This document shows, piece by piece, positions 1 through 64,000 of a DNA stretch of 64,000 nt. This stretch comes from Halosolutus gelatinilyticus (GTDB taxonomy: Archaea > Halobacteriota > Halobacteria > Halobacteriales > Natrialbaceae). Position numbers and translations under genes: made by a program. Positions within the stretch are counted from its first letter, which is position 1. Every line of letters begins with the position of its first letter. The notes under the pieces are model-generated. The model worked only from the letters and a program-made list of their open reading frames with translations, was not told the origin of the DNA and searched no databases. The DNA is taken from NCBI RefSeq assembly GCF_023028105.1, contig NZ_CP095491.1:558001-622000 (forward strand), given 5' to 3'.

Positions 1-2331
1 GAGGCGTACGGAGAGCCGGAGGCCTTCGACGAGAACACCGAAGCGTCGGTCTCGATCGACGGCGAACCCGACCCCGACGCGACCGTCAACCTCGCTCGCG
101 TCTTCGCTGGCAGCGAGGGAACCCTCGGCGTGGTCACCGAGGCGACCGTCTCGCTCGAACCGATCCCCGAGACGAAAGCCGTTGCGTTGCTGACCTACCG
201 CGACCTGCTCGACGCGATGGCCGACGTCGACGCGATCGTCAGGAACCACGATCCAGCCGCGATCGAGGCGATCGACGACGTGCTGCTCGGCCTCGCCCGC
301 GACACCGAGGAGTTCGCCGCCGTCGCCGATCGGCTCCCGGACGGAACCGAGACCGCGCTGCTCGTCGAGTTCTACGCCGAGGACGACGCCGACGGTCGGG
401 TGAAGGTCCGGGAGTTGCTCGCCGATCGCCTCCCCGGTTCGGCGGGTCCGTCCCCCTCGGCTGAAAACGGGGCGATCGACGAAAGCGACGATCCCGTCCG
501 CGCGTTCGATGCCCGCAAAGCGCACGATCCCGAGGGGCGAGCCGAACTCTGGAAGCTCCGCAAGAGCGCGGCGCCGATCCTGCTCTCGCGAACCTCGGAC
601 GCGAAGCACATCTCGTTCATCGAGGACACGGCCGTCCCGACGGAGAACCTCGCCGACTACGTCGCGGATTTCCAGAACGTGCTCGAAACGCACGACACGG
701 TCGCCAGCTTCTACGCCCACGCCGGCCCGGGTTGTATGCACATGCGGCCGCTGGTCGACACCAAGAGCCCGGCCGGGCTGAACCAGTTCGAGGCGATCGC
801 CGACGCCGTGACGGACCTCGTCGTCCGGTACGGCGGCTCGGTCTCCGGCGAACACGGCGACGGCCGCGCCCGAACTCAGTGGAACCGGAAGCTCTACGGC
901 GACGAGGTCTGGTCGCTGTTTCGCGACCTGAAGACGGCGTTCGATCCGGACTGGCTCCTGAACCCCGGAAACGTCTGCGGCGACCACGACCTGACCGAGC
1001 ACCTCCGATTCTCTCCCGGCTACGAGTTCGACGCCGGCTTCGATCCCGCGCTGAACTGGGAGAACGAAAACGAGATGCAGGGCATGGTCGAACTCTGTCA
1101 CGGCTGCGCCGGCTGTCGCGGCGCCCAGGAGACGACCGGAGGGGTGATGTGTCCGACCTACCGCGCGGCGGAAGAAGAGGGGCTGAGCACCCGCGGTCGG
1201 GCGAACATGCTCCGCCAGGCCATGAGCGGCGATCTCGACGCCGACGCGACGGACGCCGAGTTCGTGGCCGAGGTGGTCGACCTCTGTGTCGGCTGTAAGG
1301 GCTGCGCCCGGGACTGTCCGAGCGAGGTCGACATGGCCAAGCTCAAAGCGGAAGTCGAGCACGCCCGCCACGAGGCCCACGGCGCGACGCTGCGCGATCG
1401 GCTCTTCGCGAACGTCGACCGGGTCAACGCCCTCGGCTCGAAACTCGCGCCGCTTTCGAACTGGGCCGCGTCGCTGCCGGGCGCGAACGTGATCGCCGAG
1501 AAGACGCTGGGGATCGCCCGCGACCGATCGCTCCCGCCCTTCGCCGCCGAGAGTTTCGAGGACTGGTTCGCAAAGCGCGGCTCCTGCGTCGGGCTCGCGG
1601 AGGCCGATCGGAAGGTCCTGCTGTTTCCCGACACCTACACGAACTACAACCACCCCCGCGCCGGGAAGGCGGCCGTGCAGGTCCTCGAAACGGCGGGCGT
1701 CCACGTCCGGATTCCCGAGGGCGTCACGTCGACGGGCCGGCCGGCCTTCTCGAAGGGGTTCCTCGAAACCGCTCGCGAGCGAGCGCGGACGAACGTCGAC
1801 GCCCTTCGCCCCTTCGTTGAGGACGGCTGGGAGGTCGTCCTGATCGAACCCTCCGATGCGGTGATGCTTCAGTCCGATTATCGAGATTTACTCTCGGGCG
1901 ACGACATCGATCGCGTGGCGGCTAATACGTACGGCGTGATGGAGTATCTCGATACGTTCGACCTGGTCGCTACCCTCCCGCTGGCCGAGCCGACGGAGCG
2001 GCTGACCTACCACGGGCACTGCCACCAGAAAGCCACGAAAAAGGACGGGCACGCGACGACCGTCCTCCGGGCTGCGGGCTACGAGGTCGACGCACTCGAT
2101 TCGGGCTGTTGTGGCATGGCCGGCTCGTTCGGCTACGAGGCCGAGCACTACTCGCTGAGCGCGGCGATCGGCCGCATCCTCTTCGACCAAGTCGACGAGA
2201 GCGACGGCGAGACGGTCGTCGCACCGGGCGCGTCCTGTCGGAGCCAACTTTCGGGGCACGACGGCTGCGCGGAGCCATCCCACCCGATCGAGAACGTATC
2301 GGACGCGCTCTCGAGCGAAGATCCTCGCTGA
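1..2331 (+). CDS. FAD-linked D-2-hydroxyacid dehydrogenase fused to Fe-S/CCG domain, 5' partial
   Basis: The gene runs in from the left edge and is open from base 1; 776 residues are visible. The first part matches the C-terminal half of GlcD/DLD-type FAD oxidases, with the cofactor-domain motif GSEGTLGVVTEA near the start and SGEHGDGRAR further on. The second part is GlcF-like: cysteine clusters CHGCAGCRG and CVGCKGCARDCP that would hold iron-sulfur clusters, then CCG-type motifs GHCHQKA and CCGMAGSFG. Proteins with this fusion oxidise D-lactate, glycolate or D-2-hydroxyglutarate and pass electrons to a membrane carrier. The substrate cannot be told from sequence. The N-terminal FAD-binding half lies outside the window. 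An Lrp-type regulator follows on the same strand. Confidence 0.9.
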   Translation, partial: EAYGEPEAFDENTEASVSIDGEPDPDATVNLARVFAGSEGTLGVVTEATVSLEPIPETKAVALLTYRDLLDAMADVDAIVRNHDPAAIEAIDDVLLGLARDTEEFAAVADRLPDGTETALLVEFYAEDDADGRVKVRELLADRLPGSAGPSPSAENGAIDESDDPVRAFDARKAHDPEGRAELWKLRKSAAPILLSRTSDAKHISFIEDTAVPTENLADYVADFQNVLETHDTVASFYAHAGPGCMHMRPLVDTKSPAGLNQFEAIADAVTDLVVRYGGSVSGEHGDGRARTQWNRKLYGDEVWSLFRDLKTAFDPDWLLNPGNVCGDHDLTEHLRFSPGYEFDAGFDPALNWENENEMQGMVELCHGCAGCRGAQETTGGVMCPTYRAAEEEGLSTRGRANMLRQAMSGDLDADATDAEFVAEVVDLCVGCKGCARDCPSEVDMAKLKAEVEHARHEAHGATLRDRLFANVDRVNALGSKLAPLSNWAASLPGANVIAEKTLGIARDRSLPPFAAESFEDWFAKRGSCVGLAEADRKVLLFPDTYTNYNHPRAGKAAVQVLETAGVHVRIPEGVTSTGRPAFSKGFLETARERARTNVDALRPFVEDGWEVVLIEPSDAVMLQSDYRDLLSGDDIDRVAANTYGVMEYLDTFDLVATLPLAEPTERLTYHGHCHQKATKKDGHATTVLRAAGYEVDALDSGCCGMAGSFGYEAEHYSLSAAIGRILFDQVDESDGETVVAPGASCRSQLSGHDGCAEPSHPIENVSDALSSEDPR

Positions 2332-2468
2332 TGTGACGCCGGCCGGTTTTCGCCGGTCGCGATTTACGCGACTCCGCGCTCGACCGACCGCGGCGATCGA
2401 TTTCGGTGGTCCCGCCACGCCGTGCCGATCGGTGAATCTTCTTTACGAACACCGTGTAATGAGACCAC

Positions 2469-2942
2469 ATGACATCAACCGTACTGGACGACGTCGACAG
2501 GGAGATCCTGTACGCGTTTCAGCAAGACGCCCGCAACACGACGACGCGGAATATCAGTGAGCGAGTGGGCGTGACGGCGAGCACCATCAGTAACCGTATC
2601 GCCCAGCTCGAAGCGGACGGGATCATCACCAACTACTACACGACGCTCGATTACGAGCGGGCAGGCTTTCCCTTGCACGTCCTGATCAGGGGTACCGCCC
2701 CGATAGCCGAGCGGGAAGGCCTCGCTCGCCGGGCGCTCGACATCCCCGGCGTCGTGAACATCCGCGAACTGATGGTTGGAGAGGGTAATATCCGGCTCGA
2801 AACCGTCGGCCAGTCCAACGACGACATCACGCGGATCGTCACGGTGCTGTCGAAGATGGGCGTATCGATCAGCGACGAAGTCCTCGTTCGAAATCAGTAT
2901 TACCGTCCGCTGGCCTTCCTCGAGACGGAGGTCGAGAGCTGA
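2469..2942 (+). CDS. Lrp/AsnC family transcriptional regulator
   Basis: A 157-residue protein with an N-terminal AsnC-type helix-turn-helix (LDDVDREILYAFQQDAR, then VGVTASTISNRIAQLEADG) and a C-terminal RAM-like ligand-binding half. This is the standard two-domain layout and length of Lrp/AsnC regulators. An A/T box (CTTTACGA, about 2440) lies 26-30 bases before the ATG, so the message is probably nearly leaderless. It follows the FAD/Fe-S dehydrogenase and faces, across a small HTH gene, an ectoine-hydrolase-like gene. In bacterial ectoine-degradation clusters an AsnC/Lrp protein is a common partner, so regulation of that gene is possible but only inferred. Confidence 0.92.
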   Translation: MTSTVLDDVDREILYAFQQDARNTTTRNISERVGVTASTISNRIAQLEADGIITNYYTTLDYERAGFPLHVLIRGTAPIAEREGLARRALDIPGVVNIRELMVGEGNIRLETVGQSNDDITRIVTVLSKMGVSISDEVLVRNQYYRPLAFLETEVES

Positions 2943-3070
2943 TGGCGATATAGAACGTCGTTTACAACCTGGCACCGAGTACTTATATCTCCGAATATTT
3001 TCGCAGAACCTGCGCACGAACGGACGAGAACGACTATCAGCTACACGATCGCACTGCTAGACGAGGCCAG

Positions 3071-3415
3071 GTGACTATGAAAGAGCCAGCTAGTTCCACC
3101 GCCGAGTGGAACGACGAAGAACTCGACGATAGTTTCAGGATTCTATCCGACCCCGTCCGGCGACATCTGCTTCGACGACTGTCTCGGGAGCGCGACGTCG
3201 CAACCATCGACGAACTGTGCGACGGGCTTCCGACCGGCAGTACCGGGAAACCGCTCGGTGATGAAACGCGGATCGCACTCTTGCACGCCCACCTACCGAT
3301 GCTCGCCGACGCCGGGATCATCGATTTCGATCGGGAACGAGAGACGGTCCGCTATCGGAGCGGACACCGCATCGAATCCCTCCTGGGGCTAAAACTCGTC
3401 ACCGCCGATGCGTAA
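3071..3415 (+). CDS. DUF7344-like winged-helix protein
   Basis: A protein of about 114 residues of the type abundant in haloarchaea. It has a short acidic N-terminus, then a winged helix-turn-helix beginning FRILSDPVRRHLLRRLSRE, and a second helix that ends LPMLADAGIIDFDRERETV. These proteins are thought to bind DNA and usually have no assigned targets. Translation may begin at GTG 3071 or at ATG 3077; both are in frame and the choice changes only two residues. A strong hairpin follows the stop codon immediately. Confidence 0.8.
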   Translation: MTMKEPASSTAEWNDEELDDSFRILSDPVRRHLLRRLSRERDVATIDELCDGLPTGSTGKPLGDETRIALLHAHLPMLADAGIIDFDRERETVRYRSGHRIESLLGLKLVTADA

Positions 3416-3421
3416 GTGCCC

Positions 3422-3453
3422 CGGAACTCTCGACCGTAACGGTCGGAGTTCCG
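3422..3453. terminator. Hairpin downstream of the DUF7344-like gene
   Basis: An almost perfect inverted repeat lies six bases after the stop codon. CGGAACTC and CGACCG pair with CGGTCG and GAGTTCCG across a TAA loop, with a single bulged T on the left arm. There is no clear T-run after it. The position after a + strand gene and before the end of a converging - strand gene suggests 3'-end formation or transcript protection, which is inferred. Confidence 0.45.
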
Positions 3454-3616
3454 ATCAGAAGGTAGCCTCGCATTAGTCAACGGTAGTGTGCAGACGCACC
3501 CGTCGTCGGCGCGGTTCCATCGACAGTATCCGGATTCGATGAGCTTCTCGGCGGTAACGAGCGCCGAATCGAACTCCTTCTCCGGCTCGGCTTCCCGTTA
3601 GGACGGCGGGGTCATC

Positions 3617-4795
3617 TCACGCGGTAAACAGCTCCCGCGGAAAGTCGGCCAGCGTCTCCGCGCCGCTGCCGGTGACGCGGAACGTCTCGCTGATCTCCAT
3701 CCCGACGTCCGCCGTCCAGATGCCGGGGATCATGTGAAACGTCATGTCCTCCTCGAGCACCGTCTCGTCGCCGGGGCGGATGCTCGCGGTGTGTTCGCCC
3801 CAGTCCGGCGGGTAGCCCAGCCCCATCGAGTACCCGATGCGGTCTTCCTTCTCGATGTCGTACCGCGCGATCGTCTCGCGCCAGGCCTTCTCGACGACCT
3901 CGCAGGTGACTCCGGGCTCGACGGCGTCGAGCGCGGCTTCGATCCCTTCGACGACGATGTCCGCGGTGCGCTCGAGTTCGGCGGGCGGGTCGCCGACGAA
4001 CGTCGTTCGCGCGAGCGGCGAGTGGTACCGGTGGCGACAGCCTGAGAGTTCGATGATGACCGGATCCCCGTCTTGAAACGGCCGATCGGTCCAAGTCAGG
4101 TGCGGCGTGTCCGTGTGGTCGCCCGACGGCATCAGCGGGACGATCGAGGGGTAGTCGCCGCCGTACTCGTCGGTGCCGGCGATCAGCGCGTCGTAGATCG
4201 CTCGGGCCGCCTCGTACTCGGGAACGCCGGCCTCGATCGCGTCGATCCCTGCCTGCATCGCGTTCTCGGAGATCCGCGCCGCCTCGCGCATGTACTCGAG
4301 TTCCCGCTCGGACTTCTTGATCCGAACCCAGTTGACGAGCAGCGTCGCGTCCTCGAACTCGGCGTCCGGCAGGTTCTGCTGCAACCGCGTGTACGACTTC
4401 GCCGTGAAGTAAGAGGCGTCCATCTCGAGGCCGATCCGGCCGTCGGCGACGTCGAGTTCCTCCAGGACGCCGGCGAGGTAGTCCATCGGGTGGAGGTCGT
4501 ACGGCGAGTGGACGTGGTCGTCGCTGTACGATCGGATGCTCTCCTCGGAGAGCCACGTCGTCGCCCGGGCGCCGTTCGCGTCCATCTCTCGACCGACCCA
4601 GACCGGTTCGTCCCGATCGGGCGTGACGACGACCGCCTGGTGGACGTAGAACGACCAGCCGTCGTACCCCGTCAGGTAGTTCATGTTCGCCGGATCGGCG
4701 ACCACGACGGCGTCGAGGCCCTTCTCCCGAAGCTTCGCTTTCGTTTGCGTAACCCGCCGTTCGTACTCTCGTTCGTCGAAAATTTCCTGGGGCAT
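3617..4795 (-). CDS. doeA: Ectoine hydrolase-like protein (DoeA/EutD type, M24 'pita-bread' fold)
   Basis: A 392-residue protein, close to the roughly 400 residues of DoeA. It carries segments I recognise from ectoine hydrolases: MNYLTGYDGWSFYVHQ, REMDANGARAT, HPMDYLAG, GGDYPSIVPLMPSG, and GYPPDWGEHTASIRPGDE near the end. DoeA opens the ectoine ring to N-acetyl-diaminobutyrate. The usual M24 metal ligands are not in place: the aspartate pair becomes IELSG and HSPLAR, the histidine region is GYSMGLGY, and FxIEPG becomes FHMIPG. That fits the non-metal ectoine branch better than Xaa-Pro peptidases. An A/T box (ACTTTTATC on the - strand, near 4838) lies downstream of the ATG at 4828 for leaderless purposes, so I chose the ATG at 4795. 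No deacetylase partner (doeB) lies in the window, so activity on ectoine is inferred. Confidence 0.8.
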   Translation of the reverse strand: MPQEIFDEREYERRVTQTKAKLREKGLDAVVVADPANMNYLTGYDGWSFYVHQAVVVTPDRDEPVWVGREMDANGARATTWLSEESIRSYSDDHVHSPYDLHPMDYLAGVLEELDVADGRIGLEMDASYFTAKSYTRLQQNLPDAEFEDATLLVNWVRIKKSERELEYMREAARISENAMQAGIDAIEAGVPEYEAARAIYDALIAGTDEYGGDYPSIVPLMPSGDHTDTPHLTWTDRPFQDGDPVIIELSGCRHRYHSPLARTTFVGDPPAELERTADIVVEGIEAALDAVEPGVTCEVVEKAWRETIARYDIEKEDRIGYSMGLGYPPDWGEHTASIRPGDETVLEEDMTFHMIPGIWTADVGMEISETFRVTGSGAETLADFPRELFTA

Positions 4796-5020
4796 GGTAC
4801 CAAGCGCTCTACCGAGGTGGTCGTTCACGAACGATAAAAGTTTTTCGTGTACATTAGATACAGTATGTGTGTACGTATCGTCGAACCTTCGCGATCGGTA
4901 CTCCGATTGTGATCTCTCGGCCGATTTCAGTGAGGGAGACGTCTCCCGGCCAGTTCACGCTGCGCGGCCGAGCGGACCGACCCGGAGAAATACATTATTC
5001 TTGAGGGCGTACGCTCTCAC

Positions 5021-5380
5021 ATGACCGACACCGAACTCGCCGATCGGGAGTGTATCGCCTGTACGAGCGACGACGACCCGCTCGAGGGAGACGAACTCGA
5101 GGAATTGTACGCGGATCTCGACGCTGACGTCTGGGAGGTCGTCGACGAACACCACCTCGAGGGAACCTACGAGTTCGAGGACTTCCGAGACGCGCTCGAG
5201 TTCACGAAGGACGTCGGCGAACTCGCCGAGGCGGAGTGGCACCACCCCAACATCCACCTCTCGTGGGGCGAGGTCGTGATCGAGATGTGGACCCACAAGA
5301 TCGACGGCCTGTTCGAGACGGACTTCATCATGGCCGCGCGGATGGACCGCATCTACGAGGCGTTCGCGCCGGAAGCGTAG
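5021..5380 (+). CDS. 4a-hydroxytetrahydrobiopterin dehydratase (PCD/DCoH family)
   Basis: A 119-residue protein with the pterin-carbinolamine dehydratase core in its C-terminal half: [20 protein letters not shown] followed by THKIDGL. The paired histidines and the downstream TH are the conserved active-site pattern of the family. It has an acidic N-terminal extension of about 30 residues with a Cys-x-x-Cys (ECIAC). The enzyme dehydrates the pterin 4a-carbinolamine made by aromatic amino acid hydroxylases and regenerates the cofactor. The role in haloarchaea is not established. It stands alone on the + strand. Confidence 0.88.
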
Positions 5381-5469
5381 CCGAATCGGGTGGAAACGTC
5401 CGGAGCGATCGCTCGGAGTCCGTTCGGGTTCTGGACCGGACTTTAGGCGTTCCCCGGCGGAGCACGAAT

Positions 5470-5974
5470 ATGGACGTCGAGACCATCCTCTCGAGGCCAC
5501 CCGATCCATGGACCCACAGCTTCCCGGACTACTCGCTCCCCCGCGTGGAGCCGGTGATGCCGATCGCGGTAACCCGAGACGAACTGTCTCCCTCTGTCGC
5601 TCTACGAGCGGTTCGCGGCCGTCGATCCCACCGGCATCGAGTCGAATCCGTTCCTGAAAGCGACGACCGACTTCCTTCAGCAGACCTTCGGCGTACCCCA
5701 GTATCGGCCGGACGACCAACTCAACGACGGCGGCGCGGCCATGCTGAACGGCTTTTCGAACGACCTCGCGGGCGAGAAGCTCGGCGTGGTCGACGCGACG
5801 CCTAACCACCACAAGACGCTCTACTTCTTCCTGCTTACCTATCGCGGCTACTACTCCGCCCCCCACGTTCGGCTCGATCCGGACGCCGACGCGGTGGAAA
5901 CGCTGTACCGGATCCACGATCGCGTCGCGAAACAGGAACCGTACCTCAAGCGACCGCAGACGATCTTCGAGTAA
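5470..5974 (+). pseudogene. Hypothetical protein gene with a single frameshift
   Basis: Reading begins at ATG 5470 (MDVETILSRPPDPWTHSFPD) and stays protein-like to about 5590 (VTRDELSP). The frame then degenerates into an arginine-rich shadow, while the next frame takes over with SLYERFAAVDPTGIESNPF and continues smoothly to the stop at 5972-5974 (KRPQTIFE). One missing or extra base near 5585-5592, in a CTGTCTCCCTCTGTC tract, explains the break. The restored product would have about 167 residues. I do not recognise the family. The lesion may be real decay or a base-calling error. Confidence 0.6.
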
Positions 5975-6982
5975 CTACTCGAGCGCGCCGTGCAGGTCCG
6001 CCGCCACGTCGGCGTGGGCCTCGTGCGCGACCGTGAGCTCCGTCGGCGGCTCCAGCATCCCGAAGAAGCCGTGGATCACGTCCGGGTAGTTCCGGCAGGT
6101 GACGGGGACGTCCGCATCGGCGAGTCGATCGGCGTAGGCCGCGCCGTCGTCGCGCAGGGGGTCGAACCCCGCCGTGACGACCGTCGCTGGCGGGAGCGAC
6201 GAGAGCAGGCGATCGCTCGCGAGTCGGGGTGCGGCGAGGACGTTCCACTCGTCGAGTTCGCGCTCGAAGTAGTGGTTCCGGAACCACTCGCTCTCCGCCG
6301 TCGAGAGGAGGTAGCCGTCGCCGTAGGCGTCGTAGGACTCGGTCTCGCTCGCGTCCCCCGTCACCGGGTAGACGAGCACCTGGTACGCGACCGACGGCCC
6401 GCCGCGGCGGACCGTCAACAGCGCCGTCGCGGTGGCGAGGTTTCCGCCCGCGCTGTCGCCCGCGACGACGAGTCGATCGCGATCGCCCCCGAGCTCGTCG
6501 ACGTTCCGAGCGGTCCACTCGAGTGCGGTGTAACAGTCCTCAAGACCCGCGGGAAACGGGTGTTCGGGCGCGAGACGATAGCCGACGCTGACGACCGGGT
6601 AACCGGTTTCGGTCGCGAGCGTTCGACACGTCGAGTCGGCGCCGTCGATGCTGCCGACGACCCACCCGCCGCCGTGGACGTAACAGATCGTCGGCCGCGA
6701 CTCGGCGCCGTCCGCCGCTCGTTCGGGTGCCGGATCGTAGATCCGGATCGGGATCTCTCCCACCGGGCCGTCGATCCGTCGATCCTCGACCCGCGCGACA
6801 TCGATGTCGGAGTCTCGGACCATCGCCTCCGTCGCCGCGCGCGCCTCCTCCGGGGAGAGGTCGGTGAGCGACGGCGCGTCCATCGACTCCAGCAGGTCGA
6901 TGACTGCCCGCACTTCGGGGTGTGGTTCGTCCGCAGCGTGTGCCTCGTCGATCGCCCGCGAATCGTCCGGGGAACTCCTCAT
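5975..6982 (-). CDS. Alpha/beta hydrolase (hormone-sensitive lipase-like esterase)
   Basis: A 335-residue enzyme with the HSL-family oxyanion motif YVHGGGWVVGS, the nucleophile elbow GDSAGGN, and the later acid and histidine positions in GFDPLRDDG and YPDVIHGFFG. Such enzymes cleave short-chain esters. The start at 6982 (MRSSPDDSRAI) was preferred to an upstream ATG at 7087, because that longer version would overlap the promoter and start codon of divergent pyrE. Its stop codon abuts the stop of the convergent broken gene on the other strand. Confidence 0.88.
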   Translation of the reverse strand: MRSSPDDSRAIDEAHAADEPHPEVRAVIDLLESMDAPSLTDLSPEEARAATEAMVRDSDIDVARVEDRRIDGPVGEIPIRIYDPAPERAADGAESRPTICYVHGGGWVVGSIDGADSTCRTLATETGYPVVSVGYRLAPEHPFPAGLEDCYTALEWTARNVDELGGDRDRLVVAGDSAGGNLATATALLTVRRGGPSVAYQVLVYPVTGDASETESYDAYGDGYLLSTAESEWFRNHYFERELDEWNVLAAPRLASDRLLSSLPPATVVTAGFDPLRDDGAAYADRLADADVPVTCRNYPDVIHGFFGMLEPPTELTVAHEAHADVAADLHGALE

Positions 6983-7086
6983 AACTGCCCACTCACCTCG
7001 ATCGTTCAAAAATTCGACCGTTTCCGCCGTCGAACGACTCGATCGTATCAGACCGTTTATTTCGGTCCGGTGCGCCTGTCCGGACA

Positions 7087-7614
7087 ATGACGAACCAGGA
7101 CCTCATCGCGGCACTTCGCGATGCGGAGGCCGTCACGTTCGGCGAGTTCGAGCTCTCGCACGGCGGCACGAGCGAGTACTACGTCGACAAGTACCTCTTC
7201 GAAACCGACCCGCGCTGTCTCCAGTTGATCGCCGAGGCGTTCGCCTCCCGGCTCGACGCGGACGACAAGCTCGGCGGCGTCGCGCTCGGCGGCGTCCCGC
7301 TGGCGGCCGCGACCAGCGTGGCCGCCGGCGTTCCCTACGTCATCGCGCGCAAGCAGCGTAAGGAATACGGCACCGGGAACCTGATCGAGGGCCGCCTCGA
7401 CGAGGGCGAGGAAGTCGTCGTCGTCGAGGATATCGTCACCACGGGGACGAGTCTCGTCGACGCCGTCGAGGCGCTGCGCGACGCCGGCGCGTCCGTCGAT
7501 CGGGCGCTCGTCGTCGTCGATCGGCAGGAAGGCGGCCGCGAAAACGTCGCGGACGCCGGCGTCGAGATGGAGGCGCTGGTGACGGCCGAGGACCTGCTGG
7601 CCGATCGGGACTGA
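7087..7614 (+). CDS. pyrE: Orotate phosphoribosyltransferase
   Basis: A 175-residue protein that converts orotate and PRPP to orotidine 5'-monophosphate in pyrimidine synthesis. The N-terminal region has [18 protein letters not shown] and the central region [17 protein letters not shown]. The PRPP-binding loop is [13 protein letters not shown]. Length and layout match archaeal PyrE. An A/T box (GTTTATTTC, about 7055) stands roughly 30 bases before the ATG, which points to a leaderless message. It is divergent from the esterase gene. Confidence 0.95.
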
Positions 7615-7703
7615 TCGAAAACCGAGCGCGAGACGATCGCTGATCGACGGCACGGACGCGCTCGAGACGGCGATTTTTTGGGGCGCGACGTCAGTCTCGG
7701 TCT

Positions 7704-8570
7704 ATGGACGACGAAACGGTCGGGATCGCGCTCGTGCTCACCTCCGCCGTCGGGTTCGGCACGCTGGGGATCTTCGGTGTTATCGCCGCCGAAGAGGGGC
7801 TCTCGATCCCGTCCGTGCTCGCACTTCGGTTCTCCCTCGCGACGGTCGTCGTCTGGGCGGTCCGCTGGTACCGGGATCGATTTCGGGTCCCGAGCGGTCG
7901 GGTGCTGGCGATCGCGGTCGCGCTCGGTGCAATCGGGTACGCGACCCAGAGCGGGCTCTACTTCTTCGGGCTCGAGTTCATGACGGCCGGGATGGTCGCG
8001 ATCGTCCTCTACACGTACCCGGCGTTCGTCGTCTGTCTCGTCGCGATCGCGAACCCTGACCGGGTGACGAGGATCCTTTTGGTCGCGCTCGGCCTGTCGA
8101 TCAGCGGCGTCGCGCTCATCACCGGCGTCGACCCAGCCGGCGCCGACCCGCGGGGCGTCGTCGTGGTCCTCGGTGCGGCGTTCGCCTACTCGCTGTACAT
8201 CGTCGTGAGCCAGCGGGCGCTCGCAACGGTCGACGCCGAGACACTGACGGCGTTCGTCCTGCCTGCGGCGGCCGCGAGCTTCGTCGCATTCGGGCTGGGC
8301 ACGAACACCCTCGCGATGCCGGACGGCGCGATCGGCTGGGGCGTCGTCTTCGCGATCGCGATCCTCGCGACCGTCGTTCCTGTCCTCACCTTCTTCGCCG
8401 GAATCGCGAGGATCGGCGCGAGCCGGGCGAGTATCATCAGCACCGCCGAACCGGCGGTCACCGTCGCACTCGGCGCCCTCGTACTCGGAGAGCCCGTGAC
8501 GGTTGTGACGATCGGCGGCGGCGCGCTCGTCGTCGCGGGCGTGATTCTCATCCAGCGCGAAGACGCCTGA
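7704..8570 (+). CDS. EamA-type drug/metabolite transporter
   Basis: A 288-residue integral membrane protein with about ten predicted transmembrane helices in two repeated EamA halves. The first begins after MDDETVGIALVLTSAVGFG and the second after ADPRGVVVVLGAAFAYSL. Recognisable features are GTLGIFGVIAAEEGLS in the first hairpin and FFAGIARIGASRASIIST followed by EPAVTVALGALVLGE near the end. The family exports metabolites or amino acids; the substrate is not predictable. It follows pyrE on the same strand with an 89-base gap. Confidence 0.9.
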   Translation: MDDETVGIALVLTSAVGFGTLGIFGVIAAEEGLSIPSVLALRFSLATVVVWAVRWYRDRFRVPSGRVLAIAVALGAIGYATQSGLYFFGLEFMTAGMVAIVLYTYPAFVVCLVAIANPDRVTRILLVALGLSISGVALITGVDPAGADPRGVVVVLGAAFAYSLYIVVSQRALATVDAETLTAFVLPAAAASFVAFGLGTNTLAMPDGAIGWGVVFAIAILATVVPVLTFFAGIARIGASRASIISTAEPAVTVALGALVLGEPVTVVTIGGGALVVAGVILIQREDA

Positions 8571-8674
8571 CCGACTCACGCCGGATTCGGGACGAGCCGA
8601 CGTCCGGTTCGCGTTTACGTTCACTTTCACTACACTTGGCTGACGTAATTACGGCGGCCGTCCGTGCTGGTAGC

Positions 8675-9769
8675 ATGGACGATCGAGTCAGGCGACACGC
8701 CGAAATTCTCGTCGACTACTGCACCGAAATCGGGCCCGACGATAACATTCTCGTTCGAGCGCCGGCCCCGGCGGAGGATCTCGTCGTCGCGCTGTACGAA
8801 CGGATCGGAAAGCGAGGCGCGCACCCGACGACCCAGTGGGTGAATCCGCGGGCCGGTCGCGCGTACGCTCGCGAGATGGATCCCGCGGATTTTCGCACGA
8901 AGGACCACCAACTCGCGGCGATGACCGAAACGGATGTCGTGATTCTCGTCAAGGCCACGAGAAACGTCGCCGAGACCGGCGATGTCGATCCGGAAAAAGG
9001 ACAGGCGGCGAGTCGCGCGAAACAGCCCATCGTGGAGAAGCGCCTCGATACGCGCTGGGTCATGACCGAACACCTCACGCCCGCTACCGCCCAGCAAGCG
9101 GAGATGAGTACCGAGGCGTGGACCGACTACGTGTACGGCGCGATCGATCGAGACTGGGAGGCCCAACGCGAGTTCCAGCAACAGCTAGTGGACGTTCTCG
9201 ACGAGGCTGATACCATCCGGATCGTCTCGGGCGACACCACCGACCTTCGCCTCTCCGTTGCCGGGATGCGGGCGGTAAACGATGCCGGCGAAACGAATCT
9301 CCCCGGCGGCGAGGTGTTTACCGCGCCGATTCCGGACTCCGTCGAGGGGACGGTCAGCTTCGATATGCCGGTGTACCGTCGCGGACGACCGATCCACGAC
9401 GTTCGGCTCACGTTCGACGCCGGGGAGGTCGTCGACTACGCTGCGAGCCGAAACGAGGAGGCGCTCGCGAGCATGCTTGAGACGGACGACGGCGCGCGTC
9501 GCGTCGGCGAACTCGGGATCGGGATGAACCGCGGCATCGATCGGTTCAGCGACACCATCCTCTTCGACGAGAAGATGGGCGACACCGTCCACGTCGCGCT
9601 CGGAAACGCGATCGAAGAGTGCGTTCCGGACGATCGGCTGTTTAACGATAGCGCGATCCACGCGGACATGCTCGTCGATATGAGCCGCAACTCGTTCGTC
9701 GAAGTCGACGGGGAGGTCGTCCAGCGAAACGGCACGTTCCGATTCGAAGACGGGTTCGCCGCCGCGTGA
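8675..9769 (+). CDS. M29-family aminopeptidase (AmpS/PepS type)
   Basis: A 364-residue metallo-aminopeptidase. The C-terminal half carries the M29 ligand pattern: a glutamate in GELGIGMNRGIDRFSDTILF to FDEKMGDTVHVALGNAIEE, and a histidine-aspartate site in DSAIHADMLVDMS. Members release N-terminal residues and bind two divalent cations. The frame could be opened 13 codons earlier at TTG 8636, but ATG 8675 (MDDRVRRHAEILVDYC) aligns better with the family start. A NUDIX gene follows 25 bases downstream and may be co-transcribed. Confidence 0.9.
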   Translation: MDDRVRRHAEILVDYCTEIGPDDNILVRAPAPAEDLVVALYERIGKRGAHPTTQWVNPRAGRAYAREMDPADFRTKDHQLAAMTETDVVILVKATRNVAETGDVDPEKGQAASRAKQPIVEKRLDTRWVMTEHLTPATAQQAEMSTEAWTDYVYGAIDRDWEAQREFQQQLVDVLDEADTIRIVSGDTTDLRLSVAGMRAVNDAGETNLPGGEVFTAPIPDSVEGTVSFDMPVYRRGRPIHDVRLTFDAGEVVDYAASRNEEALASMLETDDGARRVGELGIGMNRGIDRFSDTILFDEKMGDTVHVALGNAIEECVPDDRLFNDSAIHADMLVDMSRNSFVEVDGEVVQRNGTFRFEDGFAAA

Positions 9770-9794
9770 TCGAAACCGACAACGGGAGTGCGAG

Positions 9795-10286
9795 ATGAGC
9801 GTCACATTCGATCCCGAGATCCCCAGAGAACGGCAGACGATCCGACTTCCCGAACCGAAACTCGCGCGGTTTCGCGACTGGGCGATCGAGGGCACCGGCC
9901 TGACAACCGCGGCCCGCGTCTCAGATCCCGACGGGCGGATCGCCCTCGTCGAGAACCGGTGGTCCGACGGCTGGATACTGCCCGGCGGCGGCGTCGAACC
10001 CGGCGAGGAGCCGATCGACACGGCGCGACGCGAGGTCCGCGAGGAAACCGGCCTGGCGGCGACGATCGACGACCCGATCCTCGTCGTCGATCAGACGTAC
10101 GTCTCCGAGCGCGACGGCGAGGAGCGGCTTTCGGCCCGGTACGTCGTCTACGCCGCTCGGGCCGAGGGGACGATCCCGGAGGCCGATAGACTGGGCGTCA
10201 CCGACGGCGAAATCGCGGCGGCGCGCTGGTTCGAAATGCTTCCCGAGGACCTCCACGACGGCGACCTGCTGCGCCCGTATCTGTAG
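9795..10286 (+). CDS. NUDIX hydrolase
   Basis: A 163-residue protein with one clear Nudix box, GGGVEPGEEPIDTARREV continuing REETGL, which matches Gx5Ex7REUxEExGU. It would hydrolyse a nucleoside diphosphate linked to another group. The substrate is unknown, since the region outside the box is not diagnostic. It lies 25 bases after the aminopeptidase gene and ends 30 bases before the end of the converging aldolase gene. Confidence 0.9.
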   Translation: MSVTFDPEIPRERQTIRLPEPKLARFRDWAIEGTGLTTAARVSDPDGRIALVENRWSDGWILPGGGVEPGEEPIDTARREVREETGLAATIDDPILVVDQTYVSERDGEERLSARYVVYAARAEGTIPEADRLGVTDGEIAAARWFEMLPEDLHDGDLLRPYL

Positions 10287-10316
10287 GACCGTCGTTGGAT
10301 CTGCGCCCTCGACGGC

Positions 10317-10958
10317 TCACTGCCCGTACGATTCGAACTTCTCGATCACCGTCTCGAGTTGGTCGTCCGTGAGCGTCTCCGGTTCGAGGCCGGCCGATCG
10401 CGCCTCCAGATAGATTCGGGCGAGGCTCTCGACGTGAATCGTATTTTCGAGGGCGGTTTCGAGATCCAGTGCGGTGACGACGAGGCCGTGGTTCTCGATG
10501 AACGAGGCGGTCGAATCGGCCCCGTCCATCGCGGTCACGATGTTCTCGGCGAGTTCGTCGGTACCGTAGGGGGCGTACTCGGCGACCGGGACGCGCTTGC
10601 CGACCGCGACGATCATGTAGTGGATCGGCGGCAGCGGCTCGTGTGCGATCGCCAGCGTCGTCGACCACGGCGAGTGGGTGTGGACGATCGCGCCGACCTC
10701 CTCGCGCCGGTAGATGGCGGCGTGCATCGGCACCTCGCTGCTGGGCGCCATCCGGCCGTCGCGCCGGTCGCCGTCGACGCCGACCACGGGCACGTCCTCG
10801 GCGCCGAAACTGTCGTACGGAACGCCGGTGGGCGTGATCGCGAAGGCGTCTCCGTCGCGGCCGTCGCGGACGCTGAGGTTCCCCGTGCGACCGGGGGTGA
10901 GCGTCGCGAGTTCCGAGGCGTGCGCGACGACCGCCCGGCGTTCGTCTTCGAGAATCAT
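10317..10958 (-). CDS. Class II aldolase/adducin-family sugar-phosphate aldolase
   Basis: A 213-residue protein of the FucA/RhaD/AraD family. It shows the TGNLSVR motif near the N-terminus, the substrate-loop segment [11 protein letters not shown] (catalytic glutamate), the zinc ligands in IVHTHSPWS, and a third histidine in ENHGLVV. Members split or epimerise fuculose-, rhamnulose- or ribulose-phosphates, and some act on methylthioribulose phosphate; the substrate here is open. A HAD phosphatase gene starts the same strand 46 bases upstream, so the pair likely forms one transcription unit. Confidence 0.88.
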
Positions 10959-11004
10959 CGGATCGCCTCCGAAGCACGTACCGGCGTACTCGAATTCGCC
11001 GCGC

Positions 11005-11715
11005 TCATGCGACCACCTCCGTCAGGTCGGCGAAGGCGTCGATCCGGTGATCCGGTTCGCGATCGCCCGCGAGCGACGCGCCGTCGACGTCGTCCTCCGG
11101 ATCGAACAGCACCGTCTCCAGGCCGACCGCGTTCGCGCCGGCGATGTCGGCGTCGACGTTGTCGCCGACCATCACCGCCTCCGACGCGCGCCGATCGAGC
11201 CGCGCAAGCGGGAGCGTGAACATAACCGAGCCCGGTTTCTCCCGGCCCGTCTCCTCGGAGGTCAACAGCAGATCGACGTGTTCCTCGATTCCCAGCCTCT
11301 CGAGTTTCGCGAGCTGGATGCGCGTGGTGAGGTTCGTCACGATCCCGACGTCGATTCCCGCCGCCCGAAGCGCGGAGAGGGTCTCCTCGACGTCCGGGTA
11401 GGGCGACATCTCGTCCAGGTAGGCGCTCCAGAACGCCTCGCCGATCGCCCTGGCGTCGCCGGGTCTGGCCGTCCCCGCGTGCATCTCGAGTCCGCGCTTG
11501 AAGTAGAGAAACCGCTCGTGGCTCGCGGCCGTCCCCGGAACGTCGCGTTTGACGGCGCGGCGGCCCGCCTGGTAGAGCGATTCGAACCCGTCGCGATCGA
11601 ACTCGTACCCCAGGTCGCGGGCTCGGTTCCACGCGGCCTCCTTCGCCGCCTCGTTGCAGGGCGCGTACGGATAGAGCGTGTCGTCGAGGTCGAAGAACGC
11701 AGCCTCGATTGGCAT
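11005..11715 (-). CDS. HAD-superfamily hydrolase
   Basis: A 236-residue haloacid-dehalogenase-fold phosphatase. The nucleophile motif is [11 protein letters not shown] close to the N-terminus, motif II is VTNLTT, the motif III lysine is in [10 protein letters not shown], and motif IV is [12 protein letters not shown]. The start at 11715 ([15 protein letters not shown]) was chosen over an upstream ATG at 11805, because family members begin just before motif I. It likely removes phosphate from a small metabolite and sits upstream of the class II aldolase, perhaps in the same pathway. Confidence 0.9.
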
Positions 11716-11947
11716 ACACTGTCGTGTGCCGCGGAGCAGGAAACCAGTATCGGTGCTGACACTGCGGCTCGGACGATCGGATGAGTCACTGCCCGATACC
11801 GTCACGCCGCCGGGAACCGACGCTGTCTCCAGTTCGATGCACTGTCGGAGGAATCTGAGAGAAAGTAGATGGTAATGCCGCGCGTAAAGTACGTGACTCT
11901 CTCGGGAACGGGCGATCCGCTGGTTCTGCGCGAGTCAGGAGCATACT

Positions 11948-13588
11948 ATGGGAACAGACGAACGGGTGGATGCAAGTGAATCGGGCCGACTTGAACAGCC
12001 CGCCGCGCCGTCGCGGTGGAGTCCGTGGCGGTTCCGACAGCGATCGTGGGTCACCGACGAGAATCGGAAGTGGTGGGTCGTCCTGGCGACCGGGCTGGCG
12101 ATGGTGCTGGTCACCGTCGACTTCAACGGCATCACGGTCGCGCTCCCGACGATCGGTCGGGACCTCGACACCTCGACGACGGGGCTGCAGTGGACCGTCA
12201 ACGCCTACCTCCTGAGTTTCGCGGCGTCGATGGTGGCCTTCGGCCGGCTGGCCGACATCTTCGGCCGGCGCAAAGTGCTCCTCCTCGGAATCGGTATCTT
12301 CACCAGCGCGTCCGCACTGTGCGGGTTCGCCCAGACCGACTGGTGGCTGATCTCGGCCCGGATCGTACAGGGCGTCGGCGCCGCGGGCTTCTTCGCGGCC
12401 TCTCTGCCGATCGTCAGCAACGCCTTCCCGTCGGAAGAACGCGCCAGAGGCATCGCGATGTGGGCCGCCGTCAGTGGGGTGGGCCTGGCGATCGGCCCGC
12501 TCGTCGGCGGATTCCTCACCGAGTCGCTCTCGTGGCGGTGGTTCTTCTTCTTCAACGTCCCGGTCGCCGTCATCACGGTGATCCTCACGCTGGCGGTCGT
12601 CAGCGAATCCCGCGACGACTCCGTCGCAGACCACGTCGATATACCCGGCCTGGTGACCGTCACCGCCGGCCTCGCGGCGCTGGTGCTTGGCATCCAGCAG
12701 AGCGACACGTTCGGCTGGACGTCGCCGATCGTGATCGGCGCGCTGGTCGCCGCGGCGATCCTGCTCGGACTGTTCGCGGCGATCGAGTTTCGCGTTCGCG
12801 ATCCGCTGATCGACCTCGAACTGTTCGCCGATCGCAGCTACCTGGGCGCGAACACCGTCGGCTTCACGGCGAACTTCGGCTGCGGCGCGCTGCTGTTCTT
12901 CCTCACGCTCTACCTCCAGAACGTGCTGGGATACTCGCCCCTGAACGCGGGGCTCGTCTTCCTCGCGTTCACCGTGCCGCTGGTGATCTTCGAGACGAAA
13001 TCGAGCGCGATCTCCGCCTGGATCGGCTCGCGGCGATCGATGGCCGGCGGCATGACCCTGATGGCGGCGTCGTTCGCGCTGCTCGCCCTCCTGTCGCCGA
13101 CGAGCGGGCTGACGTTCGTCGTCGTCGCGCTCGCGATCCAGGGCGTCGGCCTGGGCGTCGCCTACTCCGTCTCGAGCACGGCGGGGATGGACGCCGTTCC
13201 GGACGCCAAGGCCGGCGCGGCCTCCGGTATCCTGGGAATGATCCGAATCCTGGGCGTCGTCTTCGGCGTCGCGATCGGCGGCGCACTGTTCAAGGCGCTC
13301 GAATCCCGGCGGCTCGCGTCGTTACTCGCCGACGCCGGCGCCGGGCTCGGCGCGTCCGAGCGGACCGAGATCCGCGGACTGCTCTCGGGCTCGAGCGCCG
13401 CCGAGGCGAAGGTCCGCCAGCTCTCCCCGGAAGTCGCCGGCCAGGTCGAGGAGATCGTGCGCGAGGCGTTCGTCTACGGCTTCGACGGCGCGATGGTGCT
13501 GTGTGCGATCGTTGCGATCGTCGGCATCGCAGGCGCGCTACTGGTGGCCGAAGACGATCCGGAGTCGGAGCGCTCCGACTCCGACTGA
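11948..13588 (+). CDS. MFS exporter, DHA2 (EmrB/QacA) type
   Basis: A 546-residue membrane protein with about 14 predicted helices. It has the MFS loop motif GRLADIFGRRKVLLLGI between helices 2 and 3 and the antiporter motif region GLAIGPLVGGFLTESLSWRW in helix 5. An acidic tail ends ESERSDSD. DHA2 members are proton-coupled drug or metabolite exporters. It is divergent from the HAD gene with about 230 bases between, and I see no dedicated regulator beside it. Confidence 0.92.
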   Translation: MGTDERVDASESGRLEQPAAPSRWSPWRFRQRSWVTDENRKWWVVLATGLAMVLVTVDFNGITVALPTIGRDLDTSTTGLQWTVNAYLLSFAASMVAFGRLADIFGRRKVLLLGIGIFTSASALCGFAQTDWWLISARIVQGVGAAGFFAASLPIVSNAFPSEERARGIAMWAAVSGVGLAIGPLVGGFLTESLSWRWFFFFNVPVAVITVILTLAVVSESRDDSVADHVDIPGLVTVTAGLAALVLGIQQSDTFGWTSPIVIGALVAAAILLGLFAAIEFRVRDPLIDLELFADRSYLGANTVGFTANFGCGALLFFLTLYLQNVLGYSPLNAGLVFLAFTVPLVIFETKSSAISAWIGSRRSMAGGMTLMAASFALLALLSPTSGLTFVVVALAIQGVGLGVAYSVSSTAGMDAVPDAKAGAASGILGMIRILGVVFGVAIGGALFKALESRRLASLLADAGAGLGASERTEIRGLLSGSSAAEAKVRQLSPEVAGQVEEIVREAFVYGFDGAMVLCAIVAIVGIAGALLVAEDDPESERSDSD

Positions 13589-13794
13589 TCGCGCCCGTCG
13601 TCGAAGCTGCCGGCGTGTCCGGGTTCGTCGAGGGTGCCGGGGGCATTCGCGGCGTTCAAAACGGGATTTACGACTCAACCAATAGTCTGACAGACGACGG
13701 CGATCGGCTGTACGACGCGTACTGCCGCTGACCCCGCCTTGAAACCGCGATCGGGTCCTCGCGACCGATCGCCGGACGCCGTTCCATCACAATG

Positions 13795-13802
13795 TTTTTA
13801 TC
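13795..13802 (+). promoter_or_regulatory. TATA-like box of the thrS transcription unit
   Basis: TTTTTATC lies 29 bases (centre to A of ATG) before the 13-codon leader reading frame at 13828, which is the spacing of leaderless haloarchaeal promoters. No comparable box stands near the thrS ATG at 13993. The transcript therefore probably carries a leader of about 165 nt. Confidence 0.6.
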
Positions 13803-13827
13803 CCGGTCGAGACTACGCGTATCCACG

Positions 13828-13869
13828 ATGGTAGGTGTCCGCTTTACAGGGGCTCTCGCCCGCTTCTAA
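13828..13869 (+). CDS. Possible 13-residue leader peptide upstream of thrS
   Basis: The short frame encodes MVGVRFTGALARF and stops at TAA 13867-13869. It begins exactly where transcription is expected to start, so it would be translated from the 5' end of the message. A nine-base inverted repeat (13830-13838 with 13873-13881) closes over the frame and takes in its start codon. It contains only one threonine codon (ACA), so it is not a classical amino-acid-rich attenuator. That it is made, and that it regulates thrS, are inferences. Confidence 0.4.
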   Translation: MVGVRFTGALARF

Positions 13870-13881
13870 CTCACACCTACC
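13830..13881 (+). promoter_or_regulatory. Hairpin in the thrS leader
   Basis: GGTAGGTGT (13830-13838) is perfectly complementary to ACACCTACC (13873-13881) across a 34-base loop. A small GGGC/GCCC stem can form inside the loop. The outer stem overlaps the start of the leader peptide, so translation of that peptide and folding exclude each other. Confidence 0.5.
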
Positions 13882-13992
13882 GCTCGCTGTGTTCCGATCG
13901 ACCCACGGCGAAGCGGCGCGCGCGACCCGCCTACCGAACTTCTCACCGAAGTTCCCAGATCGATCACGTTCACGCAACTCACAGCCATAGCT

Positions 13993-15942
13993 ATGTCAGA
14001 ATCAGAGTCAGACTCACAGGAGCAGATCGCGGTCGTACTGCCGGACGGATCGGAACTCGCCGTCGACGCCGACGCGACGGTCGAGGATTGCGCCTACGAG
14101 ATCGGCCCCGGGCTCGGACGCGACACCGTCGCCGGCAAACTCGACGGCGAACTCGTCGCCAAGGAGCAGCCGGTCTACGACGGCGCGAAGCTCGAAATCG
14201 TCACGGACCAGTCCGACGAGTACCTCGAAGTCATGCGCCACTCCGCGGCCCACTGTCTCGCACAGGCCGTCGAACGCCACTACGACGACGTCGACCTGGC
14301 GATCGGCCCGCCGACGGACGAGGGCTTCTACTACGACTTCGACAACCTCGACGTCGACGAGGAGGACCTCGCGGCTCTCGAAGACGAGATCGAAGAGATC
14401 ATCGCGGCGGACTACGAGATCGAGCGCGAGGAGGTCTCGATCGAGGAGGCCGAAGAGCGCCTCGCGGACGAACCGTACAAACTCGAACTCCTGGAGGAGT
14501 TCGCCGACGAGAACGAGACCGTCTCGTTCTACAAACAGGGTGAGTGGGAGGACCTCTGTGCCGGCCCGCACGTCGACTCGACGGGCGATATCGGCGCCGT
14601 CGAACTGCTCGAGATCGCGGGCGCCTACTGGCGCGGCGACGAGGAAAACCCCATGCAGACGCGGATCTACGGCACCGCGTTCGAGGACGAGAGCGATCTC
14701 GAGGCGTTCCTCGAGCGCAAACGCGAGGCCGAGCAGCGCGATCATCGACGGATCGGCAACGAGATGAATCTGTTCTCGATCCAGGACGTCACCGGCCCCG
14801 GCCTCCCGCTGTACCATCCGCCTGGGAAGACGATCCTGAAGGAACTCGAAGACTTCGTGGAGGACCTCAATCAGGACGCGGGCTACGACTACGTCGAGAC
14901 GCCCCACGTCTTCAAGACCGACCTCTGGCACCGATCGGGCCACTACGAGAACTACCAGGACGACATGTTCATCTTCGACGTGGGCGACGACGAGTTCGGC
15001 CTGAAGCCGATGAACTGTCCCGGCCACGCCGCCATCTTCCAGGACCAGTCCTGGTCGTACCGCGACCTGCCGATCCGCTACGCCGAGAACGGGAAGGTCT
15101 ACCGCAAGGAGCAACGCGGCGAACTCTCCGGCCTCTCGCGCGTCTGGGCGTTCACGATCGACGACGGCCACCTGTTCATCCGGCCCGACCAGATCCAGAG
15201 CGAGGTCGAGCAGATCATGGACATGATCACGGACGTGCTCGACACGTTCGACCTCGAGTACGAGATGGCCCTCGCGACCAGACCCGAGAAGAGCGTCGGC
15301 AGCGACGAGATCTGGGAGCGGGCGGAGGCGCAACTCGAGTCCGTCCTCGAAGCTCGCGACCACGACTACGAGATCGAGGAGGGCGACGGCGCCTTCTACG
15401 GTCCGAAGATCGACTTCGCGTTCGAGGACGCGATCGGCCGCTCGTGGGACGGCCCGACGGTCCAACTCGACTTCAACATGCCCGAGCGGTTCGACCTCTC
15501 CTACGTGGGCGAGGACAACGAGGAGCACCGCCCGGTCATGATCCACCGCGCGCTGTACGGCAGCTACGAGCGGTTCTTCATGATGCTCATCGAGCACTAC
15601 GAGGGCCGCTTCCCGCTGTGGCTCGCGCCCGAACAGCTCCGCGTGTTGCCGATCTCGGACGATAACCTGGCGTACGCGCGCGAAATCGCCGCCGAGTTCG
15701 ACGACTTCCGCGTCGAGGTCGACGATCGCGACAGCACCTTGGAGCGGAAGATCCGGGCGGCCCACGACGATCGGGTTCCCTACCAGATCATCGTCGGTGA
15801 CAACGAGGAGGACGCGGGGAACATCTCGGTCCGCGATCGCTTCGAAGACCAGGAGTACGACGTGTCGATCGAGGATTTCAAGGAGCACCTCGAAACCGAG
15901 CGCGACGAGCAGCGGACGCAGCCGGACTTCCTGCAGGACTGA
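13993..15942 (+). CDS. thrS: Threonyl-tRNA synthetase
   Basis: A 649-residue class II synthetase that charges tRNA-Thr. Domains in order are an N-terminal TGS domain (to about 65), the editing domain with [16 protein letters not shown] (HxxxH near residue 80) and a second zinc-like site [11 protein letters not shown], the catalytic core with MNCPGHA and the motif 2 segment [17 protein letters not shown], and an anticodon-binding domain starting near [14 protein letters not shown]. It is the bacterial-type layout with TGS and tRNA-SAD domains. It is expressed from a promoter 190 bases upstream through a structured leader. Confidence 0.96.
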
Positions 15943-16040
15943 GCCCCTCTCGATCTTCTTCGTCCGCACCTATCTTCTGAGGGCAGATTTGTATCGTTCA
16001 GTACGGCAAGATATTTACAATATATCTCTGAACTGATCGT

Positions 16041-16726
16041 ATGTCCTCCTGTCAGCCCTCGAGACGCGACTTGCTCAGAACGGGGCTCGCGATGTCCTGT
16101 CTGGTCCTCGCCGGCTGTGCCGCCGATTCGACAGTCGGGCCGAACGAGAGTCCGATTCCGAGGGTCCCGAGGGTCCCGAAGATCGCATCTCGAATCCCGA
16201 GACCGCGTCGATCCGCGGAGATCCCGACGCGCCGCTCGTTCGGGTCTCGACCGAGGATGTCGACGCCGACGAAACCGACGACCCTCACGATGCCGACCAG
16301 GAACCCGACGACCTCCTCGTGTTGACCGACTCCGCAGACGTGGACGCTCTCGAGTACGACCGCGACCGCGATGGAAGCGACGACGTCCGCGAGTTGCTTG
16401 CGGCGACAGCCTTCGAAGCGGAGTCCGTGCTCGTCTATCAAGCGCGCGTCAGCGAGTGTTACGAACGGCGCCTCGAGTACGTCGACGCCGGAACGGACCG
16501 GTTCGGCCTCCAGTTCTGTCAGGTCGAGCGAGACGCATCAGTTGCCTGCGAGGTCGATCGCGAGCAACTGCAAGCGACGTTCGTCAGAGTGCCGGTCGCA
16601 TACGAGGATACTCTGTCCGAGTGGAGCGTCGGCGACAGTTCGTCATGCAGAACGAACAGTACGAGTGACGACGGAGACGAAAGCGAAGCCGAAAACGACA
16701 CCGCGAACGCGGAGGACGACGAATGA
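16041..16726 (+). pseudogene. Lipoprotein gene with a 2-base frameshift, coupled to the next gene
   Basis: The N-terminus (SRRDLLRTGLAMSCLVLAGC) is a twin-arginine lipoprotein signal with lipobox LAGC. The frame is lost at about 16147 in AACGAGAGTCC. Dropping one AG repeat unit restores a continuous acidic protein (SDSEGPEGPEDRISNPETAS onward) to the TGA at 16724-16726. The C-terminal part holds cysteines in RVSECYERR and LQFCQVERD and ends in an acidic tail. The stop overlaps the start of the next lipoprotein by four bases (ATGA). The product would have about 228 residues and no family that I recognise. It may be true slippage decay or a sequencing error. Confidence 0.6.
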
Positions 16727-18033
16727 CGCGACTCGAGCGACGAACGCTGCTCGGGGCGATCGGCACGGGAGCCCTCGGCGCCACTGCGGGTTGTCTGGAT
16801 TTCGGGTTCCTCGAATCCGACGAACCCAGTCGACAGTTCGACGCCGACGAACTCGGACCGATTCTCGTGATGGACGTACCGGACGTCGTCCGGCCAGCGC
16901 CGGTGCAGCCGAGCGAGACGGCCGTCGAGGACGCCCGCGACCGGCTCGACGACCTAATTGCCACCGTTCCGGATCCGCTTTCAGTTGGCGACGTCCCGAA
17001 CGAGGCCGTCCGAAGGGAGATCAATCGAAGACGCGAGGCAGCGCGCAGCGGACGCAAGTCGGTTGCAGAGTCGCCGGATCGGTTTCGGACCCTTCAACGG
17101 AGCATACGCGTACGCGCGCATGCCGGCGAAGCGGCGGCCGCGTTCGAAGCGGTCGCGGGCGAACGGTCCCGCGCGACCGTCGAATCCGAGCGGGACGAGA
17201 TCCGAACGCGGCTCGAGCGACGGCGACGCGCCGTCGACCACGTCGGCGACCGGATTCAGCGAACGCTGCTACTCGAGTACCGGCTCGAGTACGAGCTAGC
17301 CCTGGCGGAGGATCGACTCGACGACGATCCGTCCAACGGCACGACTGGTGCCCTCGCCGTCGGGGAGATCGGCGGCGCCGTCGAGCGGGCCCGCGCGGCG
17401 GTCTCGTTCGGCGAGGTACTCGAGCGCCGACACGAGACGCGACTCGAGGACCGGCGATCGTTCGCCGATCGGTTCGAAACCGCGCTCGAGCGGTCGCTCG
17501 AATCGATCGACGCGGCGGACGTTCCGGACGAATCGACCGAACCGGCGGACCTGGTCGAGGCCGACGTCTCGGACACGTTCGCCGAACGGGTAGCACTCGA
17601 GGGGGCGATTCCGTTCGTGAACGCGGCCGAGTGGACGACCGAGGCCGCATCGAACGGGGAGACGGCAACGGCCCTCTGGAACGCCTGCGCGTTCGAACGC
17701 GACCGACGTGCGTTCGAGACGATACGCGACCGGATCGAAGACGGTGCTCACCGATCCCTCGAGTCGGTCGACGACGTCCGCGAAGTCCGCGAATCCGCGC
17801 TCGAGTCCGCGGCCGACGTTCCGTTCGAACCCGACGATCCGTCGCTCGGCGGAGATTTCCTCGCGTACGGCTACGAACAGCTCGGACGCATCGACGATCG
17901 GATCCGGGAGACGATCGGCGACGACTGGCAAACGGGCCTGTCCAGCGAGTACACAGATTACGTCGTGATCGGCGCACAACTCGGGGCGTTGCCCGAGGCC
18001 GTCGCCGTTCTCGAGGATCGCCTCGGCGAGTAG
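16723..18033 (+). CDS. Tat-exported lipoprotein, helical, function unknown
   Basis: A 436-residue protein with signal RRTLLGAIGTGALGATAGC, a twin-arginine motif followed by a lipobox (TAGC) at residues 21-24. The mature part is rich in Arg, Asp and Glu and is predicted to be mostly alpha-helical, with long charged helices and no cysteine cluster. It is translationally coupled (ATGA overlap) to the broken lipoprotein upstream, so the two probably worked together at the outer face of the membrane. I do not recognise a family. Confidence 0.75.
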   Translation: MTRLERRTLLGAIGTGALGATAGCLDFGFLESDEPSRQFDADELGPILVMDVPDVVRPAPVQPSETAVEDARDRLDDLIATVPDPLSVGDVPNEAVRREINRRREAARSGRKSVAESPDRFRTLQRSIRVRAHAGEAAAAFEAVAGERSRATVESERDEIRTRLERRRRAVDHVGDRIQRTLLLEYRLEYELALAEDRLDDDPSNGTTGALAVGEIGGAVERARAAVSFGEVLERRHETRLEDRRSFADRFETALERSLESIDAADVPDESTEPADLVEADVSDTFAERVALEGAIPFVNAAEWTTEAASNGETATALWNACAFERDRRAFETIRDRIEDGAHRSLESVDDVREVRESALESAADVPFEPDDPSLGGDFLAYGYEQLGRIDDRIRETIGDDWQTGLSSEYTDYVVIGAQLGALPEAVAVLEDRLGE

Positions 18034-18175
18034 CCGATAGTCGATCGTCAGTTCGACGCGTGCTCGCCGGTAGTCAGTCGAGCGCGCGACCGTCTCGAGA
18101 CAACCACACTTGTGGCTATCTTTCCCACACTTTACGATCGAAATACCCATACTTGCGGAATCGTGCATAGCTAGT

Positions 18176-18886
18176 ATGAACAGAGCCGAGAAAGCAGCCC
18201 TCCAACTGCGAGCCGTCGACGTCTTGCGGATGTTGAAGCAGACGCGGACCTACGAGGAACTCGCCGAGACGACCGGGTTACCCGCGGGCGATCTCAACCG
18301 CTACGTCAACGGGCACGTCCTCCCGGGAACCGAGCGCGCTCGAGAAGTGGTCGGCGAACTCGGTCGGAGCGCGCTCGCCGAGGAGCTCGAGGCGCGAATC
18401 CGCGTCGACGACGAGGGGTACGTCGACAACTCCGCGACCGTCTTCGATCAGTCATTCCTCGACCTCGTCGCGCCCGTCGTCGCGAACGGGTACGAGTTCG
18501 ATCGACCGGACGTCGTCCTCACCGCCGCGACCGACGGGATCACGCTGGCCGCCGCGCTCGCGAGCTACTACGGGACGCGCTGTGCCTACGCGAAAAAGCG
18601 CAAGGAGACCGCCGTCGAGGAGTTCATCGAGGCCCGCGAGCGCCTCCAGTCCGGGATCGAACTCACCTACTACCTGCCGGCGTCGGCGATTCACGCCGGC
18701 GAAACGGTGCTCGTGGTCGACGACCTCATCCGATCGGGCGAGACCCAGGAGCTCCTGCTCGACATCGTCGAAACCGCGGAAGCCGAAGCCGGCGGCGTCT
18801 TCGCGCTCATCGCCGCCGACGACGACGGCATCGAGCGCGCCCGCGAGCGGACCGACGCGCCGGTTGGCGCGCTCGCGAGGGTCTGA
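18176..18886 (+). CDS. HTH plus phosphoribosyltransferase-domain regulator
   Basis: A 236-residue protein. Residues 1-60 form a helix-turn-helix (RTYEELAETTGLPAGDLNRY). The remainder is a type I phosphoribosyltransferase fold with LTAATDGITLAAALASYYG and a PRPP loop ETVLVVDDLIRSGETQE. This layout is typical of purine-responsive regulators (PurR-like) or of salvage enzymes with a DNA-binding head. The PRPP loop is complete, so catalysis cannot be excluded. The ATG at 18176 is preferred because an A/T box (AAATACCC, 18141-18148) stands about 30 bases upstream. Confidence 0.82.
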   Translation: MNRAEKAALQLRAVDVLRMLKQTRTYEELAETTGLPAGDLNRYVNGHVLPGTERAREVVGELGRSALAEELEARIRVDDEGYVDNSATVFDQSFLDLVAPVVANGYEFDRPDVVLTAATDGITLAAALASYYGTRCAYAKKRKETAVEEFIEARERLQSGIELTYYLPASAIHAGETVLVVDDLIRSGETQELLLDIVETAEAEAGGVFALIAADDDGIERARERTDAPVGALARV

Positions 18887-18997
18887 TCGTCTCGCTCCGA
18901 CGCGCACATCGTCCGGACAACCATCCTCGAACGGGTGTTCGCGGTCAGCAGGCTCGACGCGGTCAAGCTCGGCGTCTGAGTGTCCTGTTCTGCCGGC

Positions 18998-19432
18998 TTA
19001 CCGAACGATCGTCACGGGAACGGGGGATCGGCGGGCGACGCTTTCTGCGACGCTTCCCAGGAGGATTCGACTCGCGCCGGTGCGACCGTGGCTGCCGATC
19101 ACGATGTGATCGGCGTCGTGTCCCTCGACGTAGTCGACGATCGATCGAGAGACGCCGCCGACGACCTGTTCGGTCTCGATCTCGACGTCGTACTCGGCCG
19201 CGCGGTCGCGGGACCGATCGAGAATCCCCTCGCCGCGGCTCTCGTAGTGTCTTTGGATCTCCTGGTAGTTGGCCATCGCACCGCCTTCGACGCCGGACGC
19301 CGCATAGAAATCGCCCGGGTCGAGGACGTGCAGCGCCGTAATCTTCGCCTCGGGGTACTCCGTACAGGCGAATTCGAGGGCGTCGACCGATCGATCGGAG
19401 TCGTCGACGGGAACCACCACGTGTGCAGGCAT
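18998..19432 (-). CDS. Universal stress protein (UspA family)
   Basis: A 144-residue protein with the Usp fold, beginning MPAHVVVPVDDSDRSVDALE. The nucleotide-binding signature is IVIGSHGRTGASRILLGSV, the G-x2-G-x9-G-S pattern of ATP-binding members. Usp proteins act in stress survival; the specific role is unknown. An upstream in-frame ATG at 19579 would add 49 residues not found in the family, so 19432 was used. It converges with the phosphoribosyltransferase gene. Confidence 0.92.
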   Translation of the reverse strand: MPAHVVVPVDDSDRSVDALEFACTEYPEAKITALHVLDPGDFYAASGVEGGAMANYQEIQRHYESRGEGILDRSRDRAAEYDVEIETEQVVGGVSRSIVDYVEGHDADHIVIGSHGRTGASRILLGSVAESVARRSPVPVTIVR

Positions 19433-20134
19433 AGCGGGTAGTACGTCAGTGTTCGAAATAAGTGTCCGGCCGGCCGTTCGGTCGACGTTCGGAGCGGGAC
19501 ACGTTCCAATCGAGCGGGGCGCTCGGATATGGTCATCGTATCGATCGACTGCGCCTAAGTCCAAGATAATAAACACCACTGTGTTTATTCGATCCGCATA
19601 TTTGAATCTATACTGTCACAAATATACTCAGACACAGATGCGTATGATGGTAGTTCAGGACCAGATATAAGTAGACGACCGATCGCGGCTGGGTTTACGG
19701 GGCGGCTTCGCCTTGTTCCGGTCGAACGTAGCACATACGACCGACGAACTAGCGGTAGGTGGGATCGTACAGCACCTCGCACACGGACGACTATTGACGA
19801 TCGAGGCGTGAAGGTCGGCGACGGCGCTTTCGATCGTTTTGAGAGGGGTTCAGGTGTCGAACCGAGGCGATCGGACGACGTAACCCGGCGCCCGCGGAGG
19901 ATGGTGTGGGACCTATAATTTTTGAGACTAATAAAATTACTATCACAGAAAGAGGATATAAAATTCACAGTCACCATACGTCCCTGTGTTCATAATAAAC
20001 TTTTTGGAGTTTACTTCGAGGTGGCTCGGGTGAACTGTGTCGCCGGCTCGGTTCGCACCCGCGTACGTCTCGACACCCTATCACGGACGCCGCCGGCGTT
20101 CAAAGCTTTACACCAGTATGGTTGTAAAATTCCG
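19433..20134. other. Non-coding, A/T-rich 700-base interval with a perfect palindrome
   Basis: I see no convincing gene between uspA and the end of the IclR gene. The GC content falls in several patches. The clearest signal is AATAAACAC-CACT-GTGTTTATT at 19568-19589, a perfect nine-base inverted repeat 136 bases upstream of uspA. Its role (operator or transcript end) is unknown. Confidence 0.5.
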
Positions 20135-20902
20135 TTACGAATACGTGATATTCACCTCGACCATCTTGGCGGCGCGTCGGAGGAGGTCCGGCAGTTCCTC
20201 TCGGAACCGGTCGCCGTTGATTCGACGCGTCGGACCGGCGACGGTCAGCGCGCCCAGTAGTTCTCCCGTCTCTCGGTTCCGAATCGGCGTTCCGACGCCC
20301 CGCATTCCGTCGACGCGCTCTTCGTCGTCGAACGCGATGCCCGTCTCGCGGATCTCGGCCAGCTCGTCCTCCAGTTCGCCCCGATCGGTGATCGTCTGCG
20401 CCGTCTTGGCGGGTAATCCGTGCGCTTCCACGATCGCGTTCCGTCGTTCCTCGGGGAGGTGGGCGAAGATGGCCTTCCCGGCGCCGGTACAGTGGAGGTG
20501 CAGACGGATCCCGATGCGCGCGTCCGTGCGGACCGCTTGGTCCGTTCGATCGTAGTAGAGGTAGACCCCCCGACCGCGCTCTTCGACGGCGACCGCGGCC
20601 GATTCCCCCGTCTCGGCCGCCAGTTCGTTTACCACCGACTTCGTCACCGGGTACACCAGCTGTCTGCTGAGGGCGCTCGACGCGAGTCGAAGCGTCTTCA
20701 GGCTCACGCTGTACGATCGGTCCTCCTTGACGACGTAGCCGCACTCGCGGAACGTGTCGAGGTGGCGGTGAACGGTGCTTTTCGGTTGCCCGCTCGCGTC
20801 CGCGATCTCGGAGACGCCCGCCGTCCCCGCCTCCTGGAGCGTTTCGAGTATCTGGAGCGCCGTCGTAACCGATTTCATCGGGGCGGTGTCGTCTGCGGTC
20901 AT
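20135..20902 (-). CDS. IclR-family transcriptional regulator
   Basis: A 255-residue regulator. The winged HTH occupies residues 9-75 (MKSVTTALQILETLQEAG, then SGQPKSTVHRHLDTFRECGY). The C-terminal effector-binding domain contains HCTGAGKAIFAHLPEE and FDDEERVDGMRGVGTPI, the usual IclR signature region. IclR proteins control catabolic genes in response to small acids. It is divergent from the permease/hydantoinase operon, which is its likely target. Confidence 0.93.
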   Translation of the reverse strand: MTADDTAPMKSVTTALQILETLQEAGTAGVSEIADASGQPKSTVHRHLDTFRECGYVVKEDRSYSVSLKTLRLASSALSRQLVYPVTKSVVNELAAETGESAAVAVEERGRGVYLYYDRTDQAVRTDARIGIRLHLHCTGAGKAIFAHLPEERRNAIVEAHGLPAKTAQTITDRGELEDELAEIRETGIAFDDEERVDGMRGVGTPIRNRETGELLGALTVAGPTRRINGDRFREELPDLLRRAAKMVEVNITYS

Positions 20903-21200
20903 CGATCGTCAGTCCCCTCGCACCCGTCCGTCAAAAAGGTTGTTCTAGGTCCCGGAATTAGTTTTCCACGCTGCAGAACAGATCCGCGAACGGCCCAGTT
21001 GGTAATAATTGATCAGTGATTTTTTTCGAGCGTGGGCAGCAAATCGAAACGATCGTTCCGTGAGTCGGAAAAGGGCCGAATGTATAATGTAACTATGGTA
21101 TGAAACCAGTCACTCGATCGAGTGTCGATTCCGTCCCGTGCAACGGGGGCAATCGCTTGAGATGGAGTCTGAGACGGGATAATCGCGTTCGATTCGAATC

Positions 21201-21226
21201 CGTCCGGCTCGGAGCCGAGCCGGACG
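21201..21226. promoter_or_regulatory. 26-base palindrome between iclR-type gene and permease operon
   Basis: CGTCCGGCTCGG and CCGAGCCGGACG (12-base arms, AG centre) form a perfect inverted repeat. It lies in the 411-base divergent spacer, about 43 bases upstream of an A/T box (CTTATACCA, about 21270) that precedes the permease. It is a candidate operator for the IclR protein; a cruciform or RNA hairpin is the alternative. Confidence 0.5.
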
Positions 21227-21313
21227 TATCTCCCAGCTGTATCGAATCATGACCCCCACAATCGGTAGATACTTATACCATCAGTTCAGACGTTGTCCCG
21301 GTGTACCACACCA

Positions 21314-22600
21314 ATGAGCATGTTAGGCGCGATCGGGATCCTTGCGGTGTTTGCGATATTCGGCATCCTCATGATGACCGAGACTGTGCCGACGTTCGTC
21401 GCACTCGCCGCAATGGCTCTCGGGATCGCAGCGGTCGGCGGTCTCGGATACGAACAGATACTGAACGACGTAATCGTGGACGGATCGACCCGCCTTAGCA
21501 CGGCCTTCGTCGCCGTCTTCTTCGGCGCCGCACTCGGCGCCGTCGTCGAGCAGACGGGGATCGCCGAGGACCTGGTGAAGTCGGCGGCCGAACTCGGCGG
21601 GGACAGCCCGTTCATGGTCGCGATCCTCCTGTACGTCGCGGTGGCGGTCATCGCGACGAGCATCTCCGGTCTCGGGGCGTTCATCATGATCGCGACGATC
21701 GTGTTCCCGATCATGGTGAGCATCGGCTTCCCCCGGAAGATTACCGTGGGGATCGTCCTGCTCGGCTACGCGAACGGCGTGATGTTCAACCCCGCGAACT
21801 GGGTCTTCTACGCGGACGTCACGGGGATCGAACTGGAGAACGTGATGACCTGGGCGCTGCCGACGGGCGCCGCCGCGCTCCTCGCGGGCCTCGGGTATAT
21901 TACGTACCAGACCCGAACGACCTCGCTCCAGGCGACGTGGGCGGAAACGGACGGTGGCTCCGACCAGTTCGACTCGAGCGTTCCGACGTACGCCCTTCTC
22001 TCGCCCATCATTCCCGTCATCCTGGTCGTCGCCGGCCTCCCGGTGCTTCCGGCGTTCGTCGTCGGTATCCTGTTCGCCGCCGTCGCGAGCAAACCCGGCC
22101 TCAAGGGGATCACGAACCCGAAACGGACGCTCAACCAGGTGACACAAGCGTTCCACGACGGGATTTCGAGCGCCGCGCCGGCCATCGCCCTGATGGTCGC
22201 CATCGGGTGGCTGCTGAAGGCCGTCTTCGCCGAGTCCGTCTCGACGACGATGGAGCCGCTCCTCTCGGCGATCATCCCGGAGAACATGTTCCTCTACGCG
22301 GCGATGTTCATCGTCCTCGCGCCGCTGGCGCTCTACCGCGGCCCCCTGAACCTCTGGGGCCTCGGCAGCGGGATCATCGGCGTCCTCGCCGCGATCGGCA
22401 TCAATCCCGCGCTGATCACCACGACCGCGGTGAGCGCGCTTCGCGTGCAGGCGCCCGCGGACCCGACCAACACGCACAACGCGTGGGCCGCCGACGAGAT
22501 GGACGTTAACGTCAACTCGATCACTAAGAGCGTCCTCCCGTTCGCCTGGGTGACCGCAGCCGCAGGTATTATTGCCTCGGTCTATCTCTTCGGACTATAA
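21314..22600 (+). CDS. Ion-transporter-superfamily permease (GntP/CitM-like), substrate unknown
   Basis: A 428-residue protein with about 11-12 hydrophobic helices. It begins MSMLGAIGILAVFAIFGILM and shows two repeated halves, with re-entrant-like segments rich in Gly, Ser and Asn (ISGLGAFIMIATIVFPIM, and YANGVMFNPANWVFY). This resembles carboxylate or gluconate transporters of the IT superfamily. The start at ATG 21314 is used, since the earlier TTG 21293 would lie too near the promoter. HyuA follows six bases later, so it probably imports the compound that HyuA acts on. Confidence 0.75.
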   Translation: MSMLGAIGILAVFAIFGILMMTETVPTFVALAAMALGIAAVGGLGYEQILNDVIVDGSTRLSTAFVAVFFGAALGAVVEQTGIAEDLVKSAAELGGDSPFMVAILLYVAVAVIATSISGLGAFIMIATIVFPIMVSIGFPRKITVGIVLLGYANGVMFNPANWVFYADVTGIELENVMTWALPTGAAALLAGLGYITYQTRTTSLQATWAETDGGSDQFDSSVPTYALLSPIIPVILVVAGLPVLPAFVVGILFAAVASKPGLKGITNPKRTLNQVTQAFHDGISSAAPAIALMVAIGWLLKAVFAESVSTTMEPLLSAIIPENMFLYAAMFIVLAPLALYRGPLNLWGLGSGIIGVLAAIGINPALITTTAVSALRVQAPADPTNTHNAWAADEMDVNVNSITKSVLPFAWVTAAAGIIASVYLFGL

Positions 22601-22606
22601 GAAACA

Positions 22607-24751
22607 ATGAGCAAAATTCGAGTCGGAATCGACGTCGGCGGAACGTTCACGGACGCGGTCGCTGTCGATAGCGAATCGCTCGAACTCAAAGAGCAAGTCA
22701 AAGTCCCGACGACCCACGACGCGGACGAGGGGGTCGCCGCGGGCATCGTGCAGGCGGCGTCGCAGATACTGGACGACATCGACGCGTCCCCGGAGGACGT
22801 CGTGTTCCTCGCCCACGGGACGACGCAGGCGACCAACGCCCTCCTCGAAGGCGACGTCGCGAAAGTCGGCGTCATCGGCATGGGCGCGGGGCTGAAGGGC
22901 CGTCGGGGCAAGACGGAGACGGACGTCGAGGACATCGACCTGAAGAACGACCAGGTCATCGAGACGACCCACGCCTTCGTCTCCCTCGACGACGGCGTGC
23001 CCGAGTCGGCGGTCCGGGATATCCTCGATCGGTTCGACGACGAGGGTGTCGAGGCCGTCGTCGCGAGCCAGGTGTTCGGCGTCGACGATCCGCGGGCCGA
23101 AGAGCACGTCTGCGAACTGGCCCGCGAGGCCGGGTTCGCCGCGATCGGCGCGAACGTCGTCTCCAAGCGGTACGGGCTGAAGGTCCGGACGCGGACGGCC
23201 GTCGTCAACGCGAGCATCCTCCCGCGGATGATGGAAACGTCGCGATCCACCGCGGCCGGCATCGAGGGGATGGGCGTCACCGCCCCGCTGATGATCATGC
23301 GCTCCGACGGCGGCGTGATGGAGATCGACGAGATGCGACGGCGGCCGATTCAGACCATCCTCTCGGGGCCGGCGGCAGGGGTCGCGGGGGCGCTCATGTA
23401 CGAGAACGTGACCGACGGCATCTTCATCGAGGTCGGCGGCACGTCGAGCGACATCAGCATCATCGAAAAGGGTCAGCCCAAGTGGAAGGCCGCGGAGATC
23501 GGCGATCACACCACGTTCCTCGAGACGCTGGACATCCGGACCGAAGGGGTAGCCGGCGGCTCGATGATCCGAATCGAAGACGGCGACGTCGTCGCGTCGG
23601 GACCGCGAAGCGCCCACATCGCGGACCTCCCGTACGCGGTGTACGCCGACCCCGAAGACATCGCCGAACCGAAGCTCGTCCGCGTCCACCCGAAGGAGGG
23701 GGATCCGGCGTACGTCGCCGTCGAGACGGCGAGCGGTGACCGGTACGCGGTCACCCCGAGCGGCGCGGCGAACCTGCTCGGTCTGGTCGATCGGGACGCC
23801 TACGCGGCCGGGAACCCGGAAGCCGCGAGGCGCGCGTTCGAACCGATCGCCGCGGAACTGGGGACGGACGTGGAGTCCGCCGCGGAGCGCGTCCTCGAGG
23901 TGAGCGTCCAGCAGATCCAGCCGGTCATCGAGAACATCATCGACGAGTACGACCTCAACCCCGACCTGCTCGAACTCGTCGGGGGCGGCGGCGGCAGCGC
24001 CGCGCTCCTCCCGTACCTCTCGGAGACGACGGAGTACGGCGTTCGCCTGGCCACGAACCACGAGACGATCAGCACCATCGGCGTCGCGCTCGCCATGGTC
24101 CGAGACGTCGTCGAGCGGAACGTGATGGACCCCTCCGAGGAGGAGATCGAGCGTCTCCGGCGCGAGGCGATCGACTCCGTCATCGGGATGGGGGCGAACC
24201 AGGAGACCGTCGAGGCGAAGGTGGAGTACGACGCGTCCCGGAACCTCCTCCGCGCGGAGGCCGAAGGGTCGACCGAACTGCAGACGCGCGACCTCTCGCA
24301 GGGCGCGGTCGGCGCGGACGATCGCTTGGAGGCCGCCGCCGCGGCCCTGGACGCCGACGCCGGCCGAATCGACGCCGACGCGTCTACCGACGGCCTCCAC
24401 GTGTACGTGGCGGACGAGACCACCGAGCGGTTCTTCGGACTGCTCTCGAAGACGCGGACGAAGACGACGGTCGTGGACGCCGCCGGCGTCGTCAAACTGA
24501 AACTCGAAGACGCGGCCGTCTACGAGGCGCGCGGCGAATCGCTGACGCGAACCGTCGAACGGGTCCTGAACAGGGAATCCGTGTTCAGCAACTCGGCGAC
24601 GAAGCTGCCGAACATCTACATCGCACAGGGGAACCGCCTCGTCGACATCAGCGGCATGTCGACGCGCGACCAGGTGCTCTCGCTGGTCGACATCGAACTC
24701 GAGGACGTCGGTCCCGACGAGGAACTCGTCATCGTCGCGGAGAAACCATGA
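22607..24751 (+). CDS. Hydantoinase/oxoprolinase family protein, HyuA-type
   Basis: A 714-residue ATP-using ring-opening enzyme. The N-terminal phosphate-binding motif is GIDVGGTFTDAVAVD, followed by FLAHGTTQATNALLEG and the second actin-like ATPase motif FIEVGGTSSDISII. Members act on hydantoins, 5-oxoproline or acetone, usually together with a HyuB-type subunit. No hyuB lies beside it, and the extra C-terminal part (from about residue 560) is not one I recognise as standard. It starts six bases after the permease gene, and its stop overlaps the next gene by four bases. Confidence 0.85.
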   Translation: MSKIRVGIDVGGTFTDAVAVDSESLELKEQVKVPTTHDADEGVAAGIVQAASQILDDIDASPEDVVFLAHGTTQATNALLEGDVAKVGVIGMGAGLKGRRGKTETDVEDIDLKNDQVIETTHAFVSLDDGVPESAVRDILDRFDDEGVEAVVASQVFGVDDPRAEEHVCELAREAGFAAIGANVVSKRYGLKVRTRTAVVNASILPRMMETSRSTAAGIEGMGVTAPLMIMRSDGGVMEIDEMRRRPIQTILSGPAAGVAGALMYENVTDGIFIEVGGTSSDISIIEKGQPKWKAAEIGDHTTFLETLDIRTEGVAGGSMIRIEDGDVVASGPRSAHIADLPYAVYADPEDIAEPKLVRVHPKEGDPAYVAVETASGDRYAVTPSGAANLLGLVDRDAYAAGNPEAARRAFEPIAAELGTDVESAAERVLEVSVQQIQPVIENIIDEYDLNPDLLELVGGGGGSAALLPYLSETTEYGVRLATNHETISTIGVALAMVRDVVERNVMDPSEEEIERLRREAIDSVIGMGANQETVEAKVEYDASRNLLRAEAEGSTELQTRDLSQGAVGADDRLEAAAAALDADAGRIDADASTDGLHVYVADETTERFFGLLSKTRTKTTVVDAAGVVKLKLEDAAVYEARGESLTRTVERVLNRESVFSNSATKLPNIYIAQGNRLVDISGMSTRDQVLSLVDIELEDVGPDEELVIVAEKP

Positions 24752-25266
24752 GCGCGGGAGACGCGCTCCGATCCGACGAAGCGGGGAGCGCCATCGATCG
24801 CCGCGCGCGGGCGCTCGGCGAGTCGCGGGCGCGCGAACTCCTGTCCGCACACGGGACGGACGACATGTGGGAACTCGCGACGAACGAGGGCGTCGCCGTT
24901 AGGCGGAGCGAATGGGACGGCGTCGACGGCCTCCGCCTCTTCGGAACGTACGCGGACGGCGTGATCACCCTCTACGACGAACAGATTCCCGACCTCGCGA
25001 ACGAACTCGGCGTCTCAGAATCCCTCGCCGTCGACTTCGTGGTCGCACACGAACTCGGACACCACGTCCTCGACGGTGGCGATCTCGACATCGACGCTCC
25101 GACGACAAAAGCGACTCGACGTCCGGCGTGGCGTCGATTCCTCTCGTCGTGGCTCGGCGACCGCGCCGACGAGCGGGCGCTCGAAGAGCGGGCGGCGCAC
25201 TGGTTCGCGCTCGCGCTCCTCGACGATCGGCTTCCGCGAACGATTCGCGCGGACCGACACCGATAA
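24748..25266 (+). CDS. ImmA/IrrE-like HEXXH metallopeptidase
   Basis: A 172-residue soluble protein with a zincin motif VVAHELGHHVLDGG (HExxH, residues near 100) and a downstream glutamate-containing helix EERAAHWFALALLDD that supplies the third ligand in ImmA/IrrE and COG2856 proteins. These peptidases typically cleave a repressor. The start codon overlaps the hyuA stop (ATGA), so it belongs to the hydantoinase transcription unit. There is no HTH in it and no obvious substrate nearby except the divergent IclR protein. Confidence 0.78.
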   Translation: MSAGDALRSDEAGSAIDRRARALGESRARELLSAHGTDDMWELATNEGVAVRRSEWDGVDGLRLFGTYADGVITLYDEQIPDLANELGVSESLAVDFVVAHELGHHVLDGGDLDIDAPTTKATRRPAWRRFLSSWLGDRADERALEERAAHWFALALLDDRLPRTIRADRHR

Positions 25267-25294
25267 TTGAATATTCGACATACACTCAACCACT

Positions 25295-27292
25295 ATGGAC
25301 ACTCACGCATTACAGCACGAAACGTACGACACCGTCGTCGTCGGCGGAACGGCGGGCGGTATCGCGACCGCGGTTCGCGCCGCGCGAGAAGGCACACCGA
25401 CGCTCCTGGTCACGTACAACGAACAACTCGGCGGGATGATGGCCGGCGGGCTGAGTTACACCGACACTCTGGTGATGAAACCCCGGGCGCCGATCCTCGA
25501 CGAATTCTTCGAGCGTGTTCGGGAGCACTACGAGACGGCGTACGGGAGAGAATCGCGCCAGTACGAGTACTGCGAGGATGGGTACATCTTCGAGCCGCAC
25601 GTCGCCGAGGAGACGTTCGAGGCGCTCGTCGCCGACGAGGACGACCTGACCGTCGTCCGAGGCTACTATCCCGAGTCGGTGACTCGCTCGAACGGCACAG
25701 TGAACGCGGTCGCGTTCGAGTCGTTCGACGGGGACGACTCGTTCGCTGTCAACGGATCCGTGTTCGTCGACGCGACCTACGAGGGCGACCTCCTGGCGAC
25801 GGCGGGCGTCTCGTACCGGGTCGGTCGCGAGTCGCGATCGGAACACGACGAGCAGTTCGCCGGCCGAATCTTCACCGGAATCCGCGGCGATCGGTACTAC
25901 CCCCGCGAGGCGGTCGGTCACGCCGACGATAGCGCGCCGATGGACCGACGCGGACCGCTCCACGTGCCCGAGGAGAAACGGCAGGGGGAACTCGACCTAC
26001 GGCCGCACCCTGCGGGACTGACGGAGATCTTCCCGGGGAGCGACGGCAGCGGCGACGACGCCATCCAGGCGTACAACTACCGGCTCTGTCTGTCGCGCGA
26101 CCCCCAGAACCGTCGGCTCCCCGCTCGGCCGGAGAGCTACGACCGCGAGGAGTTCCTCGAGGAACTCGAGGATGTTCGCGAGTCCGGGCTCCGGTCGTAT
26201 CTGTCGCTCCGCTACCTCCCGAACGACAAGGCCGACATGAACTCGGCCGACCTGCCGGGGCAGAACTACGACTACCCGGAGGGATCGTGGGAGACCCGCG
26301 AGGCGATCGCGCGCAGACACCGCGAGTACGCGCTCGGCCTCCTGTACTTCCTCCAGAACGACGAGGCGGTTCCGGACGATATCCGCTCCGACGCGCGGGA
26401 GTGGGGACTCGCCGCCGACGAGTTCGTTGACAACGACAACTTCCCGTGGCAGTTCTACGTCCGCGAAGCGCGCCGACTCGACGGACGGTACACGTTCACG
26501 GAGCGGGACGCCCGGTTGGCGCCCGGCCTCGATCGGGCGCCGGTCCACGACGACGCCGTCGCCTTCGCCGAGTATCCGCTCGACTCCCACGCCTGTCGCG
26601 AGGTCCGCCGGTCTGGCGGGCAGCCCGAAGGCTTCTTTTACGCCTCGCAGGTGACGCGACCGTCGCAGATACCGTACCGCGCGCTGCTCCCGAAGGACGT
26701 GAGCAATCTCGTGGTTCCCGTCGCCGTCTCGTCGACTCACGTCGGCTACGGCACCATCAGACTCGAACCGACCTGGATGCACATCGGCGAGGCCGCGGGG
26801 GTCGCTGCGTCGCTCGCAAACGAACGCGACCTGCCGCCCGCGGCGCTCGACGCGGACGCGCTCCAGCGCCGCCTCGCCGAGGCCGGCGTCTCCCTGTCGT
26901 TCTTCAACGACGTCGACGCGGCGACCGACGAGCCGTGGGCGCCGGCGGTGCAGTACCTCGCGACGAAGGGCTTCTTCGAGTCGTACGACGTTCGGCCGAC
27001 CGAGCCGCTCACCCGATCGGTCGCCGAGGCGTGGGCGATCGCGACGGCGTCCGTGATCGACGGCGGTGCGGACGACGCGACCGAACGCGCGACGGCGGTA
27101 CGGGCGGACGTACGCGCCGGAACGGACGCTCCGGTCACCGGGAGCGAGTTCGTGGCGATGTTACGGTCCGAACTCGACGGCGCCGAGCTCTCCACCGACG
27201 GAATCGACGAGGACGAGGCCGACGAACCGATCGCTCGCGGCGAAGCCTGTCGGCTCGTCTACTCGGTGCTCGGTTCCGCGCGAAACGAATAA
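25295..27292 (+). CDS. FAD-dependent oxidoreductase (FAD_oxidored, PF12831-like)
   Basis: A 665-residue flavoprotein. The dinucleotide-binding motif TVVVGGTAGGIATAVRAARE sits at the N-terminus and LGGMMAGGLSYTDT just after it. A later FAD contact is VDATYEGDLLATAGV. The family is often annotated as 'xanthan lyase'-like and is found with glycan-degradation genes. The C-terminal 110 residues (YLATKGFFESYDV on) resemble an S-layer-homology-like repeat. It follows the peptidase by 28 bases and is convergent with uxuA. Confidence 0.83.
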   Translation: MDTHALQHETYDTVVVGGTAGGIATAVRAAREGTPTLLVTYNEQLGGMMAGGLSYTDTLVMKPRAPILDEFFERVREHYETAYGRESRQYEYCEDGYIFEPHVAEETFEALVADEDDLTVVRGYYPESVTRSNGTVNAVAFESFDGDDSFAVNGSVFVDATYEGDLLATAGVSYRVGRESRSEHDEQFAGRIFTGIRGDRYYPREAVGHADDSAPMDRRGPLHVPEEKRQGELDLRPHPAGLTEIFPGSDGSGDDAIQAYNYRLCLSRDPQNRRLPARPESYDREEFLEELEDVRESGLRSYLSLRYLPNDKADMNSADLPGQNYDYPEGSWETREAIARRHREYALGLLYFLQNDEAVPDDIRSDAREWGLAADEFVDNDNFPWQFYVREARRLDGRYTFTERDARLAPGLDRAPVHDDAVAFAEYPLDSHACREVRRSGGQPEGFFYASQVTRPSQIPYRALLPKDVSNLVVPVAVSSTHVGYGTIRLEPTWMHIGEAAGVAASLANERDLPPAALDADALQRRLAEAGVSLSFFNDVDAATDEPWAPAVQYLATKGFFESYDVRPTEPLTRSVAEAWAIATASVIDGGADDATERATAVRADVRAGTDAPVTGSEFVAMLRSELDGAELSTDGIDEDEADEPIARGEACRLVYSVLGSARNE

Positions 27293-27404
27293 GGCTGGTG
27301 ATTCCGACGCCAGCGGATAGTTGCTTCCCGCAGGACGTCGAACGGAACCGAGACGAAGCGTCGTCGATCCTCATACTCGATCGATTGCGTCGATTTCCTT
27401 CCGA

Positions 27405-28361
27405 TCACCGCGTCCGTTCGAGCAGCCCTTTCATGTAGCCGATCGCGAACAATCGCCCCTTCGTGTGGTAGCCGGGGTTGGCGTTCGACTCGCCGGCCAT
27501 CGTCGGCACGTGGTCGGGTCGCATCGGGCCTTCGAACCCGATCTCTCGATACGCTCGCACGGCCGCGAGCATGTCCGTCGGGCCGTCGTCGTGCCACGTC
27601 TCGACGAACGCGTCGGCGTCCCCGTCGACGTCGCGGAAGTGGACGAAGTTGATGCGATCGCCGAAGTGACGGATCGTCTCCGGAACGTCGACGCCCATCG
27701 CCGCGAAGTTCCCCTGGCAGAACGTCACCCCGTTGTGCTCGCTCTCGTAGCTCCCGAGCACTCGATCGTACGCGTCGACGCTGGTTATGATTCTGGGAAC
27801 CCCTCGAACGTCCTCTCGGGGCGGGTCGTCCGGGTGGAGGCCGAGTTTCACGCCCGCTTCTTCGGCGACCGGAACGACCCGATCGAGGAAGTACTCCAGG
27901 TTCTCCCAAAGTTCCGCTTTCGATACCCCGGCCGCCTCGTGAGTGGGGCCGCCGAGCATCTTCTCGTTCTCGTAGGCGGTGACGTACGACCCGCCGCGGG
28001 ACTCGACGTGAGCGCTCGTCCGGGCCCAGCGGATGCCGGCCATCCAATCGTAACAGACGACCGGGATTCCGAGGTCGCCGCAGTCCCGGAGAAATTGCTG
28101 GAACGCGGCGATCTCCTCGTCGCGGCCGTCGCGTCCGAGGCGGGTTTCGTCCGTTAGCGGGACGCTTCCCTCCACGACGGAAACCGTCAGCCCGGCGTCT
28201 TCGAACCAGTTGCAGATGCGACGGAGGTGATCGTAGTCCCAGAGCTGCGTCCCGTCGCCGATTTCGAGCGTGTGAATCACGGTGTCCGTGACGCCGATCT
28301 GTTTCGCGAGTTGCCAACGATCGTCCGGTTCCGGCGGTAGTACTAGGGCTGGGCGAACCAT
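27405..28361 (-). CDS. uxuA: Mannonate dehydratase
   Basis: A 318-residue UxuA-type enzyme that dehydrates D-mannonate to 2-keto-3-deoxygluconate. Features are CNWFEDAGLTVSVVEGS, GVKLGLHPDDPP (metal-binding histidine), TFCQGNFAAMG, FVHFRDVDGD and a final RPDHVPTM. The start at 28361 (MVRPALVLPPEPDD) is fixed by an A/T box, CTTTATTA, at 28384-28391 on the - strand, about 26 bases upstream. It is divergent from an SDR gene and fits a uronate pathway that ends in kdgA at 33.5 kb. Confidence 0.9.
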   Translation of the reverse strand: MVRPALVLPPEPDDRWQLAKQIGVTDTVIHTLEIGDGTQLWDYDHLRRICNWFEDAGLTVSVVEGSVPLTDETRLGRDGRDEEIAAFQQFLRDCGDLGIPVVCYDWMAGIRWARTSAHVESRGGSYVTAYENEKMLGGPTHEAAGVSKAELWENLEYFLDRVVPVAEEAGVKLGLHPDDPPREDVRGVPRIITSVDAYDRVLGSYESEHNGVTFCQGNFAAMGVDVPETIRHFGDRINFVHFRDVDGDADAFVETWHDDGPTDMLAAVRAYREIGFEGPMRPDHVPTMAGESNANPGYHTKGRLFAIGYMKGLLERTR

Positions 28362-28383
28362 GGTACACGATGAAAACACCAGG

Positions 28384-28391
28384 TAATAAAG
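28384..28391 (-). promoter_or_regulatory. Promoter box of uxuA
   Basis: CTTTATTA on the - strand, about 26 bases before the chosen ATG at 28361, indicates a leaderless transcript. Confidence 0.5.
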
Positions 28392-28497
28392 ATTGGCACT
28401 CGGGGTCGGAATGCGGCACGTGCGCCTGCGGCGGGCGATCCGTCACGAGTCATCCAAAGAGTAATGTGGGGAACCCGACCACGTACACCCGACAGGC

Positions 28498-29277
28498 ATG
28501 TCGTTAGCAGAGAGAACAGCGTTGATCACCGGCGCGAGCTCCGGTATCGGCCGCGGAATCGCGACGGAACTCGCGGCGGCGGGCGCGAACATCGTCGTCG
28601 CCGATATCCGCGAGGAACCGAAGCGAGGCGAGCACTACCAGACGGACGCGACCGTTCCGACGGCGGACCTCGTCGAAGCGGAGTCGGGCGTCGAAGCGAC
28701 GTTCGCCGAGACCGACGTCACGAGGGAATCTGACATCGAGGCCGCAATCGAGGCGGCGGTGACCGAGTTTGGAGGACTGGACGTCCTCGTAAACAACGTC
28801 GGAACGCACGTCCACGGAACCTCACAGGAACTCACCGCCGAGGAGTGGCACCGCGTCGTCGACGTGAACCTGACGAGTTACTTCCTCGCGGCGAAGTACG
28901 CCGTTCCCCACCTGGTCGAGTCCGAACAGGGTCGCATCGTCAACGTCAGCAGCGTGAACGCCTACGAGGGCGGAGCGGGGCCGCCGTACTCGGCGACGAA
29001 AGCGGCGATCGTCAATCTCACGCGCGACCTGGCGCTCGAAGTCGCGGACGCGGGGGTGACCGTAAACACCGTTCTCCCCGGCGTCGTCAAGACGCCGATG
29101 CAGGATCAAAACGACGCGGAAACTCGTCGGAGCCAGGCCGAGCGGACGGCCCTGCCCCGCGTCGGCGAACCAAGTGACGTCGGAGCGGCCGTTCGATTCT
29201 TCGCGAGCGATCGCGCCGAGTGGATCACGGGCGCGGAGTTACTCGTCGACGGCGGCTACGCGATCGGCGGGTACTAA
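28498..29277 (+). CDS. Short-chain dehydrogenase/reductase
   Basis: A 259-residue SDR with the NAD(P)-binding motif TGASSGIGRGIATEL, the NNVG segment, the catalytic serine in VNVSSVNA, the YSATK catalytic pair, and PGVVKTPM. Beside mannonate dehydratase it could be the sugar-acid oxidoreductase that makes D-mannonate from fructuronate, but that is inferred from position alone. There is a 50-residue insert-like stretch (KRGEHYQTDATVPTADLVEA) between the first strand repeats that is longer than usual. Confidence 0.88.
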   Translation: MSLAERTALITGASSGIGRGIATELAAAGANIVVADIREEPKRGEHYQTDATVPTADLVEAESGVEATFAETDVTRESDIEAAIEAAVTEFGGLDVLVNNVGTHVHGTSQELTAEEWHRVVDVNLTSYFLAAKYAVPHLVESEQGRIVNVSSVNAYEGGAGPPYSATKAAIVNLTRDLALEVADAGVTVNTVLPGVVKTPMQDQNDAETRRSQAERTALPRVGEPSDVGAAVRFFASDRAEWITGAELLVDGGYAIGGY

Positions 29278-29487
29278 CAGTTCGGACGTTCGTCGCGAGT
29301 CGTCGGCACTGCTCGGTTGCCAGTCGCGATCGCCGTTTTCACGGGCAGAGCGGGGGAGCGCACTCCTAAATCTACTCGAATAGCAGATACAACTAACGAT
29401 GACTTTCAGCGGGGAAAGAGTTAATTGACGCGCCGACACACGGTAATTCGGACCACGGTAGCGTGGACCATCGAGGTAGCAATAGCT

Positions 29488-31164
29488 ATGCAAGAACGAT
29501 TCGACCTCGGACGGAGAACAGTGGTACAATCGCTCGGTATCCTCGGCGCCGGCGGGCTGGGACTGGGTTCGACGCTAACGGGCACCGCGTCCGCGTACGA
29601 CAGCGCCCTCGAGTCGTATTACGACCTCGACGGGACGGACGCGTCGGATTCGTCGGGGAACGGAAACGACGGAACGGTCGACGGCGCGTCCGCCGGCGGG
29701 AGCGGGATCGCCAACGGTTGCTTCTCGTTCGACGGCACCGACGACACGATCGACGTTCCGCACGCCCTGTCGGGTGCGACGAGCGGGTCGTACTCCGTCT
29801 GGGTCAACGCGGATCGCCTGGACGAGGACAAGGCGATCCTCGGCGACTGGCCGGACGCGGACCTCACCCTCTGGTACGATGTCGACGATGACGTCTGGGG
29901 GTTCGCCGCGCGGTTCGACGGGACGATTCGGAAGGTCACCGGCGGGTCGCCGACGGCGGGCGAGTGGGGACACCTCGCCGTCACCTACGACGGAACCGTC
30001 CTCACGTTATACGTCGACGGCACCGAGGTCGACGCGAACTCGGTGAGCGGATCGCTGGCTTCCGAGACGGATATCCAGCTCGGGGGCGATAACGGTGATC
30101 ACAACTACTGGCACGGACGAATCGACGAAGTTCGCACGTACTCGCGGGCGCTTTCTCCGACGGAGGTCTCCGAACTGTACGCCGACCCCGGATCCGCGGC
30201 GTTCGACGGAACCGACACCGTCACCGACATCGAGTACGCGAACCAGGGGCTCGCGTTCGAACCGAGCGGGCAGAACTACTCCCCCGGCGACGAGTTCATG
30301 TTCCCGTCGATCATCGAAACATCGAACGTGAGCGACCCGCTGGGCAAGTACCACCTGTACTGCGCCCCGCACGGCACCCCCGAGACGAAAGACGGCGAGA
30401 CGGTCGGTATCGCGCTGTTCTACTCGGACACCCTCGGCGACGGATCCTGGACCGAATACGCCGGGAACCCGATCATCGATCCGTCGGACTTCGCCGGCGT
30501 ATCGCACATCTCCTCGCCGCACGCGATCTACGCCGACGAGTACGGCAAAGTCCTCCTCTACGCCCACGGGAACAACGACACGACCCGGTGGTGGTACTGC
30601 AGCGGCGGCGACGGAGCGACGTTCGACTACGGCGGGATCGCGGTGGATACCGCCATGTTTTCCGGGTCGTCGGAGGCGTCCTACGCGCGCGTCTATGAGT
30701 ACTCGATTCCGAACCGATCGAACAGGTACACGATGTTCTTCATGGACAACCAGAGCGGGACCCGTCACATCCGACTGGCGACGTCCGACGACGGGAAGAA
30801 CTGGACCGTCGACTCGGAGCCGGTGATCACGCCGCAACCCGAGCACGACGGGAACGTCTCCGGCCCCTTCTTCTTCAGATACGACGGTGCCTACTGCCTC
30901 GCGTTCCACGCCTCGGACGGTAACCAGTGGGTCGCGGAGGTCGGCGAGAACGTCGATCGGGAGGATCACCTCGGGACGTTCAACCAAGCGACGAGCGGCG
31001 ATCCCGACAACGGCCGGTGCAGTTCGCCGTTCCTCGTGAAAGACGACGACGGACAACCCTGGATGTACTACGAATCCGACGATCGTCTCGCCGCCGCGGT
31101 TGCCGTCGAAAATCTCACCGACCCGGACGACGCGGCAAATCTGGACCTCTTCGACCTCTCGTAA
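29488..31164 (+). CDS. Tat-secreted LamG-domain protein with GH43-like propeller region
   Basis: A 558-residue secreted protein. The signal RRTVVQSLGILGAGGLGLGS has twin arginines and no lipobox. Residues about 38-230 form a LamG/concanavalin-like domain (YYDLDGTDASDSSGNGNDG at the start, HGRIDEVRTYSRALSPTEV at the end). The remainder resembles five-bladed propeller glycosidases (GH43/GH32 style): ISSPHAIYADEYGKVLLYAH and RCSSPFLVKDDDGQPWMYYE. It may bind and cleave a polysaccharide outside the cell, feeding the neighbouring uxuA/kdgA pathway. The start at ATG 29488 is chosen because it places the signal at the N-terminus. Confidence 0.8.
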   Translation: MQERFDLGRRTVVQSLGILGAGGLGLGSTLTGTASAYDSALESYYDLDGTDASDSSGNGNDGTVDGASAGGSGIANGCFSFDGTDDTIDVPHALSGATSGSYSVWVNADRLDEDKAILGDWPDADLTLWYDVDDDVWGFAARFDGTIRKVTGGSPTAGEWGHLAVTYDGTVLTLYVDGTEVDANSVSGSLASETDIQLGGDNGDHNYWHGRIDEVRTYSRALSPTEVSELYADPGSAAFDGTDTVTDIEYANQGLAFEPSGQNYSPGDEFMFPSIIETSNVSDPLGKYHLYCAPHGTPETKDGETVGIALFYSDTLGDGSWTEYAGNPIIDPSDFAGVSHISSPHAIYADEYGKVLLYAHGNNDTTRWWYCSGGDGATFDYGGIAVDTAMFSGSSEASYARVYEYSIPNRSNRYTMFFMDNQSGTRHIRLATSDDGKNWTVDSEPVITPQPEHDGNVSGPFFFRYDGAYCLAFHASDGNQWVAEVGENVDREDHLGTFNQATSGDPDNGRCSSPFLVKDDDGQPWMYYESDDRLAAAVAVENLTDPDDAANLDLFDLS

Positions 31165-31870
31165 CTCGGCCCCTCGTTCAGCCGCCGGTCCCGACCGCGA
31201 ATTCTTTCGATCAGTTGGTTCAGGGGAATCCGTATCGCTGGACCCGTCGCCCGACGAGACGAAGTCGTTCGTATATACTCTCGAACGGAACCCTGACTAC
31301 ACCTAATCAGGCGTATATGATGTGTGGATACTATAGAATGATTTTTGATATGTAGTGTTCTGGAACCGAGTCGAACCCAGACCGAATTGACGGTTGAAAA
31401 ATGGTGACGTTCCACTGTACCACGGTTCTTCCGTACGAAGAACCCTATTTTCCCGTAATAGATCGAATAATAAGGATTATATAGTCAAATATCGACTATT
31501 CGCCCAGTTACTAGTCGACGCACCGATGAACGAAGGTTTTATCCGGATTTTCCCGGCAGTTACCCGCATCGACAACCTTTGATCGCCCCCACGCGATCGG
31601 TTTTATATCGGATCGACGCGGCAACGACATCGCACGCAAAACTATCTACTAACGTATGAGTTTTCTATTCTACCAATATTAAAATATTATTCGATAGCCT
31701 CGAGACAGCGGGAAGTGGCGCCGGCGGCTCCGTTCGTCGAAATCACACCCACTTCGGGACGATCGCGAGCGATCGGCGCCGAGTCCTTCGGATCGAGAGA
31801 TAGCCCTCGCTGACGATCGCGGGACGCCAAAAAATACGAGATCGAATTCGACGAGTCGCGTCGGGCGACG
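31165..31870. other. A/T-rich non-coding interval of about 700 bases
   Basis: No supported protein gene is seen. The GC content drops well below that of the flanks, with several long A/T tracts (31440-31500, 31640-31690). A degraded tRNA-like element at 31363-31428 on the - strand is the only structured signal found. Confidence 0.5.
31363..31428 (-). pseudogene. tRNA-like relic
   Basis: On the - strand GAACCG (5') and CGGTTC followed by CA (3') can form an acceptor-like stem 66 bases apart. A T-loop-like GGGTTCGACTC precedes the 3' arm, and a D-arm-like GTGGTACAGTGGAAC follows the 5' arm. The T-stem lacks its 3' half and the anticodon stem does not pair, so no functional tRNA is likely. Confidence 0.3.
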
Positions 31871-32461
31871 TTACTTCGCGCGGCCCTGGCCGCCGTTGTT
31901 GGACGGACGGACCTTCTCGGCGCCCTTACCACGGGTGTTGAGACCGCGGTTGGCCGTGCCCGCGTTGGTGAGCCCGCGGAACGCGCGGTTGGTGTGGGCG
32001 TCGTCGCAGATCCAGTTCAGATCGTCGTCGTTCTGGATCGCCGGGTGGTTCGGATCGACGAGGATCACTTCGAACCACTTCTGGCTGCCGTCTTCACCGA
32101 CCCAGTAGCTGTTGAGCACGCGCAGGTTGGGGTACTTCCGGGAGACGCGCTCCTCGCCGATGCGCTGGATGTTCTTCCGGCGACCGATCCGGTTGACGCC
32201 CTGGCGCTTCGTGCGGCGACCGGCCTTGTGTCGCTGCTTTCGGGCGGTCCCCTTGCGGACCGAGACGCGCGCGACGACGATGCCCTGCTTGGCCTTGTAG
32301 CCGAGCTCACGGGCCTTGTCGAGTCGCGTCGGCCGATCGATCCGCTCGATCGCGCCTTGCTTTCGCCATTCCTGTTTGCGCTGCCACTGGAGTTCCCCGA
32401 GTTTTCCGTCGCCCGGGTTTTTCCAGGCCTCTTTGATGTGGGAGTAGAAGCTTTTTGCCAT
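31871..32461 (-). CDS. rpl15e: 50S ribosomal protein L15e
   Basis: A 196-residue basic protein, the archaeal and eukaryotic L15e of the large subunit. It begins MAKSFYSHIKEAWKNP and shows the conserved RPTRLDKARELGYKAKQG and GRRTKRQGVNR segments, with a C-terminal GLTNAGTANRGL. It is far more basic than its neighbours, as expected for an rRNA-binding protein. The start at 32461 omits three residues of the longest frame. A promoter-like box (GCTTATAC on the - strand, about 32600) lies some 140 bases upstream, so there is a leader of about 115 nt. Confidence 0.96.
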   Translation of the reverse strand: MAKSFYSHIKEAWKNPGDGKLGELQWQRKQEWRKQGAIERIDRPTRLDKARELGYKAKQGIVVARVSVRKGTARKQRHKAGRRTKRQGVNRIGRRKNIQRIGEERVSRKYPNLRVLNSYWVGEDGSQKWFEVILVDPNHPAIQNDDDLNWICDDAHTNRAFRGLTNAGTANRGLNTRGKGAEKVRPSNNGGQGRAK

Positions 32462-32491
32462 CGTAATCACCCGCGGACGTTTCCTGGTTCA

Positions 32492-32517
32492 ATCCCGATG
32501 CCCGGGATCACATCCCG
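32492..32517 (-). promoter_or_regulatory. Alternative hairpins in the L15e leader
   Basis: Read on the - strand, the leader holds CGGGAT, then GTG, ATCCCG, GGCAT and CGGGAT in that order. The central ATCCCG can pair with either flanking CGGGAT but not both. This gives two mutually exclusive six-base stems about 30-55 bases before the L15e start. That it is a translational switch (for example bound by L15e itself) is a hypothesis. Confidence 0.35.
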
Positions 32518-32703
32518 ACCTGTGGTGGCGTGCGTGCCGAACAGGTGCCCGCTGGCGCCCGCGACCCAGCGAGTCTGTGCAAACGTATCCAGCGTTCGTG
32601 TATAAGCGCTTCGAAGCGGCGAGACCGCCATGCGAGTCGATATCGAACGCGTCTCGAGCGATCGGCTCCGGAGCGGGCGAAACCGAAACTGCGAACAGAG
32701 GGG

Positions 32704-32850
32704 CTACCGTTCGACCCGAAGCGTATAATCGGAGAGGATCCAGGCGTGTCCCTTCGTCGGATGCCCGATCAGGGCGAGGGTCACCGGTCCGACGGCGTAC
32801 TCTTCATACGTTTCTTCGATCGGCGGGACGTCAGTCGGCGGCGGAGTCAC
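32704..32850 (-). CDS. 48-residue protein coupled to the HalOD1 gene
   Basis: A short frame starting at GTG 32850 and reading TPPPTDVPPIEETYEEYAVG, then GPVTLALIGHPTKGHAWILS, to the TAG at 32704-32706. Its start overlaps the TGA of the upstream HalOD1 gene in a GTGA, and the composition is protein-like rather than shadow-like. The AWI-x-SD end recalls the short haloarchaeal DUF7331-type proteins, but I am not sure of that. Function unknown. Confidence 0.55.
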   Translation of the reverse strand: MTPPPTDVPPIEETYEEYAVGPVTLALIGHPTKGHAWILSDYTLRVER

Positions 32851-33158
32851 TCGCAACAACTCCCGTCGTGATCGGCCCCCTCGGTCGCGTCGCGATCTGG
32901 ATCGACGATTGAAACCCGGTCGGGTCGAACCTCCACGGCGCGATCGTCGTGCTCGAACGTCACCTGCAAATCGGCCTCGGGATCGGCGTCGAAGAGCCGA
33001 TCGAGCGCCGTCGGATCGAGAACCCGGTACAGCGGGGGATCCAGTTCCGTCGGAACGATTCCCCGTGCGGTCGCCAGCGCCTCGATGACTCGCGTACTCG
33101 CTCGCTCGTCGCCGACGGTCGTCGCCGACCCGAGTTCTCCATTGCTATTCATTGACAT
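32847..33158 (-). CDS. HalOD1 output-domain protein
   Basis: A 103-residue protein that matches the haloarchaeal output domain HalOD1: TRVIEALATARGIVPTELD, then PPLYRVLDPTALDRLF, and a strand region LQVTFEHDDRAVEVRPDRVS. HalOD1 proteins occur alone or attached to sensory modules and are presumed signal outputs. It ends with a cysteine pair (GSCCE) and overlaps the next 48-residue frame by four bases. Confidence 0.8.
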   Translation of the reverse strand: MSMNSNGELGSATTVGDERASTRVIEALATARGIVPTELDPPLYRVLDPTALDRLFDADPEADLQVTFEHDDRAVEVRPDRVSIVDPDRDATEGADHDGSCCE

Positions 33159-33502
33159 AGGAGACGAGTGCGGGGAGAAAGGCGCTGTCTATTACGTGTA
33201 TTCGATCGACACCGATCGCGTATTACGTGTATAGTGCCCCGCCGATTTGGCATCCAGCGGCGCCGATGCGGCCGATCGCGATCTCGCGGCCAGCGGCGAT
33301 CGTCGACAGACCGGACGATAGTACTGAAAATATATTAGTTTCCGCCGATACTTCCTGGCATGGACGTCCTCCAGCGGACCTGGCATCGCGTGCTCGGCGC
33401 GGGCGCTGCGATCGCTGTCGCCGGTCGCCGTCCGATCGGTGCAACCGCTCGCGGACGCGCCGGTATCACTGCGCTAAAGTCCCCGGCGACTGAGTGTCAC
33501 TC

Positions 33503-34153
33503 ATGGTCGACACGCAGCAGGTTCAAGAACGGATCGTCGAGAGCGGCGTCATCGCCGTTCTCCGGGGGATCGACGCGGAGCGGATCGTTCCGGTCGCGCG
33601 CGAGATCCGCGACGCGGGCGTCGGCGCGATCGAGGTCACGGCGAACGATCCGCGGGTGCGCGAGAAGGTCGCGGCCGTCGACGAGGCGCTCGCGGGAACG
33701 GACGCCGTCGTCGGCGCCGGCACCGTCCTCGACGAACCGACGGCCCAATCGGTGATCGACGCCGGCGCCGAGTTCGTCCTCGCGCCGGACGTGAACCCCG
33801 ACGTCGTCACGACCTGCAACCGCCACGGCGTCCTCTCCGCACCCGGCGTGATGACCCCCACCGAGGCCGTCACCGCGATCGAGGCGGGTGCGGACGTCCT
33901 CAAACTGTTCCCCGCGAGTACGGTCGGCCCGAACCACATCGGCGCGCTGCAGGGCCCGCTCGGCGACGTCCCCGTGGTGCCGACCGGCGGCATCGGCCCG
34001 GACAACGTCGAAGCGTTCTTCGACGCCGGCGCGGCCGCCGTCGGCGCCGGCAGTTCGATCGTCGACTACGACGCGATCGCCGACGACGACATGGACCGCG
34101 TGCGGGAGACCGCCGCGGCGATGGTCGACGCGGTCGAGAACGCGCGCGACTGA
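33503..34153 (+). CDS. kdgA: 2-dehydro-3-deoxy-(phospho)gluconate aldolase (KdgA/Eda type)
   Basis: A 216-residue class I aldolase. It contains the base-glutamate segment GVGAIEVTANDP, GAGTVLDEPTAQ, and the Schiff-base lysine in DVLKLFPASTVGP, with the phosphate-site motif VVPTGGIGPDNVEAFF. It cleaves KDPG (or KDG) to pyruvate and glyceraldehyde 3-phosphate in the semi-phosphorylative Entner-Doudoroff route. ATG 33503 was taken over GTG 33494. An A/T box AATATATT at 33328-33335 implies a leader of about 140 nt. The gene completes the uronate pathway suggested by uxuA. Confidence 0.92.
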   Translation: MVDTQQVQERIVESGVIAVLRGIDAERIVPVAREIRDAGVGAIEVTANDPRVREKVAAVDEALAGTDAVVGAGTVLDEPTAQSVIDAGAEFVLAPDVNPDVVTTCNRHGVLSAPGVMTPTEAVTAIEAGADVLKLFPASTVGPNHIGALQGPLGDVPVVPTGGIGPDNVEAFFDAGAAAVGAGSSIVDYDAIADDDMDRVRETAAAMVDAVENARD

Positions 34154-34539
34154 GCACCCTCACTCAAGAAACCAATCGCCCCAGCAGGTAGTCCGCAGTA
34201 GTAGCTATACATCGATCACTTCTCCCATGTGCACGTACGACGCCCTGTGTCGCCTAGATCTCTCAATTAGAAGGGAACGGATACTGTAACGTAGATCTCC
34301 TACCAGTCGACTCTAATCCCGCAGTGTTCGGATTCCATTATCGAGGGTCAAATCCATCCCGGATATCGTCAAAGACGTCTGATCTGCCGTGGGAATATCG
34401 AGGCTGGTGCCCCATCGTATTCTGGAGGGAAGGCATCCTTCCAGGGCTTGTTCACGGGATCATTCTTGGATAGCGTAGATTTTATATATCGAAATATAGT
34501 TCATCACCTGCGAACGTTCGTGGCGGAAGGCGAGACGAC

Positions 34540-34999
34540 ATGCAGCGCATCCCGTTCGGACTGCGACGTGACGATCGGCCGTCGTCGCAGCGCTCTCGCG
34601 AATCCGGATATCACGACTTGCGGAATTCGAACGTCAGAACGCTATTCCCGCGACTTTCCGATCAGTACGCAACGCTGTCTCCGGATCCGCCGAATCGAAC
34701 CCGGCGCCGACTGCTGCGAGCGGTCGGCGGGTCGTTCGCCGCCGCAACGGTAGCCGGTTGCCAGGGGCGCCGATCGGACGAGGCGTCCCGGACCGAGACG
34801 TCGTCGAACAGCGCCGACTCGGAGGCGTCACCGGCGTTCGCCTCTCGGACGGAGACTTCATCGGCGATACGTTCGGGACGGTCTTCGAGGCCGACGACGG
34901 GAGGAAAGCAGCGTGGACGTGCTCACGAAAACCGTCGTCCGGACCGGCGTCGACGGGTTCGAACTCGATGATAGCAGCGGAACGTCGGCCAGCCGGTGA
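34540..34999 (+). pseudogene. Decayed lipoprotein gene, two frameshifts
   Basis: A signal-like segment RRRLLRAVGGSFAAATVAGC (twin arginine plus lipobox) lies about 50 codons into the frame from ATG 34540. The frame then becomes arginine-rich, while another frame gives GVTGVRLSDGDFIGDTFGTV and a third gives SVDVLTKTVVRTGVDGFELD to a TGA at 34997. Two successive shifts in the same direction would join them. An A/T box (TTTTATATAT, about 34488) precedes it. I infer a small secreted lipoprotein that has decayed. Confidence 0.42.
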
Positions 35000-35034
35000 G
35001 TCGAGCCGCTCGGGGCCGCGGCAGTCGATCGCCG

Positions 35035-35943
35035 CTAGGCGAACTCGCGGACGGTTTCGAACGAGTCGCCGGCGATCGAGTCCGCGATAGCGTCGTGGTC
35101 GATCCCGTCCGGAACGTGGCGAGGGTACTTGCGACGGAAGTAGCCGAGCGCGTTTTTCAGATCGCGGCGGAGGAACTCGTCGGCGTTTTCGTGTTCGGTC
35201 GGCACGGCCTGCGGCCAGTCGAAGATCGTCACCCCCGATTCGTCGACGAAGACGTTGTACTCGCTCATGTCCGCGTGGACGTAGCCACGTTCGTACGCGC
35301 GCGCGACCTCCGAAACGAGGAGATCGAGGACGCCGAGCACCTGTTCGTCCTCGAGTTTCGTTCGCGAGAGCTCGACGCCGTCCATTTTCTCCATCACGAT
35401 CGCGTGGCGGTTCTGGTCGATTGGCTGCGGGACGGAGACGTCGGGATAGAGATCCTCGAGGATGTCGTGTTCGCGTTCGGCGGCCTTTCGCGCGGTATAC
35501 ATCCAAGAGACGTGGGCCTTATCCGCGGTGTAGTCGCGCTCCTTGTGGACCTCTCGGAAGTTAGTGTAGCCCTCCCGGTGGTACTTCAGCGCGAGCGGCT
35601 TGTACGATCGAACCTCGTAGACGTCGCTCTCCTTGCCGACGCCAAGCGGCGAACCGAACTCACCGATCGTATCCCGCTGGACGAGCGCCCGCAACGCGAG
35701 CGCGTCGTACCCCTCGAACTGGAGGGTGTATCCCTCGTACTGGATCGTCTTCTTCTCGATCAGCCCCCGTTTGAGACAACGTTCGAGCCGGTAGTCGACC
35801 TCCTCCTCCGTCAGTCCCGAGAACGCGGGTAGCTTCTCCCGCTGGACCCACTCGGAAAAGCGCATTCCCTGCTCGACGCCCGACAGGAGATAGAAGTCCT
35901 CGGATTCGAGTTCCGGAAGCATTCCGGCGACGTTCCGCACCAT
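35035..35943 (-). CDS. rio2: RIO2-type serine/threonine protein kinase
   Basis: A 302-residue atypical kinase. The N-terminal winged helix starts MVRNVAGMLPELESEDFYLL. The ATP loop is SPLGVGKESDVYEVRS, the catalytic loop YVHADMSEYNVFVDE, and the metal-binding loop VTIFDWPQAV. RIO2 helps mature the small ribosomal subunit in archaea and eukaryotes. The start at 35943 was chosen because the RIO2 family begins at this winged helix and earlier codons are unlike the family. Confidence 0.95.
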   Translation of the reverse strand: MVRNVAGMLPELESEDFYLLSGVEQGMRFSEWVQREKLPAFSGLTEEEVDYRLERCLKRGLIEKKTIQYEGYTLQFEGYDALALRALVQRDTIGEFGSPLGVGKESDVYEVRSYKPLALKYHREGYTNFREVHKERDYTADKAHVSWMYTARKAAEREHDILEDLYPDVSVPQPIDQNRHAIVMEKMDGVELSRTKLEDEQVLGVLDLLVSEVARAYERGYVHADMSEYNVFVDESGVTIFDWPQAVPTEHENADEFLRRDLKNALGYFRRKYPRHVPDGIDHDAIADSIAGDSFETVREFA

Positions 35944-36200
35944 GGCTCGGGGTAGCCGTCGGGTACGTAAAAACGTCGTGACGCGTGACGATCGTTCGCG
36001 GCCGAGTCCCCGAATACACCGGAAATCCACGTTCGAACCGTCCGCGGTGCCGACACGACGACACCAGACAAATCACATATCACGATATCAAATCGGATTC
36101 GGCCGTCTCGATAGGCGCTCGAACAACGGCAGTGGCGAGTCGATCGAGTTCGCGGCCGTCTCAGCGGCAAAATGACCGACACGGCGGCTGTCGTCTCGCG

Positions 36201-36359
36201 TTATCGGTCCCTAACTCCGACGACGCCGGAGATGGCGGCGACGAATGGAGTCGCACCGATCATCGTCGCCCTCAGCCAGAGCGATCGCGATCCGGGGATC
36301 GATCGCACGGTGACGACGTCGTAGTCGTTTGCCGACGAAACGCGTCCGCCGCGGTTCGC
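36201..36359 (-). other. Possible short membrane-protein remnant
   Basis: The frame has no ATG but reads ANDYDVVTVRSIPGSRSLWL and then ATMIGATPFVAAISGVVGV before the TAA at 36201-36203. The second piece would be a membrane helix. An adjacent frame supplies PALLLLFGEFYDYVWIGRP. The two may be pieces of one broken small membrane protein in the 590-base gap between rio2 and the next gene. Otherwise I see nothing in that gap. Confidence 0.25.
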
Positions 36360-36531
36360 TTACCGTTGGTCGGCCGACCGATCCAGACGTAGTCGTAGAA
36401 CTCGCCGAAAAGAAGTAGCAGCGCAGGAGGTGATGCCGTCGACCCGGCCGACGGATCGATCAGCACGGGTCTTCGGCCGGACGAGTTTCGCCTCCGAATC
36501 AACGATCACCCCGAGAGGCTGAAACTCGGGA

Positions 36532-36849
36532 TCACCACTCGTTGGCGGCCTGTTCGGCGACCGGTTCAGACGTCGTTTCGTCGCCACGAACGACGACGTA
36601 CACGATCAACAGGACGATCCCGATCGGTAGGAAGAGAAACGTCAGTCCACCCGTGCCGAGCGCCCAGACGAGTTCGCTCTGTTCTCGTTTCGACGCGTCC
36701 TTGTAGACCCAGTAGCCGACCGCGATTCCGAGGAGCAACGAGATCACGAACGACGCGAGGGAAATCATCATTATCGTTCCCTCGTCGAAGGGCAACTCCC
36801 CGTTCGCCTCCGACTGGAGGACGACGAGGGCGGACAGTAGCGTGTACAT
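36532..36849 (-). CDS. Small two-helix membrane protein
   Basis: A 105-residue protein with two predicted membrane segments, IMMISLASFVISLLLGIAVG (residues about 26-46) and GGLTFLFLPIGIVLLIVYVV (about 67-87), joined by a basic loop YKDASKREQSEL. The arrangement resembles the short phospholipase-D-nuclease N-terminal (PLDc_N-like) membrane proteins, but the function is unknown. It is transcribed away from the ABC exporter genes. Confidence 0.7.
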   Translation of the reverse strand: MYTLLSALVVLQSEANGELPFDEGTIMMISLASFVISLLLGIAVGYWVYKDASKREQSELVWALGTGGLTFLFLPIGIVLLIVYVVVRGDETTSEPVAEQAANEW

Positions 36850-37178
36850 TCAGATTCCCCCCGTGTCGGCCGTCGATCTCGGAGGGGACGTTCGATCGCG
36901 ATCGGTGACGTTCCGATCGGCGGGGACCAAATCAGTACGTCTCAGCATCGACCTCATGTAGCTACGATATTAAATTCGAGGAATAAGTATCTATTCTAAT
37001 TTATCAGACAATAAAGGTTGGGCGGACGGACGAGTAGATAACGGAGCCGCTCGTTCGTCTGCGAGTCTGACCCCGAGAGGCACGATCGGTCCTTGAAACC
37101 TTCGGATCGGCCGTCGATCAGCAGTTCGCGACGCTATCGGAAAGATATATACGTACAATAGTTAAAAATTAATCACGT
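36850..37178. promoter_or_regulatory. A/T-rich divergent promoter region of the ABC exporter
   Basis: About 330 bases without a gene. The part from 36960 to 37015 and the part from 37140 to 37175 are rich in A and T. GATATATAC (about 37144) stands some 30 bases before the GTG start and is the likely promoter box. Confidence 0.45.
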
Positions 37179-38174
37179 GTGAGTGTGCCTGCGATCGAAT
37201 TATCGAACGTGACGAAACGGTTCGGTACCGAGACTGCCCTCGACGACGTGAGCCTCACCGTCGAAGCCGGGGAAGTCTACGGGTTTCTCGGCCCGAATGG
37301 GGCGGGGAAGTCCACCACGATCAACCTCCTGCTCGACTTCGTCCGTCCGACGGCGGGCGACATCCGCGTGTTCGGACTCGACGCGCAGGAGGAGAGCCAG
37401 GAGATTCGCAGGCGAACCGGTATCCTCCCCGAGGGAGTCGAGCTGTACGATCGGTTGACCGGTCGCCAACACGTCGAGTTCGCGATCGAGTCGAAGGCCG
37501 CGGACGACGATCCCGACGAACTCTTGAAGTGGGTCGGCATCGACGAGGCCGCGTCCAGGGCGGTCGGCGGTTATTCCAAGGGGATGGCCCAGCGGCTGGC
37601 GCTCGCGACGGCGCTGGTCGATTCGCCGGAACTGTTGATTCTGGACGAACCTTCGACGGGGCTCGATCCGAACGGGGCTCGCGAGATGCGCCGGATCATC
37701 CGCGCGGAACGCGATCGCGGTGCGACGGTCTTCTTTTCTTCCCACCACCTCGGGCAAGTCGACGCGGTCTGCGATCGGGTCGGAATCCTCCGAGATGGAC
37801 GCATCGTGGCGGAGGATACCGTCGACGGGCTTCGCGAAGCGACGGCGTCGAAGACGCAGCTTCGGATACGGCTCGATCGACTGCCGCCGGATCCGTCCGC
37901 GGCGCGAACCGCTCTCGAAGCGATCGACGGCGTCTCGACGGTTTCCGGGTCGGGAGCGGAGGTTTCGGTCACCTGTGAGGATCGAGCCAAGACGACCGTC
38001 CTCCGGACGATCGAGGACCAGGGCGTCGGCATCGAGGACTTCGAAACGACGGAGTCTTCGCTGGAGGAGCTGTTTGCGGCCTACACGACGGGGCCGGCGA
38101 GGGCGGGATCGTCAGGACCGGCGGAGACGACGGAATCGACCGAGAAAACGGAACAGACGGGAGGGCAGTCGTGA
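37179..38174 (+). CDS. ABC transporter ATP-binding protein
   Basis: A 331-residue ATPase. Walker A is GPNGAGKSTTI, the signature YSKGMAQRLALATALV, Walker B LLILDEPSTGLDP, and the switch histidine in FFSSHHLGQVDAV. The C-terminal extension (about residues 215-331) includes the DUF4162-like region seen in exporters of the CcmA/NatA type, and ends in a low-complexity tail. The start is GTG 37179. It overlaps the permease gene by four bases. Confidence 0.93.
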   Translation: MSVPAIELSNVTKRFGTETALDDVSLTVEAGEVYGFLGPNGAGKSTTINLLLDFVRPTAGDIRVFGLDAQEESQEIRRRTGILPEGVELYDRLTGRQHVEFAIESKAADDDPDELLKWVGIDEAASRAVGGYSKGMAQRLALATALVDSPELLILDEPSTGLDPNGAREMRRIIRAERDRGATVFFSSHHLGQVDAVCDRVGILRDGRIVAEDTVDGLREATASKTQLRIRLDRLPPDPSAARTALEAIDGVSTVSGSGAEVSVTCEDRAKTTVLRTIEDQGVGIEDFETTESSLEELFAAYTTGPARAGSSGPAETTESTEKTEQTGGQS

Positions 38175-39022
38175 GCGCGATCGCCGTCGCGAAGAAGGAC
38201 TTCCGAGACGCGGTTCGATCGCGGTCGTTGATCGTCGTTACGGCACTGTTTGCGCTGTTCACCGGGAGCGGAGCGTTTCTCGCGTCGTGGGCCGGGGACG
38301 TGCTCGACGTCGGCGACGAACAGACGACGCTCGACCTGCTGATCGCACTCCAGACGCCCGCGAGCTTTCTCGTCCCGATCATCGCGCTGCTTCTCGGGTA
38401 CGGTGCGATCGCCGGCGAACGCGAGCGCGGGAGTCTGAAGTTCCTGCTCGGACTGCCGCACACGCGACGCGACGTCGTCCTGGGGAAAGTGCTCGGTCGC
38501 GGAAGCGTCGTCGCCGTCTCGATCCTGATCGGATTCGCCGTCGGCATGGTCGCGATTTTCGCGTTCACCGGCTCCGTCTCGCCGGTCGAGTACGTCGCGT
38601 TCGTGCTCGTGACGATCCTGTTCGGGTTCGTCTACGTCTGTATCGGCGTCGGCATCTCGGCGATGACGCGATCGACCACCCGGGCGGCGGTCGGCGCGTT
38701 CGGGTTGCTCGGCGTGTTCTGGTTGCTCTGGGGGTTCATCGGTCAACTGGCCCTGTACGTCAGTACGGGATCGCTCATCGTCCAACCGCTCCCCGAGTGG
38801 TACGTTACGTTCGTCTCGCTCCCGCCGGGACCTGCGTACGGCTCGGCCAGCAGTGCAATTCTCGGCGAGTCTCCGCTGAACGAACTGGCCGGCGCGGACG
38901 AACTGATCGCCGGCGGTGATCCGATCGCCACGGAGCCGTGGGTCGGATTCACACTCCTCGCGGCGTGGGCCCTCGTCCCGCTGGTTCTCGGCCTGCTGCG
39001 CTTCGATCGGGCCGATCTCTGA
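38171..39022 (+). CDS. ABC transporter permease (ABC-2 / NosY-like)
   Basis: A 283-residue protein with about six membrane helices, starting SAIAVAKKDFRDAVRSRSLI and carrying the conserved GERERGSLKFLLGLPHTRRD segment of ABC-2 permeases before helix 3. Its GTG start overlaps the stop of the ATPase gene (GTGA), so the two subunits are translationally coupled. With the ATPase it probably forms an exporter; the substrate is not predictable. Confidence 0.92.
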   Translation: MSAIAVAKKDFRDAVRSRSLIVVTALFALFTGSGAFLASWAGDVLDVGDEQTTLDLLIALQTPASFLVPIIALLLGYGAIAGERERGSLKFLLGLPHTRRDVVLGKVLGRGSVVAVSILIGFAVGMVAIFAFTGSVSPVEYVAFVLVTILFGFVYVCIGVGISAMTRSTTRAAVGAFGLLGVFWLLWGFIGQLALYVSTGSLIVQPLPEWYVTFVSLPPGPAYGSASSAILGESPLNELAGADELIAGGDPIATEPWVGFTLLAAWALVPLVLGLLRFDRADL

Positions 39023-39139
39023 GCGAAGGCGGCGCGCCGTCTGGGTTCGGAACCCGAGTATGAAAGAGGGGTGAACCCGGCGCCGCGCGATCGCCCTGCC
39101 GTCGGAACCGCTTTCCCGTTCGGCGCTGTCGCTCCGAGT

Positions 39140-39967
39140 ATGACCGACCTCGCCGATCGAGACTGGCGATTGATCAGGGACGACCCCCGCGACGGCGCGA
39201 CGCAGATGGCGATCGAAGAGGTGGCCGCGCGGACGGCCCTCGAAGACGACCTGCGGACGGTTCGGATCTACTCGTGGGAACCGAGCACGCTCTCGCTGGG
39301 CTACCGGCAGGACGCGGCGACGGTGGACTGGAAGTTCTGCGACCGGGAGGGGATCGACGTCACCCGCCGACAGACTGGCGGCGGCGGGATCTATCACGAT
39401 CGGCACGCCGACATCTCCTACACGATCGTCGCCCCGGCCGACGAAGTTCCGGGCGACCTGATGGACTGTTACGCGCTGTTCTGCGAGCCGATCCTCGCGG
39501 CGTTCGATCGGATGGGGATCGACGCCGACTTCGCGGCCGCGGCCCAGGACGCGATCTACCAGCCGTCGTGCTACCTCCGGGACATCCACCCGGCCCACGA
39601 CGTCGTCGCACCCGCAAGCGCGGGCGCGGACGCGAAGAAGATCAGCGGCAACGCCCAGTACCGCCAGCGCGACGTCGTAATTCAGCACGGGTCGATCAGC
39701 TACGACCTCGAACCTCGGCGCCACGTCGGCGTCTTCGACGAATCGATCGCGGAGTCGACGTTTACGAACCGGGTGACGAGCATCCGCGAGCAGGCGGGGA
39801 TCGATCGCGAGGCGGCCGTCGAAACGATCGCCGACTCCCTACGGGAGTGGTGCGACGCGACGGAATCGGATTGGTGGGACGAGGAACTCGCCGCCACGAG
39901 CGAGCTGGCCGATCGGAAGTTCGGGGCCGACGCGTGGGTGCACGATCGGGAGATCTTGGAAGCCTGA
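39140..39967 (+). CDS. Lipoate--protein ligase family protein (LplA-like)
   Basis: A 275-residue BPL/LPL-fold enzyme. It has RRQTGGGGIYHDRHADISYT, the lipoyl-adenylate binding loop, and KKISGNAQYRQRDVVIQHGS, the conserved lysine region. Members attach lipoate or octanoate to E2 and glycine-cleavage H proteins. The ATG at 39140 (MTDLADRDWRLIRDDPRDG) was chosen over an earlier start that adds 23 residues. It is the last gene before a dispersed-repeat hairpin. Confidence 0.9.
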   Translation: MTDLADRDWRLIRDDPRDGATQMAIEEVAARTALEDDLRTVRIYSWEPSTLSLGYRQDAATVDWKFCDREGIDVTRRQTGGGGIYHDRHADISYTIVAPADEVPGDLMDCYALFCEPILAAFDRMGIDADFAAAAQDAIYQPSCYLRDIHPAHDVVAPASAGADAKKISGNAQYRQRDVVIQHGSISYDLEPRRHVGVFDESIAESTFTNRVTSIREQAGIDREAAVETIADSLREWCDATESDWWDEELAATSELADRKFGADAWVHDREILEA

Positions 39968-40046
39968 GGACGGTGAAGACGGTCGAATTCGCGGTTCTTG
40001 CTTACGCGGTTCTCGCTCACGGGTCGCAGGCTCCCCGTTCGCTTTG

Positions 40047-40084
40047 GCGCGGTTCTCGCTCACTTCGTTCGCTTCGAACCGCGC
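40047..40084. repeat. Dispersed hairpin with the CTCGCTCACTTCGTTCGCTTC motif
   Basis: GCGCGGTTC and GAACCGCGC form a perfect nine-base stem around CTCGCTCACTTCGTTCGCTT. Partial copies of the left arm (GCGGTTCTTGCTTACGCGGTT) lie just upstream. Short hairpins of this kind are scattered between genes in haloarchaeal genomes. It sits between the ligase and nfo genes, which point the same way. Confidence 0.5.
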
Positions 40085-40143
40085 ACTCCGAACCGCGCGA
40101 TCGGTCCGAAGTACCTATCACGAACCGGTACTGACGGCAGTCT

Positions 40144-41013
40144 ATGAAGGTCGGCGCACACGTTTCGATCTCCGGTTCGCGCGTCTCGTCCGACGAGGAA
40201 ACACCGCCGTACAACGACATCCGCAACGCGGTCCACCGCCAGCGGGCGTTCGGCGGCAACTGCGGGCAGATCTTCACCACGTCGCCGCAGGTCTGGGCCC
40301 AACCCGAGATCAGCGAGGCGGCCGCCGCCGGATTCAGAGAGGAAACCGAAACGCAACTCGAGGGGCCGTGGGTGATCCACTCCGCGTACCTCGTCAACCT
40401 CTGTACGCCGAAGGAGGACCTCCGGCGAAAGTCCAAAGAGAGCATGCAGGCGGAACTCGACGCCGCGGCGAAACTCGGCGTTCCGTACGTAAACGTCCAC
40501 CTCGGCGCGCACACCGGCGCGGGCGTCGAGGGCGGCCTCGACAACGCCGCGGGCGTCATCGACGACCTCGACGTCCCCGACGACGTCCGGATCCTCATCG
40601 AGTCCGACGCCGGCAGCGGCACGAAACTCGGCGGCGAGTTCGAGCACCTCGCGGGCATCATCGATCGCACTGAGACCGACATCGGAATCTGTATCGACAC
40701 CGCCCACACCCTCGTCGCGGGCAACGACCTCACGACCCCCGAAGCGGTCGACGAGACGATCGGGCGGTTCAACGACGAGGTCGGCCTCGAATACCTCGAG
40801 TACATCCACCTCAACGACTCCAAACACGACGTCGGCACGCACAAGGACGAACACGCCCACATCGGCGAGGGCCATATCGGCGAGGACGGCATGCGTGCGA
40901 TCGTGAACCATCCCGACCTGCGCGACCTGCCGTTCGCGCTGGAGACGCCGACCGAGGACGGCCGCGGCTTCGCGTGGAACATCGAGAAGGTCAAAGAGCT
41001 CCACGAGGCGTAA
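40144..41013 (+). CDS. nfo: Endonuclease IV (AP endonuclease)
   Basis: A 289-residue TIM-barrel AP endonuclease that cuts DNA 5' of abasic sites in base-excision repair. Motifs are [10 protein letters not shown] at the start, [35 protein letters not shown] and [20 protein letters not shown], the AP2 family zinc-ligand series. Length is typical. It is read in the same direction as the methyltransferase gene 54 bases downstream. Confidence 0.95.
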
Positions 41014-41067
41014 CGCCCCGATCGAGAGATCGACCCGTTTTTACTTCACACGTTCATACCGCGGACT

Positions 41068-41865
41068 GTGCGCGAGTTCTCCGAAGACTACCTGCGTCGA
41101 ACCCGAGTCGGGATGTGGGACGATTCCCGAGAGGCGCTCGAACCGCTGGAGCTGCGCTCCCGCGATCGGGTTCTCGACGTCGGCTGCGGGACCGGCGAGT
41201 TGAGCCGCGTGCTCGCCGCGGAGTGTTCCGGGAAAGTGGTCGGCTGCGACGCCGATCCGACGCTGCTTCGGCCGGCCCGCGAGCACGTCCCGGCGGTTGC
41301 CGGCGACGCCCGTCGACTGCCGTTTCCCGACGGTGCGTTCGACCTCGTGGTTTGTCAGGCGCTACTGATCAACCTGCCCGATCCGGAAGCAGCAGTTTCG
41401 GAGTTCGCCCGCGTCTCCGCGGACCTCGTCGCCGCGATCGAACCGGACAACGGCGCCGTCGAGGTCGACTCGAGCGTCGACGCCGAGGCGCCGCTCGAAC
41501 GGCGCGCTCGACGGGCGTACCTAGAGGGCGTGCCCACCGACGTGACGCTGGGTGCGGGCGCGAAAACGGCGTTTACGGGCGCCGACCTCGACGTTCTCGA
41601 GACTCGACGGTACGACCACGTCCGAACGATCGCCCCGCCGTACGACGAGCGGGCGCTGACGACCGCCCGGCGGAAGGCGACCGGATCGGGACTGGCCGAC
41701 GACAGAGACACCTTGCTCGAAAGCGATCTCTCCGAGGAAGAGTACGACGCCCTCCGAAGCGACTGGCGGGCGATGGGCCGGGACGTGATCGAGCAGATGA
41801 GCGATCGCGACTACCGACGCACCGAGACGGTGCCGTTTTACGTCACCGTCGGCCGGGTTCCGTAA
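41068..41865 (+). CDS. Class I SAM-dependent methyltransferase
   Basis: A 265-residue methyltransferase with motif I VLDVGCGTGELSRVL, the ADENINE-contact aspartate in GCDADPTLL, and motif IV FDLVVCQALLINLPDP. The start codon is GTG 41068, with an A/T box (TTTTTACTT, about 41038) some 30 bases upstream. The substrate is unknown. Confidence 0.88.
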   Translation: MREFSEDYLRRTRVGMWDDSREALEPLELRSRDRVLDVGCGTGELSRVLAAECSGKVVGCDADPTLLRPAREHVPAVAGDARRLPFPDGAFDLVVCQALLINLPDPEAAVSEFARVSADLVAAIEPDNGAVEVDSSVDAEAPLERRARRAYLEGVPTDVTLGAGAKTAFTGADLDVLETRRYDHVRTIAPPYDERALTTARRKATGSGLADDRDTLLESDLSEEEYDALRSDWRAMGRDVIEQMSDRDYRRTETVPFYVTVGRVP

Positions 41866-41983
41866 TTCGACGTTCGTCTCGTTCGAAAAGCGTCATCCCG
41901 CGGCGAGCGATCGGCGCGCGGAGTGGCAATCGAACCGGTGGACGTTCGGCAGATTTCCCTCGCCGTGACGCTGCTGGACCGCG

Positions 41984-42316
41984 TCACCACGGGAGCAGCG
42001 ATCGCAGTCCGCCGCCCAGTAATCCGCCAACGAGACCGTCGACCGCGGTGAGCAGGGAGAAGGCGAGCGCGATCAGCACGACGCTCGGTCTGCCGAGCCC
42101 CGAGAGCGCCGGACTGATCGGACCGAGGGACGCGAATACCAGAAGCGGCGGCTCGTTGTACAGGCCCATGAGAGTACCTATGACCGCCGTAATCGTTCCC
42201 GCGAGGCCGCCGCCGATCGCGCTGGCGAACATCGCGTGAACGAGCCCGATCGCGAGCCGTCCGGCGGCGTACGCAGCGACGAATCCGGCCACGCCGCCGC
42301 CGACGAGACGTAGCAA
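41984..42316 (-). CDS. Small glycine-rich membrane protein (DUF5518-like), probably N-terminally truncated
   Basis: About 110 residues with three to four hydrophobic stretches: GGGVAGFVAAYAAGRLAIGL, then AIGGGLAGTITAVIGTLMGL, and a C-terminal VLIALAFSLLTAVDGLVGG. This is the composition of haloarchaeal DUF5518 proteins, which normally start with another helix. The only start found is TTG 42316, right where an acyl-CoA dehydrogenase fragment begins on the other strand. I infer that a rearrangement removed the true 5' end. Confidence 0.45.
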   Translation of the reverse strand: MLRLVGGGVAGFVAAYAAGRLAIGLVHAMFASAIGGGLAGTITAVIGTLMGLYNEPPLLVFASLGPISPALSGLGRPSVVLIALAFSLLTAVDGLVGGLLGGGLRSLLPW

Positions 42317-42762
42317 GCGATGCTCCCGAAACTCGAGGAGAACCGCTGTATCGGCTGTCTCGCGATCATCGAACCCGAGGGCGGCAGCGACACGGCGCAC
42401 CCGAACACCGTCGCGCGGCGCGACGGCGAGGAGTTCGTGTTGAACGGCGAGAAGGTCTGGGTCGGGAACGCAGAGATCGCCGACGTCGCGCTCGTCGTCG
42501 CCCACGACGCGTCCGAGGACGTCCAGGACATGTTCCTGGTCGACCGGGCGAACGCCGACTTCGAGACCGAGGAGATGAATAAACTGGGCTGGAAGGGCAT
42601 CCCGAACGGCCGCATGATGGTCCTCGGCGCCGCCGGACTCGACCTCGAAAACCGCACGGAACGGTACTATCGGGACGCTCGGGTGATGACGATTCCCAAC
42701 GGCACCACGAGATCCAGAAGCTCATCGTCGGCAAGGAGCTGACCGGCGTGAGCGCCTACTGA
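42317..42762 (+). pseudogene. Acyl-CoA dehydrogenase fragment
   Basis: The piece starts at the middle domain (LPKLEENRCIGCLAIIEPEG, then GSDTAHPN) and reads through VWVGNAEIADVALVVAH. It then jumps from WKGIPNGRM directly to LGAAGLDLENRTERYYRDAR, which belongs near the C-terminus, so more than 100 residues are missing. One base is lost in the codon for the second Thr of the C-terminal NGTTEIQ motif, so the frame shifts; the other frame continues IQKLIVGKELTG to a TGA at 42760. It lacks its N-terminus as well. Confidence 0.8.
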
Positions 42763-42828
42763 CGTCGGCGCCGCTCGGGTGGCGTCCGTGTTCCGACTGG
42801 ACGCCGTCGCAGCCGCGCCGAGACGTCC

Positions 42829-43068
42829 CTACTCGTCATTCCGAACGATGATCTGATCCGCTACGGTCTCGATGCGGTCGACGGGGATCCGAAGTCGGTC
42901 GCCGTCGGATCGACCGGTCGCCGAGGACTGGCCGTCCGGTTCGACGACGAGGTCGCGGAGGGCGCCGGATTTGGGAATCACGGTAACGTTGTGGAGTCGT
43001 CCGATGATCGTCCCGTCGTTTCCCACGACGAACTTTCCGACGAGGTCTCGTGCGAGTATCTCGCTCAT
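42829..43068 (-). CDS. PRC-barrel domain protein
   Basis: A 79-residue protein starting MSEILARDLVGKFVVGNDGT, then IIGRLHNVTVIPKSGALRDL, and a C-terminal RIPVDRIETVADQIIVRN. This is the single PRC-barrel module that also occurs in RimM and in photosynthetic reaction-centre H subunits. Small archaeal versions are often linked to RNA processing or cell-division machinery. The start at 43068 gives the family length. Confidence 0.85.
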   Translation of the reverse strand: MSEILARDLVGKFVVGNDGTIIGRLHNVTVIPKSGALRDLVVEPDGQSSATGRSDGDRLRIPVDRIETVADQIIVRNDE

Positions 43069-43145
43069 ACGGACCTGGCCCACACCCCGCGATAAATGGT
43101 TTTGGTCTCGGCTCGCGAGAAGCCGCTCACGAATCGTCTGATAAC

Positions 43146-43358
43146 GTGCCGAACTATCGGTCGCAGTCTCCTCGGATTTCGTTCGACCGCCGGAACTCGC
43201 GCTCTCGGCGCGTCTCGGCGATTTCGCGTTCCGCCGTCGCGAGGGAAGCGTTCGACGGACGCTGGGGACACCTCTCCCCGAAGCAACGCGCCGAACGCCT
43301 CGAGGAGATCGACGATCGCATCGAGGAGCGGAAGACGGAGATCGCGAAGATCGACGGC
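43146..43358 (+). other. Possible coiled-coil gene fragment
   Basis: A stretch of about 70 codons from GTG 43146 gives a protein-like sequence with a heptad-rich end: HLSPKQRAERLEEIDDRIEE continuing RKTEIAKIDGL. The frame then runs into the end of the convergent gene without a stop. It may be the remnant of a small coiled-coil protein or the N-terminus of one whose end was lost. Confidence 0.25.
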
Positions 43359-43359
43359 C

Positions 43360-44019
43360 TCAGACCACGTCCCCGCGAACCGTCACGCCCTCCTGTTGCT
43401 CTCGCCAGGCGTGGAGTTCCCGCGCCGCGTCGGTCGCTTCGTCTTCGTCCATCCCGAGCATCTCCAGGGCCGACGACAGCGTCGGCAACGCGAGTTCGCT
43501 CTCCCGCAGTTTCCGGAAGGCCTCCTCGCTGCGGGTGCCATCGGCCCACAGGCAGACGCCGCGGGGGTCGAGCAGTCGGGTGTAGTCGCCGCGCAGTTTC
43601 GCGCCCCGGAGGCGCTGCGTGACGTTGTCCTCGAACGGCGCGTTACAGACCTCGAGGTGGATCGGCTCGTCCTCGCCGAGCAGGTGGGCAGCGAGACACC
43701 GCTCGGGAGCCGCGTGCCCGTTCGCGTTCGCGCGAAGGTACTCGGGGTATTCGGCGGCCCAGTCGGCCCGAACCGACTTGCCGACGCCCTCGACGCCGTA
43801 CTCGTCGACCGAGTCGATCGCGTCGCCGGAGTCGCTATCGTCACGCATCAAAACGTCCTTGGTCAGGTAGACGTCGAGCCGATCGACGGGATCGAGTCCG
43901 AGCGCGACGTCGCCGAACGCCCAGATTTCGCGGACGGGGACGGGCATCCGCTCTTCCTCGACGGTGTCGACGAGTTCCTCGAGCCGGTCGACCGCGTCGT
44001 CGCGGTCAAATCCAGTCAT
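43360..44019 (-). CDS. Conserved haloarchaeal protein (DUF7095-like)
   Basis: A 219-residue protein starting MTGFDRDDAVDRLEELVDTV. The section VREIWAFGDVALGLDPVDRL continuing DVYLTKDVLM has the Gly-x-x-x-Gly and Asp-x-Asp spacing of minimal nucleotidyltransferases, but only loosely. A C-terminal helical part ends EQQEGVTVRGDVV. I recall it as a haloarchaea-specific family without known function. It is divergent from an alpha/beta hydrolase gene. Confidence 0.7.
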   Translation of the reverse strand: MTGFDRDDAVDRLEELVDTVEEERMPVPVREIWAFGDVALGLDPVDRLDVYLTKDVLMRDDSDSGDAIDSVDEYGVEGVGKSVRADWAAEYPEYLRANANGHAAPERCLAAHLLGEDEPIHLEVCNAPFEDNVTQRLRGAKLRGDYTRLLDPRGVCLWADGTRSEEAFRKLRESELALPTLSSALEMLGMDEDEATDAARELHAWREQQEGVTVRGDVV

Positions 44020-44309
44020 CGATCGCGGTTGGCGCCGAAGGCGCAAAACCATTGCTCACGCGATCGATCTCCCGAGTCCACTCTTCGGATCGCGCGTTTT
44101 TGGTACGGATTACGATCACCGCGACGGCCCCTGCCGCGCTCGATCCGGCGCGGTGGCGCGAGAACCACAGCGAGTCACATCGGTCGAACACGGCAGGAAC
44201 GTTCGTGGCGTCCCAACTGACGAGAGATATTCTGATACACAATCATCATCACGATTACCGTTGGCACGAAGCGCGCAGATTTTTGTCAGTTCCCGTCGAA
44301 CGCAAGGAT

Positions 44310-45038
44310 ATGAGACACCGCATCTTCAACGAGGACGGCGAGGAGGAACTCGTCTTCGTCATGGGCTGGGGCAACCGCTGGACCCACGAGAACGTCAGCT
44401 GGCTCATCGGACAGCTGACCGACGCCGGCTACCGAGTCCACGCGTTCGAACTCCCGACGAACGTCGAGGACTTCAAAGCCGACTGGCTGGTGCCGATCGC
44501 GGAGTACGTCCGCGACATAGAGGAGTACCAGCTGCTCGCTCACAGCGCCGGCGCCCTGGTCGCCCAGGCGTTAGACGGCGCGGACAACCACGTCTACCTG
44601 AGCCCGTGGTGGGGATACACCGAGAGCCGTCCCGAGTTGCTGCTCGAGGCCGTCGCCGCGATCCCGACGTCGTTCCCGTGTCTCCCCGTCGGCGAACTGG
44701 ACGCCGAGGCGCTCGGCGAGCTGGCGACCGACCACCAGATCGCGACGTCGCCACGGTGGGTCTCGCCGACGTTCGTCCGCGAAACTCGCCGCGCCCAGCG
44801 GGAACTGCTGACGATCGACCACGACGCCGTCATCTTCTGCTCGCTTCGCGATCCCGTCGTCAGCCTGCGGCCGATCGGCGAGCGGGTGCCCGCCGAACAC
44901 GTCGTGCTGTACGACGGCGGCCACGAACTGTTCTCCTCCGCGAGCCGCGAGCGGCACGTCGAGACGATCCTCGCGGCGCTGGAAGAGGGCGCCGCCGCCG
45001 TCGAAGATCGAGACGAGGAAACCGAGATTGCGGCCTGA
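44310..45038 (+). CDS. Alpha/beta hydrolase-fold protein
   Basis: A 242-residue protein with a hydrolase elbow LLAHSAGALVAQAL, a strand before it (EYQLLAHSAG), and a possible active-site histidine near the end in VVLYDGGHELFSS. An acidic residue lies in SLRDPVVS. The N-terminal half has GWGNRWTHENVSWLIGQLTD. It is probably a small cytoplasmic esterase of unknown substrate. ATG 44310 is used; an A/T box (ATTTTTGTC, about 44280) lies about 30 bases upstream. Confidence 0.8.
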   Translation: MRHRIFNEDGEEELVFVMGWGNRWTHENVSWLIGQLTDAGYRVHAFELPTNVEDFKADWLVPIAEYVRDIEEYQLLAHSAGALVAQALDGADNHVYLSPWWGYTESRPELLLEAVAAIPTSFPCLPVGELDAEALGELATDHQIATSPRWVSPTFVRETRRAQRELLTIDHDAVIFCSLRDPVVSLRPIGERVPAEHVVLYDGGHELFSSASRERHVETILAALEEGAAAVEDRDEETEIAA

Positions 45039-45161
45039 GCGACCTCGATCCGCGCCGGTTTCACCCATCTCGGTTCGGCCGATCGTGCGGGTCCGATCGC
45101 GCCGGCGCGTCGTATCGCGGAGACGAAACCGTGATGGGCGGCGATCGACAAGGACCCGGTG

Positions 45162-46121
45162 ATGGACTGCAACCGGTGTGACGGGAAGGCGGTGATGCAC
45201 GCCGCCTACTCCGGGGCACACCTCTGTGCCGACCACTTCCGCGAGTCGGTCGAAAAGCGGGTGCGCCGCCGGATTCGACGGGACGATCTCGTCCCACGCG
45301 ACGCGACGCCCGAGGAGCCACAGACGTGGGTGATCGGTCTCTCGGGCGGCAAGGACAGCGTCGTCCTGACGAAGATCCTCCACGAGACGTTCGCCGAGGA
45401 CCCTCGCATCGAACTGATCGGACTAACGATCCACGAAGGGATCGAGGGCTACCGCGACAGGAGTCTCGAGGCCTGCGTCGACCTCGCGGACGACCTGGGA
45501 ATCCGCCACGAGGTCGTCAGCTACGAGGAGGAGTTCGGCGTCCGGATGGACGAGGTGGTCGAAGACGATCCCGAGAACATGGCCGCCTGCGCCTACTGCG
45601 GGGTCTTCCGCCGGGACGTTCTCTCCCGGTACGCCGACGACCTCGGCGCCGATCTCCTGTTGACGGGTCACAACCTGGACGACGAGGCCCAGACGGCGCT
45701 CATGAACTTCCTCGAGGGCGACGTCTCCCAGATCGCGAAACACTTCGACGCCAGCCTCGGGCCGCTGTCCGATCGCGAGGACCAAGAAGAGTTCGTCCCC
45801 CGCGCGAAGCCGCTTCGGGACGTCCCCGAGAAGGAGGTCGCCCTCTACGCCCACATCGACGACCTCCCCGCGCACATCACCGAGTGTCCCCACTCGAGCG
45901 AGGCCTACCGCGGCGAAATCCAGCAGCTGCTGTACGGGTTGGAGGAGAACCATCCCGGAACGCGCCACTCGATCCTCGCCGGCTACGAGGAACTCGCGTC
46001 GATCGTCGCCGACGAGTACAGCGGCGAGGATGGTGCCGACCTGCAGGAGTGTGTCGAATGCGGTTCGACCACCACCCGAGAGGTCTGCCGGAAGTGCAAC
46101 TTACTCGAATCGCTCGCCTGA
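45162..46121 (+). CDS. ncsA: tRNA 2-thiolation protein (NcsA/TtuA family)
   Basis: A 319-residue PP-loop enzyme. An N-terminal zinc finger starts CNRCDGKAV. The ATP-pyrophosphatase loop is VIGLSGGKDSVVLTK, a further conserved part GHNLDDEAQTALMNF, a middle cysteine pair CAYCGVFRR, and a C-terminal zinc motif CVECGSTTTREVCRKC. In haloarchaea NcsA (with SAMP2) thiolates wobble uridine in tRNA-Lys, -Glu and -Gln. Translation begins at ATG 45162 rather than the adjoining GTG. It is followed by a strong hairpin and the convergent ftsZ2. Confidence 0.93.
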   Translation: MDCNRCDGKAVMHAAYSGAHLCADHFRESVEKRVRRRIRRDDLVPRDATPEEPQTWVIGLSGGKDSVVLTKILHETFAEDPRIELIGLTIHEGIEGYRDRSLEACVDLADDLGIRHEVVSYEEEFGVRMDEVVEDDPENMAACAYCGVFRRDVLSRYADDLGADLLLTGHNLDDEAQTALMNFLEGDVSQIAKHFDASLGPLSDREDQEEFVPRAKPLRDVPEKEVALYAHIDDLPAHITECPHSSEAYRGEIQQLLYGLEENHPGTRHSILAGYEELASIVADEYSGEDGADLQECVECGSTTTREVCRKCNLLESLA

Positions 46122-46161
46122 GGAGAGTCGGCGTCGCGCCGGTGATCAGACGATGTTGAAC

Positions 46162-46187
46162 GTAAACGGCCGATAGTGGCCGTTTAC
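46162..46187. terminator. Perfect hairpin between convergent ncsA and ftsZ2
   Basis: GTAAACGGCC and GGCCGTTTAC form a perfect ten-base stem around GATAGT. It is 41 bases past the ncsA stop and 120 bases from the ftsZ2 stop. It is probably the shared transcript end or a roadblock. Confidence 0.55.
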
Positions 46188-46307
46188 GAGGCGTTTCGGC
46201 GAACTGACGCCGTTCTCACTCTCGAAGTACGTTCTCGTGGGTGTGGTGATCGTCCGCTACACCGCGAACGCGGCGCCAATAGAAAGGTCTGGGACGTCGC
46301 AGGACGG

Positions 46308-47495
46308 CTATCGGATCACGTCGACGCCGTTGTCCTTCTCCAGTTCGCGTCGGCCGCCGTCGCTCTGGGCGCCGTACCCGGATCTGGTGTCTCGAACGTT
46401 GTTGCTCGCGTCGAAGTCCGTCTCGTTCAGCCCTTCGATGCTCGCCCGCGACTTGTCGGCCTGTTTCTGCGTGGTCGGACCGAGGACCTGCGCGCTCTGG
46501 ACGCCGGTCATGATCGCCATCACGCGGACCTTCCCCTTGTAGTTCTCCTGAATGCGGGCGCCCCAGATGACGTTCGCCGAGGCCTCGAGGCGCTCGGTGA
46601 TGTTGTCGGCGATCCCCTCGGCCTCCTTGAGGGTGAGATCCGGCCCGCCGGTGATGTGGACCAACCCGCCGGACGCGCCGCGGTAGTCGACGTCGAGCAG
46701 CGGGTGGTTCATCGCGTCCTTGACGACCTCGTCGCTCTTGTTCTTGTCCTGGGTCTCGCCGACGAGCATGACGGCGACGCCGCCCTGGTTCATGATGGTC
46801 GACATGTCCGCGTAATCCAGGTTGATCAGCGAGGGCTGAGTGATCGTCTCGGAGATTCCCTTGACGGTCTCGGCGATGATCTGGTCCATCACCGAGAACG
46901 CCTTGCCGATCGGGAGGTTCGGGACGTAATCGAGCAGCCGGTTGTTGTCGAGGACGATGATCGAGTCGGCCTGCTCGCGAAGCTTCTCCAGGCCCTCCTC
47001 GGCTTTCACCGTGCGGGCGCGCTCGACGTTGAACGGCGTCGAGACCATTCCGACGACGATCGCTCCCTGTTCCTTGGCGATCTTCGCCGTGACGGGGGCG
47101 GCACCCGTGCCGGTACCGCCGCCCATGCCCGCGGTCACGAACACGAGGTCCGCGTCGCCGAGGACCTCCTTGATCGTCCCCTGGGCCATCTCGGTCGCAC
47201 GTTCGCCCATCGACGGGTCGCCGCCCGCGCCGAGCCCGTTGGTGAGGGATTTGCCGACGAGGATCTTCGTGTCGGCCTCGATCATCTTCAGGTGCTGCTT
47301 GTCCGTGTTGATCGCGACGGTATCGGCGCCCTCGACGCCGATGTTGTACAGCCGGTTGATCGTGTTGTTTCCGGCGCCGCCACAGCCGACGATGACGATC
47401 CGCGGGTCCCCGAACTCGTCATCGTCGAACGAGGCGTCCATCTCGCGGGCTTCCTCCTCGGCGTTCTCGAGGGCGTCTTGGACGATATCCTGCAT
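46308..47495 (-). CDS. ftsZ2: Cell division protein FtsZ2
   Basis: A 395-residue tubulin-like GTPase. The nucleotide-binding motif is [16 protein letters not shown], preceded by [17 protein letters not shown], and the T7 loop is [20 protein letters not shown]. The N-terminal tail ([19 protein letters not shown]) and the acidic C-terminal tail match archaeal FtsZ2, which constricts the mid-cell ring after FtsZ1 has formed its scaffold. It is preceded two bases upstream by cdrS, with which it is co-transcribed in studied haloarchaea. Confidence 0.95.
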
Positions 47496-47497
47496 CG

Positions 47498-47677
47498 TTA
47501 CACCTTGGCCCAGTTGTGTTTACCGGTCTGCTCGCTGTGTCCGTCGTACTGTTCGTTGATCATCTCTCGAACGGCCGACCGGATCGCTTCGCTCCGGTTC
47601 GGGAACTCGCCCGAGTCGACCAGTTGTTCGACCTCCTCGATCTGCTGTTTCGGGATTCGCAGTGTCACACGCTCCAT
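47498..47677 (-). CDS. cdrS: Cell division regulator CdrS (ribbon-helix-helix)
   Basis: A 59-residue RHH protein: [20 protein letters not shown] and [19 protein letters not shown] give one beta-strand and two helices. CdrS is known in Halobacterium and Haloferax as the short regulator encoded just before ftsZ2 and controlling division. The ftsZ2 ATG comes two bases after its stop, and cdrL lies upstream, as known for this cluster. The longer frame to 47758 is ignored because it crosses the operator array in the leader. Confidence 0.9.
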
Positions 47678-47697
47678 GGTTGTATTCCCCGTTGGGG

Positions 47698-47869
47698 GTA
47701 AGACGGTTCGCGCGCCCCTGTCAGACGCGCCGCGTCTTACGTCGGAAACGCCCGACATCGGGCGTTTTCCGGCATCGGCCGGCCGCTGTAAGACAACCGT
47801 CTTACGCGACTAATGGAGTTACTGTCTGGCATAATAAAACTTTCGTCGGACGGACTTTCAGTGTCTTAC
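47698..47869 (-). promoter_or_regulatory. GTAAGAC operator array and hairpin upstream of cdrS-ftsZ2
   Basis: Five exact copies of GTAAGAC or its complement GTCTTAC occur at 47698-47704, 47734-47740, 47788-47794, 47799-47805 and 47863-47869. The third and fourth form a palindrome, GTAAGAC-AACC-GTCTTAC. A nearly perfect hairpin (CGGAAACGCCCGA/TCGGGCGTTTTCCG, 47743-47771) lies among them. The likely promoter box on the - strand is GTTTTATTATG (about 47835), so most copies fall in the 5' untranslated region. The RHH proteins CdrL or CdrS are the obvious binders, which is inferred. Confidence 0.6.
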
Positions 47870-47888
47870 GACTGTCGTCGGATACGAC

Positions 47889-48428
47889 TTACGGCGAGTC
47901 GAGCACGTCCGCTGCAGGGGTCCGGCGACCGCAGCCGGGGCAGAACGCCCAGTCCGATCGGAGCTCGTCACCGCACTCGCAAAACGTCCGATGAGACGCC
48001 TTCTCGCCGCAGTTTGGGCAGTAAACGTGATCGGCGTCGATCGTTTCACCACACTGCCCGCACTGGTGATCGGAGCCGATCGCGTCGTGTCGCACATCCG
48101 TCGGCGGTTGTGTGACAGTTGTATTACGACTCGTCCGCTCGCCCTCGAGCGAGATGTTCACGTTGACGTCCTGCGGCTCGCCGACGCTGGATTCTCGAAG
48201 CCGGTCCGCGAGCAGCGTGTCGACGCGCTCGCGAATCAGGCCGTCGATCGGTTCGGTGCCGTCCCCCGGCGAGGTCCGTTCCGCACGCTGGTCCGCGCTC
48301 CCGCTTTGCGACCCGCTATCGGCGAGGTGCGATCGCAGCGCTTGACGCATCACCTCGCTTTTCGACGCGTCGAGCGCCTCGAGTTGCTCGACGAGCTCGT
48401 CGTCGGCGCGGAACGTGACTTTGCTCAT
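47889..48428 (-). CDS. cdrL: Cell division regulator CdrL (ribbon-helix-helix with double zinc ribbon)
   Basis: A 179-residue protein. Residues 1-40 form an RHH domain (MSKVTFRADDELVEQLEALD, then ASKSEVMRQALRSHL). A linker of about 80 residues follows, and the C-terminus holds two zinc ribbons: CGQCGETIDADHVYCPNCG and CECGDELRSDWAFCPGCG. This is the layout of CdrL, which is known to control the cdrS-ftsZ2 operon in haloarchaea. It is on the same strand, 211 bases upstream of cdrS, and separated from it by the operator array. Confidence 0.88.
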   Translation of the reverse strand: MSKVTFRADDELVEQLEALDASKSEVMRQALRSHLADSGSQSGSADQRAERTSPGDGTEPIDGLIRERVDTLLADRLRESSVGEPQDVNVNISLEGERTSRNTTVTQPPTDVRHDAIGSDHQCGQCGETIDADHVYCPNCGEKASHRTFCECGDELRSDWAFCPGCGRRTPAADVLDSP

Positions 48429-48581
48429 GACGTTCGATTCCCTCGTATGTTACAACGTTACCTCTATCATTCATTCTTCCGTTCATCAATGTTTCGGCGA
48501 CCTGTCCCGTGGTGGCACACTATCACATTCGACGGGAATGATAACCCTTATGTCCGCACCAGGGACTACGTTGGAGTGTAA

Positions 48582-48655
48582 CCGCCCTTAGCTCAGACTG
48601 GTAGAGCAGTCGACTGTAGATCGACTTGTCCCCCGTTCAAATCGGGGAGGGCGGA
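48582..48655 (+). tRNA. tRNA-Tyr (anticodon GTA)
   Basis: A 74-base cloverleaf. The acceptor arm is CCGCCCT/AGGGCGG with A as discriminator, giving the C1-G72 pair typical of archaeal tRNA-Tyr. The D arm is in GCTCAGACTGGTAGAGC, the anticodon arm is GTCGA-CTGTAGA-TCGAC with GTA at positions 34-36, and the T arm is CCCCG-TTCAAAT-CGGGG. There is no intron and no encoded CCA. The 3' end is repeated 8.9 kb downstream next to an integrase remnant. Confidence 0.95.
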
Positions 48656-48814
48656 CTCGGATTCTCGCCGAATCGTAGTTGAACCGGGTACTGACGTTTA
48701 CAGCAGTAACAGAGCTTCTATCCGCAGGTCTATCGACCGCGAATCGGATTCCAAATCCGGTGTGGAACTTGAGTCAAGTCGGGGGTGGCCGCCTGCTGGC
48801 GGTTTTTGTAGTCG

Positions 48815-49066
48815 ATGCGCGGGGTGGTCGGCGTGACGATCGCGCTCTGGCCGTCGGCCGGCAACTCGTCGACATGCGAGCACTGCGGCACCCACGTCAG
48901 CGATCGATTCTGCCGCGTCTTTGGTGACGATCGCGATCGTGCCCACCGCTGCGGCGAGTGCGATTCCTACCGACGATTAAGCCGCGGCTCCGCTGCGGGG
49001 AAAGACGTCGCGATCCCCGGTCCGGAGACGTCACCCGGCCGTCACGGAGGTGAGGCTGATGTCTGA
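48815..49066 (+). CDS. DUF7563-like zinc-finger protein
   Basis: An 83-residue protein whose core, TCEHCGTHVSDRFCRVFGDD, then HRCGECDSYRRLSRGSAAGK, has two CxxC pairs and resembles the small haloarchaeal DUF7563 family (CxHCGxHVxxRFxRVFGD...CxEC). The cysteines would bind zinc. The N-terminal 20 residues are not typical, so the start (ATG 48815) is uncertain. A degraded relative lies beyond the att copy at 57720-58005. Confidence 0.68.
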   Translation: MRGVVGVTIALWPSAGNSSTCEHCGTHVSDRFCRVFGDDRDRAHRCGECDSYRRLSRGSAAGKDVAIPGPETSPGRHGGEADV

Positions 49067-49225
49067 GTTCGTGCCGGCGAATCAGCTGTATGACGTCGGT
49101 AGTCAGACGCCCATAGCCCATCCAGCCCAGCAGGCGACTGACGAGCACGTTCGTCGCGCTGTTGAGAACCAAGAGTGCAAGATTCGAACCAATGGGGGGG
49201 TCGCTCCTCGAGCGGTATTGAGCAA

Positions 49226-49453
49226 TTAGGACCTGTATTCGAGTTCCTTCACGCTGTTGGCGATATCGTAGAGGAGATAGACCGCAGCGAGTCCGATCCC
49301 GATTTGCATCCACGTTGTTACGGTTCCAAGGCTATTGGTGAATTCGATAGCGCCCCACAGTCCAACGAATGCGGAGACGAGAATGATTGCGGACACTACC
49401 AGGATGTTCTTCACTGGCGGGTTAGACTGCGGAGATTCCTGTCGTTCGCCCAT
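49226..49453 (-). CDS. Small two-helix membrane protein
   Basis: A 75-residue protein with two predicted membrane helices, NILVVSAIILVSAFVGLWGA and TWMQIGIGLAAVYLLYDIAN, with a short hydrophilic N-terminus and a C-terminal KELEYRS. The family is not recognised. It is transcribed opposite to the flanking element genes. A comparable small - strand membrane gene occupies the parallel place in the second element (58038-58223). Confidence 0.6.
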   Translation of the reverse strand: MGERQESPQSNPPVKNILVVSAIILVSAFVGLWGAIEFTNSLGTVTTWMQIGIGLAAVYLLYDIANSVKELEYRS

Positions 49454-49560
49454 GATGATGGCATTTCACTGAGGGGACATCGATCTATTGCTTCTATCGA
49501 ATACGAATCAGAAAACAGGAGATCACTACAGACGGTCTACGAACAGGTCGGTGATTCTCG

Positions 49561-49672
49561 ATGACTCGCCTCGTCGAATCTGACGAGTGCAAACGCTGCG
49601 GTGATCGGCTCACCGGCCTTCGCCGGCTCTGCACGTGACTGTACGCGCGACGTGCGGGAGGGACCGCTATGA
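49561..49672 (+). pseudogene. Short zinc-finger gene with a one-base frameshift
   Basis: From ATG 49561 the frame reads MTRLVESDECKRCGDRLTGL then RRLCT and stops at TGA 49636-49638. Adding one base of shift gives a third and a fourth cysteine (ARDCTRDVREGPL) and a stop (TGA 49670-49672) that overlaps the ATG of the next gene in an ATGA. The conserved CxxC and the coupling argue that the intact protein was about 37 residues, now broken at about 49630. Confidence 0.5.
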
Positions 49673-50190
49673 GTTCACGAACGTCGCCCCTCGAGAGTCC
49701 GAAAGCCAGCGGCGACGCGATCGAGGCCGCAGTCGTTCAGGACGTCACCGAACTCGAATACATCGGCGATCGGACGGCCAGCTGGCACGACGCGCGGACG
49801 TCAGCGCTCCTCGAGCCGCGGCGATCGCTGCCGTTCTATGGCATCGTTCTCGTCGAGACGGGAGTTCCAATCGAAATCAAGGGCTGCCAGATCGAGACGA
49901 GTAACGGGAGTCGATCGACGCGCGGGCGGTTCTACGTCAAACGCGCAGCCCACGAGCAGCTGGTCGACGCGGCCGGGATGTATCTGTTCGTCGTCTACCT
50001 GCCGCGACCGGGGTTGCCCCAGGTCGCCCGCGCGATCGTGCCCGCCTCGATCGTCGACGAACTCCTGGCCGGACGATGGTACGACGTAGACGGCTCGCGC
50101 TCCGAGCAAGAGGTCGCGAAACTCGCGTGGTCGCACGTGATCGATCCGGCGAACGTCGATCCGACGGTAACAGTGGGTGATCGGTTGTGA
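49669..50190 (+). CDS. Predicted PD-(D/E)XK nuclease-like protein
   Basis: A 173-residue protein I do not know by name. It shows the arrangement of PD-(D/E)XK nucleases: an early helix with a glutamate (SGDAIEAAVVQDVTELEYIG), a strand YGIVLVETGVPIEIKGCQIE that carries the E-x-K core, and a downstream strand MYLFVVYLPRPGLPQVARAI. The nuclease call rests on this pattern only. It overlaps both neighbours by four bases (ATGA and GTGA), so it belongs to one transcription unit with the zinc finger and the next two genes. Confidence 0.55.
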   Translation: MSSRTSPLESPKASGDAIEAAVVQDVTELEYIGDRTASWHDARTSALLEPRRSLPFYGIVLVETGVPIEIKGCQIETSNGSRSTRGRFYVKRAAHEQLVDAAGMYLFVVYLPRPGLPQVARAIVPASIVDELLAGRWYDVDGSRSEQEVAKLAWSHVIDPANVDPTVTVGDRL

Positions 50191-50504
50191 GTTCCGACGC
50201 CGAGCACGGTCGCGCCGATCGGTCCGACGACGTTCGCGACCTGGAGGGCGAACTCGCGAGCACGAGTGCGGGACACGTCGGCATTCCCGTCGACGCGATT
50301 TGTGTGGGTTGTGGGCGAATCCGGGTCAAGCGCGCCGATCCCGAGGAGATGGGTCAGCATCCACAGGTCGACCCGACAACGCTTGACGCGACGGGTCTCA
50401 CGTCGTTTACGCACGTCTGTCACCCGTGTGGGAGCGTGACCTGGTGGAACCCGGTGGCGGTGCTGACCGGCTTACTCGACGCTGAGCGCGATCGGGGTGA
50501 GTGA
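50187..50504 (+). CDS. Small zinc-ribbon protein
   Basis: A 105-residue protein with two CxxC pairs, AICVGCGRIRVKR and HVCHPCGSVTWWNP, about 45 residues apart, which fits a zinc ribbon. The N-terminal 30 residues are charged and disordered. It starts at GTG 50187 overlapping the TGA of the nuclease-like gene and ends overlapping the following GTG (GTGA). No known function. Confidence 0.6.
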   Translation: MSSDAEHGRADRSDDVRDLEGELASTSAGHVGIPVDAICVGCGRIRVKRADPEEMGQHPQVDPTTLDATGLTSFTHVCHPCGSVTWWNPVAVLTGLLDAERDRGE

Positions 50505-51052
50505 GGGTGCCGCAGGTCGCGACGACGCCTCACGAGATCGAGGGACGCTGGAAGCGGCCCGACTGGGGTCGTGGTCCGTACGACGCGCTCTCGTCGGTCA
50601 TGCTCGGCCCGCCATTCGAGGGATACCTGGAGTTGGACGTCGAGGTCAACAGCGAGCCATGGCACCTAAAAGTGACATACAGCAAATCGGGGATCGCCCC
50701 GCGCCTGTCGGACGGAATTAACGTCGAGTGGCTGTACGAGTGGGACATCGTGGGCCGTGGGCGCGGCGAGCGGAAAGCGTCGTACAACATCTCGCCGCGA
50801 TTCCCGAATATGCGCCACTGGGAGAGCGGTGAGCCGCTTCGACTCCCGTGGGAAAACCAGGTCGGCGAGATCGACGGTGTCGACGTCGAATACCGCACCA
50901 GTAACATCGAACCAGAACGCGGGCTCGAGTTGCTGCCGGAGTTCTTCGCGGCGATTTTCGACGAAGCAGGCGAGCGCGTTCATCCTGAGTACTTCCGGAC
51001 CGACCCACATCCGGCGAGCACGATGTGGGCGTACGAGCGGTCGTCCGAATGA
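50501..51052 (+). CDS. Hypothetical protein of the element
   Basis: A 183-residue soluble protein (PQVATTPHEIEGRWKRPDWG at the start, HPASTMWAYERSSE at the end). The central part has alternating beta-strand-like segments such as GYLELDVEVNSEPWHLKVTY and GERKASYNISPRFPN. I do not recognise a family. Translation would start at GTG 50501 overlapping the previous stop, and its own stop overlaps the following ATG. Confidence 0.6.
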   Translation: MRVPQVATTPHEIEGRWKRPDWGRGPYDALSSVMLGPPFEGYLELDVEVNSEPWHLKVTYSKSGIAPRLSDGINVEWLYEWDIVGRGRGERKASYNISPRFPNMRHWESGEPLRLPWENQVGEIDGVDVEYRTSNIEPERGLELLPEFFAAIFDEAGERVHPEYFRTDPHPASTMWAYERSSE

Positions 51053-51606
51053 CGCGCGAATGGGCGCGCAAGCTCTCGTCGGCCGGTGTGCTCCAGAAGG
51101 TGGCACTGCACCTCTCGGACGTGGAGGGAGTCAAAGCCGAGTTGCACATCAACAACAGGGAGGTGATGAACCACCAGAACCGGCTGTTCCTCGATCCCAC
51201 GTCGGTGTAGGAACTCCTACCGGGTCACACCTACGGCCGGAAATTCGAGATCTACCAGCTGAAAGATCCCGACGCGGTCTCGAAAGACTACCCCTCGTCC
51301 CATCCGAAGGTCGAGGTGCTGGTGAACAAGAAGATGAACGACGGCCAGGCGCGGGCGTGGGCCGATCGCCATGAAGTGACGAAGGAGATCGAGGAGACGT
51401 TGCTGAACGCGCTGCACTGGGAGCGCGCAGCGCGAAACGCCCCTTGGCGGGTGTCGCCAAGGCGACAGCGCCAAAAAACTACAGCGCCCCATCCGCTTCT
51501 GGATGCAGAACTCCAGTTGAAGCATATGAAAATAGGGGTCCCCTTATTCTGCAAAGATAGTCGAAAGCAGTATTACGTACAGTCTCTGTCAGTATTGGTA
51601 CCCTGA
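51049..51606 (+). pseudogene. Hypothetical protein gene with an in-frame amber codon
   Basis: The frame begins at ATG 51049, four bases inside the preceding gene's end, and reads MTREWARKLSSAGVLQKVAL through NHQNRLFLDPTSV to TAG at 51208-51210. The same frame then continues without a gap: ELLPGHTYGRKFEIYQLKDP, KVEVLVNKKMNDGQARAWAD, to TAA at 51604. Composition is equally protein-like on both sides. The stop is the only lesion, so it is a recent nonsense mutation or a readthrough site. The last 45 residues are less typical and may mark a junction. Confidence 0.62.
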
Positions 51607-51822
51607 GCACAGAGCGTAGTCACTTTCCGCGTTTCTATTCACAGTTTTGAAGGAGCCGTGAGATAGAGTCACACTCCTAAGCCAGCATTTATGGGCCTGA
51701 GGGTTTTAACGAAGTTAGATCAATTGCGGATTTCAAAGAGGAACGACGGATCCATCCCACAACTACCAACCTTTGAAAGCCGCTTATGGCCGTCAATCCG
51801 CCGATCATCCCAAACAGAAAAT

Positions 51823-53814
51823 ATGAGTAAAAAACAACAAAATGACTCGCTTGAGAAATTCGGGCTTGAGGCCACACTGGATGCAGTGCAAAAACGTCGG
51901 GAAGTGAGCCAGACACAAAGCCTTCACGAGAAGGACGAAGGGAACGACCACCTCGCGTCCATCTACGAAAGTCAAGAAGATCAATTTGAGACGGCCGTTC
52001 CCTTCATTAAGGAGGGCCTCAAGCGGGGCGAACGGTGTCTGTACGTCGCGGATGACAGCACGACAGAGGCGGTTCTAGATGCGTTTCGCGAGGGCGGCAT
52101 CGACGTAAAGACGGCTCGCGAATCCGGAGCCCTGTCGATCGTCACAAAATCTGATACGTACCTGCGCACGGGTGAATTCGACCAACAGGCGATGCTGGAT
52201 TTCTGGCAGGAGACGCTCGCCGAGGCGCGTGATGAGGAGGGTTACGAAGGTGTTCGAGCCGCCGCCGAGATGACATGGGCCCTCGATGAAGGAACAGGCC
52301 TTGATCGGCTCGTCCAGTATGAGGCGATGCTCAACACCATTTATCCCGGCGAGGACTACGTCGTGCTCTGTCAGTACAACCGCGAGCGCTTCCCGGAGGA
52401 AGTCATCTCAGACGTTATCCGAACGCATCCGCTGGTAGTCTACGGCGGCAGGGTGTGTCAGAATTTCTATTACCACCCGCCAGAAAAGTTCTTCGACACC
52501 GACAGCCCAGCTCTCGATATCGATCGGGCAGTGGAGGAACTCATCAGTCGCTCCCGAACGCGAGATGCCCTCCAAGAGAGGGAACAGCAACTTCAGTCGC
52601 GACTTCATCAACAGAAAATCGTCACTGAACTTGGACAACAAGCGCTCGAAGATGGCGATCTCGACCAGTTGATGCACGACGCCTCCGTGGCCGTCGCCGA
52701 AACGCTGGACAACGAGTACTGCAAGGTACTCGAATTGCTACCGAGTGGAGATGAAGTCTTCCTCAGGCAGGGTGTCGGCTGGCGAGACGGGCTCGCCGGC
52801 AATGCGACAGTCCCGACCGACCTGGATTCGCAAGCTGGCTACACGCTTCTCTCTGAAGAGCCGATCATCGTCGAGGACCTGCGCACCGAGGAGCGGTTTA
52901 GCGGGCCCGAGTTGCTCACCAGTCACGACGTCGTCAGCGGCATCAGCGTCATCATCGGGACCGTCGAGGAGCCCTGGGGCGTGCTCGGAACCCATACAAC
53001 CGATGAACGGGAGTTCACCGAATACGACGTTAATTTCGTCCAGAGTGTTGCCAACTTGCTCGCCGCAGCGATCGAACGCCACGAGTATCAGAATGAACTC
53101 GAGCAAACAGTCTCGCAACTCGAAGAGTCGAACAAACGCCTCGAACAGTTTGCATACGCCGCATCCCACGATCTGCAAGAGCCGCTGCGGATGGTATCCA
53201 GTTACAACGAATTGATTGAAGCCCGCTATGGGGACGAACTGGATGAGGACGCCAAGGAGTATTTAGAGTTCGCTATCAACGGTGCGGATCGAATGCGCGA
53301 GATGATCGATGCCCTGCTTGAGTACTCGCGCATTGATACAAATGGGGGCGAATTTGCGCTGACCGACTGTAACGCAGTACTGGAGAGTGTCCACGACGAC
53401 TTGCAGTTCAAAATCGACGAAAAAGACGCCGAGACCACCGTCGATTCGCTTCCGACCGTGTATGCAGACAAGAGTCAACTGACCCAAGTATTCCAAAATC
53501 TGCTGAGCAACGCGATCAAGTATAGCGGCGACGATCCCCCGAAAATCTCCGTCGATGTCGAGCAACGCAATCACGAGTGGGTGTTCGCCGTCAGCGATAA
53601 TGGGATTGGAATCGACCCTGAGAAAACAGACCAGATATTCGATGTTTTCCAGCGACTCCACAGCCGCGACGAACATGAGGGAACTGGAATCGGCCTCGCG
53701 CTCTGTCAACGCATTATTGAGCGCCACAACGGACGGATTTGGGTAGAATCTGAGCCGAGTGAGGGATCGACATTCTTCTTTACGCTACCTATTAAAAATA
53801 CGGCAAATGACTGA
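51823..53814 (+). CDS. Sensor histidine kinase with MEDS and GAF domains
   Basis: A 663-residue cytoplasmic kinase. An N-terminal MEDS-like domain runs to about residue 230 (FIKEGLKRGERCLYVADDST, VLCQYNRERFPEEV). A GAF domain follows (about 260-420), then HisKA with the phosphorylated histidine in YAASHDLQEPLRMVSSYNEL and HATPase with N box QNLLSNAIKYSG, G1 DNGIGIDPEK and G2 GTGIGLALCQRI. Base composition is lower in GC than the flanks, with codons such as AAT, ATT and GAT common, which suggests recent transfer. ATG 51823 is used. It overlaps the response regulator by eight bases. Confidence 0.93.
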   Translation: MSKKQQNDSLEKFGLEATLDAVQKRREVSQTQSLHEKDEGNDHLASIYESQEDQFETAVPFIKEGLKRGERCLYVADDSTTEAVLDAFREGGIDVKTARESGALSIVTKSDTYLRTGEFDQQAMLDFWQETLAEARDEEGYEGVRAAAEMTWALDEGTGLDRLVQYEAMLNTIYPGEDYVVLCQYNRERFPEEVISDVIRTHPLVVYGGRVCQNFYYHPPEKFFDTDSPALDIDRAVEELISRSRTRDALQEREQQLQSRLHQQKIVTELGQQALEDGDLDQLMHDASVAVAETLDNEYCKVLELLPSGDEVFLRQGVGWRDGLAGNATVPTDLDSQAGYTLLSEEPIIVEDLRTEERFSGPELLTSHDVVSGISVIIGTVEEPWGVLGTHTTDEREFTEYDVNFVQSVANLLAAAIERHEYQNELEQTVSQLEESNKRLEQFAYAASHDLQEPLRMVSSYNELIEARYGDELDEDAKEYLEFAINGADRMREMIDALLEYSRIDTNGGEFALTDCNAVLESVHDDLQFKIDEKDAETTVDSLPTVYADKSQLTQVFQNLLSNAIKYSGDDPPKISVDVEQRNHEWVFAVSDNGIGIDPEKTDQIFDVFQRLHSRDEHEGTGIGLALCQRIIERHNGRIWVESEPSEGSTFFFTLPIKNTAND

Positions 53815-54265
53815 GGCCGACGTCAACCTTCCGGATAGCGCTGATGTACTTCTCGTTGAGGATAATCCTGGCGATGTCCGCCTCATGAAAGAGGGATTCG
53901 ACGCCAGCCCGTTCGATCTCACCGTCCACACTATTAATAACGGAGATGATGCCCTTGATTTTATCTTTCAGCGCGGCGACTATGTCGCCGCACCTCAACC
54001 GGATCTCGTGATCCTCGATCTCAACTTACCACGCACGAATGGCGACGTCGTTCTGGCCGAACTCAAGCGTGATCCTGATCGCTGCCGCATTCCCGTCATC
54101 GTATTCACGAGTTCACAGGCGGAAGACGACGTACTCACATCATATGACCATCACGCGAATGCCTGTGTCACGAAACCCGACCATGCGACAGAGTTCATCG
54201 AGACGATCGGCAGGGTTGTCGAATTGTGGTTCGCTCTCGTTCGGCTACCAGCCGACGAGGAGTGA
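53807..54265 (+). CDS. Response regulator, single receiver domain (Rcp1-like)
   Basis: A 152-residue receiver with the acidic pocket in DVLLVEDNPGDVRLMKEGF, the phosphoryl-acceptor aspartate in LVILDLNLPRTNGD, the Thr/Ser in IVFTSSQAEDDV and the lysine in CVTKPDHATEF. There is no output domain. Its ATG lies eight bases inside the kinase stop, so both are co-translated. The pair probably acts through another effector. Confidence 0.92.
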   Translation: MTEADVNLPDSADVLLVEDNPGDVRLMKEGFDASPFDLTVHTINNGDDALDFIFQRGDYVAAPQPDLVILDLNLPRTNGDVVLAELKRDPDRCRIPVIVFTSSQAEDDVLTSYDHHANACVTKPDHATEFIETIGRVVELWFALVRLPADEE

Positions 54266-54424
54266 GCATACTGTACACGCCGATCACGTTATCCGGAGGA
54301 ACCTCAGAAATCTCGGTGGTAGGTTAGCATCTGCACATAACGAAGCGCACCTCATAACATAGTTTTGACTTGGTTCTGGTTACCCACTCCCAGGAGTCAC
54401 ACGTCGCGAAAGCCGTTTTCACGA

Positions 54425-54460
54425 ATATGAACACGAACCGAGTACCTGCCGTGTTCATAT
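54425..54460. promoter_or_regulatory. Eleven-base inverted repeat
   Basis: ATATGAACACG and CGTGTTCATAT, with a 14-base spacer, are a perfect inverted repeat. It lies between the response regulator gene and the DUF7692 gene, 60-90 bases before an A/T box (CTTATTTATAAA, about 54522). It could be an operator for the following gene. Confidence 0.4.
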
Positions 54461-54588
54461 CGAGCCGATCGTCGTCACGATCGCCCCAGTCACCGTACCG
54501 ATCGTGTCGGTCTTCGACACCTTATTTATAAACGAACCCCGTTCGAATGAACCGAAAAAACTAGAAATAGCCGGTCGTGTTCACGGCC

Positions 54589-54879
54589 ATGGCTCGCAAC
54601 GAGACGCCCGGATCGGTCCGAGTTCGCACTGACGACGGGAACGAATGGCGATATGACGCGATCGAGAAAGCCGCGAGATTCTACGATTGTAACCGATCGA
54701 ACGCGATCGCCTTCGCATGCAATGACGTCGATACGCTCGTAACCGCGGCTCGGCGTGTTTTGGAGCGCGACGATCTGACGCTCAAGCAGCGCCGGGAGAT
54801 CGCCGAGACACTGAGCACGAAAGCTGTCAGTTTTGACGTTGAGACTGAGGTAGCCGTTCAGACGAAAGGAGAGATGTGA
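54589..54879 (+). CDS. DUF7692-like protein
   Basis: A 96-residue protein with the layout of the haloarchaeal DUF7692 family: SVRVRTDDGNEWRYDAIEKA at the start, a helix-rich middle (DVDTLVTAARRVLERDD) and the conserved DLTLKQRREIAETLSTKAVS followed by a short beta C-terminus. Function unknown; it is common in plasmids and element regions. A decayed relative with a stop in place of the glutamine (DLTLQ-stop-RREIVETL) lies at 59893-59979. Confidence 0.68.
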   Translation: MARNETPGSVRVRTDDGNEWRYDAIEKAARFYDCNRSNAIAFACNDVDTLVTAARRVLERDDLTLKQRREIAETLSTKAVSFDVETEVAVQTKGEM

Positions 54880-54941
54880 CTGGCGGGAAAATCTCTGTGC
54901 GGCTTTGCTCTGCCGATCCCTTCGAAATTGATAGATGGGCG

Positions 54942-54970
54942 CTGCTGAATAGAGAGCTTCTATCCAGCAG
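54942..54970. repeat. Hairpin containing a motif shared with two other sites
   Basis: CTGCTG-A-ATAGA pairs with TCTAT-C-CAGCAG around GAGCT. The central AGAGCTTCTATCC recurs at 48711-48723 (56 bases after the tRNA), and AGAGCTTCTA at 59007-59016. It looks like an insertion-sequence or MITE terminus. I see no transposase next to it. Confidence 0.4.
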
Positions 54971-55296
54971 AGCATTACAAACAGGGCAGTATACTGTTGG
55001 ACGTGACTGATTGTAGGTGAGCTGCTGAGGCGATCCAGAACTTTCTCATTCCGTCTTTCGACCGGCAGTATCTCACCACCAAACGAACTGAATACGGGAG
55101 TCGTTCGTCCACGTGCAGCCAGTGATTGATTTCACCCTCTGGAATTCGATCAGGGGTGGACGATTTTCACTAGATTACTACATTACTACCCCCCACGTCG
55201 TATTATCTATGGCTCACAAGTATGGGAAACCAGAACCCGAAACCAGCAAGAAGCGATCAGAGGACGCCACGGGACACGATAACTAAAGAAAACATA

Positions 55297-55947
55297 ATGA
55301 TGGATGAAAACACACGATTCGACGGCGTATCTCGCAGAAACCTGCTGAAAGCCAGTGCTGTCGGAATAAGCACAGCAGGGTTGGCAGGCTGTACGGTCAC
55401 GGACGCCTCGCAGGACGCTCCCGCCCCCGCTCCAGAACTGGATCTCGAAACATTGGAGGCTGACACGGAGTTCGGAACCCTCCAGGCGGCGCGTGCAGAG
55501 ACTTCGTATGTCGGCCCGGTCGACAACGGCCAGGCAATTGGCATCGCCTTCCTCGACGAAGTTGGTGCCGGAAATAACCAGGATCGCGACGATGAGATCG
55601 TCGTTCATCTGTACGATCGCGAGGACCTCGCGATCATGCTCGGCGAGGTCGATGCTGCGGGTGCAGCGACGCTCGAAAGCGAGGAGATCAGCGACTTCGA
55701 TGCCACCGTCGAGCTCGCCATGGAGACTGACGTCGTGTCCGGGACGGTGGCCGTCCACGGAGAATCGTCCACCCCATTCACGGCTGACGCCGCGACCGGT
55801 GTCGGCGGCGTCTATTGGGCGCACGGAACTGACGAGGAGCCCGACGTCAGCACTGATTGGGTCGTCCTCCCCGACGGCCGCCAATGGGGCTGTCTTTGTT
55901 TTCCGCCATACGCCAGTCCCTGCTGTGCGATGCAGCGGGTGGCCTGA
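55297..55947 (+). CDS. Tat-exported lipoprotein of unknown function
   Basis: A 216-residue protein with the signal VSRRNLLKASAVGISTAGLA ending in lipobox LAGC. The mature part is acidic and rich in alternating beta segments (IGIAFLDEVGAGNNQDRDDE, VVHLYDREDLAIMLGEV), and its C-terminal end holds four cysteines (WGCLCFPPYASPCCAMQRVA). Metal or disulfide chemistry is possible. ATG 55297 is preferred because an A/T box near 55200 would start the message after the upstream ATG 55222. Confidence 0.72.
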   Translation: MMDENTRFDGVSRRNLLKASAVGISTAGLAGCTVTDASQDAPAPAPELDLETLEADTEFGTLQAARAETSYVGPVDNGQAIGIAFLDEVGAGNNQDRDDEIVVHLYDREDLAIMLGEVDAAGAATLESEEISDFDATVELAMETDVVSGTVAVHGESSTPFTADAATGVGGVYWAHGTDEEPDVSTDWVVLPDGRQWGCLCFPPYASPCCAMQRVA

Positions 55948-56110
55948 TGGTTTCGGTACGGGGTGGCGGCTCTTCGGATCCGAAGGGGTCGTAGCAGGGT
56001 GATCGTAGGGAGCGTATTTCTTTCAGACATTCCCCACTGAACCAACGCTCAGTATGCGTGTCTATCGAACGGCCACCTTGACGAAAATATTGTTCGAGAG
56101 CGACTGCCGT

Positions 56111-56380
56111 TCAGGTGGACACGGGGCCACGCGTCCAGCCAGGGTCGTGGCCGGTGCGGTCTATGAGATCGGACCGACACGCCGGACAGTAGTCAGGGGT
56201 GACGGATTCACTTCGGGGAACGTACACCGCGCCGCCACACTTCACGCACGCATCCGCGACGATGGTCGCGCAGTCCGCACAGACGCTGAAATCGTCAGCC
56301 GTGAGTTCGCGCAGGGGTTCAAGCTGTTTATCGAGGAGATACTCGTCGATAGCCGACTGGCAGTTCTGGCACGGTTTCAT
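56111..56380 (-). CDS. Zinc-ribbon protein (DUF7571-like)
   Basis: An 89-residue protein with three CxxC pairs: KPCQNCQSAID, VCADCATIVADACVKCGGAV and YCPACRSDLIDRTG. This resembles the haloarchaeal DUF7571 zinc-ribbon family. Role unknown. The start at 56380 leaves the family length. Confidence 0.68.
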   Translation of the reverse strand: MKPCQNCQSAIDEYLLDKQLEPLRELTADDFSVCADCATIVADACVKCGGAVYVPRSESVTPDYCPACRSDLIDRTGHDPGWTRGPVST

Positions 56381-56561
56381 GGCGATGCATGTTATACCTC
56401 TTGACCGCACGGTAAATACCTGCCTCCGAAACCGAACTGACTGCCGAAATCCGAACGAACTGTACGCGCGACCAACCGTTCCGCGTGTGTATTAAAACAA
56501 GAGCCGTGGTACCGCGACGCTCGGAAGTGTTATCAGTCACCGGAGACAACATTTGGTTGTA

Positions 56562-56768
56562 ATGGCAAACGGAAAAGTTGATTTCTTCAACGATACTGGC
56601 GGCTACGGTTTCATTTCGACTGACGACGGCGATCTCGACGACGACGAAGACGTTTTCTTCCACATGGAGGATGTCGGCGGAGAAGACCTGACGGAAGGTA
56701 CTGAGGTCGAGTTCGACATCGAGTCCTCACCGAAGGGACCTCGCGCGGCGAACGTCGTCCGGCAGTAA
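56562..56768 (+). CDS. cspA: Cold-shock protein
   Basis: A 68-residue nucleic-acid-binding OB-fold protein: ANGKVDFFNDTGGYGFISTD (RNP1-like KVDFFNDTGGYGFI) and DVFFHMEDVGGEDLTEGTEV (RNP2-like VFFHM). It is an acidic haloarchaeal CspA homologue, an RNA chaperone. The start at ATG 56562 drops a three-residue extension. Other haloarchaea carry it as a stand-alone gene. Confidence 0.93.
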   Translation: MANGKVDFFNDTGGYGFISTDDGDLDDDEDVFFHMEDVGGEDLTEGTEVEFDIESSPKGPRAANVVRQ

Positions 56769-57016
56769 TACCGAGACGCACCCGTCGCTCACAGCGACAA
56801 ACAATACTCTCGTTTTTTCAGACGGTTACACGGTCCACCTGAGGCTATCTATACACTCCAGAAACACCGACATCGAGAACGTTGTGTGACCGATACGCGC
56901 TCTGTATTCAACACGGCTGCGGAAAGCTACTAGAAATTATGAAAATTCAATAGAGGATCAGAAAACGTCTGCAATCGCGAGCTTCGCCTGCTTGGTGTGC
57001 GGTGATCGCCGCCGTG

Positions 57017-57255
57017 CTACCGGAGCACGGGCAGGCTCGAAGCTGCGATCGCTTTCGTCCGAAGAATCTGCGTACCGGTGCCTCGCCGTCGATAGACCGC
57101 GAAGCCGTACCAGCCGCCCGCTCGAACGATTTTTGAATGGGAGCGCTTGTACACCTTGAAGTCGCCCAGATTTCCGTCCGCGTGCCGATGGGCTGTCGCT
57201 TTGAACTCCCCATGGGGTGCCGTCCTTCTCTCCGTCGTACCAGCTCGTTCTATCC
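57017..57255 (-). pseudogene. C-terminal fragment of an element protein
   Basis: On the - strand the frame reads ERRTAPHGEFKATAHRHADG, NLGDFKVYKRSHSKIVRAGG and WYGFAVYRRRGTGTQILRTK to the stop at 57017. It is well organised and basic and has no reading-frame damage. Upstream of about 57255 the same frame is merely the antisense of the integrase remnant, so the N-terminus is missing. The end (AASSLPVLR) is similar to the middle of a frame at 60308-60667 (VASSLPALR). Confidence 0.45.
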
Positions 57256-57261
57256 GGCGGC

Positions 57262-57500
57262 CGTCCTCGTCAACGAGATCGTCGAGTATCTCGAACGATA
57301 CGAGTACGCGAGTCGCCGGCACATCATCGTACTCATGCTCTGGCACACCGGATGCCGCGTCGGTGAACTCCGTGGGCTTGACCTCGGAGATCTCGACCTG
57401 GAGGGCGATCGCCCCGGCGCCGACGGGCCAGCGGTCCACTTCGTCCACAGACCTGAGACGGGGACACCTCTGAAGAATGAACGCGATTCACCAAGACGAC
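57262..57500 (+). pseudogene. Tyrosine recombinase (integrase) fragment
   Basis: About 75 residues match the catalytic-domain start of haloarchaeal integrases: VNEIVEYLERYEYASRRHII, VLMLWHTGCRVGELRGLDLG (with the first catalytic arginine) and VHRPETGTPLKNERD. The N-terminal core-binding domain and the His-x-x-Arg/Tyr end are missing. The frame continues over the att-like repeat at 57535-57549 into unrelated sequence, so the gene was truncated at the element edge. Confidence 0.72.
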
Positions 57501-57534
57501 CGACGAGAGGTATCGAGCGGACAGTACCCCTATA

Positions 57535-57549
57535 CGGGGAGGGCGGACT
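57535..57549 (+). repeat. Putative attR: 15-base copy of the tRNA-Tyr 3' end
   Basis: CGGGGAGGGCGGACT is identical to 48643-48657, which covers the T-stem 3' arm, the acceptor 3' arm, the discriminator and two flanking bases. It lies 35-60 bases after the integrase remnant. A copy of the tRNA 3' end next to an integrase is the expected mark of tRNA-targeted integration. Confidence 0.6.
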
Positions 57550-57719
57550 TCCCTTCCTTTCGAACTGTGGTAGTACCCGAAAGCCGCGTATTCGGGCGTA
57601 TCCGTACCTCTATCGTCCAAATGTATATCGGGAACCCTCCCCAAAAATCGTGAGCGGAACTCGCGTCTAATCGGGGGTCGACGCCGCCCTTCGAATTTTG
57701 TTGTTGGAGGTGACGCCTG

Positions 57720-58005
57720 ATGCAGCGCTGGGACGGTTCCGATCGCGATCCTCAGCGCTGTCTCGAGTGCAGATCGCACATCACTCCCGAATTCTGACGC
57801 GGGTACGCGGCGAAAAGATCGAGTACACCGGTGTCGCGACTGTGACACGTATACGCGTCTAAGCGACGGTAGTGCCGCTGGAAAGGACGTTCCGATAGCT
57901 GACCCTCTTGAGGACCCCGCTCGGTTTAACGAGTGCTACGAGGATCTTCCGTCTCACGTCAAAGCGGTCGTCAAGGTAATTCTGGTGGGGTCGCGACGGT
58001 GGTGA
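57720..58005 (+). pseudogene. Decayed DUF7563-like gene
   Basis: From ATG 57720 the sequence reads QRCLECRSHITPEF then a stop, while another frame supplies RCRDCDTYTRLSDGSAAGKD and the tail ECYEDLPSHVKAVVKVILVG to TGA 58003-58005. The pieces match the zinc protein at 48815-49066 (CEHCG...HRCGECDSYRRLSRGSAAGKDV) but contain at least one stop and frame changes. It lies 171 bases beyond the att-like repeat. Confidence 0.6.
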
Positions 58006-58037
58006 GAAGCGGTGAGTGACCACTGTGCGAGCGGTAC

Positions 58038-58223
58038 TTACAGGTCGGCTCTCTGGTCAAGGCCGAACAACCAGAAGGCCTCGTTACCGATCACGTATAG
58101 AGTGATCAGCGCGCTGAAGTGTAATAGTGGAAAGGGTTCAGACGCTATCACCGCGAATAGGGAAAACTGTACTGCGAAAACCATCAGCAGCAGATTTCGT
58201 AATCGACGGGATTCCGTGTTCAT
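58038..58223 (-). CDS. Small membrane protein
   Basis: A 61-residue protein with two hydrophobic stretches, NLLLMVFAVQFSLFAVIASE and FSALITLYVIGNEAFWLFGL, and a basic N-terminus (MNTESRRLR). An A/T-rich promoter-like run (AATATGTATTACTG on the - strand) precedes the start by about 30 bases. Function unknown. Confidence 0.5.
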   Translation of the reverse strand: MNTESRRLRNLLLMVFAVQFSLFAVIASEPFPLLHFSALITLYVIGNEAFWLFGLDQRADL

Positions 58224-58301
58224 ATTTACTATCGAACAGTATCTCAGTAATACATATTCTGATTCTCGTCGCGATCGTCGGTCAATACACGCGGATACCG
58301 A

Positions 58302-58705
58302 TCAGTCGATCTCACATTCTGAGAACTCTACGCGAAATAACGGGGATGAGCAGCGGTGAGTCTCGAACAGTTCGTCGCGCGCCGAGTCACTTCGAGAGGT
58401 GACAAGAAACCAGGTCCGGGAAATCGCCTGTTCGGTCTGCTCGACGAAGTTCGAGCACACGGAAGGCATTGAGAGGTCCCGGTTCGTCGGCTCACTGAGG
58501 CCGACCGCGATCGATCCTCGAAGACCGCGGCCGTGACTACGTTCGGTCGCAGGGCTATCAGTGCCGAAGCGACGAAGTCGTGTTGTCCTGTGCGACTCCG
58601 GGCCCGGAGCGGCCTTTTCTGATCTTCGTCGCGGGCGTACGCGCACGCGCCCTCGAGAATCCGTTCAACCGTCGTACTAATCCGGTCGCAGCGTTCTGTG
58701 GACAT
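58302..58705 (-). pseudogene. Frame-disrupted hypothetical gene
   Basis: On the - strand, from ATG 58705, the frame reads STERCDRISTTVERILEGAC and HDFVASALIALRPNVVTAAV in protein-like fashion. It then turns into a shadow, while a second frame gives VCSNFVEQTEQAISRTWFLV and ends FRVEFSECEID. A single shift near 58500 would join them. The end is shared with a short stretch at 59603-59615 (ATTCTGAGAACTC on the + strand). Confidence 0.35.
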
Positions 58706-58747
58706 CGTTACGTAACGATCGGTGTCCTTTGAGACAAATCGGATCAA

Positions 58748-59306
58748 GTGAATGCTAGATCCTATATAAGAAAGAAACGGGCGAACAGAGTCCTAAATCT
58801 ACAGGCGCTTACGGAGCACACTCTGGGTGAAATACGCTAAGATTGTGTTTATTCACCCCGCTTGATTGGTACAATCGCACTCCCTTTATCTCCTGCCCAC
58901 ACGCATCACAGACCATTATCGTGTTTACGCGTTCGACTTATAAATCGGTATTGTGACTACTGGAATGATAACAGAGAGCGCGCGAACTAAGCGCTCTGTA
59001 CTTAGCAGAGCTTCTAAAAGCGACAATCAATCTCGAATTTCAACGAGATCAGTAGGATAGTTCCAGATCGATGTTTCGAGTCGGTTCTCACCGCCGTCAA
59101 GGCGATCAACCGGGAGATGAACGTTTTTGATCTCACCACGGCCGTCCACCAGACCGTCTCACAGAAGGTCGTCTTTCGGCAGCGGTTACTACGATGGAAC
59201 CATTCTATCGCTGGCTAGTATCCTTCGCCCCAATATCGTCACTGCGCCCGCCTCAACATCGGTCCCGGCGCGTTTTCGGCGACGATCGCTCCGCGAGCGG
59301 TGCCGC
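58748..59306. other. A/T-rich stretch without a supported gene
   Basis: I see no gene here. There is a GTGTTTATTC run (58847) like the arm of the palindrome at 19568-19589, and an AGAGCTTCTA copy at 59007-59016. The sequence looks like decayed element DNA. Confidence 0.4.
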
Positions 59307-59501
59307 TCATTCCCCGGTCAGGCCGCCAGGGGAGGATTCGTCGTCGAGATCATTGATTAACAGGAACTCGGTCGACCCGCAGTCGCAGCTGTCGCTTCCG
59401 ATCGGCTGGATGTCACCGGTAGGCCACTGGCGAGCCGCATAGACAGATCCACATTCGGCACACTTAGCTAGTTCTCTGTTCACGTCATCCCTATTTGCCA
59501 T
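59307..59501 (-). CDS. Small zinc-finger protein
   Basis: A 64-residue protein with CAECGSVYAARQWPTGD and SDSCDCGSTEFLLIND: four cysteines in a CxxC and CxC arrangement that could hold one zinc. The N-terminus starts MANRDDVNRELAKC. It is of the kind of short zinc protein common in haloarchaea. Function unknown. Confidence 0.55.
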   Translation of the reverse strand: MANRDDVNRELAKCAECGSVYAARQWPTGDIQPIGSDSCDCGSTEFLLINDLDDESSPGGLTGE

Positions 59502-59639
59502 GCCTCAGCGCCGTAGACGCGCTACGTCTCGAATTAAGGTTTCTATCGGGAAAACTGTCGACCGGCGCTCACGTTGGCCGGGAACCGGGCGCTCGAGTTC
59601 AGATTCTGAGAACTCCACGAGAAGCGAAGGGGTGGCCGG

Positions 59640-59780
59640 CGGGCCGCCTCGTCGAATCCGACGAGCGGAACGCTGCGGCGATCGCACCGGCTTTCGTGGC
59701 AGTGCACCGGCTTTCGTCGTAGAGTGGTCGTACGCGCGTCACGCGGGCCGCTACGAGTTCGTGGACGGCATCCCGCAAGC
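59640..59780 (+). pseudogene. Relic of the short zinc-finger and nuclease-like genes
   Basis: The DNA aligns with 49568-49760: CGCCTCGTCGAATCCGACGA, GTACGCGCG before the nuclease-like start, GCTACGAGTTC around its N-terminus and GCGGTCGTCCAGACC near its first helix. The ATG of the nuclease-like gene is ACG here, and there are several frame changes. Confidence 0.6.
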
Positions 59781-59892
59781 GTCCGAACGCCGGCACCGGC
59801 GAGATCCTGGCCGCGGTCGTCCAGACCGCCGCCGAACTCGAGGGTGACGACGGACATCCGAATCTGTGGCTGCGGGCCGTCGCGTCCCGAAG

Positions 59893-59979
59893 CGCGGCGA
59901 CCTGACGCTTCAGTAACGCAGGGAGATCGTCGAGACGCTGCACACGCGAGCGGTCGCGTTCGCCGTCGGATCGGCGGTA
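59893..59979 (+). pseudogene. Relic of a DUF7692-like gene
   Basis: The frame reads RGDLTLQ, TAA, then RREIVETLHTRAVAFAV. It matches ERDDLTLKQRREIAETLSTK in the intact gene at 54589-54879, with the CAG glutamine codon changed to TAA. The N-terminal half is missing, apparently deleted up to the nuclease-like relic. Confidence 0.6.
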
Positions 59980-60053
59980 ATTGCTCGGACGAACGAAGAG
60001 GCGCGTTCGATACGCTCGAGACGGCAACTCGAGGGTTCGACCCGCGATCGGGT

Positions 60054-60311
60054 TCAAACTAGCAACAGGGCTGCCACCACCGCCAGGACGAGAATACAAG
60101 CCACGACGGCGATCGTTTTCGTGCGACTGCGGGAGTTACTCTCAGTCGGTTGGTGTTCGCGCCGCAACTCCGGCCCGAGCGTGTTCGCTGCAGCGACGTT
60201 CGGACAATCGTGTTTCTCGGGGAGTTTGTGGCTCGTACAGTGTTTCCGACCGCAGTAGTTACAGGTGTAGGGCATGTCCGTCTCGTCTCCGCAAACGCTG
60301 CATTCGGTCAT
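60054..60311 (-). CDS. AN1-type zinc-finger membrane protein
   Basis: An 85-residue protein. The N-terminal zinc finger is ECSVCGDETDMPYTCNYCGR continuing KHCTSHKLPEKHDC, the Cys/His pattern of AN1 domains, and a C-terminal membrane helix is TIAVVACILVLAVVAALLLV. In haloarchaea such finger-plus-helix proteins are common and of unknown role. Its ATG overlaps the stop of the following upstream frame (ATGA). Confidence 0.8.
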   Translation of the reverse strand: MTECSVCGDETDMPYTCNYCGRKHCTSHKLPEKHDCPNVAAANTLGPELRREHQPTESNSRSRTKTIAVVACILVLAVVAALLLV

Positions 60312-60667
60312 GGGGACTGTATTGGAAGGAGAGCATCATAAGCGATCGGTTCCAGACGGTCAAACGCGCCGGAAATCGCCGTTCTCGCCCGCTCGGTCCC
60401 GATAATCGACGCCGCGTACCGCAGCGCGGGCAGGCTCGAGGCGACGATCGTCACAGTTCGATCGCCGGGCTCACGCGACCGCCGACCGTCCTCGACGATC
60501 GCGGTCAGTTCGTCGCAGGGATCGGTCGCGAGGGAGGGCGTTCGATTCGCGTCCCGTGCATCCGTGTCGTACCGGCCGCCGACGGTGCGCGCCAACGCGT
60601 GTCGACTTGCTGGCGATACAGTTGACGAAAGATGCCGACAAAATAGCGGTTCAATGATCGGCAACAA
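60308..60667 (-). CDS. Hypothetical protein coupled to the AN1 gene
   Basis: A frame ending at 60308 with protein-like sequence DELTAIVEDGRRSREPGD, IVASSLPALRYAASIIGTER and AFDRLEPIAYDALLPIQSP. Its stop overlaps the AN1 start in ATGA, which favours a real gene. The N-terminal third looks less convincing, so the start is unknown. The VASSLPALR stretch resembles the end of the fragment at 57017-57255. Confidence 0.4.
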   Translation of the reverse strand: MLPIIEPLFCRHLSSTVSPASRHALARTVGGRYDTDARDANRTPSLATDPCDELTAIVEDGRRSREPGDRTVTIVASSLPALRYAASIIGTERARTAISGAFDRLEPIAYDALLPIQSP

Positions 60668-60703
60668 TATTCAAGACAACTTGATAACCAGTAGAACGTA
60701 TTC

Positions 60704-61138
60704 ATGGTTCGGTGTACCGATCGCGATCGCGCTGTAAATCCCGTTATCGGGACTGTGCTCTTGATCGGGGTTGCAGTCATACTCTCGGCGTCGATCGGGA
60801 CCTTTCTTATCGGGATGGCCAACGATCTGAGTGGAGGTGCACAGGGGGCAGTCGAAGTATCACATAGTGTCCAAGACCCCGATGACGGATTTATCACCAT
60901 CTCATCGGTATCGATGCAGCGCGCTGACCGGATCACTATCACGGCGACCGATGTTGACGGCGCGGATCGACTCGAAGGTGGTGCTTCTGTGCTCGCCGAC
61001 GAGATTCGGACAGTCGGAGGCTCCGTAACGATCAGACAGGATAGCGATCACGAGGGCGATGTCGACGTCTCAATCGTCGCGATCGCCGAATACGGGGACG
61101 ATTCGGCGCTGATTTTCGATCGAGAGTACAGAATATGA
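60704..61138 (+). CDS. Archaeal type IV pilin-like protein
   Basis: A 144-residue pilin-type protein. The N-terminal class III signal and hydrophobic helix are DRAVNPVIGTVLLIGVAVIL, with a PibD-type site (RDRAVNPVIG) and the Asn-Pro seen in haloarchaeal pilins. The rest is a beta-rich head (ITITATDVDGADRLEGGASV). It would be assembled into surface fibres or remain a pseudopilin. The stop overlaps the next gene by four bases. Confidence 0.85.
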   Translation: MVRCTDRDRAVNPVIGTVLLIGVAVILSASIGTFLIGMANDLSGGAQGAVEVSHSVQDPDDGFITISSVSMQRADRITITATDVDGADRLEGGASVLADEIRTVGGSVTIRQDSDHEGDVDVSIVAIAEYGDDSALIFDREYRI

Positions 61139-61395
61139 TCGGGCCGCTCGAACACTACCTTCCGAACCAGGCGACAAAGACCACGCTCTACCATGCCGTT
61201 CGCTGGGGGCTGCGCGTATACATCGTCAGCCTGCTCGTGACTGGCGCGTACAGCGCGCTCTGGATCGCGGAACTCGCCGGGATTATCCCCGAAGCGTGGC
61301 TCTCGACGATCTGGCTCGCGATCGCCGCGATGGGAGTAATCTTTCTGGTGCTGCTGATCCCGCTCTTCCACACGTCTCGATCGACGAAGCGGTAG
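61135..61395 (+). CDS. Small three-helix membrane protein, coupled to the pilin
   Basis: An 86-residue protein with two to three hydrophobic segments: YIVSLLVTGAYSALWIAELA and LSTIWLAIAAMGVIFLVLLI, ending in a basic tail (HTSRSTKR). Its ATG overlaps the pilin stop (ATGA). It may help to insert or anchor the pilin; that is inferred from position. Confidence 0.65.
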   Translation: MIGPLEHYLPNQATKTTLYHAVRWGLRVYIVSLLVTGAYSALWIAELAGIIPEAWLSTIWLAIAAMGVIFLVLLIPLFHTSRSTKR

Positions 61396-61734
61396 CGCAG
61401 GACCGATAAAGGGGATCGGTCGCATAACATCCCATTTCTTGTGCGGCCGTATTACGCGTCTCAGAGCGCAGATCGCGCTACGTCGAACGTCGTAGCAGAT
61501 GCCCATCTGCTACCGAGACAGACGGCACACATCACCGTCCCGGGTGTGACACGTAAACGCGGAGTAGCGATCGAGAGGGCCGAATACGAACGGTACGCGA
61601 TCGGGTCCGATCGAGAGTCCGACGCGGTTCGACGGACGCTGGAACAAGGCCGGTCGTCCGTTCGAGAGAGGTCGGTCGGAGAATCCGGCGGCGTCACGAT
61701 CGACGGACGAACGGCGATGAACGGTACTGCGCGA
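61396..61734. other. Interval without a supported gene
   Basis: About 340 bases. Open frames here run as arginine/serine-rich shadows and none has a promoter or coupling. I see nothing to annotate. Confidence 0.4.
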
Positions 61735-61896
61735 TCAGTTCTTCGACGGCGCGGTGTCGGAGTCGCCCTTGGACCGGAGTCGCGGTTTGAGCAGATACGC
61801 TCCGAAACCGGTCCCCGCTGCGAACGAGAGGACGGCGGCTACGACGATCCAGATCAGGTTCGGATGCTCGGCGCCTGTGTGAAGGAGTACGTCCAT
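61735..61896 (-). CDS. 53-residue membrane protein
   Basis: The product starts MDVLLHTGAEHPNLIWIVVA and has one clear helix (IWIVVAAVLSFAAGTGFGAY) followed by a short charged tail (KPRLRSKGDSDTAPSKN). Proteins of this type (MDVLLHTGxEHPNLxWI) recur in haloarchaea. ATG 61896 was chosen over an earlier ATG. Function unknown. Confidence 0.65.
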   Translation of the reverse strand: MDVLLHTGAEHPNLIWIVVAAVLSFAAGTGFGAYLLKPRLRSKGDSDTAPSKN

Positions 61897-61999
61897 ACGG
61901 TTCGCTTCTCGGCGGTCACCATAATTGTTTATACCGGCCACCCGAGCGCCGACTCGTCGGCTACGGCGCTTCCTGAACGCGTTTCCGAAAGTGACCTCG

Positions 62000-62389
62000 C
62001 TAGCTCGGGTCCGATCGATCCGACAAGGATACATCGAGGAGTCCGCCCGATTCCGGGATCGTCACCGACAGGTGGCTCAGGAGCGACGTCAGCTCGATCT
62101 GTTCCGTTTCCTGATCCCAGCTGATCACGCCGGTGTCGCGGAGCAACGGCAGGTGGATGTGACTCAGGGACAGAAACGCGTTCTCCTGTTGCTCGCTCGT
62201 GACGTCCTCGACGGGGACGTCCAGGTCAATCGCGGCGAGTTCGACGGCCAATCGGTGGATCGACACGGAATCGCGGCGGGCGATCAAAAACTGAAGCACG
62301 TTTCGCCGCTGCGAACTAGCCAAGAGAGTGTAAATCGTGTCGACGAATTCGGGGGTCTCTACCTGCTCGAGCCGGAGTTGTTCGACCAT
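62000..62389 (-). CDS. DUF7344-like winged-helix protein
   Basis: A 129-residue protein with the same winged-helix pattern as that at 3071: TIYTLLASSQRRNVLQFLIA, then SLSHIHLPLLRDTGVISWDQ and a wing (ETEQIELTSLLSHL). It is probably DNA-binding. It sits downstream of the bacterio-opsin-activator-type regulator on the same strand, about 100 bases away. Confidence 0.78.
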   Translation of the reverse strand: MVEQLRLEQVETPEFVDTIYTLLASSQRRNVLQFLIARRDSVSIHRLAVELAAIDLDVPVEDVTSEQQENAFLSLSHIHLPLLRDTGVISWDQETEQIELTSLLSHLSVTIPESGGLLDVSLSDRSDPS

Positions 62390-62489
62390 ACGCGATCGGT
62401 GGTCTCAGGACGGGAAAACCTGAACTCCGGGCTACTCATGGCCTTTATCTCAGTAATAATGGTTTCTCTGAGTATCGGTATTACGTGCT

Positions 62490-63140
62490 TCATGACTCCG
62501 GTTGACGTAAAGCCGTTTCGAGGACTTTGTCCGCGCCTCGGCGCACCCGCTCGGAGAGCGCCTGCACCGACACGCCGAGCTCGTCGGCGAGCTCCTCGTA
62601 CTCGACCTCGCGGGGAACTTTGAAGTAGCCCCGTTCGACGGCGAGCGAGAGCGCCTCGTACTGCGCCTCCGTAAGCCCGTAATCGGGGCCGTTCGGGTCG
62701 GTCTCGGCGAGGGACGAGACGCGGTTGAGCTGGTACGTGACGTCCTGATCGATGCAGTAGCGGTTGAACCGCGCGAGGCCGGTGTGATCCTCGAATCGGA
62801 TCCGGAACAGCCACTCGTCGTCGCTGTGGGCCTCGAGGATCGTCGCGTCCGTGTCGACGATGCCGGTGATCAGCTGCTCGGCCGGATCTTCCCACTCGAT
62901 CTTGTACAGCGCGCGATCGTCGTACTCGTCGAGGACGGCGATCGATTTCACGTTCTGGCTCTCGCTCATCGCGGCCTCGAACTCGTCCAGGTCGGACCCG
63001 TACCCCCAGATGTACGGCATGATTCGCTTCTCCGCCGGCACGACGCGTTCGAGTTCGACCGACAGACCGGGGTGTTCGGCGATGATCTGGCCGAGGAGAA
63101 ACTCGTCGGCTCGAATCGAAATTTCGGCGATGACGGCCAT
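62490..63140 (-). CDS. Bacterio-opsin activator-type HTH regulator (HTH_10)
   Basis: A 216-residue regulator. The N-terminal half is the sensor-like region of small Bat proteins (MAVIAEISIRADEFLLGQII). The C-terminal half is the HTH_10 domain (GLTEAQYEALSLAVERGYFK, PREVEYEELADELGVSVQAL, SERVRRGADKVL). Such proteins are common in haloarchaea and control diverse targets. A promoter and target cannot be predicted. Confidence 0.9.
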   Translation of the reverse strand: MAVIAEISIRADEFLLGQIIAEHPGLSVELERVVPAEKRIMPYIWGYGSDLDEFEAAMSESQNVKSIAVLDEYDDRALYKIEWEDPAEQLITGIVDTDATILEAHSDDEWLFRIRFEDHTGLARFNRYCIDQDVTYQLNRVSSLAETDPNGPDYGLTEAQYEALSLAVERGYFKVPREVEYEELADELGVSVQALSERVRRGADKVLETALRQPES

Positions 63141-63581
63141 GGAACGAGTATGGGATCCACGGTATTAGTTCCTGACCGGCCGCGTTCGGCGACGATCGCA
63201 GCCCGGGAGCCGGGGTCGGACGGGTTTATCGGACTCCGGATCGAAGCCCGGGCGGGCGCTCCGAAGGACCGTGTCGATCCTCGCGAGACCGATCGCACCC
63301 TCGCCGAGGTGACCTCCGAGTCGTCCGCGACGACGACGGTTGCGGACGACCGCGTCCGCGGTACGGATACCGTCACAACCGCCGAATCGTCGCCGAGACG
63401 GTACTTAGCGGGTCGGGACACGTAGGGCGAAGCACTATCCCGCTTCTCGCCGCAGAACGTGCCAGCGCGACTCGCACCGCGCGGTCTGCGGTCGTCCCGC
63501 GTCCGTCACCCGTCCGTTCCGGCGGGGCCGCCGACGCGATCGGCCACTAGACCGGCGAGCGGCGAGTTGCGACGATCGAGA
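63141..63581. other. Interval without a supported gene
   Basis: About 440 bases between the HTH regulator and the last gene. I found no convincing frame, hairpin or repeat here. It is GC-rich like coding DNA, so a decayed gene cannot be excluded. Confidence 0.35.
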
Positions 63582-64000
63582 ATGTACCGACGAACCGTCG
63601 TCGTCGCGCTCGCGAGCACTACGGTCGCGGTCCTCGCCGGTTCCACCGCCGACGAGAGCGGGGAGCGGATCGGCGAGACGCCCGCGACTGGTGGCGGAGA
63701 CCGATCCAACGGAGACGGGCGAACGGGCGAGCGCGCCGATCGAACCGCCGAGTCCGCCGGCCCGGGCGCCGAGGGAGCGGACGTCGCGTTCGAACTCGCA
63801 CCTTACGAAATTTCCGAGTGCGGACTCGCGTGTCGCGAGGCGACGACGACCGTCACGAACGTCGGGTCCGACGACGCGACCGACGTCCGCGTGCTCGTCA
63901 CGCTCTTCGCCGACGGCAAGCCGATCTGGGAGACCGACGAAGCCGTCGGGCGGCTCCCGGCGGGCGCCAGCGTCACCCGCACGAAACGGGTCGAGGTCGG
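63582..64000 (+). CDS. Secreted protein with signal-like N-terminus, 3' partial
   Basis: The gene starts at ATG 63582 with MYRRTVVVALASTTVAVLAG, a secretion signal with a twin arginine, followed by STADESGER. In haloarchaeal lipoproteins of this look the residue after LAG is Cys; here it is Ser. A disordered acidic linker follows (TPATGGGDRSNGDGRTGERA), then a beta domain (YEISECGLACREATTTVTNV, DVRVLVTLFADGKPIWE) like the FxLyD/CARDB adhesive modules. The window ends inside it. Confidence 0.7.
   Translation, partial: MYRRTVVVALASTTVAVLAGSTADESGERIGETPATGGGDRSNGDGRTGERADRTAESAGPGAEGADVAFELAPYEISECGLACREATTTVTNVGSDDATDVRVLVTLFADGKPIWETDEAVGRLPAGASVTRTKRVEV

Follow-up and report, generated by a model that had tools for sequence, protein, structure and literature searches.

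A run of overlapping reading frames in a haloarchaeal chromosome was singled out in the original prediction as a five-gene cassette and as a possible defence, competition or transfer system not yet described. It is a decayed provirus module of an ordinary sort, whose kind is known and has recently been characterised, and the five genes were a misreading. What had looked undescribed is a dead copy of the SNJ2-like pleolipovirus replication module (PMC13107129). The segment is very probably the decayed left part of an SNJ2-type provirus, or virus-derived element, at a tRNA-Tyr gene, in which that module persists as a relic. The DNA analysed, which we call the window, is a stretch of 64,000 nucleotides of the chromosome of Halosolutus gelatinilyticus (positions 558001-622000 of contig 1 of the organism's own genome). 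Features are listed below by window coordinates, with the five frames of the prediction numbered from 1 to 5.

48582..48656, plus strand: tRNA-Tyr (gta), the integration site (ARAGORN)
48643-48657, plus strand: attL core CGGGGAGGGCGGACT, a 15-bp exact repeat recurring at 57535-57549
48815..49066, plus strand: SNJ2 ORF25 homologue, zinc-finger-like protein (tblastn, 76% identity, residues 1-78 of 79)
49050..49229, plus strand: SNJ2 ORF24 relic, truncated (tblastn, 58% identity, residues 1-46 of 110)
49561..49638, plus strand: SNJ2 ORF23 copy (frame 1), frameshifted and truncated (alignment with intact relatives)
49669..50190, plus strand: PD-(D/E)XK nuclease-like gene (frame 2), intact, SNJ2 ORF22 orthologue (phrog_2095, E 4e-42)
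50187..50504, plus strand: zinc-ribbon gene (frame 3), intact (phrog_9494, E 2e-45)
50501..51422, plus strand: Rep-Arvir pseudogene (frames 4 and 5; DUF7845, SNJ2 ORF19 family; PF25227, phrog_3288)
51430..51540, plus strand: double-strand origin region, whose counterpart in relatives lies about 150-260 nt past the Rep stop
51452-51467, plus strand: origin hairpin TGTCGCCAAGGCGACA, which aligns with the SNJ2 nick-site hairpin
54385..54882, plus strand: DUF7692 gene (54577-54879) and flank, a further element gene (blastn, Pfam DUF7692)
56960..57210, minus strand: SNJ2 ORF18 / HRPV-3 ORF6 nuclease copy, broken, a paralogue of the gene at 49669
57275..57478, plus strand: SNJ2-type tyrosine integrase relic, residues 138-200 (tblastn, 63% identity, E 6e-23)
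57535..57549, plus strand: attR core, right end of the first element, an exact copy of the tRNA-Tyr 3' end
57817..57930, plus strand: second element, SNJ2 ORF25 relic (tblastn, 63%, E 9e-12)
59645..59841, plus strand: second element, relic of ORF23 and the start of ORF22 (blastn, 70% to 49567-49757, E 5e-21)

Boundaries and identity of the element

The 15-bp att repeat would be expected by chance in 0.0006 copies in the window; when a longer repeat was sought (27 bp, with at most 3 mismatches), only the tRNA itself was found. ORF25, ORF24, ORF23 and ORF22 follow the tRNA-Tyr gene directly and in SNJ2 order, the DNA of this region (gp25 to gp22) is 77% identical to SNJ2, much more than chance could produce, and the integrase relic sits just before attR. 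This anatomy agrees with that of SNJ2, whose integrase and ORF25 flank the attachment site. Neighbouring host genes are 77-84% identical to those of Natrialba chahannaoensis. Read from the DNA, gene order, the att repeat at tRNA-Tyr and the integrase relic together show the probable left part of a decayed SNJ2-like provirus, extending from approximately 48643 to 57549.

Both betapleolipovirus signature genes are present within these limits, yet both are broken: Rep, at 50501-51422, and the ORF6/gp18 relic, at 56960-57210. The latter is identified by tblastn (53% to gp18, with a stop), by phrog_2095 (E 4e-20, with one TAG) and by blastn to gp18 of locus L049. A further element segment, that with the DUF7692 gene, is matched by blastn in the related loci L048, L049, L051, L054, L056 and L060. 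The SNJ2 virion and NTPase genes (gp12-gp17) gave no tblastn match in 47501-64000; because no structural genes are left, we speak of a remnant or virus-derived element and not of a virus-producing provirus. In its original form it may have been a plasmid of viral origin and not a complete provirus. Inside the remnant, between the origin and the ORF18 relic, lie a MEDS-GAF-HisKA histidine kinase and a response regulator (51829-54265), a pair that is possibly cargo or a later insertion.

The relics behind attR (57817-61000) are the "second element" of the original prediction and represent at least one more element, which suggests repeated integration at the same tRNA-Tyr. The prediction that this element holds a relic of part of the cassette was confirmed, with 49567-49757 recurring at 59645-59841. 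An ORF10-like piece is also found behind attR, at 60716-60940. Elsewhere in the same genome, more broken nuclease and Rep copies occur (G000:C1:1722226-1722621 and G000:C1:1885944-1886282), and no intact copy was found there.

Five reading frames and two intact genes

The five frames are all present, but they are not five separate intact genes: they derive from four, two of which are intact. Compared with intact relatives, frame 1 has one extra base and lacks nine others; intact ORF23 is a 39-aa CxxC...CxxC zinc finger, of which frame 1 retains 25 aa and three of the four cysteines. Two frames had been credited with zinc sites, and that of frame 3, with two CxxC motifs, is real, whereas frame 1 is a damaged zinc finger. 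The four-base overlaps said to join the frames are likewise real in part: those between nuclease and zinc ribbon (50187-50190) and between zinc ribbon and frame 4 (50501-50504) stand, that between frames 4 and 5 (51052-51055) was made by a frameshift, and frame 1 no longer overlaps the nuclease gene.

Frames 4 and 5, taken for two genes, are one DUF7845 gene split by this frameshift. Both match a single PHROG (phrog_3288), and PF25227 matches the region in three successive pieces (model positions 1-167, 173-224 and 226-295; E 4e-44, 5e-7 and 2e-21), where Rep in relatives is a single 539-aa frame. The lesions comprise the frameshift, near 51040-51055, and an in-frame TAG at 51208-51210. Furthermore, similarity to the relatives breaks at 51422 and the 3' part of the gene, encoding the wHTH and the C-terminal domain, is deleted; as 51430-51540 corresponds to a block that lies beyond the Rep stop in relatives, an internal deletion joined the gene stump to non-coding sequence. 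The end of frame 5, which runs through the TAG at 51208, was therefore non-coding origin sequence (approximately 51430-51540) taken for protein. The tyrosine that aligns with SNJ2 Y283 is still encoded, but both the frameshift and the TAG come before it, so that the gene can no longer yield a working Rep. By its sequence, the window Rep is a pseudogene of the family and not a working member, and the MarR-like wHTH is absent. Substitutions in the Rep piece (10 nonsynonymous and 3 synonymous in the window lineage, against 13 and 19 in the pooled relatives) hint at relaxed selection. No NCBIfam family was assigned to the window proteins.

The origin hairpin is conserved. Across 18 sequences, SNJ2 included, 99% of cells are paired, and the covariation score is 0.241 versus 0.079 in shuffles, with compensatory changes in two pairs. 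The window hairpin corresponds to the one shown by experiment to be required in SNJ2.

The module in related loci

A scan of genome contigs recovered 21 related loci, and these SNJ2-like relatives bear out the suggestion that the cassette is carried by a family of mobile elements. Rep follows the nuclease in 20 of them. A gene-neighbourhood search found the order nuclease, zinc ribbon, Rep conserved in 13 of the 21; in one more locus the nuclease gene is represented by its end only, and six others have SNJ2-type ORF21 and/or ORF20 in the zinc-ribbon position. SNJ2 itself carries ORF21 (DUF488) and ORF20 where the window element has the phrog_9494 zinc ribbon, so that between nuclease and Rep the lineages have exchanged one piece of the operon for another, carrying either ORF21/ORF20 or the zinc ribbon. 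Most of the 21 loci run on into the pleolipovirus genes gp18, gp17, gp15 and gp14. Most of the related loci come from Natrialbaceae, where the order ORF25-24-23-22-zinc ribbon-Rep recurs, and most adjoin a tRNA gene (Pro, Ala, Arg, Met or Tyr). One of them (L057, Natrialba chahannaoensis) is an SNJ2-like provirus that occupies the same tRNA-Tyr and whose flank matches. In this provirus and in those of Natrinema thermotolerans (L042), Natrinema ejinorense (L044) and Halobiforma haloterrestris (L058), the zinc ribbon precedes Rep and, unlike in the window copy, the Rep frame and viral genes are largely intact. In L041 and L044 (7043-7885), a D12-class adenine DNA methyltransferase gene is located between ORF24 and ORF23, upstream of the nuclease.

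Among 125 genomes of the host's family, 99 encode DUF7845 and 58 the zinc ribbon, which usually neighbours the Rep gene on its upstream side: each of its 20 best matches immediately precedes a DUF7845 gene. In the highest-scoring DUF7845 loci (L005-L015), nuclease and zinc ribbon were absent within the 1.5 kb seen, and thus Rep is also used by other elements. Searches of phage records with the zinc ribbon and the first Rep piece (tblastn) gave no match; the isolated viruses carry other Rep branches, and the window Rep and RepSNJ2 are on different branches, with about 25% identity. Among IMG/VR viral contigs, no relatives were found by a single-protein scan and only three, all distant, by an alignment scan.

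In Haloferax virus LSV-48N (L065, 2925-7876), which is lemon-shaped, an integrase, the nuclease, a DUF488-like protein, a DNA methyltransferase and a Rep-like gene annotated as "transcriptional regulator" follow each other in the same order. Going by this order, the replication module is apparently common to unrelated virus types.

The nuclease and its paralogue

The frame 2 protein is 79% identical to SNJ2 gp22. Residues E19, D41, E69 and K71 are invariant in an alignment of the ORF22 and ORF18 paralogues, and an ExK or DxK motif is kept in most of the nuclease homologues of more distant viruses. The AlphaFold2 model is of moderate confidence (pLDDT 69.8, pTM 0.74), and Foldseek with this model gave weak matches (best E, 3.7e-3), with many PD-(D/E)XK enzymes among the top-ranked chains; VIA-align returned NhoI (Z 10.5), PvuII (Z 8.3), archaeal Hjc (Z 7.5) and DpnI (Z 7.5). 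A profile of the nuclease searched against the sequences of solved structures gave chance matches only. The nuclease core proposed for frame 2 is thus upheld by structure prediction: the protein is predicted to have a PD-(D/E)XK fold with the active-site acids and lysine, and the predicted fold and E-D-ExK residues are common to NhoI, PvuII and archaeal Hjc. ORF18/HRPV-3 ORF6 belongs to the same protein family, but this paralogue is shorter and is separated from the window-type gene by the origin. In the window lineage, the nuclease has accumulated 9 nonsynonymous and 5 synonymous substitutions and in relatives 26 and 24. Some leftover function of the open nuclease and zinc-ribbon frames is conceivable.

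Proposed role of the module and alternative readings

DUF7845 was characterised in April 2026 (NAR) as Rep-Arvir, a rolling-circle initiator related to Rep_trans, in Natrinema virus SNJ2 (PMC13107129). In that virus, each of ORF19 to ORF26 is needed for replication of the excised genome, nonsense mutations having stopped the rise in copy number after excision; the operon promoter lies inside the integrase gene, so that the operon is complete only in the circle; and Rep with a 210-bp downstream hairpin region is enough for replication, albeit unstable (PMC13107129). The window element resembles SNJ2 in its ORF25-24-23-22...Rep-ori order, its SNJ2-type integrase, its integration at a tRNA gene and its hairpin origin, and it differs in its integration site, which in SNJ2 is tRNA-Met, and in being a broken copy that no longer has structural genes. 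We carried the SNJ2 genetics over to the window element by homology, with the zinc ribbon replacing ORF21/ORF20 and with a Rep of another branch. By analogy, the module most likely serves replication. In living relatives, excision and circularisation would join the operon, and a promoter in the integrase gene would drive the module genes; Rep would then most likely nick the hairpin via its tyrosine and initiate rolling-circle replication, and the nuclease would most likely process viral DNA in a supporting role, for replication or for maintenance. The window module itself cannot work, because Rep, cut before the catalytic tyrosine, also lacks its DNA-binding domain, and only a fragment of the integrase is left.

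An alternative for the living relatives is that the nuclease and its small partners form a toxin-antitoxin-like addiction device that retains the episome and takes no part in replication. The SNJ2 authors suggest an addiction role themselves, noting that ORF22 is a putative endonuclease by HHpred, that ORF26 is toxin-like and that Rep and origin alone are unstable (PMC13107129); furthermore, the best fold matches of the nuclease are restriction enzymes, and a D12 adenine methyltransferase lies just upstream of it in L041 and L044. We nevertheless consider addiction unlikely, if by no means far-fetched, given that a nonsense mutation in any of ORF19-26 blocks the increase in SNJ2 copy number after excision (PMC13107129), that the methyltransferase is found in only 2 of the 21 loci, and that the window proteins matched no toxin or antitoxin family. 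A restriction-modification reading, which had the D12 methyltransferases and the methyltransferase neighbours in LSV-48N and HHTV-1 to go on, was rejected as not general. Replication remains our preferred role for the module.

A narrower proposal concerns the nuclease family in betapleolipoviruses. HRPV-3 ORF6 (L070, 5064-5459) and SNJ2 ORF18 (L038, 4313-4696) are homologues of the PD-(D/E)XK-like SNJ2 ORF22. According to ICTV, the genomes of betapleolipoviruses contain single-stranded discontinuities, and two HRPV-3 genes to which no function is assigned, ORFs 6 and 9, are common to these viruses; ORF6 belongs to the nuclease family, and ORF9 is Rep. A profile search found the family in SNJ2 (twice), HRPV9 (twice), HRPV3, HHPV3, HGPV1, HFPV1, HRPV10, LSV-48N, HCIV-1, HHTV-1 and HRDV1 and did not find it in HHPV1, HHPV2, HRPV6 or His2; the HHPV4 homologue was matched by tblastn. 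It is therefore present in all betapleolipoviruses tested (SNJ2, HHPV3, HHPV4, HRPV3, HGPV1, HFPV1, HRPV9 and HRPV10) and in none of the four alpha- or gammapleolipoviruses tested, and as the discontinuities are also a trait of the genus, the family becomes a candidate for making or trimming them. This proposal is improbable, however. The betapleolipoviruses are a single clade, in which co-occurrence may reflect shared ancestry; GCCCA, counted with the nick proposal in mind, is over-represented 1.8-fold in HRPV3 but stands at 0.6 to 1.1 in the other betapleolipoviruses (HRPV9, HRPV10 and HGPV1); members of the family are present in LSV-48N and HCIV-1 as well; and Rep itself is another candidate nickase.

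That the cassette is a free-standing defence, competition or transfer module is very hard to maintain: a nuclease and zinc proteins do form a compact operon with varying partner genes on a mobile element, but three window proteins (nuclease, zinc ribbon and first Rep piece) had no PADLOC match, the nuclease is followed by Rep in nearly every related locus, and a replication role is published (PMC13107129). Least credible of all is the idea that the host expresses all five frames intact, for although nuclease and zinc ribbon are open and the nuclease retains its conserved active residues, Rep carries a frameshift, a TAG and a deletion, frame 1 is frameshifted, and the integrase, which holds the promoter in SNJ2, is a fragment far downstream.

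Implications

The window thus loses its candidate for an undescribed system, which proves to be a known viral replication module in fossil form, with even the origin hairpin recognisable. What modest interest the segment retains rests on the nuclease paralogues. If the family did make or trim the site-specific single-strand interruptions of betapleolipoviruses, a nuclease acting beside the Rep origin would explain the joint occurrence of gene and trait. As a by-product of the analysis, the signature gene HRPV-3 ORF6 is recognised as a homologue of the PD-(D/E)XK nuclease and a paralogue of SNJ2 ORF22, and it offers a gene to test for the long-standing question of how these genomes become nicked.
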